Shown: one piece after another, positions 1-64,000 of the stretch | Position numbering within the stretch: position 1 is the stretch's first letter | How the letters are laid out: the number at the start of each line of letters is the position of its first letter | Source: Actinokineospora auranticolor | Lineage (GTDB): Bacteria > Actinomycetota > Actinomycetes > Mycobacteriales > Pseudonocardiaceae | Length of the DNA stretch: 64,000 nucleotides | Direction: 5' to 3' | NCBI RefSeq assembly: GCF_002934265.1 | Contig: NZ_PTIX01000017.1 | Span: 1-64,000, forward strand | Made by a program: the position numbers and the translations under genes | The notes under the pieces: model-generated | Seen by the model: only the letters and a program-made list of their open reading frames with translations | Told to the model about the DNA's origin: nothing | Database searches by the model: none

Positions 1-86
1 ATCCACACCGAACCCGGAGGCCCTCCCTCATTTCAAGATCATCCGATCACGTGTCGGACCGTTCGCAACGTCTCGGGTCAGTACAC

Positions 87-266
87 CTAGCCGCGCTTGA
101 CGGAGTGGAGCAAGGCGGCGAGGGAGTGCGGAGTCAGGTGGAGGGCGCCTGCGGAGCGGTTCTTGGTGTCCCGGATCAGGGTCTCACCAGGCCCACGCCC
201 GACCTCGACGCAGTCGTTGTTGGGCAAGCTGAATGAGCTGACCCGCCACATCATGGTGCTCTTCAT
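87..266 (-). CDS. DUF397 domain protein (59 aa)
   Basis: Small protein of the DUF397 type, found by reading the minus strand below the usual ORF size limit. The translation starts MKSTMMWRVSSFSLPNNDCV and ends in a short basic tail after GALHLTPHSLAALL. The central block resembles the DUF397 signature (S..S...N.CVEV, then VRDSK-like IRDTKN). Its ATG overlaps the TGA of the upstream XRE gene by 4 bp (ATGA), so the two are probably translationally coupled. In actinomycetes DUF397 genes almost always follow XRE/DUF5753 regulators such as WhiJ- or Scr1-like systems. Function is unproven: partner or antitoxin-like binding is known only by family analogy. Confidence 0.85.
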   Translation of the reverse strand: MKSTMMWRVSSFSLPNNDCVEVGRGPGETLIRDTKNRSAGALHLTPHSLAALLHSVKRG

Positions 267-1132
267 CGTTCCGACTCCAGTTGGTCTGCCTTGCGGCTGA
301 ACAGGGCCGCCGTATCTTTCTCCGACAACGCAAGGGATTGGACATCATCGAGGGCTCCGGCGAACTTCGCTACATCTCGAGCGCCTTCGATCCACTCCCC
401 GCCACCGAAGTACTCGACATAGACCACATCCGGATCTACAGCGGGCTCGGCGAATCCCAGAAGCGTAACCGCTCCTGGAATCACGCTGTATTCCCCCGCC
501 CCGAAGGGGATCACACGGATGGAGATGTTCGGCGCGCTGCCGAGAGCAACCAGATGGCGGAGCTGCTCGGCCATGATCACCGGGCCACCGACAACGCGGT
601 GTATCACGGCTTCATCCAGGAGAACCGCCATCGACAGGGGGTCGGGTTCGGCGAATCGCCCCCTCCGCAACTCCATGGAGGCGGCATCCCGCTCGACATC
701 AATGGGCGAGTCGATGAACCGGTCGAGCACCCGGTAGAACGCGGAGCGGTAGCTCACCGTCTGGAGTGGTCCCGGCAAGATCAGCAGGTGCAGCGTGCGC
801 GCGGAAATTGCCTCATTCCATGCCTTTACGAACGCTCGGTACCGGGGCGGCATGGCCGACGAGTGCTCTAGAGGCGCGGCTTCCTGGCCTGCTTCCTCCC
901 ACAACTCCTCCGCGTGCTGCCGCTGATCGGCGGTGGCCTGGTAGAGACCGAGCATCGCGGTCAAGGCGGAGAAGTCGCATCGGCTATGGCCGTTCTCGAT
1001 GCGGGACACCGTGGACGGGGACTTGCGGAGCAGCTTGGCCACTGCCTCGGGCTTGAGCCCGGCATGGTCGCGCAGGTCGGCTAGATACCGCCCCAGCTTG
1101 CGCTTCCGACGGGTCTGAACGCTGGGCAACAC
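263..1132 (-). CDS. XRE-family regulator with DUF5753 domain
   Basis: A 289-aa protein. Residues about 12-65 form a lambda-type helix-turn-helix (GRYLADLRDHAGL...SPSTVSRIENG). The rest matches the DUF5753 domain, with the typical LLILPGPLQT, LLDEAVIHR and IRVIPFGAGEY blocks. This is the common actinobacterial WhiJ/Scr1-like architecture. It forms a 4-bp overlapping pair with the DUF397 gene downstream. It is divergent from the small gene at 1279, and a perfect 10-bp inverted repeat lies between the two starts (1205-1230), a natural candidate for autoregulation. Family regulators act in development and antibiotic production; the target here is unknown. Confidence 0.9.
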   Translation of the reverse strand: MLPSVQTRRKRKLGRYLADLRDHAGLKPEAVAKLLRKSPSTVSRIENGHSRCDFSALTAMLGLYQATADQRQHAEELWEEAGQEAAPLEHSSAMPPRYRAFVKAWNEAISARTLHLLILPGPLQTVSYRSAFYRVLDRFIDSPIDVERDAASMELRRGRFAEPDPLSMAVLLDEAVIHRVVGGPVIMAEQLRHLVALGSAPNISIRVIPFGAGEYSVIPGAVTLLGFAEPAVDPDVVYVEYFGGGEWIEGARDVAKFAGALDDVQSLALSEKDTAALFSRKADQLESER

Positions 1133-1204
1133 CGCTCCTCGACGTGCTAGGCAACCTGCGGACGCACCTTACCGCCGGTCGGGTGTCGACTACTTCACTC
1201 GATA

Positions 1205-1230
1205 GGTGCAATGCGCGAGTGCATTGCACC
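1205..1230. promoter_or_regulatory. Perfect inverted repeat, candidate XRE operator
   Basis: Arms GGTGCAATGC (1205-1214) and GCATTGCACC (1221-1230) are exact reverse complements separated by 6 bp. The site sits in the 146-bp divergent region between the XRE gene (start 1132) and the small gene (start 1279). Each arm carries a TTGCAC hexamer in the orientation of one of the two divergent genes, so the palindrome could overlap both -35 elements. No T-tract follows, and it does not follow a gene end, so an operator is favoured over a terminator. The role is inferred. Confidence 0.6.
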
Positions 1231-1278
1231 TTGCTACCGTCGGCCTGCAAACTTTCCGCAACACAGGAGCGTAGATCC

Positions 1279-1494
1279 ATGACCAGGTCCTACAGCGAGG
1301 GGTTCTCCGCCGGTCTCACCGTGGCGGTCGACTTCTGCCCCATCACCCACACCGTCTCCGCCGACCGCATCGACTTCACCTTCAACTCCGACGAAGACCT
1401 CACGATCACCTTCAGCCCCAAGGGCCTGGACACCCTCATCGACCGCGCCGTCGCGGCACGTGCGGAGTTCCGGGAGCTCCAGACCGCCCGGTGA
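1279..1494 (+). CDS. Small hypothetical protein (71 aa)
   Basis: Starts at ATG 1279, with AGGAGC at 1265-1270 as ribosome-binding site. A longer frame reaches back to 1144 but would run through the divergent operator. The sequence is acidic with alternating hydrophobic residues (RIDFTFNSDEDLTITFSPKGL) and an alpha-helical tail; there are no membrane segments. It resembles the small ORFs that accompany XRE/DUF397 pairs in actinomycetes, but I do not recognise a named family. It is probably controlled by the neighbouring palindrome. Confidence 0.7.
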   Translation: MTRSYSEGFSAGLTVAVDFCPITHTVSADRIDFTFNSDEDLTITFSPKGLDTLIDRAVAARAEFRELQTAR

Positions 1495-1500
1495 AGGCGA

Positions 1501-1535
1501 AACCGGGGCCGACCTCGGTGAGGTCGGCCCCGGTT
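1501..1535. terminator. Bidirectional hairpin terminator
   Basis: Perfect 15-bp arms 1501-1515 and 1521-1535 with a 5-nt loop, lying between convergent genes (small gene ending 1494 and ggt ending 1547). It lacks a long U-tract, as is usual in actinomycetes. Confidence 0.75.
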
Positions 1536-1546
1536 CGCGAACAGGG

Positions 1547-3346
1547 CTAGCGGGCGGGGTGGACGACCCCGGCCGACGTACCACTGCGGCGGACGGGTTC
1601 ACCCGCGGCCGTGATCTGGCCGTTGCCGGTGAACTCCAGCGCCGCCGCGGCGCCGATCTCGGCCTGCTCGGTGAACTGGTGGCGGTAGAAGTTCCCCAGC
1701 TCCGGGTAGGCCGCGATGAAGGCGGGCTCCGCCGTCACCGTGGGGGTGTTGCGCTGGCTGGCCCGGGGGGCCGCCACCGCGGACGGGAGGTCGAGCTTGA
1801 AATCGATCCGGTTGAGGATGATCTGCAGGACCGTCGTGATGATGGTCGAGCCGCCCGGGGAGCCGAGGGCGAGCCAGGGCTTGCCGTCCTTCAGCACGAT
1901 GGTCGGGGACATGCTGGACCTCGGGCGCTTGCCCGCGGCCGGGAGGTTGGGGTCCGGGGCGGCGCCCTGGGTGGGGGTGAAGTTGAAGTCGGTGAGCTGG
2001 TTGTTCAGCAGGAAGCCGCGGCCCGGGACGACGATGCCGCTGCCGCCGACCTGCTCCAGCGTGTTGGTGTACGACACGACGTTGCCGCGCGCGTCGGCCA
2101 CCACGAAGTGGTTCGTGTGGACCTCGTTCTCCGCGGTCGGCGTCGCGGACGGGGGCGGCGGGTAGCACGGGCCCGGCGAGAGCGGGTTGCCCGGGGCGAC
2201 CGGCGCGGGCCGGGCGCGGATCGGGTCGATCTGGCAGCCCCGCACGTCCGCGTAGGACTGGGACAGCAGCGCCTCGGTCGGCACGTCCACGAACTTGGGG
2301 TCACCCACGTAGCGTCCCCGGTCCGCGTACGCCAGCTTCGTGGCCTCCAGGTAGTAGTGCAGCGCCCAGGTGCGGTCGCGGTTGGCGAGCTCGAACTTCT
2401 CCAGGATGTTCAGCGATTCCCCGACCGTGGTACCACCGCTGGATGACGGCGCCATGCCGTACACGTCGTAGTCCCGGTACTGCACCTTCGTCGGCGCCTG
2501 GTCCAGCGGCCGGTACGCGCGCAGGTCCCCGACCGCCAGCTTGCCCTTCGGCGGCGTGATGGTCGCGCCCGGCGCCAACGGCGGGTTCTGCGCGGTGTTG
2601 GCCACGTCCCGCCCGATAGAGCCGCCGTAGAAGGCGCGGGTGCCGTTTCGGGCGATCTCCTTGTACGTGCGCGCCAGGTCCGGGTTGCGCAGCGTCGAGC
2701 CGACCGCGGGCGGCGCACCGCCCGGCAGGTACAGCGCGGACGTCGAGCTGAACTGCTTGAACCGGTCCTGGTTCTGCTCGATCTCCTTGCGCAGCTGCGG
2801 CGTCACCGGGAAACCCTGCTCGGCCACGCGGATGGCGGGCTTCAGGGCGTCGTCCAAGTCGTACTTGCCCCAGCGCTGCAAGGCGCGCTCCCACAGGGCC
2901 AGGTTGCCGGGCGTGCCGACCGAGAGGCCGCTGGTCACGGCGTCGGCGAAGGCGTACGGCTGGCCGGTGGCGGGGTTGACGAACAGCTTGTCGTCGGCGG
3001 TCGCGGGAGCCGTCTCCCGACCGTCGATTGTGGACACCTTGCCGCTCTTGGCGTCGTAGTAGACGAAGTAGCCGCCACCACCGAGACCGGCCATGTTCGG
3101 GTCGGTGACACCGAGGGTCGCCGCGACCGCGACAGCCGCGTCGGCGGCGGTACCGCCCCGGCGGAGGACGTCCAGCCCCGCCTGCGTGGCCTGCACCGTG
3201 TCCGAGACGACGGCACCGCCGGAGCCCTTTGCCACGGGCACCTTGTCCAACCGCGGGGAGGCGGATGCCCCTGGTACCGCTACCAATCCGACGGTGGCGA
3301 CCGCCGCCACCGAGCAGATCCCGATTCTGCGCCTGACCCGCATCAC
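1547..3346 (-). CDS. ggt: Secreted gamma-glutamyltranspeptidase
   Basis: A 599-aa Ntn-hydrolase. The N-terminus is a signal peptide (MRVRRRIGICSVAAVATVG...ASA) with probable cleavage near residue 29. The family's hallmark blocks are present: a GGTAADAAVA segment, GLGGGGYFVYYD, the nucleophile region VHTNHFVV with Thr411 as the autoprocessing residue and catalytic nucleophile, GRGFLLNNQLTDF, and the C-terminal RPRSSMSPTI / GSPGGSTI glycine loop. It would cleave gamma-glutamyl bonds (glutathione, gamma-glutamyl peptides) outside the membrane. Length is normal for a proenzyme. Monocistronic: a terminator follows, and a hairpin lies upstream at 3371-3410. Confidence 0.95.
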   Translation of the reverse strand: MMRVRRRIGICSVAAVATVGLVAVPGASASPRLDKVPVAKGSGGAVVSDTVQATQAGLDVLRRGGTAADAAVAVAATLGVTDPNMAGLGGGGYFVYYDAKSGKVSTIDGRETAPATADDKLFVNPATGQPYAFADAVTSGLSVGTPGNLALWERALQRWGKYDLDDALKPAIRVAEQGFPVTPQLRKEIEQNQDRFKQFSSTSALYLPGGAPPAVGSTLRNPDLARTYKEIARNGTRAFYGGSIGRDVANTAQNPPLAPGATITPPKGKLAVGDLRAYRPLDQAPTKVQYRDYDVYGMAPSSSGGTTVGESLNILEKFELANRDRTWALHYYLEATKLAYADRGRYVGDPKFVDVPTEALLSQSYADVRGCQIDPIRARPAPVAPGNPLSPGPCYPPPPSATPTAENEVHTNHFVVADARGNVVSYTNTLEQVGGSGIVVPGRGFLLNNQLTDFNFTPTQGAAPDPNLPAAGKRPRSSMSPTIVLKDGKPWLALGSPGGSTIITTVLQIILNRIDFKLDLPSAVAAPRASQRNTPTVTAEPAFIAAYPELGNFYRHQFTEQAEIGAAAALEFTGNGQITAAGEPVRRSGTSAGVVHPAR

Positions 3347-3370
3347 GACCCTCTTCCGTTGGTCAAAACA

Positions 3371-3410
3371 GGTGGTCCCGTTGTACTAGGCCACTACAAC
3401 GGGAACCACC
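3371..3410. promoter_or_regulatory. Inverted repeat upstream of ggt
   Basis: Arms 3371-3385 and 3395-3410 pair over about 15 bp with a single bulged base. On the minus strand the hairpin is followed by TGTTTT and then, 25-35 nt later, by the ggt start. It may be a secondary terminator for murA or a leader hairpin/operator of ggt; the sequence alone does not decide. Confidence 0.45.
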
Positions 3411-3514
3411 GCCAATCGGACCGGATCGGACAGCGGGAAGGTGGTATGCGGATGGGCCATCAGGGTGAATGCGAGCGACCGGTCACTCGTCGCCGAGAAA
3501 TCCTCAGCGACCAG

Positions 3515-3534
3515 AAGTTGCGCTCGCGCAACTT
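3515..3534 (-). terminator. Hairpin after murA
   Basis: AAGTTGCG (3515-3522) and CGCAACTT (3527-3534) form a perfect 8-bp stem with a 4-nt loop, 27 nt downstream of the murA stop codon. Probable murA terminator. Confidence 0.5.
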
Positions 3535-3560
3535 GCGTGGCCGATAGGCAAAGAAAACGA

Positions 3561-4829
3561 CTACCGGGCGGGTTCGGCGTCCACGCGTTTGATGTCGGCG
3601 CCCAGGCGCTGCATGTTTTCCACGAACTTGGGATATCCGCGATCGATGTGGAAAACGTCCCAGACCTCGGTGACGCCGTCGGCGCACAGGCCCGCCAGGA
3701 CCAGGCCGACGCCCGCGCGGATGTCCGACGCCCACACGGGCGCGCTGGAGAGCTGCGGCACCCCCCGGACGACCGCGTGGTGGCCGTCGGTGCGCGCGTC
3801 GGCGCTCATCCGGATCATCTCCTCGACGAACCGGAACCGGGCCTCGAACAGGTTCTCGGTGATCATCGAGGTGCCGTCGGCGATGGCGGTCAGCGCGATG
3901 GCGAAGGGCTGCAGGTCGGTGGCGAACCCCGGGTAGGGCAGGGTCACGAAGTCCACCGCGCCGGGGCGGTCGTGCTGCACGACGCGGAATCCGTCGTCGA
4001 AGGTGGTGATGTCGGCGCCCGCGGTGCGCAGCTTCTCCAGGACCAGGTCCAGGTGGTGCGGGTTGACGCCCTTGACCGTGATGTCGCCCCGGGTCATCGC
4101 GGCGGCGAACGCCCAGGTGGCGCCGACGATCCGGTCGCCGACCACGCGGTGCTCGGTGGGCTGCAGCGAGGTGACGCCGTGGACCGTCAGCGTGGAGGTG
4201 CCCGCGCCCTCGACCTTGGCGCCCATCTGCTGCAGCATCAGGCACAGGTCGACGATCTCCGGCTCGCGCGCGGCGTTGTCGATGACCGTGGTGCCCTCGG
4301 CCAGCACGGCGGCCATCAGGATGTTCTCGGTGGCGCCGACGCTGGGGAAGTCCAGCCAGATCTGGGCGCCGCGCAGGTTCTCCGCCTGGGCGACCACGCA
4401 GCCGTGCTCGATCTCGCTGCTGGCGCCGAGCTGGCGCAGGCCGTTCTGGTGCATGTCCAGCGGTCGCGAGCCGATCGCGTCGCCGCCGGGCAGCGCCACG
4501 ACCGCGCGCTTGCAGCGGCCGACCAGCGGGCCGAGCACGCACACCGACGCCCGCAGCTTGCCCATCGACGCCGAGTCGGCGCGGTGGTTCAGCTCGGCCG
4601 GGGTGGTGATCCGCACGACGCCGCCGTCGACGGTGACCTCGCAGCCGAGGCTGCGCAGGACGTCGGCCATGAGGGGGACGTCGAGGATCTCCGGGCAGTT
4701 GGTCAGGGTGGTGGTGCCCTCGGCGAGCAGCGCCGCCGCCATCAGCTTGAGCACGCTGTTCTTGGCGCCGACGACCTCGACCGTACCGACGAGCCGCGCC
4801 CCGCCGCGGACCTGGAAATGCTCTGTCAC
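3561..4829 (-). CDS. murA: UDP-GlcNAc 1-carboxyvinyltransferase MurA
   Basis: A 422-aa enolpyruvyltransferase catalysing the first committed step of peptidoglycan synthesis (PEP transfer to UDP-GlcNAc). The N-terminal [23 protein letters not shown] block contains the conserved KN pair, and LGPLVGR / [13 protein letters not shown] surround the active-site loop. The usual fosfomycin-target cysteine is replaced by Asp117 (GGDAIG), the state known from Mycobacterium tuberculosis MurA and associated with intrinsic fosfomycin resistance. The start is GTG 4829, just after the hairpin at 4843-4872. In this gene order murA follows the atp operon, as in mycobacteria. Confidence 0.96.
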
Positions 4830-4842
4830 GTCGGCAATGATG

Positions 4843-4872
4843 CCCGCCGCGTCCGGCTGCCGGACGGGCGGG
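4843..4872 (-). terminator. Hairpin between DUF2550 gene and murA
   Basis: Arms 4843-4856 and 4860-4872 pair with one extra base and a 3-nt loop. The hairpin lies 23 nt after the DUF2550 stop and 14 nt before the murA start codon, so it could end the atp operon transcript or attenuate read-through into murA. Confidence 0.55.
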
Positions 4873-4894
4873 TGCCCACGCGCTCGCCGGGCGC

Positions 4895-5332
4895 CTAAGA
4901 GGCCCAGGGGAGGCGTTTGCCGGGTGGGGCGCTCTCCATCCAGGAGAGGAAGCCGGTGAGGGCGTCGGGGCCCATGGCGAGTTCCACGGCCGGGGCGCCA
5001 CCGGCGGGTTCGAAGCGCAGGACGCGGGAGCCGGTGGGCATGTTCGGGGTCTCGATGTGCTCCGGTTCGCGCCGGGAGGCGATCTCCAGGCCGTCCCGGT
5101 GGATCACCCGGTCGGGGCCGGTGCGCAGGCTCAGCGCCCGGAACCAGGTGAACTCGTCGCCCTGGTAGCGGCCCACGCCGAGGTGCCAGCCCTTGGCCGG
5201 GTCGTCGAAGCGGTCCCGCAGGGCCACGTGGATGCCGCCCGCCCGCAGCAGGCGGATGCGGCGCAGCACGAGCAGGAGGAGGACGGTGAGGACCACCCCC
5301 AAGGCGGCCACGACCAGCAAGCTGATGTCCAC
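4895..5332 (-). CDS. DUF2550 membrane-anchored protein
   Basis: A 145-aa protein with one N-terminal membrane helix (residues about 4-23, [19 protein letters not shown]) followed by a soluble domain with the conserved [18 protein letters not shown] motif. This is the DUF2550 family, found directly after atpC across actinobacteria (the Rv1312 position in M. tuberculosis). It is separated from atpC by 30 bp and is probably in the same transcript. Its function is unknown. Confidence 0.9.
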
Positions 5333-5362
5333 CGGCGCCGCCCCCTGCCCGCTAGGCCGTCA

Positions 5363-5728
5363 TCAGACCGCGTGCTCGGCGGCGCGGACCCGGGCCGCGG
5401 CCCTGGTGCGCTCGGCCTCGTCGGCGTTCTGCAGGTCGGCCCGGGCCCGGTCGATGTCGATCTCACCGGAGAGCTCGGCGGACTCGGCCAGGATGCTGAC
5501 CGCCTCCGCGGTGACCGAGAGGAAACCACCCAGGACGGCGGCGTAGATGGTCTCGCCCGCGGAGGTGCGGATCTTCACCACACCGTTGTCCACCAGCCTG
5601 CCCAGGACCGGCTCGTGACCGGGCATGATGCCGATCTCGCCCTCGGTCGTCTGGGCGACCACGAACGTGGCGCTGCCCGACCACAGGAGTCGTTCGACGG
5701 CGACCAACTGGACGGACATCTCAGCCAC
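5363..5728 (-). CDS. atpC: F1Fo ATP synthase subunit epsilon
   Basis: A 121-aa protein with the beta-sandwich sequence typical of AtpC ([34 protein letters not shown]) and a C-terminal helical segment rich in Ala/Arg. It forms part of the central stalk and regulates ATPase activity. Unlike most genomes, it is separated from atpD by a divergently transcribed sigma-factor pair (5851-7733), so it must be transcribed from its own promoter in the 5729-5850 region. Confidence 0.95.
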
Positions 5729-5850
5729 GGTTTCTCCTCACAAGCACCCGGTTGCGGGCCAGTCTAGTCGACACCCCCGGCAACCTCGCCCGCCAGCCCG
5801 GTGTCGACGCAGTCAGACCGACCACACCACCGAACACCGAAAGACTGGGG

Positions 5851-6360
5851 GTGGGCACCATCAAGGCCGACGACGAGTTCGCCGAGTTCGTCGCACACCG
5901 GTCCACCGCGCTGCTGCGCACCGCGTACCTGCTCTGCGCGGGCGACCGCGGCGCCGCGGAGGACCTGCTCCAGGACGTCCTCGAACGGGTCTACGCGCGC
6001 CGCGGCCGGGTGCACGGCGAACTCGAGCCGTACGTGCGCGCCGCCATGGCCAACGCCTCGGCGAACCGCTGGCGGCACCGCTCGCGGCGGGTCACCGAAG
6101 CGCCGCTGGACACCGCCCGCGAGCCGGGCGTGCGCGGCCACGAGGGCGGCGTGCTCGACCGCGACGAGGTGACCCGGGCGCTGGGCGGGCTGCCCGCCCG
6201 GATGCGCGCCGTGCTGGTCCTGCGGTTCTTCGACGACCTGTCCGAGGCGGAGACCGCCGCCGCGCTGGGGGTCAGCGCGGGCACCGTCAAGAGCCAGACC
6301 TCGCGCGGGTTGGAACGGCTGCGCGCGCTGCTGGGCACCCACGATCTGACAAGGCGATGA
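5851..6360 (+). CDS. ECF sigma factor, SigE family of actinomycetes
   Basis: About 169 aa from GTG 5851. The frame is open back to ATG 5752, but that start lies only 24 bp from the divergent atpC start and adds residues with no family resemblance. Region 2 (FAEFVAHRSTALLRTAYLL...AEDLLQDVLERVY) and region 4 (LPARMRAVLVLRFFDDLSEA, GTVKSQTSRGLERLR) are clear. Length and motifs fit the actinobacterial SigE-like ECF group. The ATGA overlap with the next gene indicates co-translation with a membrane partner. Confidence 0.88.
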   Translation: MGTIKADDEFAEFVAHRSTALLRTAYLLCAGDRGAAEDLLQDVLERVYARRGRVHGELEPYVRAAMANASANRWRHRSRRVTEAPLDTAREPGVRGHEGGVLDRDEVTRALGGLPARMRAVLVLRFFDDLSEAETAAALGVSAGTVKSQTSRGLERLRALLGTHDLTRR

Positions 6361-7733
6361 GTACCTTGGACACCACCGAACTGGCCCGGCTGCTGCGGGA
6401 CGCGACAGCGGAGGTCACCGCACCCCCCGGTTTCGACACCGAGGTCATCCGCGGCGGTCGCAGGCGTCGATTTCGCCGCCGAACGACCGTGGCGGGGACA
6501 CTGGCCCTCGTCGTGGCGACGGGCGCGGTGACCGCGACCCTGCCGTGGCACCACGACGCCCCGGCGGCGGGCGCGCTCGTCTCCGCCGCCCACAACCCCA
6601 TGCTCACCACCAAGACCCGGGGCGAACTGCGGACCGACACCGCCTACCTGCAGGCGGCCGAGGACGCGTTCACCTACGGCATGGCCCGCTCCCCCAACGG
6701 CGACCAGCGGCTCGTCGACACCCCGCACGTCTACTGGGCGGACGAGACCCCCGCCGGGCGGGTGGCCGTCGTGATCCAGCGGCGCGCGGCGGAGCGCGGC
6801 ACCGCGAAGCAGGCGAACGGCACCTACCTCGACCTGAGCACCCTGGAGCCGACCGTCATCGGCCTGGTCGTCGGCGACAAGCCCCGGCTGGTGACCGCGA
6901 TGCTCGGCGAGCCGCACGGCCTGGCCGACGGCTTCACCTTCCTCTTCGGCGACCACGACCGCTACGGCCTGGTCTTCGCCGAGCTGAGCACGCTGTGGTA
7001 CTCGCCGGAGTGGGTCATCGGCCAGGACGGCAAGGGCGCGCGCCAGTGGACCGAGGTGCCCAAGGTGGACGACGGCGTCGGGTTCTTCACGCTCCCGCCG
7101 TCGGTGGACAGCCGCGACACGCGGGTCATCCTGGGGCTGGGCCCGGAGCGGATGGCGGCGGACAAGCTCATCCCGATCAACCGCGCCTCGCTCTACAACG
7201 AGGGCTACGACAGGCAGCGCAATCCCATCGCCAAGCGCAGCACCAACCTGCCCGCGGACGCCCCCATCCGGGCCGTGGGCAGCACGTCCCCACCCCTGCA
7301 GGACTCCGTCGTCAGCCTGCAGGACGCGCTGGTGCGGGCCGGGTACGCCGACCCGCTCGGCCCGCGGGCCGAGGCGGGCTTCCAGTTCATCGCCGACCTC
7401 CCCGGCATCACCAGCGTGGTGGCCCTGGAGTTCACCCCCACCTTCGGCGGCAGCAGGCTCTACGTGGCGCTGCGCAACTACGACGGCGGCGTCACGCAGT
7501 GGGTCTACATCAGCCGGTTGACGGGGGTGGACCGGCGGATCCCGTTGAGCGCCCGGCTCCAGCACGGCATCGGCACGCTCGTCATCGCGGTGGACAAGTC
7601 GCTGCGGTACCGCACCTCCGCCGACGCCCCCTGGATCGACGCGGGCAGCCAGGTCGCGGTCCTGCCCCCGAGCGCCCGGTACTGCGAGTACCGCGGCGCG
7701 ACCGGCCTCCCGGAGGTCACCGCCCTGCCGTGA
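6357..7733 (+). CDS. Membrane protein coupled to ECF sigma factor
   Basis: A 458-aa protein starting at ATG 6357, which overlaps the sigma-factor stop by 4 bp. The N-terminus is cytoplasmic (MSTLDTTELARLLRDATAEV), a basic stretch (RGGRRRRFRRR) precedes a single membrane helix at about residues 42-60, and the large remainder would be extracytoplasmic. It occupies the anti-sigma or sensor position, but I see no zinc-binding HXXXCXXC motif, so its mode of sigma control is unknown. Confidence 0.75.
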   Translation: MSTLDTTELARLLRDATAEVTAPPGFDTEVIRGGRRRRFRRRTTVAGTLALVVATGAVTATLPWHHDAPAAGALVSAAHNPMLTTKTRGELRTDTAYLQAAEDAFTYGMARSPNGDQRLVDTPHVYWADETPAGRVAVVIQRRAAERGTAKQANGTYLDLSTLEPTVIGLVVGDKPRLVTAMLGEPHGLADGFTFLFGDHDRYGLVFAELSTLWYSPEWVIGQDGKGARQWTEVPKVDDGVGFFTLPPSVDSRDTRVILGLGPERMAADKLIPINRASLYNEGYDRQRNPIAKRSTNLPADAPIRAVGSTSPPLQDSVVSLQDALVRAGYADPLGPRAEAGFQFIADLPGITSVVALEFTPTFGGSRLYVALRNYDGGVTQWVYISRLTGVDRRIPLSARLQHGIGTLVIAVDKSLRYRTSADAPWIDAGSQVAVLPPSARYCEYRGATGLPEVTALP

Positions 7734-7738
7734 GCGCG

Positions 7739-7775
7739 AACCGGGCCGGTGTCCACAGAGGACACCGGCCCGGTT
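7739..7775. terminator. Long bidirectional hairpin terminator
   Basis: Perfect 16-bp arms 7739-7754 and 7760-7775 with a 5-nt loop, placed between the convergent sigma-partner gene (ends 7733) and atpD (ends 7793). It insulates the two transcription units. Confidence 0.8.
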
Positions 7776-7792
7776 CGTCGAACTAGACTAGC

Positions 7793-10161
<2,369 letters not shown>

Positions 10162-10174
10162 GCCTGCGCCGCCC

Positions 10175-11815
10175 TTACTCGGTCGGGGAGGGCTTGTTGA
10201 CCTTGACGGTCTCCTGGCCCACCGCGTTCGCGTCGAGGGCGCCCGCCTGCACGTCGCGCACGCTGCCGCCCGTGCCCGCGGTGAAGCTCTCCTTGAACGA
10301 CTTGACCGCCGCGAGGAGCCGCTCGGTGTTGTCGTCGGAGAGCGCCCGCGAGACCCGGATCTCGTCGAGGATGCCCGCGTGCCGGTGCCGCAGGTTCTCC
10401 AGCAGCTCCGACTCGAACCGGCGCACGTCGCCGACGGCCACGTCGTCGAGGTGGCCCTTGGTGCCGACCCAGATCGAGACGACCTGCTCCTCGACCGCGA
10501 CCGGGGAGTACTGGCCCTGCTTGAGCAGCTCCATCATCCGGGTGCCGCGCTCGAGCTGGGCCTTGGAGGTGGCGTCGAGGTCGGAGGCGAAGGCCGCGAA
10601 GGCCTCCAGCTCGCGGTACTGGGCCAGCTCCAGGCGCAGCGTGGACGCGACGGACTTCATCGCCTTGGTCTGCGCGGCGGTGCCGACGCGGGAGACCGAG
10701 GTACCGACGTTGACCGCCGGGCGCTGGCCCGAGTTGAACAGGTCCGACTCCAGGAAGCACTGGCCGTCGGTGATGGAGATGACGTTGGTGGGGATGTAGG
10801 CGGAGATGTCGTTCGCCTTGGTCTCGATGATCGGCAGACCGGTCATCGAGCCGCCACCGAGCTCCTCGGAGAGCTTCGCGCAGCGCTCCAGCAGGCGCGA
10901 GTGCAAGTAGAAGACGTCGCCCGGGTACGCCTCGCGGCCCGGCGGGCGGCGCAGCAGCAGCGAGATCGCGCGGTACGCCTCGGCCTGCTTGGTCAGGTCG
11001 TCGAAGATGATCAGGACGTGCTTGCCCTGGTACATCCAGTGCTGGCCGAGCGCGGAGCCGGTGTACGGCGCCAGCCACTTGAAGCCCGCGGAGTCCGAGG
11101 CGGGGGCGGCGACGATGGTGGTGTACTCCAGCGCGCCCGCCTCCTCCAGCGCGGACTTGACGCCCGCGATGGTGGAGCCCTTCTGGCCGACGGCGACGTA
11201 GATGCAGCGGACCTGCTGCTTCGGGTCGCCGGACTCCCAGGCCTTCTTCTGGTTGATGATGGTGTCGACGCAGACCGTGGTCTTGCCGGTCTTGCGGTCA
11301 CCGATGATCAGCTGGCGCTGGCCGCGGCCGATCGGGGTCATCGAGTCGATGGCCTTGATGCCGGTCTGCAGCGGCTCGCCGACCGGCTGGCGCTGCACCA
11401 CCGTGGCGGCCTGCAGCTCGAGGACGCGCTCGCCGTCGGCGGGGATCTCGCCGAGGCCGTCGATCGGGTTGCCCAGCGGGTCGATGACCCGGCCCAGGAA
11501 GGCGTCGCCGACCGGCACGGAGAGGACCTTGCCGGTCCGCTTGACCTCCTGGCCCTCCTCGATCTTGTCGTAGTCACCGAGGATGGCCGCGCCGATCTCG
11601 CGGGCGTCCAGGTTCAGCGCCACGCCCAGCACGCCGCCGGGGAACTCCAGCAGCTCGTTGGCCATGGCCGAGGGCAGCCCCTCGACGTGGGCGATGCCGT
11701 CGCCGGTGTCGGAAACCACACCGACCTCTTCCCGGTTGACGTCCGGGGAGTAGCTGGAGACGTAGTTTTCGATCGCACTGCGGATCTCGTCCGACGAGAT
11801 CGTCAGCTCCGCCAT
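10175..11815 (-). CDS. atpA: F1Fo ATP synthase subunit alpha
   Basis: A 546-aa non-catalytic nucleotide-binding subunit with P-loop GDRKTGKT, the [14 protein letters not shown] lead-in and [18 protein letters not shown]. Normal length for actinobacteria. The gap to atpH is 45 bp. Confidence 0.97.
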
Positions 11816-11860
11816 GGGGTTCCTGCTCTCACTTCGTAGCTTGGGGGAAGTCTTGGGGGA

Positions 11861-12697
11861 TCAGCCGGCAAACCGGCGCCGCAGCGCGTCGAGCCGTCCG
11901 GTTGTGCTGCCGTCGATGACCTCGTCGCCGACCTTGACCACCAGGCCGCCGCCCAGGTCGGGGTCGATCTCCAGGTGCAGGGCGATCGGCCGGGCGTAGA
12001 TGCGCTGCAGGGAGGCGGCGAGCCGCTCCTGCTGCGCCTCCGAGAGCGGTCCGGCGGAGATCACGTGCGCGACCGAGCGCTCGCGGCGCTTGGCCGCCTC
12101 GGCGGCCAGCTCCTCCAGACCCGTGACGACCTGCCTGCCGCGCGGGCTGCCGACCAGGTTCTCCACCAGCGCCACGGTGGTGCGGTCCACCTTGGCGCCG
12201 ACCAGCTCGCGGACCAGGGCGACCTTGCCCTCGGTGGCCGCGCCCCGGTCGGTGAGGACCTGCTCCAGGTCGGTGTGGTCGGCGATGATGCGGCCGAGGC
12301 GGAACAGCTCGTCCTCGACGGCGTCGAGCCGACCCGCGCGCTCCGCGCCGACCAGCAGCGCGGTGACCGCCAGCGACTCCAGGCCGTCGACCAGTTCGCG
12401 CGGGCTGGACCACCGGGCCCCGGCCGCGGTGGTCAGCACCTTGAGCGCCTCGGCGGAGACCTTGCCGGTGAGCAGGTCGGCGACCAGGCGTTCCCGGCCC
12501 GCCGAGTCGGTCGAGGAGTCGGCCACCGTGCGCCGCAGACCGATTTCCCGGTCCAGCAGCGCGACGACGGCGAACAGCTCCTCGCCGACGGTGCCCGACG
12601 AGGTCGGGCTGCTCTCCAGCACGTCGAGCAGGGTGAGCTCGACGGCGGCGAGCGCCTCCCGGCTCGCCGCGTGCAATGTCGATGCGGTTGCGGTCAT
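11861..12697 (-). CDS. atpH: F1Fo ATP synthase subunit delta
   Basis: A 278-aa peripheral-stalk subunit. The C-terminal block ending in DLGGGLVVKVGDEVIDGSTTGRL is the conserved OSCP/delta signature. It is a stand-alone delta, not the fused b-delta form of mycobacteria, and a separate full b subunit lies just upstream. Confidence 0.94.
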   Translation of the reverse strand: MTATASTLHAASREALAAVELTLLDVLESSPTSSGTVGEELFAVVALLDREIGLRRTVADSSTDSAGRERLVADLLTGKVSAEALKVLTTAAGARWSSPRELVDGLESLAVTALLVGAERAGRLDAVEDELFRLGRIIADHTDLEQVLTDRGAATEGKVALVRELVGAKVDRTTVALVENLVGSPRGRQVVTGLEELAAEAAKRRERSVAHVISAGPLSEAQQERLAASLQRIYARPIALHLEIDPDLGGGLVVKVGDEVIDGSTTGRLDALRRRFAG

Positions 12698-12709
12698 CGA
12701 AGGATTCCC

Positions 12710-13270
12710 CTAGCTCTTCACGGTCGCGGAGACCGAGTCCAGCTCGGCGAGGAACCGGTCGACGGTGCCGCGGCGGCGCGCCTCGTCCTCAAGGGACTCG
12801 CCGACCACCCGGCTGGCCAGTTCGACGGCCTGGCGCCCCAGCTCGGCGCGCAGCTCCGCGACGATCTGGGCCCGCTGGGCCTCCAACTGCGCCTGGCCCT
12901 GGGCCACGATGCGCGCGGACTCCTCCTGGGCCTGGGCGCGCAGCTCTTCCTTGATCTGCTCGGCCTCGGCGCGCGCGTCGTCGCGGATGCGCGCGGACTC
13001 GGCACGGGCCTCGGCCAGCTGCGCCTTGTACTGCTGCAGCGCGGCTTCGGCCTCGACCTGGGCCTGCTCGGCCTTCTCGATCCCACCCTCGATCTTGGCG
13101 GTGCGCTCGGCGTAGAGCGCCTCGAACTTGGGCGTGACGAACTTGGCCAGGACCCAGACCAGGATGCCGAAGGCGATCAGGCCGAGGATGACCTCGGAGA
13201 TGTGCGGCACCACCGGGAGTGGGGCCTTCTCATCCTCCGCGAGGAACAGGACTGTTGACGACAGCGCCAC
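12710..13270 (-). CDS. atpF: F1Fo ATP synthase subunit b
   Basis: A 186-aa protein with one membrane helix (about residues 27-46, LGLIAFGILVWVLAKFV) followed by a long charged Ala/Glu/Arg-rich coiled coil. This is the peripheral stator stalk anchoring delta to the membrane a subunit. GTG start; 12 bp to atpH. Confidence 0.95.
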   Translation of the reverse strand: MALSSTVLFLAEDEKAPLPVVPHISEVILGLIAFGILVWVLAKFVTPKFEALYAERTAKIEGGIEKAEQAQVEAEAALQQYKAQLAEARAESARIRDDARAEAEQIKEELRAQAQEESARIVAQGQAQLEAQRAQIVAELRAELGRQAVELASRVVGESLEDEARRRGTVDRFLAELDSVSATVKS

Positions 13271-13305
13271 AGCGTCTCCCTAAAGCTTGGTCCGCTGGAC
13301 CTGGG

Positions 13306-13566
13306 TCAGGCGGAGGCGATGAAGTAGAGAACCAGGCCGATCAGGGCGAGCACCTCGGTGAGCACGAAGGTCTGGAAGCCCAGACCACGCAGCTTGCCTT
13401 CGGCCTCCGGCTGGCGGGCGGTGCCGTTGATGACGGCGGCGAAGATCAGACCGACACCGATGCCGGGGCCGATGGCACCCAGGCCGTAGCCGATCATGGC
13501 CAGACCCTTGTTGAGCGGGTTCGAGGTGGTCTCGGCGGCCTGGGCGAGGATGAGAGCAGCAGACAC
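13306..13566 (-). CDS. atpE: F1Fo ATP synthase subunit c
   Basis: An 86-aa two-helix proteolipid. The proton-carrying carboxylate is Glu71 in the second helix ([17 protein letters not shown]); the polar loop is [12 protein letters not shown]. It belongs to the c class targeted by diarylquinolines in mycobacteria, though binding here is not shown. GTG start. Located between atpB and atpF in standard order. Confidence 0.96.
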
Positions 13567-13629
13567 GTGCGTTATCCCTTTCAGACTCGGGCCGTCCGAA
13601 GCGGACGGACCGGGGCTTGGTCTTGAAAC

Positions 13630-14412
13630 TCAGTGCTCGGCGGCGAGCGCGGAGCCGATGTAGCCCGCGGACAGCAGGGCGAAGATGTAGGCCTGCAGCA
13701 CCTGGATCAGGGCTTCCAGGAAGGTCATGGCGATCGCCATCAGGAACGCGACCAGCGACACCGGCTTGAGCGGCGCGGAGGCCTCGATCAGCAGGAACTC
13801 ACCGCCGAGGGTGAACACCAGCAGGATGAGGTGACCCGCGAACATCGCCGCGAACACCCGGATGGCCAGGGTGATCGGGTCCATGAAGAACTTCAGGAAG
13901 ATCTCGATCGGGGTCAGCAGGAAGTACACCGGCTTCGGGATGCCCGCGGGCATGACCGACTTCTTCAGGTACTTGCCGACACCGAACTTGCGCATGCCCA
14001 CGATGTGGTAAGTGGGAAAGACGATCAACAGCGCCAGCGCGAGCGGGAACCCGATGTGCGAGAACGTCGGGAACTGGATGATCGGGATGATGCCGAAGAT
14101 GTTGTTCACCAGGGTGAAGGTGAACAAACCGAGAATCAGGGGTACGTACGGCTTGAACTCTTTCGAGCCGATCTGTTCCCGCGCGATGTTGTTGCGGCCG
14201 AAGTCGTACACCGACTCCGCGAGGAACTGGAACTTGCCGGGGACCACCGACAACTTGCGCGAGGCCAGCAGGAAGAAGGCCAGGATGATGATGACCGACA
14301 GGACGATCAACACCATCGGCTTGGTCACGTCGCCGAAGATCGGCGGAAGATCGAAGTCCTTGGCGCCAGGAGGAACGAAGGTGCCTTCCTCCGCCAGCAC
14401 AAGCCTGCCCAC
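13630..14412 (-). CDS. atpB: F1Fo ATP synthase subunit a
   Basis: Integral membrane proton channel subunit. I choose GTG 14412 (VGRLVLAEEGTF; about 260 aa) because AAGGAG lies 4 nt upstream. The frame stays open to a GTG at 14469 (279 aa), but no ribosome-binding site precedes that one and the extra residues are low-complexity. The conserved helix with the essential Arg is visible (ITLAIRVFAAMFAGHLIL), as is the terminal LQAYIFALLSAGYIGSAL helix. Confidence 0.92.
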   Translation of the reverse strand: MGRLVLAEEGTFVPPGAKDFDLPPIFGDVTKPMVLIVLSVIIILAFFLLASRKLSVVPGKFQFLAESVYDFGRNNIAREQIGSKEFKPYVPLILGLFTFTLVNNIFGIIPIIQFPTFSHIGFPLALALLIVFPTYHIVGMRKFGVGKYLKKSVMPAGIPKPVYFLLTPIEIFLKFFMDPITLAIRVFAAMFAGHLILLVFTLGGEFLLIEASAPLKPVSLVAFLMAIAMTFLEALIQVLQAYIFALLSAGYIGSALAAEH

Positions 14413-14623
14413 AGGGCTCCTTCCGGTTCTCCCGGCCGGCGTCGGGTCCTCCGCCGGGGGAATCGTCACGATCAGGACGTAACGTACCTGACGCGCATGG
14501 GGTACCTAGCAGCGGCTGCCACGGCTGGGTTTCCCACCGGAGTGTGAATGGCTCGGGCGCCGCCACTGGCGTCAGGGCGCACCATATCAGCCCCGCTCCC
14601 GAGGCCGTACAGGCGTACTGCTT

Positions 14624-15229
14624 TCAGTTCTCGCTGGTGCCGGCCGGACCCGAATCCTGTGCCGGGAGGATCAAAGTCGGGATCTTCGTGCGGCGGAACG
14701 AGATCGTCTCGGCGGCCGCGCTGACCAGAACGACGGCCAGCATCGTGGTACCCAGCGCGAGCACGTGCACTCCGGGGACCGCACGCAGCAGCACGAGGGT
14801 GACCAGCAACACGAACATCTTCACCACGAACCCGCCGAGCGCGGCGACCAGCAGCATCTGCACGTTCAGATTCACGGTGCGCCGCACGAGCAGGACCGTG
14901 CCCAAGCTCGACAACCCCGCAACGGTACCGCCGACCAACGAGCTCCACAGCCCGGAAGAGCCGCCGACCACCGTCCAGGTGATGACGCCGACGACCCAGG
15001 CGCCCAACACCGGCCAGCGCATCGCGCGCCACATCTGGTCGGCCACCAGCAACTGCGCCTGGGCGTGCGTGGTGGGCGCGGGGACGGTGTTCAGCTCGAC
15101 CTCGGTCGCGCTCTCGGCGGCGGGTTCGGCCGACGACACCTTTTCCGCGGCCGTCGCGCTCCCGTCATGTGCCGTCGACGCCGCGTTTTCCGGTGCGGCG
15201 GCCGCTGGGGTGGGTTTGTGCTCGCTCAT
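14624..15229 (-). CDS. AtpI-like membrane protein of atp operon
   Basis: A 201-aa protein. An Ala/Glu/Thr-rich cytoplasmic N-terminus of about 60 residues precedes four hydrophobic helices (VLGAWVVGVITWTVVG, LVGGTVAGLSSLGTVLLV, MLLVAALGGFVVKMFVLLVT, LALGTTMLAVVLVSAA). The position between the WecA-type transferase and atpB is that of the AtpI/Rv1303-like ATP synthase assembly protein. Sequence similarity to classical AtpI is weak by eye. Its ATG overlaps the transferase stop by 4 bp. Confidence 0.8.
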   Translation of the reverse strand: MSEHKPTPAAAAPENAASTAHDGSATAAEKVSSAEPAAESATEVELNTVPAPTTHAQAQLLVADQMWRAMRWPVLGAWVVGVITWTVVGGSSGLWSSLVGGTVAGLSSLGTVLLVRRTVNLNVQMLLVAALGGFVVKMFVLLVTLVLLRAVPGVHVLALGTTMLAVVLVSAAAETISFRRTKIPTLILPAQDSGPAGTSEN

Positions 15230-16380
15230 CGTGACCTCAGTCTAGGGATGGCCGAGACGATCACCGCGACGAGGACGCCGAGGCCGACCGTCCACATGAC
15301 CGCCGACGCGTCGAAGAGGGTGACGGCCACGGCGCCGAAGGCGAACAGGCCCGCCCACAGGTAGATCAGCAGGACCGCGCGGCGCTGGGAGTGGCCGATC
15401 TGCAGCAGGCGGTGGTGCAGGTGCATCTTGTCCGCCGAGAACGGGCTGACGCCCTTGGCGGTGCGCCGGACCACGGCCATCGCCAGGTCCAGCACCGGGA
15501 TGAACAGCACCGCCATGACGATCAGCAGCGGCGAGAAGATGGCGATCGCGTCGGTGACGCCCCACAGCGACGGGTTCGGCTTGCCGGAGGCGGTCGTGCT
15601 CGCGGCGGCCAGCATCAGGCCGATCAGCATCGACCCCGAGTCGCCCATGAAGATGCGCGCGGGTTGGAAGTTGTGCGGCAGGAAGCCCAGGCAGGCCCCG
15701 GCCAGGGTGGCGGCGATGAGCGCGGGCGAGTACGTGGCGATGTCGCCGCCGGACAGGTCGAGCAGGTGCAGGGAGAACACGCAGATCGACGCCGCCGCGA
15801 TCAGCCCGACGCCCGAGGCCAGGCCGTCCAGGCCGTCCACGAAGTTGATCGCGTTGATCATCGTGACGGCCAGCAGGATGGCCAGCAGGCTGCCCTGGTT
15901 CTGGTCCAGGATCAGCACCGAGCCGAACACGCCCTGCTCGCCGCCCCACGGCACCCACAGCACGAACCACTGGATGCCGAAGAGCACCAGGATGCCCGCG
16001 CAGGTGGTCTGGCCCGCCAGCTTGGTCAGCGAGTCCAACTCGAAGCGGTCGTCGAGCATGCCGATGCCGACGATGATGCCGCCGCCGATGAGCACCGCGA
16101 CCGGGTCCAGCGAGTAGTCGAAGGCCCGGCGCAGCACCGGCAACTGGTGGGCCAGCAGCATGCCGCCGCAGATGCCCAGGTACATGGCCAGCCCGCCGAG
16201 CCGCGGCATGGGCACCACGTGCACGTCGCGCTGGCGGGGGTAGGCGACCGCGCCGATGCGGATGGCGAAGACCCGCACCAGGCCGGTGAGCAGGAACGTG
16301 AGCACCGCGGTGACGAGCGCGACCAGCAGGTACTCGCGGACCGGGAGGACCGAGGGGAGGGCGTCGGCGGCCGGGCTCAC
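15226..16380 (-). CDS. wecA: Polyprenyl-phosphate GlcNAc-1-phosphate transferase (WecA/Rfe type)
   Basis: About 384 aa from GTG 16380, preceded by GGAGAG. The upstream extension to 16674 is not credible because it runs into the tsaC coding region. It is a multi-spanning MraY/WecA-family enzyme: cytoplasmic loops carry GIGMLDDRFELDSLTK, NFVDGLDGLASG and the GDSGSMLIG block, and the HxHH-type motif KMHLHHRLLQIGHS typical of WecA/TagO is present. It would load GlcNAc-1-P onto decaprenyl phosphate, initiating arabinogalactan-linker or teichoic-like polymers. This is the Rv1302 (rfe) position. Confidence 0.93.
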   Translation of the reverse strand: MSPAADALPSVLPVREYLLVALVTAVLTFLLTGLVRVFAIRIGAVAYPRQRDVHVVPMPRLGGLAMYLGICGGMLLAHQLPVLRRAFDYSLDPVAVLIGGGIIVGIGMLDDRFELDSLTKLAGQTTCAGILVLFGIQWFVLWVPWGGEQGVFGSVLILDQNQGSLLAILLAVTMINAINFVDGLDGLASGVGLIAAASICVFSLHLLDLSGGDIATYSPALIAATLAGACLGFLPHNFQPARIFMGDSGSMLIGLMLAAASTTASGKPNPSLWGVTDAIAIFSPLLIVMAVLFIPVLDLAMAVVRRTAKGVSPFSADKMHLHHRLLQIGHSQRRAVLLIYLWAGLFAFGAVAVTLFDASAVMWTVGLGVLVAVIVSAIPRLRSR

Positions 16381-16585
16381 GCGCGGGCGCTCTCCGCGCG
16401 GACCGGGTCTCGGGGCGGCGTGCGCACGGCGGGTCGCATCTCCTTCTCGCGTCGGCGGTTCGATCGGGTCGTGCTCGGTTCCGTCGGCGGGCGGACTGGT
16501 CCCCCACCGGGTACCGCGTTCTCGGCTACCGCGGCTGCGACGTCCACAGCGGATGGTGTGCCCCCGCCACTGGCGGGGGCGGCCC

Positions 16586-17260
16586 TCACCGGGCGGTGCG
16601 GACCTCGGTGCCCAGCGCCTCGCGCAGCTTGGCCAGGCTGACGGCGCCCTCGCGCAGCACCAGGGGGTCGTCACCGGTGAGGTCGACGATGGTGGACGGC
16701 ACCGGGTCGCCGGACGGCCCGCCGTCGAGGTAGACCGAGACCAGGTCGCCGAACTGCTCGACGGCCTCCAGGGCGGTGGCCGCGGGCGGCTGCCCGGAGC
16801 GGTTGGCGCTGGAGACCGCCATCGGCCCCACCTCGCGCAGCAGCTCGATGGCCACCGGGTGCAGCGGCATCCGCACCATCACGGTGCCGCCGGTGCGGCC
16901 GAGGTCCCAGTTCAGCGACGGGGCGTGCGGCAGCACGATGGACAGGTCGCCCGGCCAGAACGCCTCGATCAGCGTGCGGGCGGTGTGCGGGACCGACAGC
17001 ACCAGGCCGTCGATGGTCGACCAGGAGCCGACCAGCACGCCGACCGGCATGTCCGGGCCGCGGTTCTTCGCCGCGAGCAGCCCGGCCACCGCGGTGGCGG
17101 AGAAGGCGTCGCAGCCGATGCCGTACACGGTGTCGGTCGGGATGACCACGACCCGACCGGAGCGGACCGCGCTGGCCGCCGCGCCGAGGCCGTCCTCGCG
17201 CTGACCGCGCTCTCCACAGTCGTAGACCGTCACCCGCGCGAGCCTAGCGGTGTCCGTCAC
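16586..17260 (-). CDS. tsaC: L-threonylcarbamoyladenylate synthase
   Basis: A 224-aa Sua5/YciO/YrdC-family protein that makes threonylcarbamoyl-AMP for t6A37 tRNA modification. Recognisable blocks: VVVIPTDTVYGIGCDAF, AAKNRGPDMPVGVLV, FWPGDLSIVLP, VMVRMPLHPVA and AVSSANRSGQPP. It has only the YrdC domain, without the C-terminal Sua5 domain. GTG start; a second GTG ten codons in (VTVYDCG) is possible. Conserved neighbour of prmC and wecA in actinobacteria. Confidence 0.94.
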   Translation of the reverse strand: MTDTARLARVTVYDCGERGQREDGLGAAASAVRSGRVVVIPTDTVYGIGCDAFSATAVAGLLAAKNRGPDMPVGVLVGSWSTIDGLVLSVPHTARTLIEAFWPGDLSIVLPHAPSLNWDLGRTGGTVMVRMPLHPVAIELLREVGPMAVSSANRSGQPPAATALEAVEQFGDLVSVYLDGGPSGDPVPSTIVDLTGDDPLVLREGAVSLAKLREALGTEVRTAR

Positions 17261-17267
17261 CGACCGG

Positions 17268-18140
17268 TCACGCGCCTCGCCGGGTGATCCGCCCGGCGAG
17301 CACCCGGGCCCGGCTCTCCCAGGCCTGCCTGCGGAAGCGCACCACGATGAGGAACAGCAGGGCGCTGCCCAGCACGATGCCGAGCACGACCAGCACCACG
17401 CTGCCGGTGATGCCGCCGACGGCGACCAGGATCAGGCCGAGGGACACCGCGAGCACGGCGAGGCTGACCGCGATGCCCTCCGGCCGCCACTGCCACTTGC
17501 GGCCCGCGCGGACCTCGGCGAGCAGCCGCTCGGCGCCGCGCCGCAGCTCGTGGTCGTCGACGTCGAGCTGCAGCACGCGGCGGGCCGCGTGGTCGCAGAG
17601 CCGGAGCTGGTACTCGCTGGTGATGACCAGGACCTCGTCGTCGGTGCGGGCCCGGGCCTGGTCGCCGGCGGAGGCCCAGGTGCTGGCGAGGTAGTAGCGC
17701 AGCACCGGGTCGGTGCTCGTGCCGAAGCGCCGTTCGAGGTCCCGGGCGGCCGTCTCGGCCTCGTTCCCGGCGACCATGGCCTGGGACATGCCGAGGACGG
17801 CCAGGACGTTGTCCGGGTCCAGCTCGACCGCCGCCCGGTAGTGCCGCGCGGCGGTGCGCCAGCGGCCGCGGGCGAGCAGCACGTCACCCATGCCCACCTG
17901 GTCGTGCGGGTGCGCGCGCAGCCCGGCGGCCTGCTCGAACCCCGCTATCGCCTCGTCCAACCGGCCCGCGAGCAGCGCGGACCGCGCGGCCGCGGCGAAC
18001 TGCCCACCGGCGAGCGCGTCGGCGCCACCCACGTGGTTGGCGCTTTTCCCACCGCCGGGCGGTAGGTTGTAGTCGATGTGGTCACCGTCACCCGTGGCCA
18101 ACTGCCACTTGGCGATGACGTCCTGCCATGTGCGAAGCAT
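17268..18140 (-). CDS. TPR protein with C-terminal membrane hairpin
   Basis: A 290-aa protein. Residues about 45-115 contain TPR-like repeats (ALLAGRLDEAIAGFEQAAGL, ARGRWRTAARHYRAAVELDPDN). The C-terminus has two adjacent hydrophobic helices (residues about 222-270) followed by a basic tail. I do not recognise a named family. It is inserted between tsaC and prmC, ends 7 bp upstream of tsaC and may be co-transcribed with it. Its start overlaps the divergent gene at 18128 by 13 bp. Confidence 0.75.
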   Translation of the reverse strand: MLRTWQDVIAKWQLATGDGDHIDYNLPPGGGKSANHVGGADALAGGQFAAAARSALLAGRLDEAIAGFEQAAGLRAHPHDQVGMGDVLLARGRWRTAARHYRAAVELDPDNVLAVLGMSQAMVAGNEAETAARDLERRFGTSTDPVLRYYLASTWASAGDQARARTDDEVLVITSEYQLRLCDHAARRVLQLDVDDHELRRGAERLLAEVRAGRKWQWRPEGIAVSLAVLAVSLGLILVAVGGITGSVVLVVLGIVLGSALLFLIVVRFRRQAWESRARVLAGRITRRGA

Positions 18141-18898
18141 TGGATCACCCAGAGCGGCACGCTACCCTCGGTACGCCATACCGATCGGCCATACCGGCCC
18201 GCCACGCCGTCGACCGGGGAGTCACCACGACCAGCCGCACGCCACGCCGCAGCCTCCAGCCCAGCTCGCGCTGGCTGGCGTCCTCGCTCGTCGTCGCCTA
18301 CGCCGCCGTGAGCGCGGCGGTGGGCACCGTGCTGCTCAACGCGCCCAAGGACCCGGACCCGACGGCCCAGTCGACGCCGATCTACGTCTACACGGACGCG
18401 CCGACCCCGGAGCCGACGACACCGACGACGAGCCCGAAGCCGTCCCGGGTGGCCATGCCGGTACCGGAGGGCTACCAGCGGGTAGCGGGCCCGGGCGGGT
18501 TGGTCACCACGATCCCGAGCGGCTGGAAGATCACCCGGTCGGGTGGCCCGGGGGCGATGCAGGCGACCGACCCGGACGACCCGGGGCGGTACGTGCGGTA
18601 CGGGGGGTCGGCGGCCCCCGCGGCGGGGATCGTCGAATCGCACGTGGCGTACGAGAAGACGTTCGGCTCGGCCAAGCCGAACTTCACACGGCTGAGCCTC
18701 GGCACCACGACGTACCACGGCACGCAGGCGGTGGACTGGGAGTTCGAGCACGACTCCCCCACCGGCAGGCGGCGCGCGCACTCGATGTACTGGCGGGTCG
18801 GCGGGATCGAGTACGTCCTGTACGCCAGCTCGACGAGCGCACGGTGGTCCGACACCAAGCCCGTCTACGACACCATGGTCGACAACGCCACGCCGTAG
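18128..18898 (+). CDS. Membrane-anchored hypothetical protein
   Basis: A 256-aa protein from ATG 18128. No other ATG or GTG precedes the membrane helix in frame, but no ribosome-binding site is visible, so the start is uncertain. There is one membrane helix at about residues 50-68 (LASSLVVAYAAVSAAVGTVLL), then a Pro/Thr-rich linker and an extracytoplasmic domain (VPEGYQRVAGPGGLVTTIPSGW...) resembling exported domains seen C-terminal to some serine/threonine kinases and lipoproteins. Function unknown. Confidence 0.7.
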   Translation: MCEALDHPERHATLGTPYRSAIPARHAVDRGVTTTSRTPRRSLQPSSRWLASSLVVAYAAVSAAVGTVLLNAPKDPDPTAQSTPIYVYTDAPTPEPTTPTTSPKPSRVAMPVPEGYQRVAGPGGLVTTIPSGWKITRSGGPGAMQATDPDDPGRYVRYGGSAAPAAGIVESHVAYEKTFGSAKPNFTRLSLGTTTYHGTQAVDWEFEHDSPTGRRRAHSMYWRVGGIEYVLYASSTSARWSDTKPVYDTMVDNATP

Positions 18899-19040
18899 AC
18901 CGCTGCTCAGGTGCGGCTCAGCGGGCGGTCCCGTGGTCTTGGACGCGGACGTCTCGACCCAGCGTGGTCGCGTTCTCTCGTGGTCCAGGCGCGACTTTTC
19001 GAGCGCTGCGGCGGGGTTTTGGTGGCGTTCCGTTGGCGCG

Positions 19041-19910
19041 TCAGGAATCGCGGCGACGCGCCACGGCGAAGCGGGCTCGGCCCGCCAAATCAACTCGATC
19101 GTCCACTTCGGACAACACCCGCCGGGTGGCGAGCAGCTCCGGCACCGATTCCCCGTGCGTGTCATCGTGTTCGATGCCCACCCAGCCGCCGGGCGCGAGC
19201 AGCCTCGCGGCCGCGGCGACCACGTGCCGGATGACGTCCAAGCCGTCCGCACCGGAGAAGACCGCGTGCCGCGGGTCGTGGTCGGACACCTCGGTCGGCA
19301 CCTCCGTCCCCTCCGGGACGTACGGCGGGTTGCAGACCAGCAGGTCGACCTTGCCTTCCAGGTCCACCAACAGGTCCGGGTCCGTCACGTCCGCGGCGTG
19401 CAGCCGGATCGGCGTGTCCCCCGCGGCCACGCGGACCTCCGCGTTCTTCCGCGTCCACGCCAGGGCGGTCGGGTCGACGTCCACCGCGTGCACGACCGCG
19501 TCCGGCCGCGCGTGCGCCAGCGCCAGCGCCAGCGCGCCGGAGCCGGTGCACAGGTCCACGATGACCGGCGCGGCGCGGCTGGCCAGCACCGACACGCCCC
19601 ACTCGTACAGCAGCTCGGTCTCGGGGCGCGGGACGAACACCCCCGGGCCCACCGCCAGCGCGATCGGGCCGAGGTGGGCCTCGCCGACCAGGTGCTGCAG
19701 CGGCTCGCGCTTGGCCCGGCGGGCCACGAGCTTGCCGATGGCGTCCACGGTCGAGGGGTCGACCAGGGGCACGAGCACCAGCTTGCCCCGCGCGACGCCC
19801 AGGACGTGCGCCGCCAGCAGTTCCGCGTCGGTGCGCGGCGACGCGACACCGGCCTCGGTGAGGATGCGCTCGGCTTCCAGGATCGCGACCCGGAGGGGCT
19901 GTCTGGTCAT
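19041..19910 (-). CDS. prmC: Release-factor glutamine N5-methyltransferase
   Basis: About 289 aa from ATG 19910 (MTRQPLRVAILEAER). An in-frame ATG at 19922, preceded by GAGAGG, is a close alternative. SAM-binding motif IVDLCTGSGALALALA and the catalytic NPPY (VCNPPYVPEG) are intact. It methylates the GGQ glutamine of release factors, consistent with its location directly after prfA. Confidence 0.94.
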   Translation of the reverse strand: MTRQPLRVAILEAERILTEAGVASPRTDAELLAAHVLGVARGKLVLVPLVDPSTVDAIGKLVARRAKREPLQHLVGEAHLGPIALAVGPGVFVPRPETELLYEWGVSVLASRAAPVIVDLCTGSGALALALAHARPDAVVHAVDVDPTALAWTRKNAEVRVAAGDTPIRLHAADVTDPDLLVDLEGKVDLLVCNPPYVPEGTEVPTEVSDHDPRHAVFSGADGLDVIRHVVAAAARLLAPGGWVGIEHDDTHGESVPELLATRRVLSEVDDRVDLAGRARFAVARRRDS

Positions 19911-19930
19911 GTTCCCCACCATCGCACCTC

Positions 19931-21016
19931 TCAGCCGGTTGAGCCCGCCAGGCGGTCGGCGCGGTCGGCGTCGGCGAGCGCGTCGAGCACCGCGTCCAGG
20001 TCGCCGTCGAGCACCGCTTCGAGGTTGTGCGCCTTGAAGCCGACCCGGTGGTCGGAGATGCGGTTCTCCGGGAAGTTGTACGTGCGCACGCGCTCCGAGC
20101 GGTCGACCGTGCGGATCTGGCTGCGGCGGGCGTCGGACGCCTGCTTGGCCGCCTCCTCCTCCGCCGCCGCCATCAGCCGGGCGCGCAGGACCTGCATGGC
20201 GCGGGCCTTGTTCTGCAGCTGCGAGCGCTCGTTCTGGCAGGACACCACGATGCCGGTGGGCAGGTGCGTGATGCGCACCGCCGAGTCGGTCGTGTTGACG
20301 CTCTGGCCGCCCTTGCCGGAGGACCGGTACACGTCGACCCGCAGGTCCTTGTCCGGGATCTCCTCGAAGTCGGCGGTGTCCTCGATCTCCGGCACCACCA
20401 GGACACCCGCGGCCGAGGTGTGGATGCGGCCCTGCGACTCGGTGACCGGGACGCGCTGCACGCGGTGCACGCCGCCCTCGAACTTGAGCCGGGCCCACAC
20501 GCCGTCCGGGTCGGAGCCCTTGCTCTTGATGGCGACCGTGACGTCCTTGAAGCCGCCCAGGTCGGACTCGGTGCCGTTGAGCACCTCGGCCTTCCAGCCG
20601 TGGCGCTCGGCGTAGCGCAGGTACATGCGCAGCAGGTCGCCCGCGAACAGCGCGGACTCCTCGCCGCCCTCGCCGGACTTGACCTCCAGCAGCACGTCCG
20701 CGGCGTCGTGCGGGTCGCGGGGCAGCAGCAGCTCGGTCAGCTTGGTCTCCAGCGCGGGGATCCGCGCGGCCAGCTCGTCGGCCTCGGCGGCGAACGCGGC
20801 GTCCTCGGCGGCCAGCTCCCTGGCCGCCTCCAGGTCCGCGCGCGCGCCGTCGAGCTCGCGGGCGGCCTTGACCACCGGCGTCAGCTCGGCGTAGCGGCGG
20901 CCCAGCCTGCGGGCCCGGTCCTGGTCGGCGTGCACGGACGGGTCCGCGAGCGCGACCTCCAGCTCGGCGTGCTCGGCGCGCAGTTCGCCCAGCTTGGTCG
21001 AGTCCACGACGGGCAC
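19931..21016 (-). CDS. prfA: Peptide chain release factor 1
   Basis: A 361-aa class-I release factor. The codon-recognition tripeptide PVT ([15 protein letters not shown]) marks RF1 (UAG/UAA) and not RF2, and [15 protein letters not shown] carries the GGQ peptidyl-hydrolysis motif. It follows rpmE, from which it is separated by a strong hairpin (21050-21083). Confidence 0.96.
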
Positions 21017-21049
21017 CTCCCGGGGGTGTGGCGGAGTGGGAACACGCGA

Positions 21050-21083
21050 ACGGCGCCCACCCGAGATCCCGGGTGGGCGCCGT
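21050..21083 (-). terminator. Hairpin between rpmE and prfA
   Basis: Perfect 14-bp arms 21050-21063 and 21070-21083 with a 6-nt loop, 9 nt after the rpmE stop. It probably terminates or attenuates rpmE transcripts before prfA. Confidence 0.7.
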
Positions 21084-21091
21084 CTGCGGAG

Positions 21092-21313
21092 CTACTTGGC
21101 GGTCTTGGTCCGCTTGCCGTAGCGGGCCTCGAAGCGCGCGACCCGGCCGCCGGTGTCGAGGATCTTCTGCTTGCCGGTGTAGAACGGGTGGCAAGCCGAG
21201 CAGACCTCGACGAAGATGCTGCCGGAAGACTTGGTGCTGCGCGTGGTGAAGCTGTTCCCGCAGCCGCAGGTCACCTCGGTGGTGACGTACTCGGGGTGGA
21301 TGCCGTTCTTCAC
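21092..21313 (-). CDS. rpmE: 50S ribosomal protein L31
   Basis: A 73-aa protein. Four cysteines (Cys16 and Cys18 in VTCGCGNSF, and the CSAC pair at residues about 37-40) define the zinc-binding C+ form. Its position between rho and prfA matches the mycobacterial order. Confidence 0.96.
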
Positions 21314-21564
21314 GGTGGTCGCCTCTCGATCAATGGCCGCCGGGTCCTCGCGTCGATGGCTCTCGACGGAGGTGAACCGGTGCCGGACTCGACCTGACAG
21401 TGTGCCAGAAGGCCTGGCACGGGCTGCAACGCGGTCGCCCGACCAGGTATTCCCCCGCCGTTCGTCCGGTGTACTCGACCTCCCGCCGCACCCCTTTGGC
21501 CGCTCGCCGACGGCCCTCGAACGCGCCGTCGAACAACCCCCCGGCCGCCTCCCACACTGGGCGC

Positions 21565-22056
21565 GTGCGCTGCGCCATCGGCACCCCGCTGCCGGTCCCG
21601 GTCTGGCTCGCGGTGCCCCTGCTGTTCATCGCGGCCGTGCTCGGGCTCACCGGCCTCGGGGGGCTCCTGCTCGGGTCCACCTGGGCCGTCCCGCTCTCCA
21701 GCGGGGTCTTCGGCGCAGCCGCGGCCACCGCGGGGGTGCTGGCGGGCGCGGTGCCCTGGCGCACGGCCGGGCAGCGCGCGGCGCTGGCGCTGCCCTACCC
21801 GGCGGTGTGGTTCGCCGCCGGGCTGTTCGTCGGCCACGTCGCCGTGCCCGCCGCGTGGGCGGTGGGCGTCGGCGTCCCGGCCGCCGCCGCGATCGCCGCG
21901 GGCGGCGCGCGGCTGCGCGGCACCCGAACGCCACCTCCTCCGCCGGTACCGGTTCCCGCACCGACGCCCCCGGGGGCACCGGTACCGGCGGCCGAAACGG
22001 CCGAGTCCCCGCACGCTTGGCGCGCGCGGGGACTCGGCCGTGTGGAGTTCGACTGA
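21565..22056 (+). CDS. Small membrane protein, hypothetical
   Basis: About 163 aa from GTG 21565; the open frame extends upstream to 21400, but those residues have the look of non-coding sequence. Four or five hydrophobic helices ([67 protein letters not shown]) are followed by a Pro-rich tail. The last 20 codons lie within a 15-bp hairpin (21998-22040), so the gene end coincides with the rho terminator. Plausible but unconfirmed. Confidence 0.5.
21998..22040. terminator. Hairpin terminator of rho
   Basis: Perfect 15-bp arms 21998-22012 and 22026-22040 with a 13-nt loop, 24 nt beyond the rho stop on the minus strand. It also lies inside the 3' end of the convergent membrane-protein frame. 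Confidence 0.7.
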
Positions 22057-22063
22057 CGCCGTA

Positions 22064-24160
22064 CTAGTCGTCGTTCCCCTGGGGGGTGGTCTTGGCCACC
22101 TGCATCAGGAACTCGATGTTGGTACGGGACTTGCGCAGCCGGTCGAGCAGCAGCTCGATGGCGGCCTGGCTGTCGAGCGCGTGCAGCACCCGGCGCAGCT
22201 TGACGGTGACCGCCAGCTCGTCGGGCGAGAGCAGCAGCTCCTCCTTGCGGGTGCTGGACGGGTCGACGTCCACCGCCGGGAAGATGCGCTTGTCGGCGAT
22301 CTTGCGGTCGAGCTTGAGCTCGGCGTTGCCGGTGCCCTTGAACTCCTCGAAGATCACCGTGTCACCGGCGGAGCCGGTCTCGACCAGCGCGGTGGCGAAG
22401 ATGGTCAGCGAGCCGCCACCCTCGATGTTGCGCGCCGCGCCGAGGAAGCGCTTCGGCGGGAACAGCGCCGTCGAGTCGACACCACCGGACAGGATCCGGC
22501 CGGAGGCCGGGGCCGCGAGGTTGTACGCGCGGCCGAGGCGGGTGATCGAGTCGAGCAGCACCACCACGTCGTGGCCCATCTCCACCAGGCGCTTGGCGCG
22601 CTCGATGGACAGCTCCGCGACGGAGGTGTGGTCGCCCGGCGGGCGGTCGAAGGTCGAGGCGATGACCTCGCCCTTGACCGACCGCTGCATGTCGGTGACC
22701 TCTTCCGGCCGCTCGTCGATGAGCACGACCATCAGGTAGATCTCGGGGTTGTTGGTGGTGATCGCGTTCGCGATCGCCTGCAGCACCGAGGTCTTGCCTG
22801 CCTTGGGCGGCGAGACGATGAGCGCGCGCTGCCCCTTGCCGACCGGCATCACCAGGTCGATGACGCGGGTGGTGAGGATGTGCGGCTCGGTCTCCAGGCG
22901 GAGTCGCTCGTTCGGGTAGAGCGGGGTGAGCTTGGTGAACTCGGGGCGGTTGCGCGCCTGGTCCGGCTCCAGCCCGTTGACCGACTCCACCCGCACCAGC
23001 GGGTTGAACTTCTGCCGCTGCTGCTCGCCCTCGCGCGGCTGGCGGACCAGGCCGGTGATGGCGTCGCCGCGGCGCAGCCCGTGCTTGCGGACCAGCGACA
23101 GCGAGACGTAGACGTCGTTGGAGCCCGCCAGGTAGCCCGAGGTGCGGACGAACGCGTAGTTCTCCAGCACGTCCAGGACACCGGCGACGGGCAGCAGGAC
23201 GTCGTCCTCGCGCACCTCGGTGTCGTTCTGGCCGCCACCGCCGCCCTCGACGCGGCCACCGCGACGCCTGCGGTCGCGGAACCGGCGACCGCGGCGACCG
23301 CCGCCGTCCTCGTCGTCGTCGTCCGGACCGGTGGCGCGGTTGTCCTGCTGCCGGTCGTTGCGGTCGTTGCGGTCACCGCGGTCGTGGCGGTCCTGCCGGT
23401 TGCCCCGGTCACCGCGGTCGTTGCGGTCACCGCGGTCCTGGCGGTCGCCCCGGTCGTTGTTGCGGTCGCCGCGGTCACCGCGGTCGTTGTTGCGGTCGTT
23501 GCGGTCGCCCCGGTCCTGGCGGTCACCGCGGTCGTTGCGGTCACCCCGGTCCTGGCGGTCGCCCCGGTCACCCCGGTCGTTGCGGTCGCGCCTGCGGTCA
23601 CCGCGCTCGCCCTGCGGGCGCTCGTCGGTGCGCGCCGGGCGCGCCTCCGGCTGCCGCTCCGCCTCGGCGGGCGCGGTCGGCGCGGTGGTGGCCTGCGGCT
23701 GCGCGGCGGGCGCGGCGCCCTCGGGGCTGCCCGCGGCCCGGCTGGCCCGGCGGCGACGGCTCTCCCGGCCGCCCTCGGCGGCCCGGGACTCCGGCGCGGC
23801 CTCGGCGGCGACCGGCGGCGCCGGGGCGACCTCGGTCGGCCGGACCTCGGCGGGCTGCTCGGCCTTCGCCGCGGTGCGCCGCGCCTTGGTCGGCGCGGGC
23901 GCGTCGGTGCCGTTGAGGGGCAGCTGCTGCGCGGTGGCTCCGCCCGAGCCCCCGCCCTGCCGCTCTTTGATGGCCGCGATCAGGTCGCCCTTGCGCATGC
24001 CCGTGGTGCTGGCGATGCCCAGCTGACCCGCGAGTTCGCGCAGCTCGGCCAGGACCATGCCGGACAGGCCCGCGCGGCGCTTGGTCGTGCCGTTGCCCGC
24101 GGCCTTCTCAGCGGGGACCTGCGACTCGGCGTCGCTGCTCAGTAGATCGGTATTGCTCAC
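22064..24160 (-). CDS. rho: Transcription termination factor Rho with RDRG-rich insert
   Basis: About 698 aa from GTG 24160 (preceded by AAGGA). Order: Rho_N helical domain (LAELRELAGQLGIASTTGMRKGDLIAAIK, residues about 37-68), a long disordered insert, the primary RNA-binding fold (LENYAFVRTSGYL, GDAITGLVR), then the ATPase with P-loop SPPKAGKT and VVLIDERPEEV. The insert contains a run of DRGD/DRND/NRQD repeats at residues about 180-270, enlarging the protein well beyond the 420 aa of E. coli Rho; charged inserts of this kind are known in actinobacterial Rho and add RNA affinity. A long leader precedes it. Confidence 0.96.
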   Translation of the reverse strand: MSNTDLLSSDAESQVPAEKAAGNGTTKRRAGLSGMVLAELRELAGQLGIASTTGMRKGDLIAAIKERQGGGSGGATAQQLPLNGTDAPAPTKARRTAAKAEQPAEVRPTEVAPAPPVAAEAAPESRAAEGGRESRRRRASRAAGSPEGAAPAAQPQATTAPTAPAEAERQPEARPARTDERPQGERGDRRRDRNDRGDRGDRQDRGDRNDRGDRQDRGDRNDRNNDRGDRGDRNNDRGDRQDRGDRNDRGDRGNRQDRHDRGDRNDRNDRQQDNRATGPDDDDEDGGGRRGRRFRDRRRRGGRVEGGGGGQNDTEVREDDVLLPVAGVLDVLENYAFVRTSGYLAGSNDVYVSLSLVRKHGLRRGDAITGLVRQPREGEQQRQKFNPLVRVESVNGLEPDQARNRPEFTKLTPLYPNERLRLETEPHILTTRVIDLVMPVGKGQRALIVSPPKAGKTSVLQAIANAITTNNPEIYLMVVLIDERPEEVTDMQRSVKGEVIASTFDRPPGDHTSVAELSIERAKRLVEMGHDVVVLLDSITRLGRAYNLAAPASGRILSGGVDSTALFPPKRFLGAARNIEGGGSLTIFATALVETGSAGDTVIFEEFKGTGNAELKLDRKIADKRIFPAVDVDPSSTRKEELLLSPDELAVTVKLRRVLHALDSQAAIELLLDRLRKSRTNIEFLMQVAKTTPQGNDD
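23345..23620 (-). repeat. Tandem Arg-Asp-Gly coding repeats in rho
   Basis: Degenerate short tandem units (variants of CGGTCGCCCCGGTCG on the plus strand) encode alternating DRGD, DRND, DRQD and NNDRGD peptides. The repetition makes length variation between strains and assembly error more likely here. Confidence 0.75.
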
Positions 24161-24469
24161 ACATGTCCTTCCTGACCGGTCCCCGCCTCCAACGCGGACC
24201 AGCGGACCGCCACCCGTCGGAACGCGAGATGGCGTGGCTGCGCCCCTGACCCAGCAGGTCGGGGCACGGGGGTGGCCGTGGCACGGCCACCGGGCGACCC
24301 GGTCGCCAAACGGGGAGCATCTGGTCACCACGGTCGTCGGGTACCTGGGAGCCCCGACTCTCGACCTTGGCAAGGACGGAGCCGAATCTCCGGCAGATGA
24401 TGCGCGACCCGGGAAGAATCCCCGGGAACGACACCGGGCGCCCGTGCGCGCGGTGACTGAACGCCCCCG
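24161..24469 (-). other. Long rho 5' leader, no gene
   Basis: About 300 nt between the predicted rho promoter and its start codon. I see no credible coding frame. Long leaders upstream of rho are used for Rho-dependent autoregulation in several bacteria; a similar role here is inference only. Confidence 0.4.
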
Positions 24470-24498
24470 AGGGTAGACGGCCGTCACTCGACGTGCAA
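24470..24498 (-). promoter_or_regulatory. Candidate rho promoter
   Basis: On the minus strand, TTGCAC (24493-24498) and TACCCT (24470-24475) are separated by exactly 17 bp, a good match to the principal-sigma consensus. Transcription would start near 24463, giving a leader of about 300 nt. Confidence 0.5.
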
Positions 24499-24551
24499 CA
24501 ACCGGCTCACAGCGCGTCGCCCCCGTTTCCCGGCGTGGCGCGGTGATCTGA

Positions 24552-24572
24552 GTCACTCGTGTCCCGAGTGAC
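24552..24572 (-). terminator. Hairpin after thrB
   Basis: GTCACTCG (24552-24559) and CGAGTGAC (24565-24572) form a perfect 8-bp stem with a 5-nt loop, 46 nt downstream of the thrB stop. It probably ends the lysA-hom-thrC-thrB operon. Confidence 0.55.
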
Positions 24573-24617
24573 GTGACCCGGATGGCACAACGCCTCGGTG
24601 ACGTCGGGTATTCCGGT

Positions 24618-25532
24618 TCAGCCGAGTGGGTCCACCACTACACCCGTACGGTCGAGCGGCAGCGGCAGAACGGTGAAGCCGCCCAGATCGACCGCTTGGG
24701 GTAGCGCGGTACCCGCCGTGAGGGCCAAGACCGTCGGCCCGGCGCCCGAGATCGCCGCCGCGACACCGTGCGCGCGCAGCGCGCGCACCACGCGCAGCGA
24801 GTCCGGCCACGCCTTCTCGCGGTAGTCCTGGTGCAGCGAGTCCGCGGTGGCGGGCAGCAGCAGGTCCGGCCGCGCGGAGACCGCGTGCACGGCCAGCGCG
24901 GCCCGGCCCGCGGCGAACGCGGCGTCCGCGTGCGGCACGACCTCGGGCAGCAGGCCCCTGGTCACGTGGGTGGCCGACTGCTCCCGCGGGACGATCGCGA
25001 CCGGCCGCAGGTCCGGGTGCGGTTCGACGCGCGCGGCGCGGAACCGCCGGTCGCCGTCCGACTCCTCGCACCAGGCCAGGACGAGCCCGCCGAGCAGGCT
25101 GGCCGCGACGTTGTCCGCGTGGCCCTCGAACTCGGCGGCCAGGTGCAGCGCGTCGTCGAGCGCGGCGCCGGTCAGCGCGACGCCCGCGAGGCCGTACCCG
25201 GCGGCGATCCCGGCCACGACGGCGGCGGCCGACGAGCCGAGGCCGCGCGCGTGCGGGATGGCGTTCGCGCAGGTCAGCTCGAGGCCGCCGGGGGCGGTGT
25301 CGAGCCGGGAGCAGGCCGCGAGCAGGGCCCGCACGACCAGGTGGCTCTCGTCGAGCGCCACGTCCTCGGCGCCCTCGCCGGAGACCCGGACGACCAAGCC
25401 CGGGTTCGGGGTGCGCCGGACCTCCACGACGTCGTGGAGGCCCAGCGCGAGGCCTAGGGCGTCGAACCCGGCGCCCAGGTTGGCCGAGGAGGCGGGGACG
25501 CGGACGCGCACCCCCGCGACCCCTGCGCTCAC
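24618..25532 (-). CDS. thrB: Homoserine kinase
   Basis: A 304-aa GHMP kinase. The ATP-binding loop [16 protein letters not shown] and the N-terminal [19 protein letters not shown] motif are diagnostic. It phosphorylates homoserine for ThrC. GTG start overlapping the thrC stop (GTGA), last gene of the operon. Confidence 0.96.
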
Positions 25533-26605
25533 GTGAGGTCCAGCGCGGAGGCGACCGCCGAGGCGTCGACCGGGACCGGTTCGACCTCGACGAGCCCGTC
25601 CAGCGCGGTGTCCGGGTCCTTGAGGCCGTGGCCGGTGACCGTGCAGACGACGACGGACCCCCGCGGCAGGCGGCCGTCGGCGGCGACCGCGAGCAGGCCC
25701 GCGACGCTGGCCGCCGACCCGGGCTCGACGAACACGCCCTCGCGCACCGGCAGCAGCCGGTACGCCTCGAGGATCTGCTCGTCGGTGACCGCGTCGATCA
25801 AGCCGCCGGACTCGTCGCGCGCGGCGACCGCACCGGCCCAGGAGGCCGGGCTGCCGACGCGGATGGCGGTGGCGATGGTCTCCGGGTTGGGCACGGGCTC
25901 GCCGCGCACGATCGGCGCGGCACCCGCGGCCTGGAAGCCGAACATCCGCGGCGTGGCCGGGATGATGCCGTCCTCGGCGTAGTCGCGGTACCCGCGCCAG
26001 TACGCGGTGATGTTGCCCGCGTTGCCGACGGGCAGGCAGTGGATGTCCGGCGCGCGGCCGAGCACGTCGCAGATCTCGTACGCGGCGCTCTTCTGCCCGA
26101 CCAGCCGCACCGGGTTGACCGAGTTGACCAGGCCGATCGGATACTCGGCGGAGGTCTTGCGGGCCAGTTCGAGGCAGTCGTCGAAGTTGCCGTCGATCTG
26201 CAGCACGCGGGCGCCGTAGGCCACGGCCTGCGCGAGCTTGCCCTGGGCGACCTTGCCGCGGGGCACCAGTACCGCCGAGGTCAGGCCCGCGCGGGCGGCG
26301 TAGGCCGACGCCGAGGCCGAGGTGTTCCCGGTGGAGGCGCAGATGACCGCCTCCATGCCGTTGGCCAGGGCGTGGGTGATGGCCACGGTCATGCCGCGGT
26401 CCTTGAACGACCCGGTCGGGTTGTGGCCCTCGACCTTGAGGTAGACGGCGCAGCCGGTGCGCTCGGACAGGTACGGCGCGGGCAGCAGGGGCGTGTTGCC
26501 CTCGCCGAGGCTGATCACCTTCGCGCCGGGTGGGATGGTGATCCGGTCCGGGTACGCCTGGATGATGCCCGGCCAGCCCGGCCGCACATCGGTGGGGATG
26601 GTCAT
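25529..26605 (-). CDS. thrC: Threonine synthase
   Basis: A 358-aa PLP enzyme. The PLP lysine is in [12 protein letters not shown], and [17 protein letters not shown] and [13 protein letters not shown] bind phosphate and cofactor. It converts O-phosphohomoserine to threonine. It overlaps hom by ATGA and thrB by GTGA. Confidence 0.97.
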
Positions 26606-27933
26606 GAGTCCTCGCCTTCGACCCGCATCACGCTGACCACGTCGTGCACGAACGGCAGCCCCGCTACCTTGTCCACTGTGGAGCGTAGCGCGGCGTCCGG
26701 TGCCGAGTGGGTGACGATCACGAGGCTGGCGTCGGTGGCGCGCCCTTCCTGGCGCACCGCGGCGATGCTGACCTCGTGCTGGGCGAACTCGGCGGCGACC
26801 GCCGCCAGCACGCCCGCGCGGTCCGCGACGTCCAGGCTGATGTGGTACCTGGTCGAGGCCTGCGCGATCGGGCGCACCGCCAGGTCGGCGTAGGCCGACT
26901 CGCGCGGTCCGCGCCCGCCGACGACCCGGTTGCGGGCTACCGCCACCAGGTCGCCGAGCACGGCGCTGGCGGTGGGTGCACCGCCCGCTCCCTGCCCGTA
27001 GAACATGAGCTGACCGGCGGCCTCGGCTTCCACGAAGACCGCGTTGAACGCGCCGCTGACCCCGGCCAGCGGGTGGCTCCGGGGGATCATCGCCGGGTGC
27101 ACGCGCACCGCGACGGACTCCTCGGGCGCGCCGTCCTCGCCGGTGGTGAAGACGCGCTCGCAGATGGCCAGCAGCTTGATGGTGCGGCCGAGCGCGCGGG
27201 CGGCGGCGAAGTCGGCGGAGGTGACCGCGGAGATGCCCTCGCGGTAGACGTCGCCCGCGGTGACCCGGGTGTGGAAGGCCAGCGAGGCCAGGATGGCGGC
27301 CTTGGACGCGGCGTCGAAGCCGTCCACGTCGGCGGTCGGGTCGGCCTCGGCGTAGCCCAGCCGGGACGCCTCGTCGAGGGTCTCGGCGTAGCCCGCCCCG
27401 GTCTCGTCCATGGCCGAGAGGATGAAGTTGGTGGTGCCGTTGACGATGCCCATGACCCGGGTGATCCGGTCGCCCGCCAGCGACTCGCGCAGCGGGCGCA
27501 GCAGCGGGATGGCACCGGCGACGGCGGCCTCGAAGTAGAGGTCGGCGCCGCTGGCGTCGGCGGCCTCGAACAGCTCCCCGGCGTGCTCGGCCAGCAGCGC
27601 CTTGTTCGCGGTGACCACGGACTTGCCCGCGGTCAGCGCGGCCAGCAGCCAGGTGCGGGTGGGCTCGATGCCGCCGATGACCTCGACCACGACGTCCACG
27701 TCGGGGCTCGCGACCAGCCCGGCCGCGTCGGTGGTGAGCAGCTCGGCGGGCACCTCGCGGTGCTTGTTCGGCCTGCGCACCGCGATGCCGACCAGTTCCA
27801 CCCGGGTGCCGACCCGGGCGGCCAGCTCGTCGGCCTGCTCGGTGAGCAGCCGGACGATCTGGGTGCCGACGGTGCCGCAGCCGAGCAGGGCGACCCGGAT
27901 GGGTTTGGCAGTCACGCTCGCCGCCGAATTCAC
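26602..27933 (-). CDS. hom: Homoserine dehydrogenase with ACT domain
   Basis: A 443-aa enzyme: N-terminal NAD(P)-binding [13 protein letters not shown], catalytic region [14 protein letters not shown] and [23 protein letters not shown], and a C-terminal ACT domain ([21 protein letters not shown]) of the kind that mediates threonine feedback inhibition. Stand-alone, not fused to aspartokinase. GTG start overlapping the lysA stop. Confidence 0.96.
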
Positions 27934-29366
27934 TCGGTCTCCAGTCTCAGCAGGTCGTCCACGGTCTCCCGGCGCAGCAGCAGCCGCGCCGCGCCGTCGC
28001 GCACGGCCACCACGGCGGGCCGGGGCAGCCGGTTGTAGTTGCTCGCCATCGAGTAGCAGTAGGCGCCGGTCGCGGCCACCGCCAGCAGGTCACCGGGAGC
28101 AAGGTTGTCCGGAAGCCAGCAGTCTCGCACCACAACGTCACCGGACTCACAGTGTTTGCCCACCACTCGGGACAGCACGGCCTCGTCGCCGCGCTCCCCC
28201 TCGGCGCTGGAGCGCGAGACCAGGCGCACGTCGTAGAGGGCGTCGTAGAGGGCGGTGCGGATGTTGTCGCTCATGCCGCCGTCGACGCTGACGTAGCGGC
28301 GGCCGGTGCCGTGGCCGAGCGAGACGTCCTTGGTGGTGCCGACTTCGTAGAGCGTCACGGTGCCCGGTCCGACGATGGCCCGGCCGGGCTCGACGGCGAT
28401 GCGCGGCAGCGGCAGCCCGGCCTGCTCGCACTCCTTGGTGACGATGGTGCGCAGCTGGTCGGCCAGCCACTGCGGGGGCGGTGGGTCGTCCTGGGCGGTG
28501 TAGGCGATGCCCAGGCCGCCGCCGAGGTCGACGGTGGTGAGGTCGGCGAGGCGCTCGGCGCCGTGCTCGGCGTGCAGCTCGGCGAGCAGGCCGATGACCC
28601 GGTGCGCGGCGACCTCGAAGCCGTCGGCGTCGAAGATCTGCGAGCCGATGTGGCTGTGCAGGCCGACCAGGCGCAGGCCGCCGGACTTGAGCACCCGGCG
28701 GGCGGCCTCGGCGGCGGCGCCACCGGCCAGCGAGAAGCCGAACTTCTGGTCCTCGTGCGCGGTCGCGATGAACTCGTGGGTGTGCGCCTCGACGCCGACG
28801 GTCACCCGGATCAGCACGTCGGCGACCTTGCCGCGCTCGCGGGCCAGCTGGTCGAGCCGGGCTATCTCGAAGAACGAGTCGACCACGATCGCGCCGACCC
28901 CGGCGTCCAGCGCCTGGGCCAGCTCGTCGGTGGACTTGTTGTTGCCGTGCAGGGTGATCCGCTCGGGCGGGAACTGCGCGCGCAGCGCCACGGCCAGCTC
29001 GCCGCCGCTGCACACGTCGATGCTCAGGCCCTCGTCGGCGACCCAGCGGGCGATCTCGACGGAGAGGAACGCCTTGGAGGCGTAGTGCACCAGGGCCGGG
29101 TCGCCGAACGCGGCGGCGTGCTCGCGGCAGCGGGCGCGGAAGTCGTCCTCGTCGACGACGAACAGCGGTGTGCCGTGGGTGGCGGCCAGCTCGCGCACGT
29201 CGACGCCCGCGATCCGCACGGCGCCGTCGTCGGCTCTGGCGGCGTTGCGCGGCCAGACCGCCGGGACGAGCCCGTCGAGCGCGGCCGCGGTGGTGGGCCG
29301 TTCGGCCGCGGTGCTGGTGGGCGGCAGGACTTCCGCGTGCCGCGGACCCGCCGGGTGTGCCCTCAT
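27930..29366 (-). CDS. lysA: Diaminopimelate decarboxylase
   Basis: About 478 aa from ATG 29366 ([16 protein letters not shown]); upstream frame to 29672 is shadow of the preceding gene. Fold-type III PLP enzyme: PLP lysine in [47 protein letters not shown] and the active-site Cys block KHCESGDVV. It makes lysine from meso-DAP. The start lies 8 bp after the ArgS-like gene, so both are in one transcript. Confidence 0.96.
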
Positions 29367-29373
29367 CGTTGAC

Positions 29374-30240
29374 CTACATCCGTTCCGGTGCGGTGGTGCC
29401 GAGCAGTCCCAGGCCGGTGGCCAGGACCTGGCGGGCTGCGGCGCACAGCGCGAGCCGCGCGCCGTGGGTCGGGCCCGGCTCCTCGTCGCCGATCGGCAGC
29501 GCGCGGTCGGTGACCGGTCCGCGCACGGCGTCGGCGACGTCGTCCAGGTGGTGGGTGAGCCGGTGCGGTTCGCGGTGCGCGACCACGTCCGGGAACTCGG
29601 CCAGCAGCCGGGCGAGCGCGCGCTCGGCGGGCCGGTCGAGGAGTTCGAGGTCCCCTGTGGAAGGTGTGACATTGAGGTCGGAAGCGTTGCGGGACAGCGA
29701 GACCAGCCGCGCGTGTGCGTATTGGACGCGGAAGAGCGGGTTGCTGTCCGTCCGCTTGCCCCAGACGGCCGGGTCGATGTCCACAGTGGACTTGTTCGTG
29801 TTCAGCGCGGCGTAGCGGGCGGTCTCGGCGCCGACGGCGGCGGTCTGCGCGGCGGTGGGCGCGGCGCGGGGGTGGAAGTCGTCCGGGGTGCGGTCGCCGA
29901 CGCCGTAGCGGGGGCCCTCGGCGAGCACCCGGCGCACCGCGTCGTGGTCCACGGCCGCGGCGAGGCGGAGGTTGACGAACCCCGGGCCCGCGACCTCGGC
30001 GGCGGCCACGGCGGCGTCGGCGTCGAGCAGGTCGGCCAGCCAGCCCGCGACCTCGCGGGGGTCCGCGCCGACCGGACCGGCCACCCGCAGCGCGACGGCC
30101 GTGGCGTAGTCGCCGTGCGCCGGATCACGCGGACGGGTGACGGTGATCTCGGCGGGGACGGCGCCCGGATCGAGCCCGCGCGCGCCCAGCGCCCGCACGG
30201 CGGCGGAACGGACCAGGTCAGCGAGCGCGGCAGGGGTCAC
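29374..30240 (-). CDS. ArgS-related anticodon-binding protein without catalytic core (NrtL type)
   Basis: A 288-aa protein in the genomic slot of argS. The N-terminus resembles the additional N-terminal domain of arginyl-tRNA synthetase ([48 protein letters not shown]). The C-terminus matches the DALR anticodon-binding domain ([48 protein letters not shown]). The Rossmann core with HIGH and KMSK motifs is absent and the join reads smoothly, so this is a conserved short protein and not a recent deletion. It cannot aminoacylate by itself; the genuine argS must be elsewhere. A regulatory or tRNA-binding role is inference. Confidence 0.85.
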
Positions 30241-30298
30241 CGGGCAAGTCTAGGTAGCGGGGTCCCGGCGGAGCCTGCGGGTCCATACACTCAGCCGC

Positions 30299-31000
30299 AT
30301 GATTCGCTACGCGCGACGGCTCGCGCTCGGTGCCGCCTGCCTGCTGCTCGTCGGCTGTTCGAGCACCACGAACGGGGAGACCGTCCCCGGTGGGACCCGG
30401 GCCGCGGACCCGCGGGCGAGCGGATCGAGCGAGGAGCCCACCACGTCGGGGGGCAAGGCCGACCCGACGGCGCGGATCAAGGGCGTGCTGTCGCTGAAGT
30501 ACAAGGCGGGCCAGCACGTGAAGAGCCCCCAGCGGGTCGCCTACGACCACACGCCCCCGCTGGGCGGCCCGCACGACCAGCTGTGGGCCCCGTGCAACGG
30601 TGTCGTCTACAAGAAGGCGGTGCGCACGGAGAACGTCGTGCACTCGCTCGAGCACGGCGCCGTGTGGCTGACCTACGACCCGAAGAAGGTCAAGGACGCC
30701 GACCTCGCCACGCTGGTCAAGAAGGTCGACGGCCAGCCGTACTCGGTGCTCTCGCCCTACCCGGGCCAGCCGACGGCGGTGTCGGTGCAGGCGTGGGGCA
30801 GGCAGGTGCAGGTCGACGGGGTCGACGACCCGCGCATCGACCAGTTCATCACCGCCACCCGCGGCAACCCGGACCTGGCCCCCGAGGCGGGCGCGCGCTG
30901 CGACGAGGCGGACCCGGAGGCGTTCAGCCAGGACAACCCGCCGCCGTTCGACCCGACGCCGCCGGGGCCCGACGCGGTGCCGGTCGGCGGCGGGTCCTGA
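30299..31000 (+). CDS. DUF3105 lipoprotein
   Basis: A 233-aa protein. Lipobox LLVGC with Cys20 as the lipidated residue, then a Ser/Thr/Gly linker and a DUF3105 domain (VAYDHTPPLGGPHDQLWAPCNGVVY, VHSLEHGAVWLTYDP, LSPYPGQPTAVSVQAWGRQ). The HSLEHG and GGPH motifs could bind metal. It is a paralogue of the next gene. Function unknown; surface-anchored. Confidence 0.88.
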   Translation: MIRYARRLALGAACLLLVGCSSTTNGETVPGGTRAADPRASGSSEEPTTSGGKADPTARIKGVLSLKYKAGQHVKSPQRVAYDHTPPLGGPHDQLWAPCNGVVYKKAVRTENVVHSLEHGAVWLTYDPKKVKDADLATLVKKVDGQPYSVLSPYPGQPTAVSVQAWGRQVQVDGVDDPRIDQFITATRGNPDLAPEAGARCDEADPEAFSQDNPPPFDPTPPGPDAVPVGGGS

Positions 31001-31150
31001 CCCGTTCCCGTTTTCCCGTTCGGGTCGGCTGACCAGCCGGTTCACGTGGCCGTTGACACCCACCAGACACCGGTTCCCTAGACTTGGCCACCGCACCCAC
31101 CTGGTGCGTCCCCTGCAGCGGGGAGCCGACGCGAGGGTCCGAGGGACGGC

Positions 31151-32020
31151 ATGGCCAGCGGAACGAAGAAGAACGGCCCCAAGGGGGGCAAGGGCGGCGT
31201 GGACGCGGTCAAGGCCGCGCGCTCGTCCGTGGTGTCCAAGAAGGGCGCGCCCTGGGGGCTGATCGCGGGCATCACCGCCATCGCGCTGCTGGCGGGCGGG
31301 GTGTTCACCTACGCCTTCGTCAAGATCAACGCGGCCAAGGAGTTCACCGCCTCCGACGACAACAAGGACCCGTCGGAGAACATCAACGGGGTGCTGCGGA
31401 TCAAGTACACCTCCGGCCAGCACGTCGAGGCCACCCAGCGGGTCGCCTACGACCAGAGCCCGCCCTTCGGCGGGCCGCACGACGGCGTGTGGGCCGACTG
31501 CTCCGGTGTGGTGTACCCGTCGGCGGTGCGCAACGAGAACATGGTGCACGCGCTCGAGCACGGGTCGGTGTGGATCGCCTACAACCCGGACAAGGTGCAG
31601 GGCGAGCAGCTGGACAAGCTGAAGACGCGGGTGGACGGCAAGCCGTACATGGTGATGTCGCCGTACCCCGGCCTGGACAAGCCGATCTCGCTGCAGTCGT
31701 GGGGCCACCAGCTCAAGGTCGACAGCGCCGATGACGAGCGGGTCGACCAGTTCATCAAGTCGCTGCGGACCAACAGCTACCTGACCCCCGAGCCGGGTGG
31801 CCGCTGCGACAGCAACCAGACCGGGTTCGACCCGTCCAACCCGCCGCCGTTCGTCGCCGAGAAGCCCGGCGCGGACGCGATCCCCATGGACGGCAAGGGT
31901 TCCAGCCCGGCGGCCTCCGAGGGCGCGATGATCCCGACGACCGCGGTCTCCGCGCCCGGGTCCGCCCCGGCATCGGCCCCGGCGCCCGCCTCCGCGACCT
32001 CCGTCCCGTCGTCGCAGTGA
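31151..32020 (+). CDS. DUF3105 membrane-anchored protein
   Basis: A 289-aa protein. A Lys/Gly-rich cytoplasmic N-terminus precedes one membrane helix (residues about 35-59), an external DUF3105 domain (VAYDQSPPFGGPHDGVWADCSG, VHALEHGSVWIAYNPD, MSPYPGLDKPISLQSWGHQ) and a Pro/Ala/Ser tail. Closely related to the lipoprotein upstream, indicating tandem duplication with different anchoring. Its stop overlaps the DUF305 gene by GTGA. Confidence 0.9.
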   Translation: MASGTKKNGPKGGKGGVDAVKAARSSVVSKKGAPWGLIAGITAIALLAGGVFTYAFVKINAAKEFTASDDNKDPSENINGVLRIKYTSGQHVEATQRVAYDQSPPFGGPHDGVWADCSGVVYPSAVRNENMVHALEHGSVWIAYNPDKVQGEQLDKLKTRVDGKPYMVMSPYPGLDKPISLQSWGHQLKVDSADDERVDQFIKSLRTNSYLTPEPGGRCDSNQTGFDPSNPPPFVAEKPGADAIPMDGKGSSPAASEGAMIPTTAVSAPGSAPASAPAPASATSVPSSQ

Positions 32021-32703
32021 CCGAACAGCCGGAGGACAGCGAGCTCCCCTCGACCCAGGGGGCTCGCCGGTCCGGTCTCGTCTACGCGATCGCGGCCCTG
32101 GTGGTCCTGCTCGTCGGCGCCGCCGCGGGCATGCTGATCACCCTGGCCGCGGTCGGCGGTGACGACGAGCACCCCGGCCCCGACTCGATCGACGTCGGGT
32201 TCTCCCAGGACATGCGGGTGCACCACCTGCAGGCCATCACGATGGCGGGCCTGGCCAGGGACCGCAGCGACGACGCCGAGGTCCGCCAGCTGGCCTTCGA
32301 CATCGAGTCGACCCAGCTGGACCAGAGCGGCCAGTTCAGCGGCTGGCTGACGGCCTGGGGTCAGCCGACCCTGGCCCCCACGGACCAGCCCCACATGCGC
32401 TGGATGGCCACCGCCCACTCCCACGGCGGCGGCGCGGGCGTCGACCTGATGCCCGGGATGGCGACGAGCGAGGAACTGGCCAAGCTCCGCGGCCTGCAGG
32501 GCAAGGAGTTCAACGTCTACTTCCTCCAGCTCATGCTCCGCCACCACCAGGGCGGGCTGGAGATGGCGTCGTACGCGGCGGACCACGCGAGGGCCGACTA
32601 CGTGCGCAACCTGGCCCGCAAGATCCAGGAGGGCCAGCGCGCCGAGACCGGCCTGCTGACCAGGATGCTGAGCGACCGGGGCGGCTCACCGCTGCCCAAC
32701 TAG
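32017..32703 (+). CDS. DUF305 membrane-anchored protein
   Basis: A 228-aa protein from GTG 32017, overlapping the DUF3105 stop by 4 bp. One membrane helix (AIAALVVLLVGAAAGMLITLAA) and a duplicated ferritin-like DUF305 domain with FSQDMRVHHLQAITMA and FLQLMLRHHQGGLEMA; the paired DMxxHH-like motifs suggest metal (often copper) binding. Coupling to DUF3105 suggests a shared envelope function, possibly in metal handling. Confidence 0.88.
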   Translation: MTEQPEDSELPSTQGARRSGLVYAIAALVVLLVGAAAGMLITLAAVGGDDEHPGPDSIDVGFSQDMRVHHLQAITMAGLARDRSDDAEVRQLAFDIESTQLDQSGQFSGWLTAWGQPTLAPTDQPHMRWMATAHSHGGGAGVDLMPGMATSEELAKLRGLQGKEFNVYFLQLMLRHHQGGLEMASYAADHARADYVRNLARKIQEGQRAETGLLTRMLSDRGGSPLPN

Positions 32704-32713
32704 CGGACCACGG

Positions 32714-32750
32714 AAATGGCCGGCCTCGGATCAGTCGAGACCGGCCATTT
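32714..32750 (+). terminator. Hairpin after DUF305 gene
   Basis: Arms 32714-32728 and 32736-32750 pair over 15 positions with one mismatch; 10 nt downstream of the stop codon. Confidence 0.7.
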
Positions 32751-32801
32751 CTGATCTCGCGCCCCGGAAGGCTCCATCCCCATCCGCTGCGGTTGTCCAC
32801 A

Positions 32802-33664
32802 GAGGCTTATTCAGCGGCGTAGAAGCAGAGGGCGATAACGGCCGATATGGTGTCGGTGAAAGTGTCGGTGGGACGCCGGTAGTCGGTGTGGAGAACACGC
32901 CAGGTTTTGAGTTGGGCGATGGCGCGTTCGACCACGACTCGGAGGGAGTTGTGGTGTCGGTTGAACTCCACTTCCCAGTCGGGTTGTTCTCGGTTTCTGG
33001 GTTTTCTGATCGGGGTCAGGATGCCGCTGCCGATGTAGCCCTTGTCGCCGAGCCGGGCGCTGGGCTCTCGTCCGTCGAGAACCCGCGAGGCGTTCAGGCC
33101 GACGATGTCGTTACGGGATCCCGGCCTAGGATCCGACACCCATCTCGGACGTCCGTCCGGCGTGCACACGACCTGGACGGTGAGCCCGGTCGTGCGGTGT
33201 GTCCCGGAGAACAACTCCGGACGGGAAGCCCAGGACCAGCACGGCAGCAGTGTCCCATCCACTATGGGGGAATTGCGGTCGTCGAGATCGTCGGCCGTCG
33301 GAACGCACTGTTCGAGCACGCCGGCCAACAATGGTGTCACCGCCGCGATCGCCCGACTGATCGTCGGCTGTGACACCTCGAACGCTTCCGCCAAACTCCG
33401 CTTGAACCCGATTCCGCCGCAAGTACGCCAACGTGACCACCACGGAGCGATATAAACCCAGAACCGGCGGCCACAGGCGAATCGATTCGCTGATGGCTTC
33501 GCGGATCAGAGCACACAATTCTTCGGCACGGTCTCGCACGAGGCCGGTTGTGTGATACATGGAGGCGGTCCGTTTTCGAGAACCAGGTGTGGTAACTGAA
33601 TTCTCTCAAACGGGCCGCCACCTCTTACTTTTGGTTACTCACCCCGGGGTTGTGAATAAGCCTC
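32802..33664 (-). mobile_element. IS5-type insertion sequence, 863 bp
   Basis: Terminal inverted repeats GAGGCTTATTCA (32802-32813) and TGAATAAGCCTC (33653-33664) are perfect over 12 bp. The bases flanking the element are ACA on both sides (32799-32801 and 33665-33667), consistent with a 3-bp target duplication. The transposase stop codon lies within the left repeat. Size, single transposase and short duplication fit the IS427-like part of the IS5 family. The transposase reading frame is broken (see next entry). Confidence 0.85.
32807..33560 (-). pseudogene. IS5-type DDE transposase, frameshifted
   Basis: The protein starts at ATG 33560 (MYHTTGLVRDRAEELC...). It continues in a second frame from about 33395 (LAEAFEVSQPTISRAIAAVTP) to 32807. 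The join needs a +1 shift at GAGTTTGGCGG, which reads as one extra T relative to the expected GAG TTG GCG. The catalytic triad is present in the second frame (VDGTLLPCWSW, GDKGYIGSG, VVERAIAQLKTW). A +1 shift is unusual for programmed IS frameshifting, so a disabling insertion or a sequencing error is more likely. Confidence 0.8.
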
Positions 33665-34044
33665 ACAGGCGCCGAACAACGGCTTCCGACCCGCCGGGCA
33701 TTCCAAATAGGATCAGAAATAGGGGTTCCCCCTATTGCGGGGGACCCCTCGCGGGCGCTGAAGGACCGGTAGAGCGGATTGAGGCTGCGGGCGCCTGCCA
33801 GGCCGGCAAGGTGCGGATCCTGGCTGGAGATCCAGAACGAGTACCGCCGCGTTCGGAGCGCTCGTCGCGCGACTGAACGGCCGCCACGTGGACCGCTACC
33901 GCAGGCTTCTGTTGGGCAGGTCGGCCGTGAACCCGCCACCAGACCTGCGGCTGACAAGCCCGGTCGCTGCCCTGAACGAGCGGGCGCCCGCTGGGCCTCG
34001 CAAACGTTCGCGGCGGGGCCGTGGAGCCGCCGGGCCTGGAGCAG
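33665..34044. other. Non-coding stretch next to IS element
   Basis: No credible gene on either strand. It holds a hairpin at 33721-33749 (arms 33721-33732 and 33739-33749, one bulged base, 6-nt loop) resembling a terminator. The remainder has no structure I can name. Confidence 0.4.
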
Positions 34045-34064
34045 GTCTGCCCGATCAGGCAGAC
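34045..34064 (-). terminator. Hairpin after CDF transporter gene
   Basis: GTCTGCC (34045-34051) and GGCAGAC (34058-34064) pair perfectly around a 6-nt loop, 11 nt beyond the transporter stop. Confidence 0.55.
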
Positions 34065-34074
34065 ATGCTTCCCC

Positions 34075-34992
34075 TCACCAGGACAGCTGCTTGCACTTCG
34101 AGGCCGCCGCCCGGTGCTCGACCTGGAGCGTCGCGTGCTCGATGCCGTAGTCGTGGTGCAGCAGCTCCCGCGCGGTGTCCAGGACACCGGCCTGGTCCGC
34201 GCACTCCGTCGTGGTCAGGTGGGCCGACGCCACCTCCATCCCCGACGTCAGCGTCCACACGTGCAGGTCGTGGACCTCGGCCACCCCCGGCACCCCGCCG
34301 AGCCGGGCCGCCAGCTCGTCCACGTCGACCCGCTCCGGGGCGTGCTGGAACAGGATCCGCAGGGCGCGGCGGGCGAGGGACCAGGTGCGGGGCAGGACCC
34401 ACAGGCCGATCGCGACGCCGATGATCGGGTCCGCCCAGCGCCAGCCGGTGGCCAGCGTGATCAGGGCGCTGACCAGCACGCCGAGTGAGCCGATGAGGTC
34501 GGCGACGACCTCCAGGTACGCCCCGCGCACGTTGATGCTCTCCTGCGCGCCGTCGCGCAGCAGGAAGAACGACACGACGTTCGCCGCGAGGCCCGCGGTC
34601 GCCGCCAGCAGCACGGGCAGGCCCGCCACCTCGGGCGGGTCGGTGAAGCGCTCGACGGCCTCGTACACCACGTACGCCGCCACGCCGAACAGCAGCACCG
34701 CGTTCGCCAGCGCGGCGAGCACCTCGGCCCGGTACAGCCCGAAGGTGCGCCCCGGCTTGCTGCGGGCCCGCCGCGCGACCACGATCGCGGCCAGCGCGAG
34801 GCCGACCCCGACGACGTCGGTGAGCATGTGCGCGGCGTCGGAGATGAGCGCCAGCGACCCCGTGGCGACGCCGACGGCGAACTCCACCGCCATGATCGCC
34901 GCGGCGATGCCGAAGGCCACCCACAGCCTGCCCACCAGCCGCCCCGAGGCGCTGGCGGCGGCGGTCGTGCCGTGCCCGTGACCGTGTCCCAC
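34075..34992 (-). CDS. Cation diffusion facilitator (Zn/Cd/Co exporter, CzcD/ZitB-like)
   Basis: A 305-aa protein: His-rich N-terminus (MGHGHGHG), six membrane helices, and metal-site motifs LISDAAHMLTDVVG in helix 2 and YLEVVADLIGSLG in helix 5, then a cytoplasmic C-terminal domain (GVAEVHDLHVWTLTSG) typical of CDF proteins. It would export divalent metal in exchange for protons. Monocistronic, with a candidate ArsR-type palindrome upstream. Confidence 0.94.
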   Translation of the reverse strand: MGHGHGHGTTAAASASGRLVGRLWVAFGIAAAIMAVEFAVGVATGSLALISDAAHMLTDVVGVGLALAAIVVARRARSKPGRTFGLYRAEVLAALANAVLLFGVAAYVVYEAVERFTDPPEVAGLPVLLAATAGLAANVVSFFLLRDGAQESINVRGAYLEVVADLIGSLGVLVSALITLATGWRWADPIIGVAIGLWVLPRTWSLARRALRILFQHAPERVDVDELAARLGGVPGVAEVHDLHVWTLTSGMEVASAHLTTTECADQAGVLDTARELLHHDYGIEHATLQVEHRAAASKCKQLSW

Positions 34993-35022
34993 GACTGTCC
35001 CCTTCCCGACTCGCCGAACATA

Positions 35023-35041
35023 TAGTCACATGCGCATAAGT
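35023..35041 (-). promoter_or_regulatory. Candidate metalloregulator site upstream of CDF gene
   Basis: An ATGCGCAT palindrome embedded in CACATGCGCATAAGTG, about 35-45 bp upstream of the transporter start, next to an AT-rich stretch (ATATAG). ArsR/SmtB-type sites in actinobacteria often have such cores. No regulator gene is adjacent, so this is tentative. Confidence 0.35.
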
Positions 35042-35141
35042 GCAACGGGGTGTGACCCGATCGGCGCTGAACGCCACTCGAACGAGGGATCATGCTGGCT
35101 GAGGTCCCAGAGGCTTGTCAGCGCTCTGGTAAACGGGAACC

Positions 35142-36272
35142 GTGGTTACCACTTCGCGCACGGCCGAGCCGGGGGGCGCGCGCCCGGTCACCGCACTGGC
35201 GCTCGTGCTGCTGTCCATCGCCACGGCCGCCGCCCAGGCCTCCGGCCCCGTGTCCCCGCCCGCCCGCGCGGACGCCCCACCACCCAAGGTCGCGGGCCCC
35301 TACCCGACGGCCGCCGCGCACGGTGAGGCCCAGCGGGCCGAGCCCGCGCCGGTCGGTCCGATAGCCCAGATCCCGGAGCCCGCGCCGGTCGCGCGGACGC
35401 AGGTCCCGCGCGCGTACCCGGCGCCGGTGGGCGAGCAGGGCATCCCGCGCAACATGCTCGCGGCGTACCGGCGCGCCGAGGGCGCGGTCGGCAAGGCGTG
35501 CGGGCTGCGCTGGTACCACCTGGCCGCGATCGGCCGCGTGGAGTCCGGGCACGCGCGCGGCGGCCAGGCGACGCCGGAGGGCGACACGGCGCCGCACATC
35601 CTCGGCCCGGTGCTGTCGGGCGCGCCGGGCGTGGCCGCGATCGCCGACACCGACGGCGGCGAGTTCGACGACGACCCGGTGTGGGACCGCGCGGTGGGTC
35701 CGATGCAGTTCATCCCGTCGACCTGGCGCAAGTACGGCGCGGACGGCAACAAGGACGGCAAGTCGGACCCGAACAACATCTACGACGCGGCCGTCGCCGC
35801 CGCCCGGTACCTGTGCTCCGGCGGGCTGGACCTGACCAAGCCGGACGACCTGGGCGCGGCGATCTTCCGGTACAACAACTCCGGCGACTACGTGGTCGCG
35901 GTGACGACGTGGATGACGGCGTACTCGAACGGCGTCACGCCGGTCCCGCCCGCGCCGCCGGTCGTCGACCCGGTCGCGGAGCAGCCCGCGCCGCCGCCGG
36001 AGCCGGATCCGGTGCCCGCGCCGACGGAGTCGGTCGAACCGACGCCGTCCGCCGAGACGCTGGCGGAGGCGACCCCTTCGCCGGACGCGTCGTCCGAGCC
36101 GCCCGCGGGGTCGGAGCCCGCCGAGTCGCCGTCGCCGTCGGTGGAGCCCAGCGCGGAGCCGTCGGCGGAACCGGCGCCCGCGGGACGGCCCGCGCCGCTG
36201 CGGCTGTGCGCCGTGGGCGTGGAGTCGACGCCGGAGGCGCCGTGCCGGGCCCGCGAGCGGCCGACCGGGTGA
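35142..36272 (+). CDS. Secreted lytic transglycosylase
   Basis: A 376-aa protein from GTG 35142. N-terminal signal/anchor (VTALALVLLSIATAAAQASG), Pro/Ala linker, then a MltB/SLT-type domain: RWYHLAAIGRVESGHARGG with catalytic Glu134, and VGPMQFIPSTWRKYGADGN. A long Pro/Glu/Ser-rich C-terminal tail (residues about 270-350) probably spans the wall. It cleaves peptidoglycan glycan strands to form 1,6-anhydro ends. Similar to the exported transglycosylases of mycobacteria. Confidence 0.9.
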   Translation: MVTTSRTAEPGGARPVTALALVLLSIATAAAQASGPVSPPARADAPPPKVAGPYPTAAAHGEAQRAEPAPVGPIAQIPEPAPVARTQVPRAYPAPVGEQGIPRNMLAAYRRAEGAVGKACGLRWYHLAAIGRVESGHARGGQATPEGDTAPHILGPVLSGAPGVAAIADTDGGEFDDDPVWDRAVGPMQFIPSTWRKYGADGNKDGKSDPNNIYDAAVAAARYLCSGGLDLTKPDDLGAAIFRYNNSGDYVVAVTTWMTAYSNGVTPVPPAPPVVDPVAEQPAPPPEPDPVPAPTESVEPTPSAETLAEATPSPDASSEPPAGSEPAESPSPSVEPSAEPSAEPAPAGRPAPLRLCAVGVESTPEAPCRARERPTG

Positions 36273-36279
36273 AGACGTC

Positions 36280-36307
36280 GGGCCGCGCACCTCGCGGTGC
36301 GCGGCCC
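36280..36307. terminator. Bidirectional hairpin terminator
   Basis: Perfect 12-bp arms 36280-36291 and 36296-36307 with a 4-nt loop, between the convergent transglycosylase (ends 36272) and ATPase (ends 36328) genes. Confidence 0.75.
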
Positions 36308-36327
36308 GATCACGACCCCCGGGGGTG

Positions 36328-37428
36328 TCAGATGAGCCGGTCGCCGGACTCGGGGTGGAACAGGTGGATCTCGGACGGGTCGCGCAGCACGACGCGCGCG
36401 GTCTGGCCCAGCTGCGGCGGCGTGCGGCCGTCGACGCGCAGGACCAGGCGGGGGCCGTCGGGGTCGTGCGCGACGGAGCCGTGCACCAAGGCGTCGGCGC
36501 CGAGCTCCTCGACCAGCTCGACGACGAGGTCGAGGGCGTTGGGCGAGCCGGGGGACACGAGGCCGAGCGACTCGGGGCGGACGCCGACGGTCACCTCGGA
36601 CAGGTTCTCGCGCTGCACGGCGGCGAAGGTCTCGCGGGTCAGCGGGACGTCGAGCTCACCGATGCGCACGGTGCCGTTGCCGACGCGCGCGGAGCGCAGG
36701 TTCATCGACGGCGAGCCCATGAAGCCCGCGACGAAGGCGTTGACCGGGCGGTCGTAGAGGGCGCGGGGGGTGTCGCACTGCTGGAGGATGCCGTCCTTGA
36801 GCACCGCGACGCGGTGGCCCATGGTCATGGCCTCGACCTGGTCGTGCGTGACGTAGATGGTGGTGGTGCCCAGGCGGCGCTGGATGTTGGCGATGTTCGC
36901 CCGGGTCTCGACGCGCAGCTTGGCGTCGAGGTTGGACAGCGGCTCGTCCATCAGGAAGACGGCGGGCTCGCGGACGATGGCCCGGCCCATGGCCACGCGC
37001 TGGCGCTGGCCGCCGGAGAGCGCCTTCGGCTTGCGGGCGAGGTAGTTCTCCAGGTCGAGCATCTTCGCCGCCTCGGTCACCTTCTCGGCGATGACCTGCT
37101 TCGACAGCCCCTGCAGCTTGAGCGCGAAACCCATGTTCTGGGCGACGGTCATGTGCGGGTAGAGCGCGTAGGACTGGAACACCATCGCGATGTCGCGTCC
37201 CTTGGGGGGCACAGCGGTCACGTCCCGGTCCCCGATCCGGATCGCGCCCTCGTCGACGTCCTCGAGCCCGGCCAGCATCCGCAGCGCCGTCGACTTGCCG
37301 GAGCCCGACGGCCCCACCAGAACCAGGAACTCCCCGTCCTCGATCGACAGGTTGAGCCCATCGACCGCCCGCACCGGCGGGGACCCGGGGTACACCCTCG
37401 ACGCTGCCTCGTACCGGACCTCGGCCAC
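36328..37428 (-). CDS. msiK: Orphan sugar ABC transporter ATPase (MsiK/UgpC type)
   Basis: A 366-aa ATPase: Walker A GPSGSGKST, Q-loop FQSYALYPHMTV, signature LSGGQRQRVAMGRA, Walker B FLMDEPLSNLD, and a C-terminal OB/TOBE region (VGVRPESLGL) as in MalK/UgpC. No permease or binding-protein genes are adjacent; in Streptomyces the homologous orphan MsiK energises several sugar ABC importers, and the same role is inferred. The symbol rests on this resemblance. Confidence 0.85.
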   Translation of the reverse strand: MAEVRYEAASRVYPGSPPVRAVDGLNLSIEDGEFLVLVGPSGSGKSTALRMLAGLEDVDEGAIRIGDRDVTAVPPKGRDIAMVFQSYALYPHMTVAQNMGFALKLQGLSKQVIAEKVTEAAKMLDLENYLARKPKALSGGQRQRVAMGRAIVREPAVFLMDEPLSNLDAKLRVETRANIANIQRRLGTTTIYVTHDQVEAMTMGHRVAVLKDGILQQCDTPRALYDRPVNAFVAGFMGSPSMNLRSARVGNGTVRIGELDVPLTRETFAAVQRENLSEVTVGVRPESLGLVSPGSPNALDLVVELVEELGADALVHGSVAHDPDGPRLVLRVDGRTPPQLGQTARVVLRDPSEIHLFHPESGDRLI

Positions 37429-37679
37429 AACACCCTCCTAGCCGTCGCGTCCGAATGGATTCAGACGCCCTGAGAGGCCAGAATGCCTCAGCAATCGAGG
37501 TGTGACCTTAGAGGCACCCCGCGAAAAGGTCCAGACCACTTCCCCGGCCGTCTCCCGACCGTGACCCATCGCGAGGGAAAACCCCCAGGTCAACACCACA
37601 ACCCCAAAACTAGGCCCCCACCCCCGAGCCCGCCACCCCCGATGCGCTACGCTTCCCCCCGTCGCCACGGCGACCGGCC

Positions 37680-37751
37680 GCCCCCGTAGCTCAGGGGATA
37701 GAGCACCGCCCTCCGGAGGCGGGAGCGCAGGTTCGAATCCTGCCGGGGGCA
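37680..37751 (+). tRNA. tRNA-Arg (anticodon CCG)
   Basis: A complete cloverleaf: acceptor GCCCCCG pairing with CGGGGGC, D-arm GCTC/GAGC, anticodon stem CCGCC/GGCGG with loop CTCCGGA (anticodon CCG), T-arm GCAGG TTCGAAT CCTGC, discriminator A. CCA is not encoded. A heterogeneous region rich in repeats and IS elements begins directly after it. Confidence 0.95.
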
Positions 37752-38142
37752 CGAGACTCTGGCGGCCTGTGTTCGCGGAAAGCGCGAACCGGGTCGCTCG
37801 TCATTTCTTCTGGGGTGCAACCCCAGACCCGCCCGGCGGGCTTCGCCCCCGGACCCCCAATCGGGACTCGTGTGGATGCTGCATGAGCCTACCGGGCGCA
37901 CGGGTCGTTCGTTGTTTTTTCTGGGGTGCGACCCGAAACCCGCTCGGGAGGCTTCGCCCCAATCGGCGTGCGTGTGGATGCCGTATATGGTTGAAGCAGG
38001 CTTAGTTGTGCTTGGAGTACATCTCGAAATGCACGTGCGGGCCGGTGCGCCAGTCGCTGGACGGGTAGCTGCCTGCCGTACCGAGTTGGGTTCACTGGAG
38101 AAGTGACGCACTCGCCCGGGTCCGCGCATGAGGGGGTCTACC
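37752..38142. other. Repeat-bearing non-coding stretch after tRNA-Arg
   Basis: No supported gene. It contains a short hairpin at about 37771-37789 (GTTCGCG...CGCGAAC) and the two direct repeats listed separately. I found no second copy of the tRNA 3' end in the window, so an integrated element with intact attachment sites is not shown. Confidence 0.5.
37791..37986 (+). repeat. Two degenerate direct repeats (about 94 and 85 bp)
   Basis: Copy 1 (37791-37884) and copy 2 (37902-37986) share GGGTCG(C/T)TCGT, TTCTGGGGTGC, a GGGCTTCGCCCC-like hairpin segment, AATCGG and GTGTGGATGC(T/C)G. Copy 2 lacks about 11 bp in the middle. Each can fold around its own inverted repeat. They look like dispersed genomic repeats rather than coding sequence. 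Confidence 0.7.
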
Positions 38143-38721
38143 GTGTGGCACATCGAGAGTTTCACCAGCACCGCGATGGTCGACCAGGTCCCGGTCAAGG
38201 CGATGTCGCCCGCCGACTTCGCCCGTGTGGTGGGGCTCGATGAGCGCACCTGCCACGATGGGAACATGCTGGAGATAACCGAGCCGATGAAGGCTGCGCT
38301 CGGCGAGCGGCTCAATTTCCGATTCGATCCGGAGTTGGACTATTTCGCCCACAATCTGGCCGACTTCGATGGCCAGGTCCTCCACGGCATGGCCAATTTC
38401 GCCGATGAACTCCTCCCATTCCAGGAGGAACACGGAAACCGACTGGTATTCGGCGTGGCCGACACGGACGTCGAGGATCACGAGTTGGCATTGCTGTTGA
38501 CCTCGCATTCGCGCTACCCGCGCCCACCACACGGCTTCGAGTTCACCGAGACGAGCCGGGAGGAGGTCCTGCGCGTCCTCCCCGAGGATGCCGACCTGAT
38601 CGCGCGGACATCCTCGGTGTTCACGGCCACCGAGGACTACGTGCTCCTGATCGACCGCGGCAGCGCAACCGTGACGCTCATCAAGGGCAAAGGTGACGTG
38701 ACGCCCGCTCCTGCGGGGTGA
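38143..38721 (+). CDS. Hypothetical protein, tandem paralogue A
   Basis: About 192 aa from GTG 38143, chosen because VWHIESFTS then aligns with the MWYIESYDR start of the next gene and AGGGGG lies 7-12 nt upstream. Acidic and soluble, no signal or membrane helix. Shared blocks with paralogue B: FARVVGLDE, FRFDPELDYF, GMANFADELLP, ELALLLTSHSRYPR and SSVFTATEDYVLLIDR. No family recognised. The location after the tRNA and before IS elements suggests accessory DNA. Confidence 0.75.
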   Translation: MWHIESFTSTAMVDQVPVKAMSPADFARVVGLDERTCHDGNMLEITEPMKAALGERLNFRFDPELDYFAHNLADFDGQVLHGMANFADELLPFQEEHGNRLVFGVADTDVEDHELALLLTSHSRYPRPPHGFEFTETSREEVLRVLPEDADLIARTSSVFTATEDYVLLIDRGSATVTLIKGKGDVTPAPAG

Positions 38722-38743
38722 CACGATCGGATCGGGAGGGGCC

Positions 38744-39292
38744 ATGTGGTACATCGAGAGCTATGACCGCTCAGGCATGGGCGTGGGCGAGGTCCAGGTC
38801 GAGGGGATGTCGAACGCCGAGTTCGCCCGGCTGCTCGGCCTCGACGAACACACCTACTTCGACGGGTACATGCGCGAGGTGACCGGGCCGATCCAGGCCG
38901 TGCTCACCGAACGCCTGGGGATGCGGTTCGATCCCGACCTGAAGTACCTGGCGACCGAGCTGGCCGAGTACGAGGGGCAGCGGAGCCACGGCATGGCCAA
39001 CTTCGCCGACGAAATCCTCCCGCTACGGGACAACCGCAACGGTCGGCTGACGTTCGAGATCGTGAACCGGGAGCTGCCGGACGACGAACTCGCCTTGCTG
39101 CTCATCGCCCACTCCGAGTACCCGCGCCAACCCCAGGCCGGGGAGTTCACCGAATCGACCAAACAAGACGCCTTGAGCGCCCACCCCAACCTGGCGGACC
39201 TCATCGAACAGGCATCTTCGATCTTCACCGCCCGCGACGGATACCTGTTGGCGGTAGACCGTGACCAGGGCACGCTGATCCTGATCACCTGA
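38744..39292 (+). CDS. Hypothetical protein, tandem paralogue B
   Basis: A 182-aa protein 22 bp downstream of paralogue A, with a good ribosome-binding site (GGGAGGGG). By eye about 45-50% identical to A, with the conserved FRFDP..., GMANFADE(I)LP, ELALLL..HS.YPR and SSIFTA signature. Acidic and soluble. Small acidic tandem paralogues in accessory DNA are sometimes immunity proteins, but no toxin partner is visible here, so I assign no function. Confidence 0.75.
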   Translation: MWYIESYDRSGMGVGEVQVEGMSNAEFARLLGLDEHTYFDGYMREVTGPIQAVLTERLGMRFDPDLKYLATELAEYEGQRSHGMANFADEILPLRDNRNGRLTFEIVNRELPDDELALLLIAHSEYPRQPQAGEFTESTKQDALSAHPNLADLIEQASSIFTARDGYLLAVDRDQGTLILIT

Positions 39293-39504
39293 CGACCCGG
39301 CCGCCCCACCGGCGCGGCGGCCGATCCCACGACCAGGAAAGCGCCTGGTGCGCCACACCCACGCGATGCGGGTCCTGCCGCACTGCCGGCAGCCTGGCCA
39401 CCACCACGGTGATCCGGGTCTTCGCCGCACGGCACGTCGAGGTCCGCACCGAGCAGGATGAGGGCGGCGACGGCGTCGGTTGTATGCGTTCTAGGCACCT
39501 AAAG
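39293..39504. other. Non-coding stretch before second IS5 element
   Basis: About 210 bp with no convincing gene, promoter or repeat on either strand. Confidence 0.35.
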
Positions 39505-40397
39505 GTTGTCCCGTAATGATCAAGTGTGTTTGGTGGGCATAGACGACGGTGGCGGTGCGCTACCGGGGACGACCGTCAGGCCGTCATGGCCAGGTTGCGC
39601 ATCTGGGCGACGCCACGGGTGGCGTACCAGACCCCGTCGCGTTTGCGGCGGCAGTTGCGCAGGATGTTCCAGGACTTCATATGGGCCAGGGCGTGCTCGA
39701 CCCGGGCGCGGACGCTCTTGTGGATGGTGTTGAGATCTTCTTTCCATTGCGGCAGCGGCGGTTGCCCCTTGCGGGGTTTGCGATAGGGCATGATCACCTC
39801 GGGGTTGCCTTGGTAGCCGCCGTCGGCCATCACCTTCGCGCCCCGGCATTGCTCATCGACGCCGGAGTCGGTGTAGGCGCGGCAGTCGTTGCGGTTGCCG
39901 GGCGTGGGTTCGCCGACCGCGATGACCAGGCGGGTGTTGGCGTCGATGACGACCTGCATGTTCACCGAATAGCGGTAGTTCTTGCTGGAGGCGGACATGC
40001 CGCGGTCGTGGGTGGGCACCAGTGTTCCGTCCACGATCAGCACCGTGTCCGGGCTGTGTTTCCGGGTCACCGGGGAGAGTGCCAGCAGCGGCGCCAGATG
40101 ATCCACCGCCCGGTTCGCGGCCGACCTCGAGATCCCGAACAACAGCGCGACCTGCCGAAACGTCAGGTTCGTCCGGTAGTACACCGCCACCAGCAACACC
40201 CGATCCGCCAGCGACAGACCCCACCACCGGCCAGCACCGGTCTGCTCACCACCCCGAGCGGCCACGGCCCGCACCAGTTTGCGGAACGCCCGCACCGACA
40301 AACCCGTGAACACCGGCACCCACTCCGGCCGGTCCGCACTGATCACCTGCACCACACCAAGATCATCGATCTTGACGAGACACCGTTACGGGACAGC
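39505..40397 (-). mobile_element. Second IS5-type insertion sequence, about 890 bp
   Basis: Ends carry G(T)TGTCCCGTAA (39505-39516) and TTACGGGACA(G)C (40386-40397), an 11/12-bp inverted repeat. No clear target duplication is visible. It encodes one intact transposase and differs in sequence and ends from the element at 32802. Confidence 0.78.
39576..40355 (-). CDS. IS5-family DDE transposase
   Basis: A 259-aa uninterrupted transposase. N-terminal helix-turn-helix (LTFRQVALLFGISRSAANRAVDHLAPLL) and catalytic residues in VLIVDGTLVPTHDRG, VMADGGYQGNPEV and VRARVEHALAHMKSW, with the Y/R-containing PGNRNDCRAY segment. Potentially active. Confidence 0.92.
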   Translation of the reverse strand: MVQVISADRPEWVPVFTGLSVRAFRKLVRAVAARGGEQTGAGRWWGLSLADRVLLVAVYYRTNLTFRQVALLFGISRSAANRAVDHLAPLLALSPVTRKHSPDTVLIVDGTLVPTHDRGMSASSKNYRYSVNMQVVIDANTRLVIAVGEPTPGNRNDCRAYTDSGVDEQCRGAKVMADGGYQGNPEVIMPYRKPRKGQPPLPQWKEDLNTIHKSVRARVEHALAHMKSWNILRNCRRKRDGVWYATRGVAQMRNLAMTA

Positions 40398-40537
40398 TTC
40401 TAGTCTCGTATAGGTCGGACGTGCCTGCATGAACTCCGCAGGGGCGCGGTCATCGGCTGCGGTGTGGCCGGTTGGGGTAGAGGTGAGTCGGTCTGAGGCG
40501 GTGTGGTCGGGGTTGGACTGGACTCGGACGGTGCCGG

Positions 40538-40758
40538 TTAGGGGATGAAGGTTACCTCTGGGTAGCGGGGGGATGGGGCGTCTAGTAGGTGGCCTTTGTG
40601 TCGGAGGTGTAGATCGTAGAAGGCCAGTGGGTAGGCGCGTTGTACTGCTTCGGCGCAACGTGGGGGAAGTGTGCCGATTTGTTTGGCGATGTCGTTTTGG
40701 GACCAGCCGAGTAAGGGGGCGATTTGGGGAATGAGGAATTCGGGTCTGCCCAGGGTTT
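40538..40758 (-). pseudogene. 3' fragment of alpha/beta-hydrolase gene
   Basis: Minus-strand frame reading TLGRPEFLIPQIAPLLGWSQ through CAEAVQRAYPLAFYDLHLRH to a stop at 40538. This is the C-terminal end expected for a PAF-acetylhydrolase-like lipase/esterase. The matching upstream part lies on the far side of the IS3 element (41994-42475), in the same orientation. Confidence 0.75.
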
Positions 40759-40808
40759 GGTTGACACCTCATGTGTGAGGCTTCGGCCTCGCCTGGAAGG
40801 ATGTCATC

Positions 40809-41096
40809 GTGCCCAAGCCCTATCCCCGTGAGTTCCGCGACGATGTTGTGGCCGTGGCTCGTCGAGGTGATGCCCCGTTGAAGCAGGTCGCGAAGGATTT
40901 CGGGATCTCCGAGTCGTGCCTGGCCAATTGGCTGCGTGCCGCCGATGTCGAGGACGGCGCGCGGCCCGGCGTGACCCGGGATGAGTCCGCCGAGCTACGC
41001 GAGTTGCGTAAGCGCAACCGGTTGCTGGAGCAGGAGAACGAGGTCCTGCGCAAGGCCGCGGCCTACCTGGCGCAGGGCAACCTGCTGGTAAAATAG
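40809..41096 (+). CDS. IS3-family transposase OrfA
   Basis: A 95-aa protein with a helix-turn-helix (APLKQVAKDFGISESCLANWLRAADV) and a leucine-zipper-like C-terminal helix (LRKRNRLLEQENEVLRKAAAYL). It ends in GTA AAA TAG at 41088-41096; the run of A at 41090-41093 is a plausible -1 slippage site for making the OrfAB fusion. Confidence 0.93.
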   Translation: MPKPYPREFRDDVVAVARRGDAPLKQVAKDFGISESCLANWLRAADVEDGARPGVTRDESAELRELRKRNRLLEQENEVLRKAAAYLAQGNLLVK

Positions 41097-41968
41097 TCTT
41101 CCCGCTCGTCCGTGAACTGGCCGCGGCCGGCGCCTCGATCAGGGTGCCGGTCGCGGTGACGTGCAGGGTGTTGGGGATCTCCCGGCAGGCCTACTACCAA
41201 TGGTGCTCGGCTCCGGTCTGCCGGCGCGATTGGGACGACGCGCAGTTGATCAACGCCGCGCTCGAGATCCACGCCGACGACCCGGCCGACGGGTACCGGT
41301 TCATCGCCGACGAGCTCGCCCAGCAGGGCTTCAGCGCCTCGGAGAACCGGGTGTGGCGGATCTGCTCGATGCAGCAGATCTTCTCGCTGCACGCCAAGAG
41401 GAAAGGCCGTTTCCACAAGGCGGGGCCGCCGGTGCACGACGACCTCGTGCGCCGTGACTTCACCGCCACCGCACCGAACATCAAGTGGTTGACCGATATC
41501 ACCGAGCATCCCACCGGTGAGGGCAAGCTGTACTTGTGTGCGGTCAAGGACTGCTACTCCAACAAGATCGTCGGATACTCCATCGCCTCGCACATGCGGG
41601 CCTCACTCGCGGTCAGCGCTCTGCGCAACGCCATCGCGCTGCGCGACCCGCGCGATGTCGTGGTCCACTCCGACCGCGGCGCTCAATTTCGGTCGGGAGC
41701 CTACCGGCGTCTGTTACGCAACCATGGGCTAACCGGGTCGATGGGCCGGGTCGGTGCCTGTGGTGACAACGCCGCGATGGAATCGTTCTTTTCTCTGCTG
41801 TAGAAGAACGTTCTCGATACCCGACGGTGGCGCACCCGGGAGGAGTTGCGGTTGGCGATCGTGTCCTGGATCGAAACGAAGTACCACCGCAAACGCCGAC
41901 AACGCGCCCTGGGCAAGCTCACACCGGTCGAGTTTGAGACCATCTACACAACCGCAGCAGCGGCCTGA
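41092..41968 (+). pseudogene. IS3-family transposase OrfB with internal stop
   Basis: Read in the -1 frame from the slippery site (KIVFPLVRELAAAGASIRV) through LGISRQAYYQWCS and the DDE core (IKWLTDITEHPT, VVHSDRGAQF, NAAMESFFSLL). A TAG at 41801-41803 interrupts the frame just after the catalytic Glu, where homologues have Gln (CAG) before KNVLDTRRW. The frame then stays open to TGA 41966-41968 (YHRKRRQRALGKLTPVEFE). A single C-to-T change explains it; the transposase is probably inactive unless read through. Confidence 0.85.
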
Positions 41969-41993
41969 GAACCCGTCAACACCGGTGTCAACC

Positions 41994-42475
41994 GAAGTCT
42001 GGGCAGCCCCTTCCTCGTCTCCGTAGGAGATGTGTGCGGCGCCAGAGAGGCCGGTGTTGAGTCGCCAACCGCGTAGGCTTGACCAGAAACTTTGTTGGTC
42101 GGCTTGTAGTTTTCGGGTAGTTCGGTTGGCGTCCATTAGGAGGAATGGGCGATCCAGGCCGCCGGTGGTCACTGGGCCGAACATGGGGCCGTCCATGCTG
42201 AGGCCTGCTTTGATCCGTTGGTCCTCGAACATGGTGTTGGCGGTGGTGCTGCCGCCCGCGGATACGCCGAACATGGCGATTCGGCGTAGGTCCAGGGCGT
42301 CGGGTAGTTCGCGGTGTTCGGCGTCGGGGTTGGTTCCGGTGTTGAGCAGTTGCAGTTGGTCTAGTACGAAACGGGTGTCGGCGACCCGCGTTCCGGCTGG
42401 GTCGGGGGCTGTGCCGTCGGGCGATGCCTGGGCCAGGTTGCCGTGATGTTGCGTTTCGAAGTGTTGAGCGTGGGT
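41994..42475 (-). pseudogene. 5'-truncated alpha/beta-hydrolase (PAF-AH-like) fragment
   Basis: The minus-strand frame enters directly behind the ABC permease stop and reads THAQHFETQHHGNLAQASPDG, RVADTRFVLDQLQLLN, the nucleophile elbow MFGVSAGGSTTANTM, then DRPFLLMDANRT and SGAAHISYGDEE, where the IS3 end interrupts it. The N-terminal half of the hydrolase is missing, so the gene was truncated as well as split. The remainder of the C-terminus is at 40538-40758. Confidence 0.78.
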
Positions 42476-43258
42476 TCATACGTCGCGGCGGGTCAGGCGC
42501 CAGGTGGCTGCCGTGATGCCGACGGCGAGGTAGGTCAGGCAGACGATCAGGGCTGATCCCGGGGGTGGCCAGTCGGGGTCGTGGAACGTTGTCCAGGTGA
42601 GGCCTTCCGCTGCCGCGGCTGGAGACCAGTGGATCAGGGCTGTGGAGCCGTCGGGGGAGATCGCTTTGAAGACCGTGGTGGAGAGGAACATCAAACCGGT
42701 GGTGAGTGTGGTCGCGCCTGCGGTGTGGCGGAGCAGGGTGCCGATCGCGGCGCCGAGGATCGCGGCTGTGCACAGGTAGAAACCCTGGCCCAGCAACGCG
42801 CGCAGGACGTTTGGGGTGTCCAGGGTGACGTCCAAGTGCTTGCCTGCCAGGACGGACTGTGCGGCGAAGAAGGCGGTGAAGGCCAGGGCCAGGCCGGTCA
42901 CCAGTGCCACGGTGCCGAGGACCAGCAGCTTTGCTGTGAGCACTCGGCCGCGCCGGGGTACCGCGGCGAACGTCGAGCGGATGGTGCCTGTGCTGTATTC
43001 CGCGGTGACGGCCAGGATGCCGAGGAGCGCGAAAGCCATTTGTGCCAATTGGAATCCGGTGAACGTGGTGAAAACGGGGTCGAACTCGGCACGGGCGCGT
43101 GCTGTCCAACTGTCCCATGCGCTGATCGTCGAGCGGGCCTGTAGTACGGCGATCGCGATGGTTGCGACCGTTGCGACGGCGAGGATCAAGGGGGTCGATC
43201 GGACCGAGCGCAGTTTCGTCCACTCGGCGGCGACCAGGCTTGTCGGGAAACGGGTCAT
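42476..43258 (-). CDS. ABC-2 type transporter permease
   Basis: A 260-aa protein with six hydrophobic helices (TPLILAVATVATIAIAVL, GFQLAQMAFALLGILAVTAEY, LLVLGTVALVTGLALAFTAFF and others) and the conserved AEYSTGTIRSTFAAVPRRGRVLTAK segment of ABC-2 permeases. It overlaps the ATPase stop by ATGA, forming a two-gene exporter. Its 3' end abuts the truncated hydrolase pseudogene. Confidence 0.9.
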   Translation of the reverse strand: MTRFPTSLVAAEWTKLRSVRSTPLILAVATVATIAIAVLQARSTISAWDSWTARARAEFDPVFTTFTGFQLAQMAFALLGILAVTAEYSTGTIRSTFAAVPRRGRVLTAKLLVLGTVALVTGLALAFTAFFAAQSVLAGKHLDVTLDTPNVLRALLGQGFYLCTAAILGAAIGTLLRHTAGATTLTTGLMFLSTTVFKAISPDGSTALIHWSPAAAAEGLTWTTFHDPDWPPPGSALIVCLTYLAVGITAATWRLTRRDV

Positions 43259-44175
43259 CGGGCGTCCTGTGGGCGTGGCTCGGCGCGGTATCGGAGTTCG
43301 GGGTCGGTGATGCGGCGGAAGACTTCCTCGAGTGAGGGTGGGCGTGGGGTCAGTTCGACGAGCGCGATGCCGTGTGTGGCGGCCGTGGCGGCGATCTCGG
43401 CCGGGTCGAGACCCGTCACCGCCAGGCCGTGGGCGGGTTCCGGTGCCACTGTGGCCCCGCGAGCGGTGAGCAGCGTGGCGAGCGGTGTGTCGCAGGCGGT
43501 GCGGACCAGCACGTCGCCGCCGTCTGAGCGGACCAAATCCGCCATGCCGGAGTCCGACAGCAGCCTGCCGCGGGCGAGGATCAGGACGTGGTCGGCGGTC
43601 AGCTGCATCTCGCTCATCAGGTGGCTGGAGATCAGCACCGTGCGGCCCTCGGCGGCCAGCGACCGGATCAGCCCGCGGATCCAGTGCACGCCGTCGGGGT
43701 CGAGGCCGTTGACCGGTTCGTCGAAGATCAGGACCTGGGGGTCACCGAGCAGGGCCGCGGCGATCCCGAGCCGCTGCTTCATGCCGAGCGAGAAACCGCC
43801 GACACGTCGGTGTCCTTCCTCGGTCAGGCCGGTGCGGCGCAGCACTTCGGCGACCCGGCCGCGTGGGATGTCGTTGGTCTGCGCGAGCCACAGCAGGTGG
43901 TCGCGGGCGCGCCGGCCGCCGTGGGTGGCGTGCGCGTCGAGCAGGGCGCCGACCTGCCGCAACGGTTGGGTCAGTGCGCGGTATGGCCGTCCGTTGATCC
44001 GCACGCGGCCGTGTGTTGGCGAGTCCAGGCCGAGGATCAGTCGGATGGTGGTGGATTTGCCCGCGCCGTTCGGGCCGAGGAAACCGGTCACCCGCCCGGG
44101 TAGGACGCGGAAGGTCAGGCGGTCCACCGCGCGGTGGCGGCCGTAGGTCTTGGTCAGCTCATCAGCTTCGATCAT
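43255..44175 (-). CDS. ABC transporter ATP-binding protein (exporter)
   Basis: About 306 aa from ATG 44175 (MIEADELTKTYGRH). Walker A GPNGAGKST, signature variant FSLGMKQRLGIA, Walker B VLIFDEPVNGLD, H-loop ISSHLMSEM. The drug-exporter (DrrA/CcmA-like) class. Divergent from the adjacent histidine kinase gene with a shared palindrome between them, so export is probably under control of that two-component system. Confidence 0.93.
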   Translation of the reverse strand: MIEADELTKTYGRHRAVDRLTFRVLPGRVTGFLGPNGAGKSTTIRLILGLDSPTHGRVRINGRPYRALTQPLRQVGALLDAHATHGGRRARDHLLWLAQTNDIPRGRVAEVLRRTGLTEEGHRRVGGFSLGMKQRLGIAAALLGDPQVLIFDEPVNGLDPDGVHWIRGLIRSLAAEGRTVLISSHLMSEMQLTADHVLILARGRLLSDSGMADLVRSDGGDVLVRTACDTPLATLLTARGATVAPEPAHGLAVTGLDPAEIAATAATHGIALVELTPRPPSLEEVFRRITDPELRYRAEPRPQDAR

Positions 44176-44252
44176 GGGCACTCCCCTTCTGGTTGACCCA
44201 CCGTGCCGGGTTGGTGCCTGCTCCGTCATCGCCGCACGGGCAGGCGCCCCGC

Positions 44253-44276
44253 GGCGTATGCCCGTGGGCATACGCC
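44253..44276. promoter_or_regulatory. 24-bp palindrome, candidate response-regulator operator
   Basis: GGCGTATGCCC (44253-44263) and GGGCATACGCC (44266-44276) are perfect 11-bp arms separated by GT. It lies between the divergent ATPase (start 44175) and kinase (start 44322) genes, with 77 bp and 45 bp to the respective starts. LuxR/NarL-type regulators bind such dyads as dimers; binding by the adjacent regulator is inferred. Confidence 0.65.
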
Positions 44277-44321
44277 TGGAGAGTGATGTGCGCGGCGGTG
44301 GTGCCTGGCTACGGTCGGGCG

Positions 44322-45443
44322 ATGAGGATCGACGTGCGCCCGCCGCTGCGGCCGGGACACTGGTTCGCGCTGGACTGCGTCGCGGCCGTCGCGGTCGCGC
44401 TGGTGTGGGGCGGCCCGCTACTCGGTGGGCACGGCGAGGCGCCGCGGTGGGTCGGTCTGCTCGGTGCCACTCTTCTTGCCGTGCCGCTCTTGCTGCGACG
44501 ACGGTGGCCGTGGGTGGCGTTCGGGCTGGGCATTCCGGCGTTCGGCATGTCGCTGGCGACGTCGGTGGTGCCGGTGGTGCCGTTCGCGTCCGTGCCGATG
44601 GCGGTGGTCGCGTATTCGTCCGCGGCACGAGGATCCCGCCGCGCGTACGCGGCGCTCGCGGCGGTCGTGGTCGTGGTCGCCGCCGCTACCACCTGGAATG
44701 GACAGTGGGTGGCGGTTCTGCTCCCCGGTGCCGTCGTGGTGATCGGGTGGAGTGCGGGGTTGTTGCGGGCGCAGTATCTCGGGTATGCGCGAGTCCTTGC
44801 GGCGCAACGGGAACGCGAAGCCGATGCGCTGGTCACCGATGAGCGCCTGCGCATCGCGCGGGAGCTGCACGATGTCGTCGCGCACAGCATGAGCGTGATC
44901 ACCGTGCAGGCCGACATGGGCAGGCTGGTGTTCGACCGCAAGCCCGCCGCCGCGGCCGCCGCGCTCGGCGTCATCGAGACCACCGGTCGCGAAGCGCTGA
45001 CAGAGCTGCGTCGGATGCTGGGTGTGTTGCGGGACAACGACGTGCGCGGCGTGCTCGAACCGGCACCGGGCCTGGCTGGACTGGACGGCCTGGTCGCGCG
45101 CACGGCGGCCGCCGGAATCAGCGTCGACGTCGTGGTGCGCGGCACGCCACGGCCGCTGCCCGCCGGGGTCGATGTTTCGGCCTACCGGATCGTGCAGGAG
45201 GCCCTGACGAACGTGGTCAAGCACGCCGGGACCCCGACGTGCCGCGTCACGGTCGTCTACGGGCAGGACGCCGTGCTGCTGACGGTCAACGACGACGGGC
45301 GCGGCGGGCCGCACGGCCCAGGTGGGCACGGGCTGGTCGGGATGCGTGAGCGGGCCGCGCTGTGCGGCGGCGAGTTGCGCGCGGGCGCGGTGCCCGGCGG
45401 GTTCGAGGTCGCCGCGCGGCTGCCGGACGGGGACGGCCGGTGA
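44322..45443 (+). CDS. Sensor histidine kinase, NarL-associated type
   Basis: About 373 aa from ATG 44322; an in-frame ATG at 44286 is possible. Four to five N-terminal membrane helices, HisKA_3 phosphoacceptor in RIARELHDVVAHSMSVI (His183), and an HATPase domain with AYRIVQEALTNVVKHAG and DDGRGG...GHGLVGMRERA. The typical actinobacterial DesK/NarX-like kinase. Its stop overlaps the regulator start by GTGA. Confidence 0.93.
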   Translation: MRIDVRPPLRPGHWFALDCVAAVAVALVWGGPLLGGHGEAPRWVGLLGATLLAVPLLLRRRWPWVAFGLGIPAFGMSLATSVVPVVPFASVPMAVVAYSSAARGSRRAYAALAAVVVVVAAATTWNGQWVAVLLPGAVVVIGWSAGLLRAQYLGYARVLAAQREREADALVTDERLRIARELHDVVAHSMSVITVQADMGRLVFDRKPAAAAAALGVIETTGREALTELRRMLGVLRDNDVRGVLEPAPGLAGLDGLVARTAAAGISVDVVVRGTPRPLPAGVDVSAYRIVQEALTNVVKHAGTPTCRVTVVYGQDAVLLTVNDDGRGGPHGPGGHGLVGMRERAALCGGELRAGAVPGGFEVAARLPDGDGR

Positions 45444-46090
45444 TCCGGGTGCTCGTCGCCGACGACCAGGCGCTCGTCCGGGCCGGTTTCCGCGAGATCG
45501 TCGGCTGGGCCGACGATCTCGACGTCGTCGGGGAGGCCGCGAACGGCGCGGAGGCGGTCCGGTTGGCGGCGACCCACCGGCCCGACGTCGTGGTGATGGA
45601 CATCCGGATGCCCGAACTGGACGGCATCGAGGCGACCCGGCGGATCACCGCCGAGCTGACCGGGGTGCGGGTACTCGTGCTGACCACGTTCGACCTGGAC
45701 GAGTACGTGTTCGCGGCCCTGCGCGCGGGCGCGAGCGGCTTCCTGCTCAAGGACACCCCATCGGCCGAGTTGCTGGCGGCGATCCGGGTGGTCGCGTCCG
45801 GCGACGCACTACTGGCCCCCGGCGTGACGCGCAGGCTCATCGCGGAGTTCGCGACCCAATCCGCCCGGCCGTCCCCGCGCGCGGTCCTGCCCACCACGAT
45901 CACCGCGCGGGAGCGGGAAGTCCTCACCCTGGTCGCGGCCGGGCTGTCCAACGCCGAGATCGGACTACGACTGCACATCACCACCGGGACCGCGAAAACC
46001 CACGTCGGGCACCTCATGCTCAAACTGGCCGCGCGCGACCGCGTGCACCTGGTGATCCTCGCGTACCAGACCGGCCTCGCCGCGGTGTGA
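45440..46090 (+). CDS. NarL/LuxR-type response regulator
   Basis: A 216-aa protein from GTG 45440. Receiver domain with phospho-acceptor Asp54 (VVVMDIRMPELDG), conserved Lys in GFLLKDTP, and a C-terminal LuxR HTH (ITAREREVLTLVAAGLSNAEI, GTAKTHVGHLMLKL). Partner of the upstream kinase and the likely ligand of the palindrome at 44253. Confidence 0.95.
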   Translation: MIRVLVADDQALVRAGFREIVGWADDLDVVGEAANGAEAVRLAATHRPDVVVMDIRMPELDGIEATRRITAELTGVRVLVLTTFDLDEYVFAALRAGASGFLLKDTPSAELLAAIRVVASGDALLAPGVTRRLIAEFATQSARPSPRAVLPTTITAREREVLTLVAAGLSNAEIGLRLHITTGTAKTHVGHLMLKLAARDRVHLVILAYQTGLAAV

Positions 46091-46181
46091 ACGAGGAAGG
46101 ACGCGGCGGTCGCTCGTACGCGGGCGCAGGTCGGAATAGGATCGGCGCGGGGCTCTGGCCGTCCGTGTTGAGGAGGATCGA

Positions 46182-46439
46182 GTGGACTCGAAGGATCCGA
46201 GGGACCCGGACTACCCGGAGAGCCGGTGGCTGGTGGTGGGGCCGAGGGCATTTGTGTCCGTGCTGTTGCTCGTGGGGTTCAGCTACGCGGGGTTCCAAGT
46301 CCGGCCGGTGGTGGGCTGGGTCGTGGTCGCGTTGGCCGTGGGGTGGGTCGCGGTGAGCGTGGTGCTGGCGGTACGGGCGTCGGACCACCGCTGGTACGCG
46401 TTCTGGGAGCGGCTGGGGCGACCGTTCCACTCGGCGTGA
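46182..46439 (+). CDS. Small membrane protein (85 aa)
   Basis: GTG start preceded by GAGGA. Two hydrophobic helices (FVSVLLLVGFSYAGFQV and VVGWVVVALAVGWVAVSVVLAV) between a charged N-terminus and a basic C-terminus. Resembles the short two-helix membrane proteins common in Pseudonocardiaceae; no named function. Confidence 0.65.
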   Translation: MDSKDPRDPDYPESRWLVVGPRAFVSVLLLVGFSYAGFQVRPVVGWVVVALAVGWVAVSVVLAVRASDHRWYAFWERLGRPFHSA

Positions 46440-46651
46440 AGTGCTGTGGGGCGTTGCGAAGTCATTCGTCCGCGAGTTGACGCGCGTGGGAATGGCTATG
46501 CCGTCGGGTTCACGGTGTGGTCGGCGCGGCGGTGGCCGGGGCGTGCGGGGTCGACCGCGCGGAGGACACGGGAAATCACCGCGTGACCGGGGGGAATGCA
46601 GTTGTGGCTGAAATACCGGAAAAAGGCTGGATTCCTCGCTAGCATTGCGCA

Positions 46652-47410
46652 ATGCCAACCGCTCTCGTCACGGGTGCCACGGCGGGCCTCGGGCTGGAAT
46701 TCGCACGTCAGCTGGCCGCGCGCGGCGAGGCGGTCGTGCTCGTCGCCCGGACCGAAGCCCGGTTGCGCGAGGTGGCCGCCGAGCTTGCGGCCGCCTACGG
46801 CGTCGCGACCGAGGTGCTCGTCGCCGACCTCGCGGATCGGGCCGACGTCGATCGGGTGGCCGAGCGGGCCAGGACCGTCGATACCGTGGTGAACAACGCC
46901 GGTTTCGGCCTGCGGCAACGCTTCCTGGACAACGACATCGCCGCGGAGGAGGAATTGTTCCAGGTCCTGTGCCGGTCCGTCCTCGCCATCTGCCACGCGG
47001 CGGGTCAGGGCATGCGCGAGCGCGGTCGGGGGCGGATCATCAACGTGTCCAGCGTGGCGGGGTGGTTGACCTCCGGCACGTACTCGGCCGCCAAGTCGTG
47101 GGTCACCGTGTTCAGCGAGAGCCTCTCGGGTGAGTGCGCGCCGTCCGGGGTGACGGTCACGGCGTTGTGCCCCGGGTTCATCCGCACGGAGTTCCACCAG
47201 CGCGCCGGAATCGGAACCGGGTCGATCCCGGACCGGGCCTGGCTGGACGCCCGGCGGGTCGTGCGCACCTGCTTGCGGGACGCGGGCAAGGGCAAGGTGA
47301 TCTCGGTCCCGGGCACGCTGTACAAGGCGATCGTGCTCGCCGCGCGCTTGGCGCCTCGGCAACTGGTGCGGCGCAGCGGTACCGGCGTCGCGAAGGCCCG
47401 CCGCGGATGA
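46652..47410 (+). CDS. Short-chain dehydrogenase/reductase A
   Basis: A 252-aa classical SDR: cofactor loop TGATAGLGLEFARQLA, NNAGFG, catalytic Ser region VSSVAGW, and YSAAK. The C-terminal region (RVVRTCLRDAGKGKVISVPG, LYKAIVLAARLAPRQLVRR) resembles SDRs of the DltE/YqjQ-like group acting on lipid-like substrates; the substrate is not identifiable. A close paralogue follows by ATGA overlap. Confidence 0.9.
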   Translation: MPTALVTGATAGLGLEFARQLAARGEAVVLVARTEARLREVAAELAAAYGVATEVLVADLADRADVDRVAERARTVDTVVNNAGFGLRQRFLDNDIAAEEELFQVLCRSVLAICHAAGQGMRERGRGRIINVSSVAGWLTSGTYSAAKSWVTVFSESLSGECAPSGVTVTALCPGFIRTEFHQRAGIGTGSIPDRAWLDARRVVRTCLRDAGKGKVISVPGTLYKAIVLAARLAPRQLVRRSGTGVAKARRG

Positions 47411-48168
47411 GCACGGCGTTGGTCACCGGCGCGACCTCGGGGATCGGGCTGGAGTTCGCCCGCCTGCTCGGCGCGCGCGGCCACGACCTCGTGCTCGTCT
47501 CGAACGAGGCCGACCGGCTCGACGAGGTCCGCGCTGAGTTGGCCGAGCGGTACGGCGTCGGGACCGAGGCCCTGCACGCCGACCTGTCCGCGCGCGCCGA
47601 TGTCGAGCGGGTCGCCGAGCGGGCGCGCGCCGTCGACGTCTTGGTCAACAACGCCGGGTTCGGGTTGCGGAAGTGGTTCCTCGACAACGAGCGCGCCGAC
47701 GAGGAGCGGCTGCTCGACGTGCTGTGCCGCGCGGTGCTGGTGGTCAGCCACGCCGCCGGGCGCGGCATGCGCGCGCGGGGCCGCGGCTCGATCATCACCG
47801 TGGCCAGCATCGCGGGCTGGGTGGCGGGCGGCACGTACTCGGCGGCCAAGTCGTGGAGCATCGCGTTCAGCGAGGGCCTGGCGGGCGAGTTGGCGGGCAC
47901 CGGTGTCACCGTGACGGTGCTGTGCCCCGGGTTCGTCCGCACGCAGTTCCACCGGCGCTCCGGGATCAGCGTCGACAAGCTGCCGGACGCCCTGTGGCTC
48001 GACCCGCGGCGGGTCGTCCGCGACTGCCTCGCCGACGTCGACCGGGGCAAGGTCGTCTCCGTGCCCAGTCGGGTCTACAAAGGACTTTCCTGGCTCGCCC
48101 GGATCGCGCCGCGGCGGTTCGTCCGCAGCGGCGGGAAGATCACCGACCACCGCCCACCCCTGCGGTGA
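47407..48168 (+). CDS. Short-chain dehydrogenase/reductase B
   Basis: About 253 aa from ATG 47407, overlapping the stop of SDR A. TGATSGIGLEFARLLG, NNAGFGLRKWFLDNE, ASIAGW and YSAAK are intact. Highly similar to SDR A throughout (shared FGLR..FLDN, CPGFVRTQFH/CPGFIRTEFH), so the pair arose by tandem duplication. It lies 16 bp before the MMPL gene and is probably in the same transcript. Confidence 0.92.
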   Translation: MSTALVTGATSGIGLEFARLLGARGHDLVLVSNEADRLDEVRAELAERYGVGTEALHADLSARADVERVAERARAVDVLVNNAGFGLRKWFLDNERADEERLLDVLCRAVLVVSHAAGRGMRARGRGSIITVASIAGWVAGGTYSAAKSWSIAFSEGLAGELAGTGVTVTVLCPGFVRTQFHRRSGISVDKLPDALWLDPRRVVRDCLADVDRGKVVSVPSRVYKGLSWLARIAPRRFVRSGGKITDHRPPLR

Positions 48169-48184
48169 GGCCTGGAGGACCCCT

Positions 48185-50308
48185 GTGAGTGCTGCGGTAC
48201 ACGACGGCCGGTTCGCCCGGGCTGTCGCGGCGGTCGGTCGGGCGAGCGCCCGGCACCGGTTCGTCGTGATCGGCGCGTGGGTGCTGCTGGTGGCGGCGCT
48301 GCTGACGAGCGCGCGGCTGATCGGCACGCCGACGGACAACGACGTGAGCCTGCCGGGCACCGACGCCCAGCTCGTCCGCGACCTGACCACGTCGGCGTCC
48401 GCTCCCCTCACCTCCGGGACCGTCATCCTGGTCACCGAGCAAGGACGGCTGGACGACGAGGCCCGCTCCGGCGTGGTCGCGGCGACCGCGGCCGCTCTGC
48501 GCGGGACCGAGCACGTAACCACGGTGAAACCACCCTCCACGCGGGACGGTTCACTGTCCGCGGACGGGCGCACCGGCTGGTTCACGGTGGGCATGGACGT
48601 GCGCCGGGCGGAACTCACCAAACCCGTGGCGCGCACCGTCACCGACGCCGCGCGGCCCGCCGCCGACGCCGGTCTGCGCGTGCTCCCCGGCGGCGCCTTC
48701 GCCCAGGTCGTCGACGGTTCGGGCAGCACGGGCAACGAGTACTTCGGGCTGATCCTGGCCGCCCTGGTGCTGTTCCTCGCGCTCGGCGGGATCGTCGGCG
48801 CGCTGCTGCCGCTGCTGGCCTCGGGTCTGTCGGTGCTCGCGACGCTGGAAACCGTCGGCCTCGCCGGGAACCTGACCTCGATGCCCGCCGTGGCGTCGAC
48901 CCTGGCCCTGATGGTCGGCCTCGGCGTCGGCATCGACTACTCGTTGTTCCTGCTCAGCCGGTTCCGCACGCTGACGCGGTCCGGGCTGTCGGTGCCGGAC
49001 GCGATCGAGCGCTCGGTCGCCGACTCCGGCACGGCGGTGGCCGTCGCGGGGGTGACGGTGGCGGTCGCGCTCGCGGGGCTGGGCCTGACCGAGGTGCCGC
49101 TGCTGCGGACGCTGGCCTGGACGTGCGGGATCGCGGTCACGTTCGCCGTGCTCGCCGCGCTCACCCTGCTCCCCGCGCTGACCTCGCTCGCGGGCACCCG
49201 GCTCGCGCGCGGCGGGCGGCTGCACCGGCGGCTGACCAGCCGCGCGGGTTCCGGTTTCTGGGCGCGGCAGGCGGATCGGGTGACGCGCAGGCCGTGGCTG
49301 GCGGGCGGGCTCGCGCTCGTGCTGCTGGCGCTGCTCGCCGCGCCCGCGACCGACCTGCGCCTCGGTCAACTCGACGCGGGGTCGTCGCCGGAGGTCACGG
49401 CGGTCCGGCAGGCCAACGACGCGATCTCGGCGGCGTTCGGGCCGGGGACGGGGACGCCGCTCACCGTGCTCGGTCAGGTGTCGACGCCGGTCACCGATGC
49501 CAAGGACCCGCGCGTGGGCCGGTTCGTGGCGATGGTGCGTGACCAGCCGGAGGTCGCGGCGGTCGGACCCGTGACGCCGACGGCGGACGGGCTGGCCTTC
49601 GCGGTTCAGGTCGTTCCCTCGACCGCGGGCGGGGATCCCGCGACGGCGGACCTCGTGCACCGGTTGCGTGAGCGGTCCGTGCCGGAGGTGACCGTGCACG
49701 TCGGTGGGACCACGGCGGCCCGGGTGGACCTCGCCGACCGGGTGAGCGACAAGTTGCCGCTGGTCATCGCGGTGGTGCTGCTGCTGTCGGTCGCGGTGCT
49801 GCTGCTGACTTTCCGGGCGCCGCTGCTCGCGCTGAAGGCGGCGGTGATGGACTTCATCTCGATCGGCGCGGCCTACGGTGTGCTGACTGCGGTGTTCACC
49901 TGGGGTTGGGGGGTGACGTGGATCGGGCTCTCCGGTCCGGTGCCGGTGCCGAGCTTCGTGCCGCTGATGCTCTTCGCACTGCTGTTCGGGCTGTCGATGG
50001 ACTACGAGGTGTTCCTGCTCAGCGATGTGCGGCGGCGTTGGACGCAGACCCGCGACAACCTGCGGTCGGTGCGCGAGGGGCTGCTCGGCACGGGTGGGGT
50101 GATCACCGCGGCGGCCACGATCATGGTCGGCGTGTTCCTCGCGTTCGTGCCGAACAACGACCCGACGATCAAGATGTTCGGGGTGGGGATGGCGGTCGCG
50201 ATCGCCGTCGACGCGACCGTCGTCCGGTGCCTGCTCGTGCCCGCCACCATGGCGATGCTCGGCGACCGCAACTGGTGGACACCGGGCCGCAAGCGCTTGC
50301 CCGCCTGA
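48185..50308 (+). CDS. MMPL-family RND transporter
   Basis: A 707-aa protein with about 11-12 membrane helices and two MMPL halves. Characteristic motifs are GLGVGIDYSLFLLSRFRT in the first half and FGLSMDYEVFLLSDVRRRW in the second, each with the Asp/Tyr pair used in proton relay. GTG start. Exports lipids or hydrophobic metabolites in actinobacteria. With the SDR pair it may form a lipid modification/export unit. It converges on the seven-gene lipid operon, whose last gene ends 27 bp away. Confidence 0.94.
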   Translation: MSAAVHDGRFARAVAAVGRASARHRFVVIGAWVLLVAALLTSARLIGTPTDNDVSLPGTDAQLVRDLTTSASAPLTSGTVILVTEQGRLDDEARSGVVAATAAALRGTEHVTTVKPPSTRDGSLSADGRTGWFTVGMDVRRAELTKPVARTVTDAARPAADAGLRVLPGGAFAQVVDGSGSTGNEYFGLILAALVLFLALGGIVGALLPLLASGLSVLATLETVGLAGNLTSMPAVASTLALMVGLGVGIDYSLFLLSRFRTLTRSGLSVPDAIERSVADSGTAVAVAGVTVAVALAGLGLTEVPLLRTLAWTCGIAVTFAVLAALTLLPALTSLAGTRLARGGRLHRRLTSRAGSGFWARQADRVTRRPWLAGGLALVLLALLAAPATDLRLGQLDAGSSPEVTAVRQANDAISAAFGPGTGTPLTVLGQVSTPVTDAKDPRVGRFVAMVRDQPEVAAVGPVTPTADGLAFAVQVVPSTAGGDPATADLVHRLRERSVPEVTVHVGGTTAARVDLADRVSDKLPLVIAVVLLLSVAVLLLTFRAPLLALKAAVMDFISIGAAYGVLTAVFTWGWGVTWIGLSGPVPVPSFVPLMLFALLFGLSMDYEVFLLSDVRRRWTQTRDNLRSVREGLLGTGGVITAAATIMVGVFLAFVPNNDPTIKMFGVGMAVAIAVDATVVRCLLVPATMAMLGDRNWWTPGRKRLPA

Positions 50309-50335
50309 GCCGCGTCGTCGAACTCCAGGGGTCGG

Positions 50336-51259
50336 CTACCCCACGGACGCCCCGCCTGGGCTGTCTTGCCGTTTCGCGCGCCAGGGCAGGCGGGGACGCC
50401 AACCGGTGAAAGCCATGGTGGCGGTGAAGATGACGGCCGCGATGGCCATGCCCGCCAAGCCGTCGACCAGGTAGTGGTGGTTGAGGTAGACCGAGGCCAG
50501 TAGGACCAAGGCGAAGAAGGCCCAGGCCACGGTGCGCAGGGAGCGGTAGTGGGTGGCGAAGAGGGCGGCGAGGAAGGTCTGTCCCACGTGGAGGGATGGG
50601 AGCGCGCCGAAGACGCTTGAGCTGGCCTTGTATTGGCCGGAGAACCAGGATACTCCGAGGAGTTGGTCGAAGCGTGTGCCGCCGGCGGGTTCGGGTGGGG
50701 CGGTGACGACCGCGGGGCCCGTGCCGTATTCCGTGACGTACCAGGGTGGGGCCGTCGGGTGCAGTTGGTGGATGGTGTACCCGATGACATGTAGGGCGAG
50801 CAGGGCCCACATGATGACCCACGCGTCCGTGCGGCGTTCCTTGAAGCGCCACCAGGCGGCCAGGAGGACGAAGCCGGGCATGAATCCCAAGTAGACGATG
50901 CCGCAGAGGAAGTCGAGGATCGGGGTGGTGTGGGTCTGGAACCACTCCGCCACGGTGATCGGGCCGTTGGCGGTGCGCACGCTGAACCAGGCCAGTTCCC
51001 AGTCCCGGGGGCCCGTGACGTCGATGGCCCGCCGGGTGACGGCCGGGGACAGGACGCGTTGGCGGTCGTAGATGAGGAGTTGGATCAGGAATGGCGAGGC
51101 GAACAGGGCGAAGGCCCGCCAGCGGTGGCAGGTGAGGACGATGGTGGCCGCTGTGGCCGCCAGGACCAGCCGGAACAGGAGGGGGGCGCCGGAGAGCAGC
51201 AGGAAGCCGATGTAGGCCACGCCCGCGATGCGGACGGCGGGAACCAGCCAGCGGTTCAC
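50336..51259 (-). CDS. PAP2-superfamily membrane protein, IPC-synthase-like
   Basis: About 307 aa from GTG 51259, overlapping the preceding stop (GTGA). Six membrane helices with PAP2_3-type motifs: YTIHQLHPTAPPWYV, FGALPSLHVGQTFLAALF with the catalytic His, and YLNHHYLVDGLAGMAIA. Related enzymes are inositol-phosphoceramide synthases and lipid phosphatases, so this protein may dephosphorylate a phospholipid or transfer a phospho-headgroup. Last gene of the seven-gene operon. Confidence 0.88.
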   Translation of the reverse strand: MNRWLVPAVRIAGVAYIGFLLLSGAPLLFRLVLAATAATIVLTCHRWRAFALFASPFLIQLLIYDRQRVLSPAVTRRAIDVTGPRDWELAWFSVRTANGPITVAEWFQTHTTPILDFLCGIVYLGFMPGFVLLAAWWRFKERRTDAWVIMWALLALHVIGYTIHQLHPTAPPWYVTEYGTGPAVVTAPPEPAGGTRFDQLLGVSWFSGQYKASSSVFGALPSLHVGQTFLAALFATHYRSLRTVAWAFFALVLLASVYLNHHYLVDGLAGMAIAAVIFTATMAFTGWRPRLPWRAKRQDSPGGASVG

Positions 51260-51846
51260 TGCGCGGAGGCCGCCGTCGTCGAGTCGGGGAGGTCGCGGAC
51301 GCGGCGCACGAGGACGTAGTCCTGGGTGTAGGCGTCGGCGAGTCCGCCGCTCTGGGGGTCGAGCAGCCAGGGCATGGCGAGGCGCTCGGGGACGGCGAGG
51401 GGCTTGGTGAAGGGGACGTGGGTGCGGAAGACGTGGTCCCACACCGCCGACGTGACGCCGAAGTTGCGCTTCGGGGTGTGGAAGTGGTGCTGGACGTGCT
51501 GCAACCGCAGCCACCGACCGTAGGACGTGCGCGGGGCCCTGGTGTGGATGACGCGGTGGACGGACTCGTAGACGAGGTACATGAACCCGAGCCCGCACGG
51601 GAAAGCCGCCGCCTCGAAGTCCCCAAGGGACAGTCGCAGGATCGCGACGAGCACACCGACCACGAAGACGACCCCGATGAGCTTCCGGGGCCAGCCGACC
51701 ATGTGCAGCGGGTCCGCGTGGTGCAGCGCGTGCTCCTTCGCGAACGGGTTGCGGAGCCCGCGGGAGTGGAAGAGCCGCCCGTGCAGCAACCACTCCAGGA
51801 AGGTCCACGTGAGGACCCCCGCGGCGAAGTACCCGAGCAGAGCCAT
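51256..51846 (-). CDS. Fatty-acid/sterol hydroxylase-superfamily membrane protein
   Basis: A 196-aa protein. Histidine clusters of membrane di-iron hydroxylases: EHALHHAD, HRVIHT, LQHVQHHFHT and WDHVFRTH. Hydrophobic helices flank them (LLGYFAAGVLTWTFLEWLL, LIGVVFVVGVLVAIL). It would hydroxylate or desaturate an acyl or terpenoid chain at the membrane. Fifth step enzyme type in the operon; 21 bp after the KAS gene. Confidence 0.88.
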   Translation of the reverse strand: MALLGYFAAGVLTWTFLEWLLHGRLFHSRGLRNPFAKEHALHHADPLHMVGWPRKLIGVVFVVGVLVAILRLSLGDFEAAAFPCGLGFMYLVYESVHRVIHTRAPRTSYGRWLRLQHVQHHFHTPKRNFGVTSAVWDHVFRTHVPFTKPLAVPERLAMPWLLDPQSGGLADAYTQDYVLVRRVRDLPDSTTAASAQ

Positions 51847-51867
51847 GGTGCGTTCCCCCTGTCTTCG

Positions 51868-53073
51868 TCAAGCCGCCTGCGGGCGGCCGAACACGATCGA
51901 CGCGTTGAGTCCGCCGAACGCGAACGAGTTCGACATCACCAGGCGGGTCCGGTGCTCCCGCGCGGTGTTCGGCACGCAGTCGAGGTCGCAGTCCGGGTCC
52001 GGGCCGTCGAAGTTGGCCGTCGGCGGCACCACGCCGTGCTCGATGGCCAGCACGGCGACCACGGCCTCGATGCCGCCGGACGCGCCGAGCGCGTGGCCGG
52101 TGGTGCCCTTCGTCGAGGACATCACGGGAACCGAGTCCGCGCCGAAAACGGTTTTGAGCGCGGTGGTCTCGGCCGGGTCGTTGGTCGGTGTGCCCGTGCC
52201 GTGGGCGTTGACGTAGTCGATCTCGTCGGGCGCGACCGCGGCCGAACGCAGCGCGCCCGTCATGGCCGCCGCCATCCCGCTCGCGGAGGGCCGGGTGAGG
52301 TGCCCGGCGTCCGCGCTCGCGCCGAAACCCGCCACTTGCGCTCGAGGTGTGAATCCCCGCGCCCGCGCGTGCGCGGCCGATTCGAGCACGAGCATGCCCG
52401 CGCCCTCGGCGAGCACGAGCCCGGTGCGGCCCGCCGCGAACGGGCGGCAGGTGTCTTTCGCCAGCACGCCAAGGGATTCCCAGGCCCGCAGGGATCCCTC
52501 GACGAGGCACGCCTCAGAACCACCGCACACGGCGACGTCGACGGCACCCGACTCCACGAGCTGCGCGGCCACCCCGATCGCGTGCGTGGCCGCGGCACAG
52601 GCACTGGCCACGACGAAGGCGGGGCCGCGGAAGCCGAACGTCATGCTGATCCAGCTCGCCGCCGAGCTGCCCATGCTCTTCGGCACGGTCAGCGGGCTCA
52701 ACCGGTTGGCGCGCTGCCGGTACAGCCGCTCGTACTGCTCGTCCAAGGTCGCGATGCCCGGCGCGCCACTGCCGACGACCACCGCGACCCGGTCGGGGTC
52801 GGGGAGATCCGCGTCCAGAGCGGCGTCGGCCAGCGCGGCGCGCGCGGCGGCCACGGCCAGCAACGCCGACCGGTCGCACAGCGCGGGCCGCGCGACCCCG
52901 GCTCCGGCGATCCACTCCGTGCCGCGGATCTCCGCCACCGGCACGTCCACCCCTGGGCAGCCCGATGGCGGCGCGAACACCGGGGACGGGTCGACGAGCC
53001 CGTCCCAGAACCGCTTCAGGCTCGACCCCGACTGGGTCAGCACCCCGAGCCCGCTGACGTGCACGCCCCGCAT
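51868..53073 (-). CDS. Beta-ketoacyl synthase (FabF/KAS II-like)
   Basis: About 401 aa from ATG 53073 (MRGVHVSGLGVLTQSG). Complete Cys-His-His triad: Cys159 in VASACAAATHAIG, His in VNAHGTGTPTNDPAE and His in KGTTGHALGASG; C-terminal NSFAFGGLNASIVFG. No chain-length-factor substitution, so it is a catalytic condensing enzyme. It overlaps the KR-ACP stop by ATGA, so the ACP of that protein is the likely carrier. Confidence 0.94.
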   Translation of the reverse strand: MRGVHVSGLGVLTQSGSSLKRFWDGLVDPSPVFAPPSGCPGVDVPVAEIRGTEWIAGAGVARPALCDRSALLAVAAARAALADAALDADLPDPDRVAVVVGSGAPGIATLDEQYERLYRQRANRLSPLTVPKSMGSSAASWISMTFGFRGPAFVVASACAAATHAIGVAAQLVESGAVDVAVCGGSEACLVEGSLRAWESLGVLAKDTCRPFAAGRTGLVLAEGAGMLVLESAAHARARGFTPRAQVAGFGASADAGHLTRPSASGMAAAMTGALRSAAVAPDEIDYVNAHGTGTPTNDPAETTALKTVFGADSVPVMSSTKGTTGHALGASGGIEAVVAVLAIEHGVVPPTANFDGPDPDCDLDCVPNTAREHRTRLVMSNSFAFGGLNASIVFGRPQAA

Positions 53074-54824
53074 CAGGCGGTCCCGGACACCGCGAGCGCG
53101 TCGTCGCGGACGCGTCGGTCGAGGAGTTCGGCCATGGCCACCAGGGTGTTGTTCATGCCCAGCAGCAACTCGTCGAGGCCGAGCCGGACGGCGAACTCGC
53201 GCTCGATGACGAAGAGCATCTCCAGGGCGATGAGCGAGTCGATGTCCATCGACGCCAGCGGCAGCGCGGGGTCGAGGTCGCTCGGCGCGCACGAGAGCAT
53301 CTGCCCGAGCTGCTCGCGGATCACCTCGACGATGTACCCGACGCGCTCCGCGTCCGGCAGCTCCGCCAACCGCTCCAGCGAGAGCCCGACCGGCTGGGTG
53401 GCGGCGAGCGGCTCCAGCACGGGCCGCGAACCGGCCCAGGTCAACAACTCCGCGGCCGAGTCGTCCCACGAGGCCACGGCGAGGTTCGGCTCGTCCCGCG
53501 CCAGCGCCATGTCGACGGTCGAGAGCACCTGGTCGACGGTCAGTCGCCGCAGGCCGAGCCGCTCCCAGACCTCGTGCAGTTGCGCGCCGTCCGGTGTGGC
53601 GCCGAACCCCACCTCGCCGATGGGCCCCCACGCGATGCTGACGGCGCGGACCCGTCCACGGTTCAGGCGGCGCGCCACGCCGTCGAGGACCGCGTTCGCC
53701 GCCGCGTAGCCCGCCTGCCCCGGTGAGCCGAAGGTGGCGGCGGCAGAGGAGAACAGCACCATCGCTTCCGCGCCGAGTTCTTCGGCGAGTTCGCCGAGCA
53801 GCAGCGCGCCACTTGCTTTAGCCGACAACAATACCCTGGTCTGTTCCTCGGTGGAGTTCATCAGTGAAGACACACAGGACAGCCCGTCGATCCGCCAGTT
53901 CGAGGCGAGGTGGAACACGCCGCCGATGGCGTCACCTCGGGCGCGCAAGCGGTTGGTGAGCGCGCGCACGGCCGCCGGGTCGCCGACGTCGAGCACCTCG
54001 TACTCCGCCGCGCAGCCCAGGTTCGCCAGCAGCCGGAGGTTGCGCTCGCGGTCGCGGTCGAGCGGACTGCGGCCGAGCACCAGCAGGCGTTCGGCGCCGC
54101 GTCGGGCCAGCCAGCGCTGGACTTCGAAGCTGAGCCCCGCCGCGCCGCCGCTGACCACGTGCAACCGTCGCGGCGAAAGGCCTTGGCCGCTGGCGACCGG
54201 GGGCAGCGCCGAGGCGCGCAACCGGGCCACGAGTGGGCCGTCGTCGCGCAGCAGGACCTCGTCCTCGGCGGAGTCGGAGAGCAGGTAGTCCGCCAGCAGC
54301 CTGCCCGCCGCGGTCGGGTCGTCGACGTCGAGGTCGACGAGTCCGCCCCAGCTCTCGGGGCGTTCGGCGGCGTGGCACCGGCCCAGCGCCCAGGCGAAGT
54401 CGTGCTCGGGCCGGACCGCCTCGCGCGCGCCCGGGCCGTGCAGGCCGGTCCGCGTGACGATCCACAGCCTCGCGCCCGCGTTGGCCACCCGCTGACACAG
54501 GCGCACGGCCGCGTGCGCCCAGGCCCAACCCTCGTCGCCGGTCAGGTCGGATCCGGTCAGTGGCGCGGTCTCGTCGAGGAAGAACACACACCGCTGACCC
54601 TGGATCTCGTCGGGCGCTGCCGCGAGATCCGCGCGGTGGACTCGGGTGCTCGGGTCCGTCGCACCGAGTGCCGCCGCGAGGGCGTCCGCGCTCCGACTCG
54701 GCCCCCACGACAGCAGAACCCACTCGGACTCGGTGGCGGCAGCAGGCCGGGGCTCGAACTCGGCGGCTTTCTCCCAGTTCAGGCCAAGGATTCGGGTCTG
54801 GTCGTCCTCGTGGACGCCGGTCAT
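53073..54824 (-). CDS. Ketoreductase-ACP fusion (PKS-like)
   Basis: A 583-aa protein. The first 220 residues resemble the structural half of a modular-PKS ketoreductase. Residues about 220-400 are the catalytic half with NADPH loop VVSGGAAGLSFE, catalytic Ser in FSSAAATFG and Tyr/Asn in GYAAAN (Tyr about 373). The usual LDD motif of B-type ketoreductases is absent. Residues about 490-570 are an acyl carrier protein with phosphopantetheine Ser530 in MDIDSLIALEM. There is no KS, AT, DH or ER domain, so condensation comes from the separate KAS genes and extender loading from elsewhere. Confidence 0.92.
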   Translation of the reverse strand: MTGVHEDDQTRILGLNWEKAAEFEPRPAAATESEWVLLSWGPSRSADALAAALGATDPSTRVHRADLAAAPDEIQGQRCVFFLDETAPLTGSDLTGDEGWAWAHAAVRLCQRVANAGARLWIVTRTGLHGPGAREAVRPEHDFAWALGRCHAAERPESWGGLVDLDVDDPTAAGRLLADYLLSDSAEDEVLLRDDGPLVARLRASALPPVASGQGLSPRRLHVVSGGAAGLSFEVQRWLARRGAERLLVLGRSPLDRDRERNLRLLANLGCAAEYEVLDVGDPAAVRALTNRLRARGDAIGGVFHLASNWRIDGLSCVSSLMNSTEEQTRVLLSAKASGALLLGELAEELGAEAMVLFSSAAATFGSPGQAGYAAANAVLDGVARRLNRGRVRAVSIAWGPIGEVGFGATPDGAQLHEVWERLGLRRLTVDQVLSTVDMALARDEPNLAVASWDDSAAELLTWAGSRPVLEPLAATQPVGLSLERLAELPDAERVGYIVEVIREQLGQMLSCAPSDLDPALPLASMDIDSLIALEMLFVIEREFAVRLGLDELLLGMNNTLVAMAELLDRRVRDDALAVSGTA

Positions 54825-55891
54825 CGCGGGCTCCTTGATGTCGGCACGTGGGCGAGGGACTCGTTCAGCTCGGCGAGCAGCGGCAGCTGCGCGCGCACCT
54901 GGGCGCCGCGCAGTCCGAAGTCCACGAGGCAGGCGACCTCGTCGACGCCGAGGTCGCGCACGGTCTTGAGGGTGCGGTGCGCGTCGTCGACGGTGCCGAT
55001 GAGGGAACGGCCGTCGATGGCGCGCTGGAAGTGCGCCTGGGCGAACTGGTCGACGTGCCGGGCGGTGAACCGGTCGAGGTCGACGCCGCGACCGCGCGCT
55101 TTCGCCAGTCCGCGCGCCAGCGGTGTGATGCTCTTGAGGTAGTCGCGGTACGGGTCGCGGACGAGGCCGACGACCTCGTCGCGGTCCGTGCCGAGGTGGG
55201 TGTGCAGCATGAGCGCGACGCGGCCGTCCGCCGGGTCGTGACCGGCGGCCGCGAACTCCTGGCGGTAGGCCGAGATGTTCTCCGCCAGCTTGTCCAGGTT
55301 GCCGTCGAGGACGTGGGTCAGCACGCCTTCACCGCGCCTGCCCGCGCCGCGGAAGGTGTCCGTGCTCTGCGACGCGGCGATCCACACCGTGAGGTCCGGC
55401 TGCACCGGGCGCGGCAGCGGGCGCACGCGGATGTCCTCGCCCGAACCGGAACGGGCCTCGTGCAGGCCGCCGCGCCACAGGGCCCGCACCTGGTCGATCA
55501 GCTCGAAGAGCACGGCGTGCCTGCGCTCGTAGCGGTCGGGGTGGAAGGCGAAGTCGGCGGGCGACCAGCCGGAGGCGAACCCGGCTTCGAGCCGCCCGCC
55601 GCTGAGGTTGTCCAGAATGGACAGGTCTTCGGCCACCCGCAGCGGGTCGTGCAGGGCGACGACCAGGCTGCCGGTGCGCAGCGTCAGCCGCTCGGTGCGC
55701 GCGGCGACGGCGGCCAGCAGCGGTACCGGGTTCGGGAACGGGGCGCCGAAGCTGGAGAAGTGCCGTTCCGGCAGCCACACGCCCGCGAACCCGCTGCGGT
55801 CGGCGAACGCGGCCAGGTCCAGGACGGTCCGGTACTGGTCGGCGGCGTTGGACTCCAACGCGCCCGCGAAGAACATCAGGCTCAGTCGCAT
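54821..55891 (-). CDS. Luciferase-like monooxygenase, MupA/Atu3640 type
   Basis: A 356-aa flavin-dependent LLM protein. Diagnostic blocks are GVWLPERHFSSFGAPFPNPVPLLAAVA, LRTGSLVVALHDPLRVAEDLSILDNLSGGR and ASGWSPADFAFHPDRYERRHAV, as in the family found within or beside PKS/NRPS lines, where it acts on carrier-bound acyl chains. Here it stands alone but overlaps the KR-ACP gene by 4 bp, so the ACP-bound chain is the likely substrate. Confidence 0.92.
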   Translation of the reverse strand: MRLSLMFFAGALESNAADQYRTVLDLAAFADRSGFAGVWLPERHFSSFGAPFPNPVPLLAAVAARTERLTLRTGSLVVALHDPLRVAEDLSILDNLSGGRLEAGFASGWSPADFAFHPDRYERRHAVLFELIDQVRALWRGGLHEARSGSGEDIRVRPLPRPVQPDLTVWIAASQSTDTFRGAGRRGEGVLTHVLDGNLDKLAENISAYRQEFAAAGHDPADGRVALMLHTHLGTDRDEVVGLVRDPYRDYLKSITPLARGLAKARGRGVDLDRFTARHVDQFAQAHFQRAIDGRSLIGTVDDAHRTLKTVRDLGVDEVACLVDFGLRGAQVRAQLPLLAELNESLAHVPTSRSPR

Positions 55892-56976
55892 GGTTCACCT
55901 TCCACGTAGGTGAAGCCGCCGTACATGAACTTGGTCGCCTCCGCGCCGAGCACGCCGAGCACCTGCCCGGGCCGCAGCACGTGCTGCTCGCGGACGCTGT
56001 GCAGGCCGATCCAGGTCGAGGCGGAGCCGGTGTTGCCGTAGTCGGCGGCGCAGTTGTGGAATTTCTTCTCCGGGATGCCCAGCACCGGGGACAGCACCTC
56101 GCCCATGCGTCCGTTCGCCTGGTGGGTCAGGTACCGGTCGACCCGCGGCTCGTCCAGCCCCACCGACGTCAAGGCCTCGAAGCCCGCGCGGAACAGGTCC
56201 AGGCCCTCGGCCCGGGCGAGGTTGTAGTCGTTGACGAAACCCATGGAACCCGGCTGGTCGATGGCGTGCGCCGGTTTGGCCGAACCGCCCGTGACGAGGC
56301 TGAAGGCGGACGGTTTACCCAGGCCCAGCGTGCCGAAGTAGACGTTCGACAGGTAGGCGCCGTCGCCGGGGTACCGGGAGAGGATGACGGCGCCCGCGCC
56401 GTCGCCCATCTGCGCCGCGTTGACCAGCTGGCCGCGGTCCGCGCGGGCTTCCTCGACGTCGAACAGCACCGAGCCCGTCTCGCTGCCGACGACGCACACG
56501 CGGTCGGCGGCCGTGGTGGTCAGCATCGAACTCGCGATGGTCAGCGCGTTGGCGAAGCCCGTGCACGCCTGGCGCAGTTCCATGTACTGGCCGGTGTAGC
56601 CGAGCCGGTCGGCGACCCAGGAGACGTTGGGCGGTAGCAGGGTGTGGGGCGAGGTCGTGTGACCGATGACCAGGTCCACGTCGTCGATCGTGAGCCCGGC
56701 CTGCCCGAGCGCGGCGCGGACGGCGCGTTCGGACAGCTCGGGGTTGGTGTCCCCGGGTCGGGGCAGTTCGCGGGTCGCGAGGCGGTCGCGGGCCAGGAAC
56801 CGCTGGTACACGCCGAGTTGGTCGGCGATCTTCCCGACGAACTGGGACTGGTGCGCGCTGACGCCCAGGGACATGAACCGCACCATGTCCGCATTGGACA
56901 CAGGGACTCCCGGCATGGCCACGCCGGTGCCGAGCACGCCGAGCCGGGCGGGGAGCAGCCGCGGCGCCCGGCTCAT
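55882..56976 (-). CDS. Beta-ketoacyl synthase III (FabH-like)
   Basis: About 364 aa from ATG 56976. Cys138 in LRQACTGFANAL, His in LTHQANGRMGE and Asn in DYGNTGSAST form the Cys-His-Asn triad of initiating condensing enzymes. The N-terminal sequence and the insertion around residues 60-90 (QLGVYQRFLARDRLATREL) differ from housekeeping FabH, suggesting a specialised starter or acyl-transfer reaction. Its end overlaps the monooxygenase start by 10 bp. Confidence 0.93.
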   Translation of the reverse strand: MSRAPRLLPARLGVLGTGVAMPGVPVSNADMVRFMSLGVSAHQSQFVGKIADQLGVYQRFLARDRLATRELPRPGDTNPELSERAVRAALGQAGLTIDDVDLVIGHTTSPHTLLPPNVSWVADRLGYTGQYMELRQACTGFANALTIASSMLTTTAADRVCVVGSETGSVLFDVEEARADRGQLVNAAQMGDGAGAVILSRYPGDGAYLSNVYFGTLGLGKPSAFSLVTGGSAKPAHAIDQPGSMGFVNDYNLARAEGLDLFRAGFEALTSVGLDEPRVDRYLTHQANGRMGEVLSPVLGIPEKKFHNCAADYGNTGSASTWIGLHSVREQHVLRPGQVLGVLGAEATKFMYGGFTYVEGEPCD

Positions 56977-57902
56977 TTCTCGACCCGCACGGGCTCGACC
57001 GCGGACCGTGGCGGCAGGAACAGCGGGTTGGTGGTGAAGCGCCTGAGATAGGCCACGGTGAAGCTGCGCTCGTAGGGGATGCCGCGGGCGTGGAAGTCCT
57101 CCCGCAGGACCTTGGCCACCTTGACCAACCGCGGCCCCGGCACGTCGGGGTACGCGTGGTGCTCGGCGTGCCGGTTGGCACCGCTGAGGAACACCTGGCC
57201 GAAGAGGTCGCAGTCGAAGGACGTGCACGCCTGGAGGGTGTCCTCGGCGACCAAACCTTGGTGGTAGACCATGTCGTTGAGGCTGCCGAGAACCGACCCC
57301 GCGATGAGCGTCCACAGCAGGAAGTACCACTGCGCGCTCGGCAGGACCTGGCTGAGCGTGGCGTACAGGGCCACCGCCGCGACCGGTCCCCACAGCGCCC
57401 GGACCACACCGGTGTGCTTCAACGCGATGATCGGGGCGCGGACCAGGAGGAACACCGGCGCGCCGACGACCGAGGCGACCGTGAGCAGCGCCATCGTGGC
57501 GGGCGCGGACCGCCGGGGGAAAATGATCTCCTGTGGATCCGCCTCCGTGCGGAACTTGGCGTGGTGGGTCAGGTGCGCGGCGCGGTACCCCGGGTAGGAC
57601 GTGCCGACGATGACCGACATCGCCTCGCCGAGCCACCGGTTGACCTTCCGGCTGGCCGCCAGGTGCCCGTGCGCGGACTCGTGCATCAGCCCGAAGACGC
57701 CGATGAACTGCAGCGCGCCCAGCACGACGAAGAAGACCTTGACGGGCGCGGCGAGCGGGCCCGCGTAGGCGGACCCGAAGATGATCGAGAGAGCCAGCAC
57801 CGCCAGGTAGCCGACGAGCTTCCACTTCTGCCAGGCAACGGGAACGAAGTGCTCCGGAGCCAATCCACCCCGGCGCCTGGTTACGGAAACCAACTGTGAC
57901 AC
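56973..57902 (-). CDS. Membrane fatty-acid desaturase
   Basis: A 309-aa protein from GTG 57902, preceded by a G-rich ribosome-binding site. Three histidine boxes of the acyl-lipid desaturase family: HESAHGHL, HLTHHAKF and NRHAEHHAYP, with four membrane helices. It would introduce a double bond (or hydroxylate) in a fatty acyl chain. First gene of the seven-gene operon; its stop overlaps the KAS III start by ATGA. Confidence 0.93.
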   Translation of the reverse strand: MSQLVSVTRRRGGLAPEHFVPVAWQKWKLVGYLAVLALSIIFGSAYAGPLAAPVKVFFVVLGALQFIGVFGLMHESAHGHLAASRKVNRWLGEAMSVIVGTSYPGYRAAHLTHHAKFRTEADPQEIIFPRRSAPATMALLTVASVVGAPVFLLVRAPIIALKHTGVVRALWGPVAAVALYATLSQVLPSAQWYFLLWTLIAGSVLGSLNDMVYHQGLVAEDTLQACTSFDCDLFGQVFLSGANRHAEHHAYPDVPGPRLVKVAKVLREDFHARGIPYERSFTVAYLRRFTTNPLFLPPRSAVEPVRVEK

Positions 57903-58334
57903 TCCCCCCGTGTGGTGTCATTCAGCAATAGCCCAAGCTACCTCGGGGGGCGGGGGCGGGCAACGCCCTTCAGTCTCAACCGAAAGCGAGCCGCCCAAGA
58001 TCTGTTTCTCGGGCCGTCCGCGGACATGTCTTGCTTCTCAACACATGTTTGTCTGTTCCTCGAATTCCTGGGATGTCCACAACGAAACCGTTGGGACCGC
58101 TGGCGGAGCGGGCGGTCGGTGTCGCGGTGGGGACGGTCGGGAGGGGACGGAGAAGGGCAGCGACCACCAGTACGGTCGGGACTTGAGGAGCAGACAGAGT
58201 TCGAACGCCGCGATTGTCGGCGATCTGTCCATATTTTGTCCTGGACACCCGAGAATTGCTCCGCGAAAGCAGGCTAGGGGTTTCCCCAACCGCCGCGTGG
58301 TCGACTCCGCAGGACCCTCACCACAGAATCGGGG
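57903..58334. other. Intergenic region upstream of the lipid operon
   Basis: About 430 bp between the divergent desaturase and secreted-protein genes, with lower GC than the surroundings. It must hold both promoters. I see an ACATGT dyad at about 58041-58046 but no convincing -35/-10 pair, and no gene. Confidence 0.4.
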
Positions 58335-58670
58335 ATGAACGTGCTCCGTCGACTCACCACCGCCACCGCCCTCGCCGCGGCCCTGACCTGCGCCGCGACC
58401 TCCACCGCCGTCGCCGCCGCGCCCGCCGACATCACCTGCGGCAACCACGCCACACGCGACGCGGACAACCACTACTCCTACTTCGGGAACTGCGCGGACC
58501 ACCCGGTCAACATCCACGTCTTCTCGTACTACATCCCCCCGGGCAGCACGCTGCCGGTCAGCCAGGACAAGGGCTACCGGTGCGTCCCCGCGAACACCGA
58601 CCAACTCCTCGGCAGCTACCCCAACAGCGTGAACGCGTTCTACGCGGGAGGCGAAACCGGCCCCTGCTGA
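58335..58670 (+). CDS. Small secreted cysteine-containing protein
   Basis: A 111-aa protein. The signal peptide (MNVLRRLTTATALAAALTCAATSTAVAAA) is probably cleaved after about residue 29. The mature part has four cysteines (TCGN, NCAD, RCVP and the C-terminal Cys), suggesting two disulfides in a beta-rich fold with many aromatic and Asn residues. No family recognised. Confidence 0.75.
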   Translation: MNVLRRLTTATALAAALTCAATSTAVAAAPADITCGNHATRDADNHYSYFGNCADHPVNIHVFSYYIPPGSTLPVSQDKGYRCVPANTDQLLGSYPNSVNAFYAGGETGPC

Positions 58671-58675
58671 CGAGG

Positions 58676-59539
58676 TCACCACCGGGCGCCGTAGACCCGC
58701 CCCGGCACCAGTTCGTCGAACCGGATGTGGACCTCGCCCGCGTCGTCCACCGGGTGCGGACTGCCGCCGGGCAACTCGCCCCCCGCCGCGCCGCGCACCG
58801 ACCGCACCTGCGCGGGCACCCGCTCCCGACCGAACCGCACACGCAGGTCGAAGCGGGTGCCCGGTTGGTCGGGCCGGAACAGCAACTGCGTCGGCGGGGT
58901 GGCGGGCTGCGCGCGGATCGCGAACGTGTGCGACTCGCCCCGGGCCAGGGGGAACGGGAGCCGGAACCTGCCCTGGTCGGTCAGGGTGCCGCCGTAGTGG
59001 ACGCGCAGGTCCGCGGCACGGCACGTGGTCTCCAGGTCCAGCTCGCGAAGGCCGTCCCCCGCCGCGGTGATCCGGTGGTGCTCCAGCACCTCGGGTCGTG
59101 GGCCGTCCAGCGCCAGCGCCGCGCTCAGCGCCACCAGGTGCCACGCGGCGGGCGCCCCGGCTTCGGGGGCCGGGGTGTCGTTGGCCAGTTCGGCGAGGTG
59201 GTCGATGGCCTCGTCCACGCGGCGGCGCACCGTGCGGACGTCGCGGTCGATCTGCTCGGACGCCCAGCGGACCCGGTCCTGGTAGAGCGGGAAGCGCGCG
59301 TCGGCCTCGATGGCGAACGCGACGCGGGCCGCCAGCCGCAGGTCCTCGGGGAGGCGGTTGCTCAGGTCCGCCAGCCGGTCGGTGACCTTGCGGCGGATCA
59401 CCGGCCGCCCGTCGAACTCGGTGATCGCGCAGGCCAGCCGCAGGGTGGGACCGACGCGGTCCTCGATGCGGCCCACGAACAGGCCCCGCCCCTTGCGCAG
59501 CGACTTCAACTCTCGGACCAAGTCCACGTGCCCGTTCAT
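58676..59539 (-). CDS. Actinobacterial hypothetical protein next to vWA gene
   Basis: A 287-aa protein. The N-terminal ELKSLRKGRGLFVGRIEDRVGP block and an internal helical stretch (IDRDVRTVRRRVDEAIDHLAEL) recur in many Streptomyces/Pseudonocardiaceae hypotheticals, often near regulators. The C-terminal half is beta-rich. No signal peptide. It is followed upstream in the same direction by the vWA gene (83 bp gap). Function unknown. Confidence 0.75.
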   Translation of the reverse strand: MNGHVDLVRELKSLRKGRGLFVGRIEDRVGPTLRLACAITEFDGRPVIRRKVTDRLADLSNRLPEDLRLAARVAFAIEADARFPLYQDRVRWASEQIDRDVRTVRRRVDEAIDHLAELANDTPAPEAGAPAAWHLVALSAALALDGPRPEVLEHHRITAAGDGLRELDLETTCRAADLRVHYGGTLTDQGRFRLPFPLARGESHTFAIRAQPATPPTQLLFRPDQPGTRFDLRVRFGRERVPAQVRSVRGAAGGELPGGSPHPVDDAGEVHIRFDELVPGRVYGARW

Positions 59540-59621
59540 CCGCTCGCCTCCCGATGGACCGCCAGTGCCCGCAGAGGCTGCGGCAGGCCCGTGGACCGGA
59601 AGTGGACAGATCGTGGATGCC

Positions 59622-60212
59622 CTAGTGCCCCTGGACCGGGTCGGCGGCGGGCGCCGACCACGCCATCGACACGGTCAGGGCGGTGCCGACGCGCACGCCG
59701 TCGCGGCCGAGGAACACCTGGGCGGTGCCGATCCGGGCGAGTGTGCCCTGGTCGGCGGCGCCGACGCCGAACGCGACCGCCGTCGGGTGCGCGGGCCACC
59801 GCGGGTCGGTGAGCGCCGCGTGGGCCGCGGGCCAGGTCACCGGGTCGGTCGGCCTGCCGTCGGAGACGAAGAACATGACCGGGCGGCGCACCACCAACCG
59901 CTCCGCCGTCAACTCGCGCACGTCGCGGTCGATGACACCCCGCAGGAAGGTGAACGCCAGCCCGAAGTTCGAGCCGACCCGCGGTCTCGGCGCGGTCACC
60001 TCCGGCAGTTCGACGACCGGCCGCAACGGGTGCAGCAACCGGGGCGCCCCGGCGAACCCGACCACGCCGACCCGGACCCGGTCGATCGCCGACCGGTCGG
60101 CGTGCACCGCGCCGCGGAACTCCCGCAACCCGGCGTTGAGCTCATCGATGTGGTCGACCACCGACGACGACATGTCACAGACCACGTAGCACGGCGAGAT
60201 GTCTGGCCGCAT
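59622..60212 (-). CDS. von Willebrand A domain protein
   Basis: A 196-aa single vWA domain of the TerY-like cytoplasmic type. MIDAS residues are visible as Asp13-x-Ser15-x-Ser17 (CDMSSSV), followed by RVGVVGFAGAPR, the GSNFGLAF Thr-position loop and FFVSDGRPTD. Such proteins act as metal-dependent interaction modules in stress, chaperone or conflict systems. Divergent from the SARP-type regulator. Confidence 0.88.
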   Translation of the reverse strand: MRPDISPCYVVCDMSSSVVDHIDELNAGLREFRGAVHADRSAIDRVRVGVVGFAGAPRLLHPLRPVVELPEVTAPRPRVGSNFGLAFTFLRGVIDRDVRELTAERLVVRRPVMFFVSDGRPTDPVTWPAAHAALTDPRWPAHPTAVAFGVGAADQGTLARIGTAQVFLGRDGVRVGTALTVSMAWSAPAADPVQGH

Positions 60213-60362
60213 GTTCGCACTCCTCTGCTGGGGGACCGGCGACCGGATCGTCTCCGACCCTTGTCGACTAAAAGTGGACGGATCGCCGATCCCCCGATAC
60301 CCGGACGGCCGATTGCGCGATGTGTTCGGCAGACATCAAGCTCGCAGCCGGGGAGGCGCGGA

Positions 60363-63308
60363 GTGGAGTTTCGAATGCTGGGCCCGCTGGAGGCGTGGCA
60401 CAACGGCACACCGTTGAACCTGGGCGACCCGCAGCAGCGGTTCGTCCTGGTGGTGCTGTTGCTGCGCGCCAACATGCCGGTGTCCGTGGACCGGTTCACC
60501 GACATCGTCTGGGACGGCAAACCGGAACGCGGTGGCTCGGTGCGCAACTACATGAACAGGCTGCGCAAGACCTTCCGCGACGCGGGCGCCGACGACGTCG
60601 CGATCGAGACCACGCCCACCGGCTACGTGCTGCGCGTCGACGAGGACCGGATCGACCTCCTCAGGTTCAACCGGCTGCGGGAGGCGGCGCGCGCCGCCTG
60701 CGACCCGCGGCGCGAGATCGAACTCCTGCGCGCCGCGGTGGGTCTGCGGCGCGACGAGTTCCTCGCGGACATCGACCACGACCGGATCGGCGGCACCGAC
60801 CTCGTCTCCCCGGACGTGGCCTACCTCGACGCCGTCGGTGACCTCGCCAAGCTGGAACTGGAGTCGGGTGACCACCGGTCCGCGCGCGACCGGCTGCGCA
60901 CGGCGGTGCGCATGGACCCGACGCGGCAGCCCCACGCCGAGTTGCTGATGCGCGCCCTGATCGCCGGTGGCGACCGGGTCGCGGCGCTGCGGGTGTTCGC
61001 CGACGCCCAGGCCGCCTTGGCCGAGCTCGGCCTGGAGCCGGGCACGCTGCTGCGCAACCTCGCCGCCCGGGCCGAACGCGGCGAGCCGGTCAGTTCGCTG
61101 CCGTCGCGACCGGGCGGGTTCACCGGCCGGGGCGAGGAGTTCGCCGCGATCGAGGCGGCCGCGGCGGCCGGGTGCCGGGTGGTGTGGATCAGCGGGGCGC
61201 CGGGCGTCGGCAAGAGCGGTCTCGCGATCGAGGCCGCCCACCGGTTGCGGGACCGGTTCCCCGACGGCCAACTCCTGGTGCGCCTCAACGGCTACACCCC
61301 GAACGTGTCCGCGACGACGCAGGAGGACGCGCTCGCCCAGCTCTTGGCCGAGATGGTCCCGGTGGAACAGATCCCGCCGACGCTCGGTCGCAAGTGCACG
61401 GCCTACCAGACCGAACTCTACGGCACCAGAAGGCTCCTGGTGCTGGACAACGCCGAGTCCCCCGAGCAGGTCCGCCCGCTGATCCCCACCGACCCCGGTT
61501 GCCTCGCCATCGTGACGAGCAGGCGGATGGGCGAACCGGGCGTCGGTGCACACCTCCGCCTCGCCCCGCTGCCGCGGGCCGAGGCGGTCGAGCTGTTCCG
61601 CGGCCTGGCCGACTCGCCGCGCCTGCACGGCAAGTCGGCCGAGCTGGACCTGGTCGTGAAGCGGTGCGGGTACCTGCCGATGTCCATCGTGGTGACGGCC
61701 GCCCTGTTCCGCAGGCACGCCCGCTGGCCGCTGGAGCACCTGGTCCAGCTGCTGGAGGAAAGCGGCCCGTGCCGCACGGAGGCCGACGAGGTCACGATCG
61801 CGGCGCGCGTCTCCTACCGGCTGCTCGAACGCCCGCAACAGCACATGTTCCGCCTGTTCGGCCACCTCCCGGGGCCCGACCTCGACGTGGTGGGCGCGGC
61901 GGCGCTGGTCGACCACGACATCCACGGTGCCCGCGCGCTGCTCGACCACCTGCACGAGGTGTGCCTGCTGGAGGAGGTCGCGCCGGAGCGGTACCAGATG
62001 CTGGACCCGCTCAAGGAGTTCGCCGCCGCGCAGCCACCGACGACCCCGACCGAACGGGCGGGCGCACTGGGGCGCCTGCTCGACTACTACCTAGTCTCCC
62101 TGTCCTCGGCGGTGGGCACCGCCTACCCGTTCGACCGCGCCATGCAGCCCGCGTCGGACCGCCGTTGCGCGCTGACGCCCGTGTTCACCGGTCAGGAGGC
62201 CGCGCTGGGCTGGATCGACGCCGAGCGGGACAACCTGGTCGCCGCGATCCGCTACGCCGCGAACCACGGTTCCCGCGGGCACGCGTGGCGGCTCGCGGTG
62301 CTGATCTGGCGCTACTTCAACACCACGAGCCAGATGGAGGACTGGATCGAGACCATGGGGCTGGCCAGGGAGATCGTGGCGGCTACCCCGGACGAGTACG
62401 GCCAGGCGCACCTGCTGCTCCGGCTCACCACGGCGCACAACCGGCTCGGGCGGCTCGTCGAGGCGCGGGAGCTGGCCGAACAGGCGCTCCCCCTCTGGGC
62501 GCGGCTCGGGGACGTGCGCGGCGAGGCGGCCACGCTGTGCGCGTTGGCCATCCCGACCATGGAACTCGGCCGGTACGACCAAGCCACCGACCAACTGACG
62601 ACCGCGCTGGCGAAGTACGAGCAGTGTTCCGATCTGCGCGGCCAAGCGCACGCGCTGAGCACCCTCGGCTACATCAACGAGCAACGCGGCGAGCTGGACG
62701 TCGCGCTGCGCCAACACGAGGCCGCGGTGCCGATGCTGCGCCAGGTCCGCCACACGCAGGGACTCGCGCACGCGTTGAACAACCTCGGCTCGGTCCAGCG
62801 CCGACTCGGCCAGGTCGACCTGGCACTGGACAACCACCTGGAGGCCTACGACAAGGCGCGGGAGGCGGGAGACACCTGCGCGGAGGCCTACGCGCTCAAC
62901 TACATCGGCAACGTCCACCGGTCCCAGGGACGGTTGGCCGAAGCCAGGCACCACCAGGAACGCGCCGGGAAGGTCGCGGCGAAGCTCTCCGACGCCGACC
63001 TCCGCATCCAGCTCTACCACGACCGCGGCACGACGGCCCTGGCCGCGGGCGACCTGCTCCGGGCCTGGGACGGCTACCAGGCGGCGCTGGACCTGGCCGA
63101 CGGCGCCGGGAACCGCACCCACCAGGCGCCCGCCCACCACGGTCTCGCGCGGACCCTGCACGCCATGGGCAAGCACACCGAGGCCGCGGCGCACTGGGGG
63201 CTCGCCGAGACCGCGTTCGCGGCGCTCGACCAGCCGGAGGCGGCGGAGGTCCGCGCGGAGCGGGCGGCCATGGGCTGCCCGTGCCAGGCACCCCCGGGAT
63301 CGCGGTGA
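60363..63308 (+). CDS. SARP-type regulator with NB-ARC and TPR domains (AfsR-like)
   Basis: About 981 aa from GTG 60363 (VEFRMLGPLEAWHNG). Order: OmpR-like DNA-binding domain (to about residue 95, GSVRNYMNRLRKTF), bacterial transcriptional activation domain (to about 245), NB-ARC ATPase with P-loop SGAPGVGKSGLAIE at residues about 275-290 and LLVLDNAE, then C-terminal TPR repeats (ALSTLGYINEQRGELDVALRQ and following). This is the architecture of AfsR, a pathway activator of secondary metabolism. It is the nearest candidate regulator for the lipid operon, 2.4 kb away; direct control is not shown. Confidence 0.94.
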   Translation: MEFRMLGPLEAWHNGTPLNLGDPQQRFVLVVLLLRANMPVSVDRFTDIVWDGKPERGGSVRNYMNRLRKTFRDAGADDVAIETTPTGYVLRVDEDRIDLLRFNRLREAARAACDPRREIELLRAAVGLRRDEFLADIDHDRIGGTDLVSPDVAYLDAVGDLAKLELESGDHRSARDRLRTAVRMDPTRQPHAELLMRALIAGGDRVAALRVFADAQAALAELGLEPGTLLRNLAARAERGEPVSSLPSRPGGFTGRGEEFAAIEAAAAAGCRVVWISGAPGVGKSGLAIEAAHRLRDRFPDGQLLVRLNGYTPNVSATTQEDALAQLLAEMVPVEQIPPTLGRKCTAYQTELYGTRRLLVLDNAESPEQVRPLIPTDPGCLAIVTSRRMGEPGVGAHLRLAPLPRAEAVELFRGLADSPRLHGKSAELDLVVKRCGYLPMSIVVTAALFRRHARWPLEHLVQLLEESGPCRTEADEVTIAARVSYRLLERPQQHMFRLFGHLPGPDLDVVGAAALVDHDIHGARALLDHLHEVCLLEEVAPERYQMLDPLKEFAAAQPPTTPTERAGALGRLLDYYLVSLSSAVGTAYPFDRAMQPASDRRCALTPVFTGQEAALGWIDAERDNLVAAIRYAANHGSRGHAWRLAVLIWRYFNTTSQMEDWIETMGLAREIVAATPDEYGQAHLLLRLTTAHNRLGRLVEARELAEQALPLWARLGDVRGEAATLCALAIPTMELGRYDQATDQLTTALAKYEQCSDLRGQAHALSTLGYINEQRGELDVALRQHEAAVPMLRQVRHTQGLAHALNNLGSVQRRLGQVDLALDNHLEAYDKAREAGDTCAEAYALNYIGNVHRSQGRLAEARHHQERAGKVAAKLSDADLRIQLYHDRGTTALAAGDLLRAWDGYQAALDLADGAGNRTHQAPAHHGLARTLHAMGKHTEAAAHWGLAETAFAALDQPEAAEVRAERAAMGCPCQAPPGSR

Positions 63309-63325
63309 GCGCGCACCGCGATCCC
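63296..63325. terminator. Bidirectional hairpin terminator
   Basis: Perfect 12-bp arms 63296-63307 and 63314-63325 with a 6-nt loop, overlapping the SARP stop codon and lying 17 bp from the end of the convergent gene. Confidence 0.75.
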
Positions 63326-63341
63326 GGTGCCCCTCCCCCGG

Positions 63342-64000
63342 TCAGTTCCGGTGCAGGACGCGGCTCAGGTCCGGGTGGATGTCCCGGACCGCGCCGTGGG
63401 TGCGCCAGCGGCTGAGGGTCCTGCTCAGCTCGCGCAGGTCCATCCGCACGGTGGCGGAATCGACGTGGGCCGCGTCGTCGAGGGTCGCGGCCAGCGTGAC
63501 GCAGCTCTGGTCGATCTCACCGGACAGCGCGTACGCCAGGGACCGGCGGACGCCGAACCGCGCGCGGGCGCGGCGGGCCGTGGCGGGCAGGTGCGCCATC
63601 GCCCGCGTCAGCACGGCGGCCGACTCGGCCGCGTGGCCGAGGTCGCACAGCGACCACCCCCGGGCCAGGTCCACCGGTTCCGGCGCGGTCGACCCGAGCA
63701 CCGGGTAGGCCCGCGTGTCCGGGAGCGCCGAGTCGATCAGCTCGGCGGCCCGCTCCATCGCGCGTTCGTAGGAGTCGCGGTCGCCCGCCAGGGCGTGGCC
63801 CTGCGCCTCGCGGCGGGCGGCCATGGCCAGGGTGCGCGGGCCGGGCCTGCCCACCCGCTGGGCGTGCCGGGCCAGGTCGATCGTGCGGATCGGGTCCTGC
63901 CGGTACAGCGCCAGGCCCGCCTCGCGGACCAGGGCGTAGCTCGCGATCTCCTGGTCGCCGCCCGCGCGGGCCAGGTCGGCCGCGTGCCGGGTCCACCACA
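63342..64000 (-). CDS. TPR-type protein, C-terminal part (cut by window edge)
   Basis: The frame is open to the window edge and begins WWTRHAADLARAGGDQEIASYALVREAGLALYRQ; the GTG at 63854 is internal. Helical repeats (AMAARREAQGHALAGDRDSYERAMERAAELI, LCDLGHAAESAAVLTRAMAHL) resemble the C-terminal TPR half of actinobacterial XRE-family regulators. The N-terminus is outside the window, so the class is provisional. Confidence 0.7.
   Translation of the reverse strand, partial: WWTRHAADLARAGGDQEIASYALVREAGLALYRQDPIRTIDLARHAQRVGRPGPRTLAMAARREAQGHALAGDRDSYERAMERAAELIDSALPDTRAYPVLGSTAPEPVDLARGWSLCDLGHAAESAAVLTRAMAHLPATARRARARFGVRRSLAYALSGEIDQSCVTLAATLDDAAHVDSATVRMDLRELSRTLSRWRTHGAVRDIHPDLSRVLHRN

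Follow-up and report, generated by a model that had tools for sequence, protein, structure and literature searches.

A patchily distributed actinobacterial gene cluster and its tentatively predicted product, an oxygenated acyl lipid with a phospho-headgroup

Gene content and limits of the locus

The window, a stretch of 64,000 nucleotides from Actinokineospora auranticolor, contains a seven-gene minus-strand operon, three genes convergent with it and a flank that lies outside the cluster:

56973..57902, minus strand: gene 1, FA_desaturase-family membrane protein (desaturase or hydroxylase), 309 aa; PF00487, E 2e-30
55882..56976, minus strand: gene 2, KAS III-like ketosynthase, 364 aa; Pfam ACP_syn_III and its C-terminal domain, C138-H285-N315 intact
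54821..55891, minus strand: gene 3, FMN-dependent luciferase-like monooxygenase (LLM) of the MupA/Atu3671 family, 356 aa; Pfam Bac_luciferase, TIGR04020
53073..54824, minus strand: gene 4, PKS-type ketoreductase with one acyl carrier domain (KR-ACP), 583 aa; Pfam KR, PP-binding
51868..53073, minus strand: gene 5, KAS II-like ketosynthase, 401 aa; Pfam ketoacyl-synt N and C, C159-H291-H327 intact
51256..51846, minus strand: gene 6, FA_hydroxylase-family membrane di-iron enzyme, 196 aa; PF04116
50336..51259, minus strand: gene 7, PAP2_3 membrane enzyme of the AUR1 / phosphoinositol-dihydroceramide synthase type, 307 aa; PF14378
48185..50308, plus strand, convergent with the operon: MMPL-family transporter, 707 aa; PF03176, E 3e-71
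47407..48168, plus strand: SDR2 reductase, 253 aa; best curated match the mycolate reductase model, under its cut-off
46652..47410, plus strand: SDR1 reductase, 252 aa; best curated match the mycolate reductase model, under its cut-off
42471..46095: flank outside the cluster, coding for an ABC-2 membrane protein, a histidine kinase and a response regulator (Pfam); common to two sister species

The seven minus-strand genes named in a preliminary description of this DNA are all present as open reading frames, and each product scores above the Pfam gathering score for its assigned family. The first four junctions, counted from gene 1, are overlaps of 4, 10, 4 and 1 bp, genes 5 and 6 stand 21 bp apart, and genes 6 and 7 overlap by 4 bp; the earlier account of 4-10 bp overlaps or a 21-bp gap was right on the gap and the other overlaps and left out the 1-bp overlap between the KR-ACP and KAS II genes. 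Its view of the genes as one unit is supported, but the unit comprises about ten genes rather than seven, the three convergent genes having been overlooked. The MMPL and two SDR genes accompany the operon in three of the four loci in which it was found, and the MMPL gene adjoins it in Streptomyces clavuligerus and Herbidospora. The conserved unit extends to 46652, and the cluster spans 46652-57902.

The DNA of the flank is 79% identical to that of the sister species G009 and G012 (19.9 kb of each compared), with the identity stopping at 46093 and 46095. The two-component system was considered as a part of the cluster and rejected, as close orthologues of its histidine kinase (81% and 79%) occur in G009 and G012, both of which lack the KAS III; a 52% match of its response regulator to one from Herbidospora was taken as generic. 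An Rfam search gave no match within the cluster, and neither the promoter scan (0 versus 0.3 in shuffles) nor the terminator scan (1 versus 3.6) rose above shuffled sequence.

As previously described, the operon encodes its own starter and elongation synthases, a carrier and a reductase, and Pfam matches to acyltransferase (AT), dehydratase (DH) and dedicated enoylreductase (ER) families are lacking at E 0.01 in the seven operon and three convergent proteins. Likewise, Pfam recovered no release enzyme, ligase, inositol gene or serine palmitoyltransferase among these ten proteins; a weak adh_short_C2 match among them reflects the general SDR fold. In the A. auranticolor, S. saharense and H. mongoliensis genomes, the model TIGR01825 found relatives in all three, each below its cut-off; it also matches 13 of 14 controls and is thus not specific to serine palmitoyltransferase.

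Conservation and phyletic spread

With protein identities of 46-81%, all seven genes also occur together in Streptosporangium saharense, Herbidospora mongoliensis and, on a megaplasmid, S. clavuligerus, such that the complete set is present in all four loci that carry the KAS III, that of A. auranticolor included. The four carriers are soil bacteria and only distantly related. Identities with the three other loci are 74/61/62% for gene 1, 81/73/70% for the KAS III and 78/73/71% for the LLM, and dN is lower than dS in all 27 pairwise comparisons with the A. auranticolor genes. The neighbors of the cluster differ among the four species. The preliminary description had allowed that the genes might not be conserved together in relatives; this is the case for close relatives, with the KAS III restricted to one of 16 genomes of the genus, its own (absent at E 1e-35 from the 15 others), but not for distant ones. 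Being absent from close relatives yet whole in all four KAS III-carrying loci, the cluster is a patchily spread unit, and a local accident or fragment is ruled out by the recurrence of the whole set in four species. Our best reading is that the cluster is laterally exchanged.

The contig scan behind part of these counts used two exact 7-residue patterns, which divergent copies can escape; the S. clavuligerus protein holds both patterns yet is absent from the returns, its plasmid probably lying outside the scanned contigs. The genome samples behind the separate counts partly overlap, so that the counts are not additive. No relatives were recovered from viral contigs among 19 pattern stretches. 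Candidate sister clusters sought through distant KAS III homologues were rejected: in six regions the matches were to other KAS II-like proteins (28-34%) and, once, to the KR-ACP (31%), with no match to the LLM, FA hydroxylase, PAP2, desaturase, MMPL or SDR proteins at E 1e-4. Of the plasmid DNA matches to the KAS II or LLM (174 records, 20 of them listed), three were examined, all of which lie in unrelated clusters; the best plasmid matches of gene 6 outside the cluster are about 30% alike.

Enzyme families and their likely activities

The LLM scores 403.2 bits against TIGR04020 (cut-off 244.45 bits) and its counterparts in the other loci 402.9, 393.9 and 392.6 bits, all above the cut-off; its nearest solved protein is PuwE (E 2e-85). 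By these sequence scores it qualifies as a full member of the MupA family. MupA is described in PMC10953402 as hydroxylating only an ACP-bound beta-keto chain, prior to beta-reduction, and by analogy we infer that the LLM would alpha-hydroxylate a carrier-bound beta-ketoacyl chain. The MupA and PuwE systems resemble the cluster in having an oxygenase of the same family that acts beside a KR and a carrier, but are modular PKS or PKS/NRPS systems according to PMC10953402 and PMC4219810, whereas the cluster has a discrete KAS III, KAS II and KR-ACP together with membrane oxidases and an AUR1-like enzyme.

The two ketosynthases fall below the cut-offs of the FabH model TIGR00747 (KAS III, 100.3 bits against 292.1) and the FabF model TIGR03150 (KAS II, 369.6 bits against 493.75). 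C138-H285-N315 of the KAS III and C159-H291-H327 of the KAS II are invariant across the loci. The first triad lines up with Cys, His and Asn residues in solved FabH-type structures, the second with a solved FabF-type enzyme; we take both to be catalytic. The KR-ACP aligns with the AmphB and EryAI ketoreductases, and K336, S359/S360, Y373, N377 and the carrier serine S530, presumably its functional residues, are invariant in all four loci. In S. saharense, the KR is missing 9 residues beyond the GVFHLAS stretch, which counts against the scheme proposed below. With the gene 1 profile the sole solved relative was alkane 1-monooxygenase (E 5e-4). The gene 6 profile retrieved only SCS7, a ceramide fatty-acid hydroxylase (E 5e-13), from PDB, a match that is weak when taken alone as the FA_hydroxylase family has few solved members; gene 6 differs from the SCS7/FA2H ceramide fatty-acid 2-hydroxylases, the only solved relatives found, in being 196 aa long.

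The preliminary description placed a headgroup-type enzyme at the end of the pathway, and both profile and tree agree in making gene 7 AUR1-like. Its profile retrieved only AUR1 from PDB (E 5e-23), which is again weak alone given the few solved members of PAP2_3. The protein holds PSLH and HHYxxD (H-x3-D) motifs, whose residues we assume to be catalytic, and an AUR1-like stretch before them. Against NF052609, the curated equivalog model for phosphoinositol dihydroceramide synthase (cut-off 480 bits), it scores 139.6 bits and its counterparts in the other three loci 128.7-132.2 bits, while relatives from Spirosoma and Hymenobacter also fall below the cut-off (315.9 and 342.8 bits); across 296 genomes of the phylum gene 7 has the best score for this model (139 bits), the next being 88. 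In an unrooted tree of 17 sequences, an ultrafast bootstrap of 100 supports the separation of nine other actinobacterial PAP2_3 proteins from the remainder, which comprises the cluster PAP2 proteins, fungal AUR1 on a long branch, and three Bacteroidota proteins (inositol-lipid enzymes). The AUR1 homologue BT_1522 is described in PMC9246714 as required for phosphoinositol dihydroceramide. Gene 7 shares with the AUR1/BT_1522 enzymes the PAP2_3 fold family, both motifs and the stretch before them, but lies below the equivalog cut-off, and unlike their systems the cluster lacks serine palmitoyltransferase, inositol-phosphate synthase and PI synthase. By analogy, the headgroup handled by gene 7 is probably phosphoinositol.

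A proposed pathway and competing readings

Based on these assignments, we infer substrates, an order of steps, a headgroup, export and a product class as follows. The KAS III would join an acyl starter to malonyl-ACP, with malonyl loading left to the host because no AT is encoded. The MupA/PuwE-type LLM would hydroxylate the beta-ketoacyl chain at its alpha carbon while the chain is carrier-bound, and the KR of the KR-ACP would then reduce the beta-ketone to give an alpha,beta-dihydroxyacyl-ACP, an outcome for which neither dehydratase nor enoylreductase would be needed. The KAS II may add a further unit or join two chains, the new ketone being reduced by a CmrA-like SDR, and the two membrane di-iron enzymes would oxidize the chain. 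The AUR1-like gene 7 would attach a phospho-headgroup to a free hydroxyl, with phosphoinositol as the most likely group and phosphatidylinositol as its donor, and the MMPL protein would export the lipid. The scheme would resemble inositol phosphorylceramide synthesis, in which yeast gives its sphingolipids their headgroup, with a ketosynthase-built chain instead. With slightly less than even confidence, we propose that the laterally exchanged cluster makes an acyl lipid that is oxygenated at the alpha and beta positions, bears a phospho-headgroup (probably phosphoinositol) and is exported. Several points weigh against this proposal: gene 7, the SDRs and the MMPL all score under their curated cut-offs, AUR1 has a long branch in the tree, and Pfam recovered neither a release enzyme, AT or ligase nor an inositol gene in the cluster. 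No MMPL is found at more than 37% identity in the S. saharense genome (best genome match 37%), indicating that neither export nor SDR action is an obligatory step.

A somewhat unlikely alternative is that the product is a metabolite free of any headgroup, such as a small polyketide, alpha-hydroxy acid, lactone or signal, with the PAP2 protein a phosphatase, as PAP2 enzymes often are, and the MMPL a drug-type exporter. The occurrence of MupA-family enzymes in polyketide and lipopeptide pathways and the S. saharense operon without an MMPL would agree with this, but gene 7 groups with headgroup transferases and away from the nine other actinobacterial PAP2_3 proteins, and three of the seven operon products belong to integral-membrane families, which would fit a membrane-bound substrate. 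We regard as distinctly improbable a mycolate-like branched beta-hydroxy lipid, in which the KAS II or KAS III would join two acyl chains, the SDRs would reduce the beta-ketone like CmrA and the MMPL would export the product like MmpL3. The first curated match of both SDRs is indeed the mycolate reductase model NF040690 (162.1 and 154.6 bits) and that of the MMPL is the MmpL3 model NF052608 (204.1 bits), but these scores are far under the cut-offs of 380, 380 and 1400 bits, the cluster has no Pks13-like protein or acyl-AMP ligase, and S. saharense retains the operon without the MMPL. That unrelated lipid genes stand together here by chance, or survive as a decaying remnant, appears extremely improbable: the set is rare and encodes neither AT nor release enzyme, but the presence of the full set in four species with different neighbors largely refutes this reading, and dN below dS throughout and intact catalytic residues likewise argue against it.

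The aryl polyene, ladderane and PUFA lines, which the preliminary description had brought up for comparison, share ketosynthases, a carrier and a ketoreductase with the cluster; these lines use dehydratases, and the PUFA lines also an AT and an ER, families for which no match was found in the cluster. The same description held the complement of genes to be undescribed, and no description of this gene set was found in the literature searched.

A more specific form of the proposed phospho-headgroup lipid, which we consider unlikely, is an inositol-phosphoryl lipid that bacteria would make in polyketide style. In this sphingolipid look-alike, an alpha,beta-dihydroxyacyl chain built by the KAS III, MupA-type alpha-hydroxylase and KR-ACP would replace the serine-derived sphingoid base and the AUR1-like enzyme would add phosphoinositol. 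Once exported, it may mimic a phospholipid and disturb lipoprotein maturation, which would account for the extra Lgt gene beside three of the four clusters. If the main proposal is right, bacteria would have a route to a membrane lipid that begins with ketosynthases rather than serine palmitoyltransferase and is tailored in the manner of sphingolipids by a di-iron hydroxylase, a desaturase-family enzyme and an AUR1-type headgroup enzyme, and the extra Lgt genes would turn lipoprotein maturation into a possible target. As S. clavuligerus is well studied and used in industry, the product is open to direct search in one carrier.

The Lgt-like genes could also point to an antibacterial phosphatidylglycerol mimic, a lipid that blocks the maturation of lipoproteins, with the extra Lgt as a resistant target copy, a reading that we consider very unlikely. 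In its favor, S. saharense and H. mongoliensis each carry the cluster-side Lgt in addition to another copy in the genome, and in S. clavuligerus it shares the strand of SDR1 at a distance of 42 bp. However, none adjoins the A. auranticolor cluster, the single Lgt of this genome being on another contig, and the Lgt could also be biosynthetic. Moreover, the S. clavuligerus Lgt is about equally near to housekeeping copies (52% identity) and to its two counterparts beside the other clusters (48-52%) and may therefore be there independently of the cluster. In the lipid scheme itself, the extra Lgt of the three loci has no place.

Gene content and spread of the cluster

At the coordinates given in the preliminary description, the operon comprises seven genes on the minus strand, and every domain assignment made there scores above its Pfam gathering threshold. 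From first to last gene, neighboring reading frames overlap by 4, 10, 4 and 1 bp, then stand 21 bp apart, and the last pair overlaps by 4 bp; the 1-bp overlap falls outside the 4-10 bp range given for the overlaps. Beyond these seven genes, a neighboring MMPL transporter and two short-chain reductases had been overlooked:

46652-47410, short-chain reductase (SDR1), before the MMPL gene
47407-48168, short-chain reductase (SDR2), before the MMPL gene
48185-50308, MMPL transporter, convergent with the operon and 27 bp from its end
50336-57902, minus strand, operon: desaturase, KAS III, flavin monooxygenase (LLM), ketoreductase-carrier protein (KR-ACP), KAS II, fatty acid hydroxylase, PAP2

The best curated models, MmpL3 for the transporter and mycolate reductase for both SDRs, are all matched far below their cut-offs. 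An actinobacterial genome is suggested by the G+C content, 69-74% from 46 to 58 kb of the window, and by an L31-Actinobacteria leader. G+C is lower at 38-42 kb; this stretch contains, about 5 kb to the left of the cluster, a gene (41144-41803) for a transposase with integrase-core (rve) and HTH_21 domains. A large regulator of the SARP/AfsR type with BTAD, NB-ARC-like and TPR domains (60333-63308), about 2.4 kb beyond the operon start, could control the operon.

All seven genes recur together in each of four loci, namely the window, a Streptomyces clavuligerus megaplasmid, Streptosporangium saharense and Herbidospora mongoliensis. Their order is constant except in Herbidospora, where PAP2 and the hydroxylase are swapped. 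All 27 comparisons put dN below dS, with ratios of about 0.16 to 0.52 by simple NG86 estimates.

Identity to the window proteins (S. clavuligerus / S. saharense / H. mongoliensis)
Desaturase: 74 / 61 / 62%
KAS III: 81 / 73 / 70%
LLM: 78 / 73 / 71%
KR-ACP: 69 / 65 / 67%
KAS II: 77 / 73 / 73%
Fatty acid hydroxylase: 67 / 54 / 80%
PAP2: 68 / 46 / 46%

S. clavuligerus and Herbidospora also have the MMPL and both SDR genes close to the operon; in the S. saharense genome no MMPL match exceeds 37%, and SDRs were not found within its 21-kb locus and a 54-kb stretch. Since the window's hydroxylase (80 versus 67%), MMPL protein (83-84 versus 74%) and, slightly, its SDRs (81-83 versus 79-80%) are nearer to Herbidospora than to S. 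clavuligerus, while its other six operon proteins are nearer to S. clavuligerus (KR-ACP by a small margin), the cluster may be a mosaic of exchanged modules. Herbidospora additionally has an FkbM methyltransferase preceding the desaturase (L023:8285-9073) and, after the operon, a sulfotransferase, an AMP-binding enzyme and a pyridine-nucleotide oxidoreductase (L023:16500-20180); the S. saharense operon is followed by genes for a SnoaL-like protein and a HAD-family hydrolase (L022:17292-18514).

A KAS III probe at E 0.001 found some match in 59 of 61 genomes (the window's own and 60 relatives), the best among the relatives having 31% identity (E 5e-26); at E 1e-35 it retrieved the window's own genome alone, both from 16 genomes of the genus and from 396 of the phylum. 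Five of 72,556 plasmid records matched, three being the S. clavuligerus megaplasmid (81%) and two others reaching 28-29%. Two short exact patterns run against the contigs of GTDB r220 yielded 52 candidate stretches and from these two relatives, S. saharense and H. mongoliensis, which were also the only matches at E 1e-60 among 297 genomes of the latter's family. None emerged from the viral contigs scanned. On the left, the DNA that two sister species have in common with the window, at 79% identity, stops at 46093/46095, just before the cluster. The rarity and patchiness of the gene set across distant lineages point to lateral exchange.

A literature search, covering few subscription papers, found no paper describing this gene set, and the megaplasmid copy may already figure as a cryptic cluster in a published list. 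The enzyme families are all known; their combination is new to us.

Chain-building and tailoring enzymes

In the gene 4 product (KR-ACP), a ketoreductase of PKS type precedes a single carrier domain; the protein can be aligned with the ketoreductases of AmphB and EryAI across about 300-430 residues. In the S. saharense ketoreductase (L022:12174-13871, against window 53073-54824) nine residues are missing behind the GVFHLAS stretch, which advises caution regarding this step. In KAS III and KAS II, the residues lining up with the catalytic triads of solved enzymes of the FabH and FabF type are kept. The LLM protein counts as a full MupA/Atu3671 family (TIGR04020) member, the only one of 19 matches in its genome to exceed the cut-off, with PuwE as its nearest PDB protein. 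MupA has been shown in vitro to alpha-hydroxylate solely beta-keto chains carried by the right ACP, ahead of beta-reduction (PMC10953402); for puwainaphycin, the oxygenase is proposed as a helper in forming a 3-amino-2-hydroxy acyl unit (PMC4219810). As a ketoreductase is present and a dehydratase absent, the simplest product of these enzymes would be an alpha,beta-dihydroxyacyl-ACP.

Profiles of the membrane enzymes retrieved from the PDB only SCS7, a ceramide fatty-acid hydroxylase (hydroxylase), an alkane monooxygenase at E 5e-4 (desaturase) and AUR1, the catalytic subunit of inositol phosphorylceramide synthase (PAP2), matches that are weak taken alone because these families have few solved members.

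The PAP2 enzyme and the likely product

For the region of the AUR1 fragment, an unrooted tree of 17 sequences separates, with ultrafast bootstrap 100, two groups: nine other actinobacterial PAP2_3 proteins, which are the best matches in a 296-genome sample to NF052609 (the curated model for phosphoinositol dihydroceramide synthase), and a set made up of AUR1, the four proteins from the clusters and three from Bacteroidota. The latter group shares a stretch before PSLH that is not found in the nine; a further split (88) places AUR1, on a long branch, with the cluster proteins. At E 1e-8, six plasmid records match PAP2, three from S. clavuligerus and three from Bacteroidota. PgpA and GtrA genes accompany the relative in the annotated Spirosoma and Hymenobacter records (the Prevotella record is without annotation), with a CDP-alcohol phosphatidyltransferase also nearby in Hymenobacter. 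These neighborhoods resemble the Bacteroides inositol-lipid locus, where phosphoinositol dihydroceramide disappeared on loss of the AUR1 homolog BT_1522 and came back on complementation (PMC9246714).

Against this stands the score of the window protein, 139.6 bits with an NF052609 cut-off of 480 bits, which the Spirosoma and Hymenobacter relatives likewise fail to reach; we therefore regard it as working like such a synthase, and as no more than a putative one. We tentatively favor, as the likeliest product, an exported lipid with neighboring oxygens and a phospho-headgroup. A product free of any headgroup appears less probable, and the remaining alternatives rank lower again. A polyketide-style route to an inositol-phosphoryl lipid, a sphingolipid look-alike possibly interfering with lipoprotein maturation, is an unlikely proposal. 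Pfam detected no serine palmitoyltransferase among the cluster proteins; applied to genomes, the curated model TIGR01825 does not single out that enzyme.

A cluster-side Lgt

Three of the four loci have a homolog of prolipoprotein diacylglyceryl transferase (Lgt, PF01790) next to the cluster:

L021:30613-31806, S. clavuligerus, on the strand of SDR1 and 42 bp away from it
L022:7553-8644, S. saharense, second genomic copy
L023:5716-6666, H. mongoliensis, second genomic copy

The window has no such homolog, and the single Lgt of its genome is on another contig. The cluster-side proteins may be resistance copies, biosynthetic transferases or mere neighbors. All three carry a GNWFNNE stretch, close to the housekeeping GN[YW]FNQE. 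Those of Herbidospora and Streptosporangium are 73% identical, and that of S. clavuligerus is 48-52% identical to these two, no nearer than to housekeeping copies.
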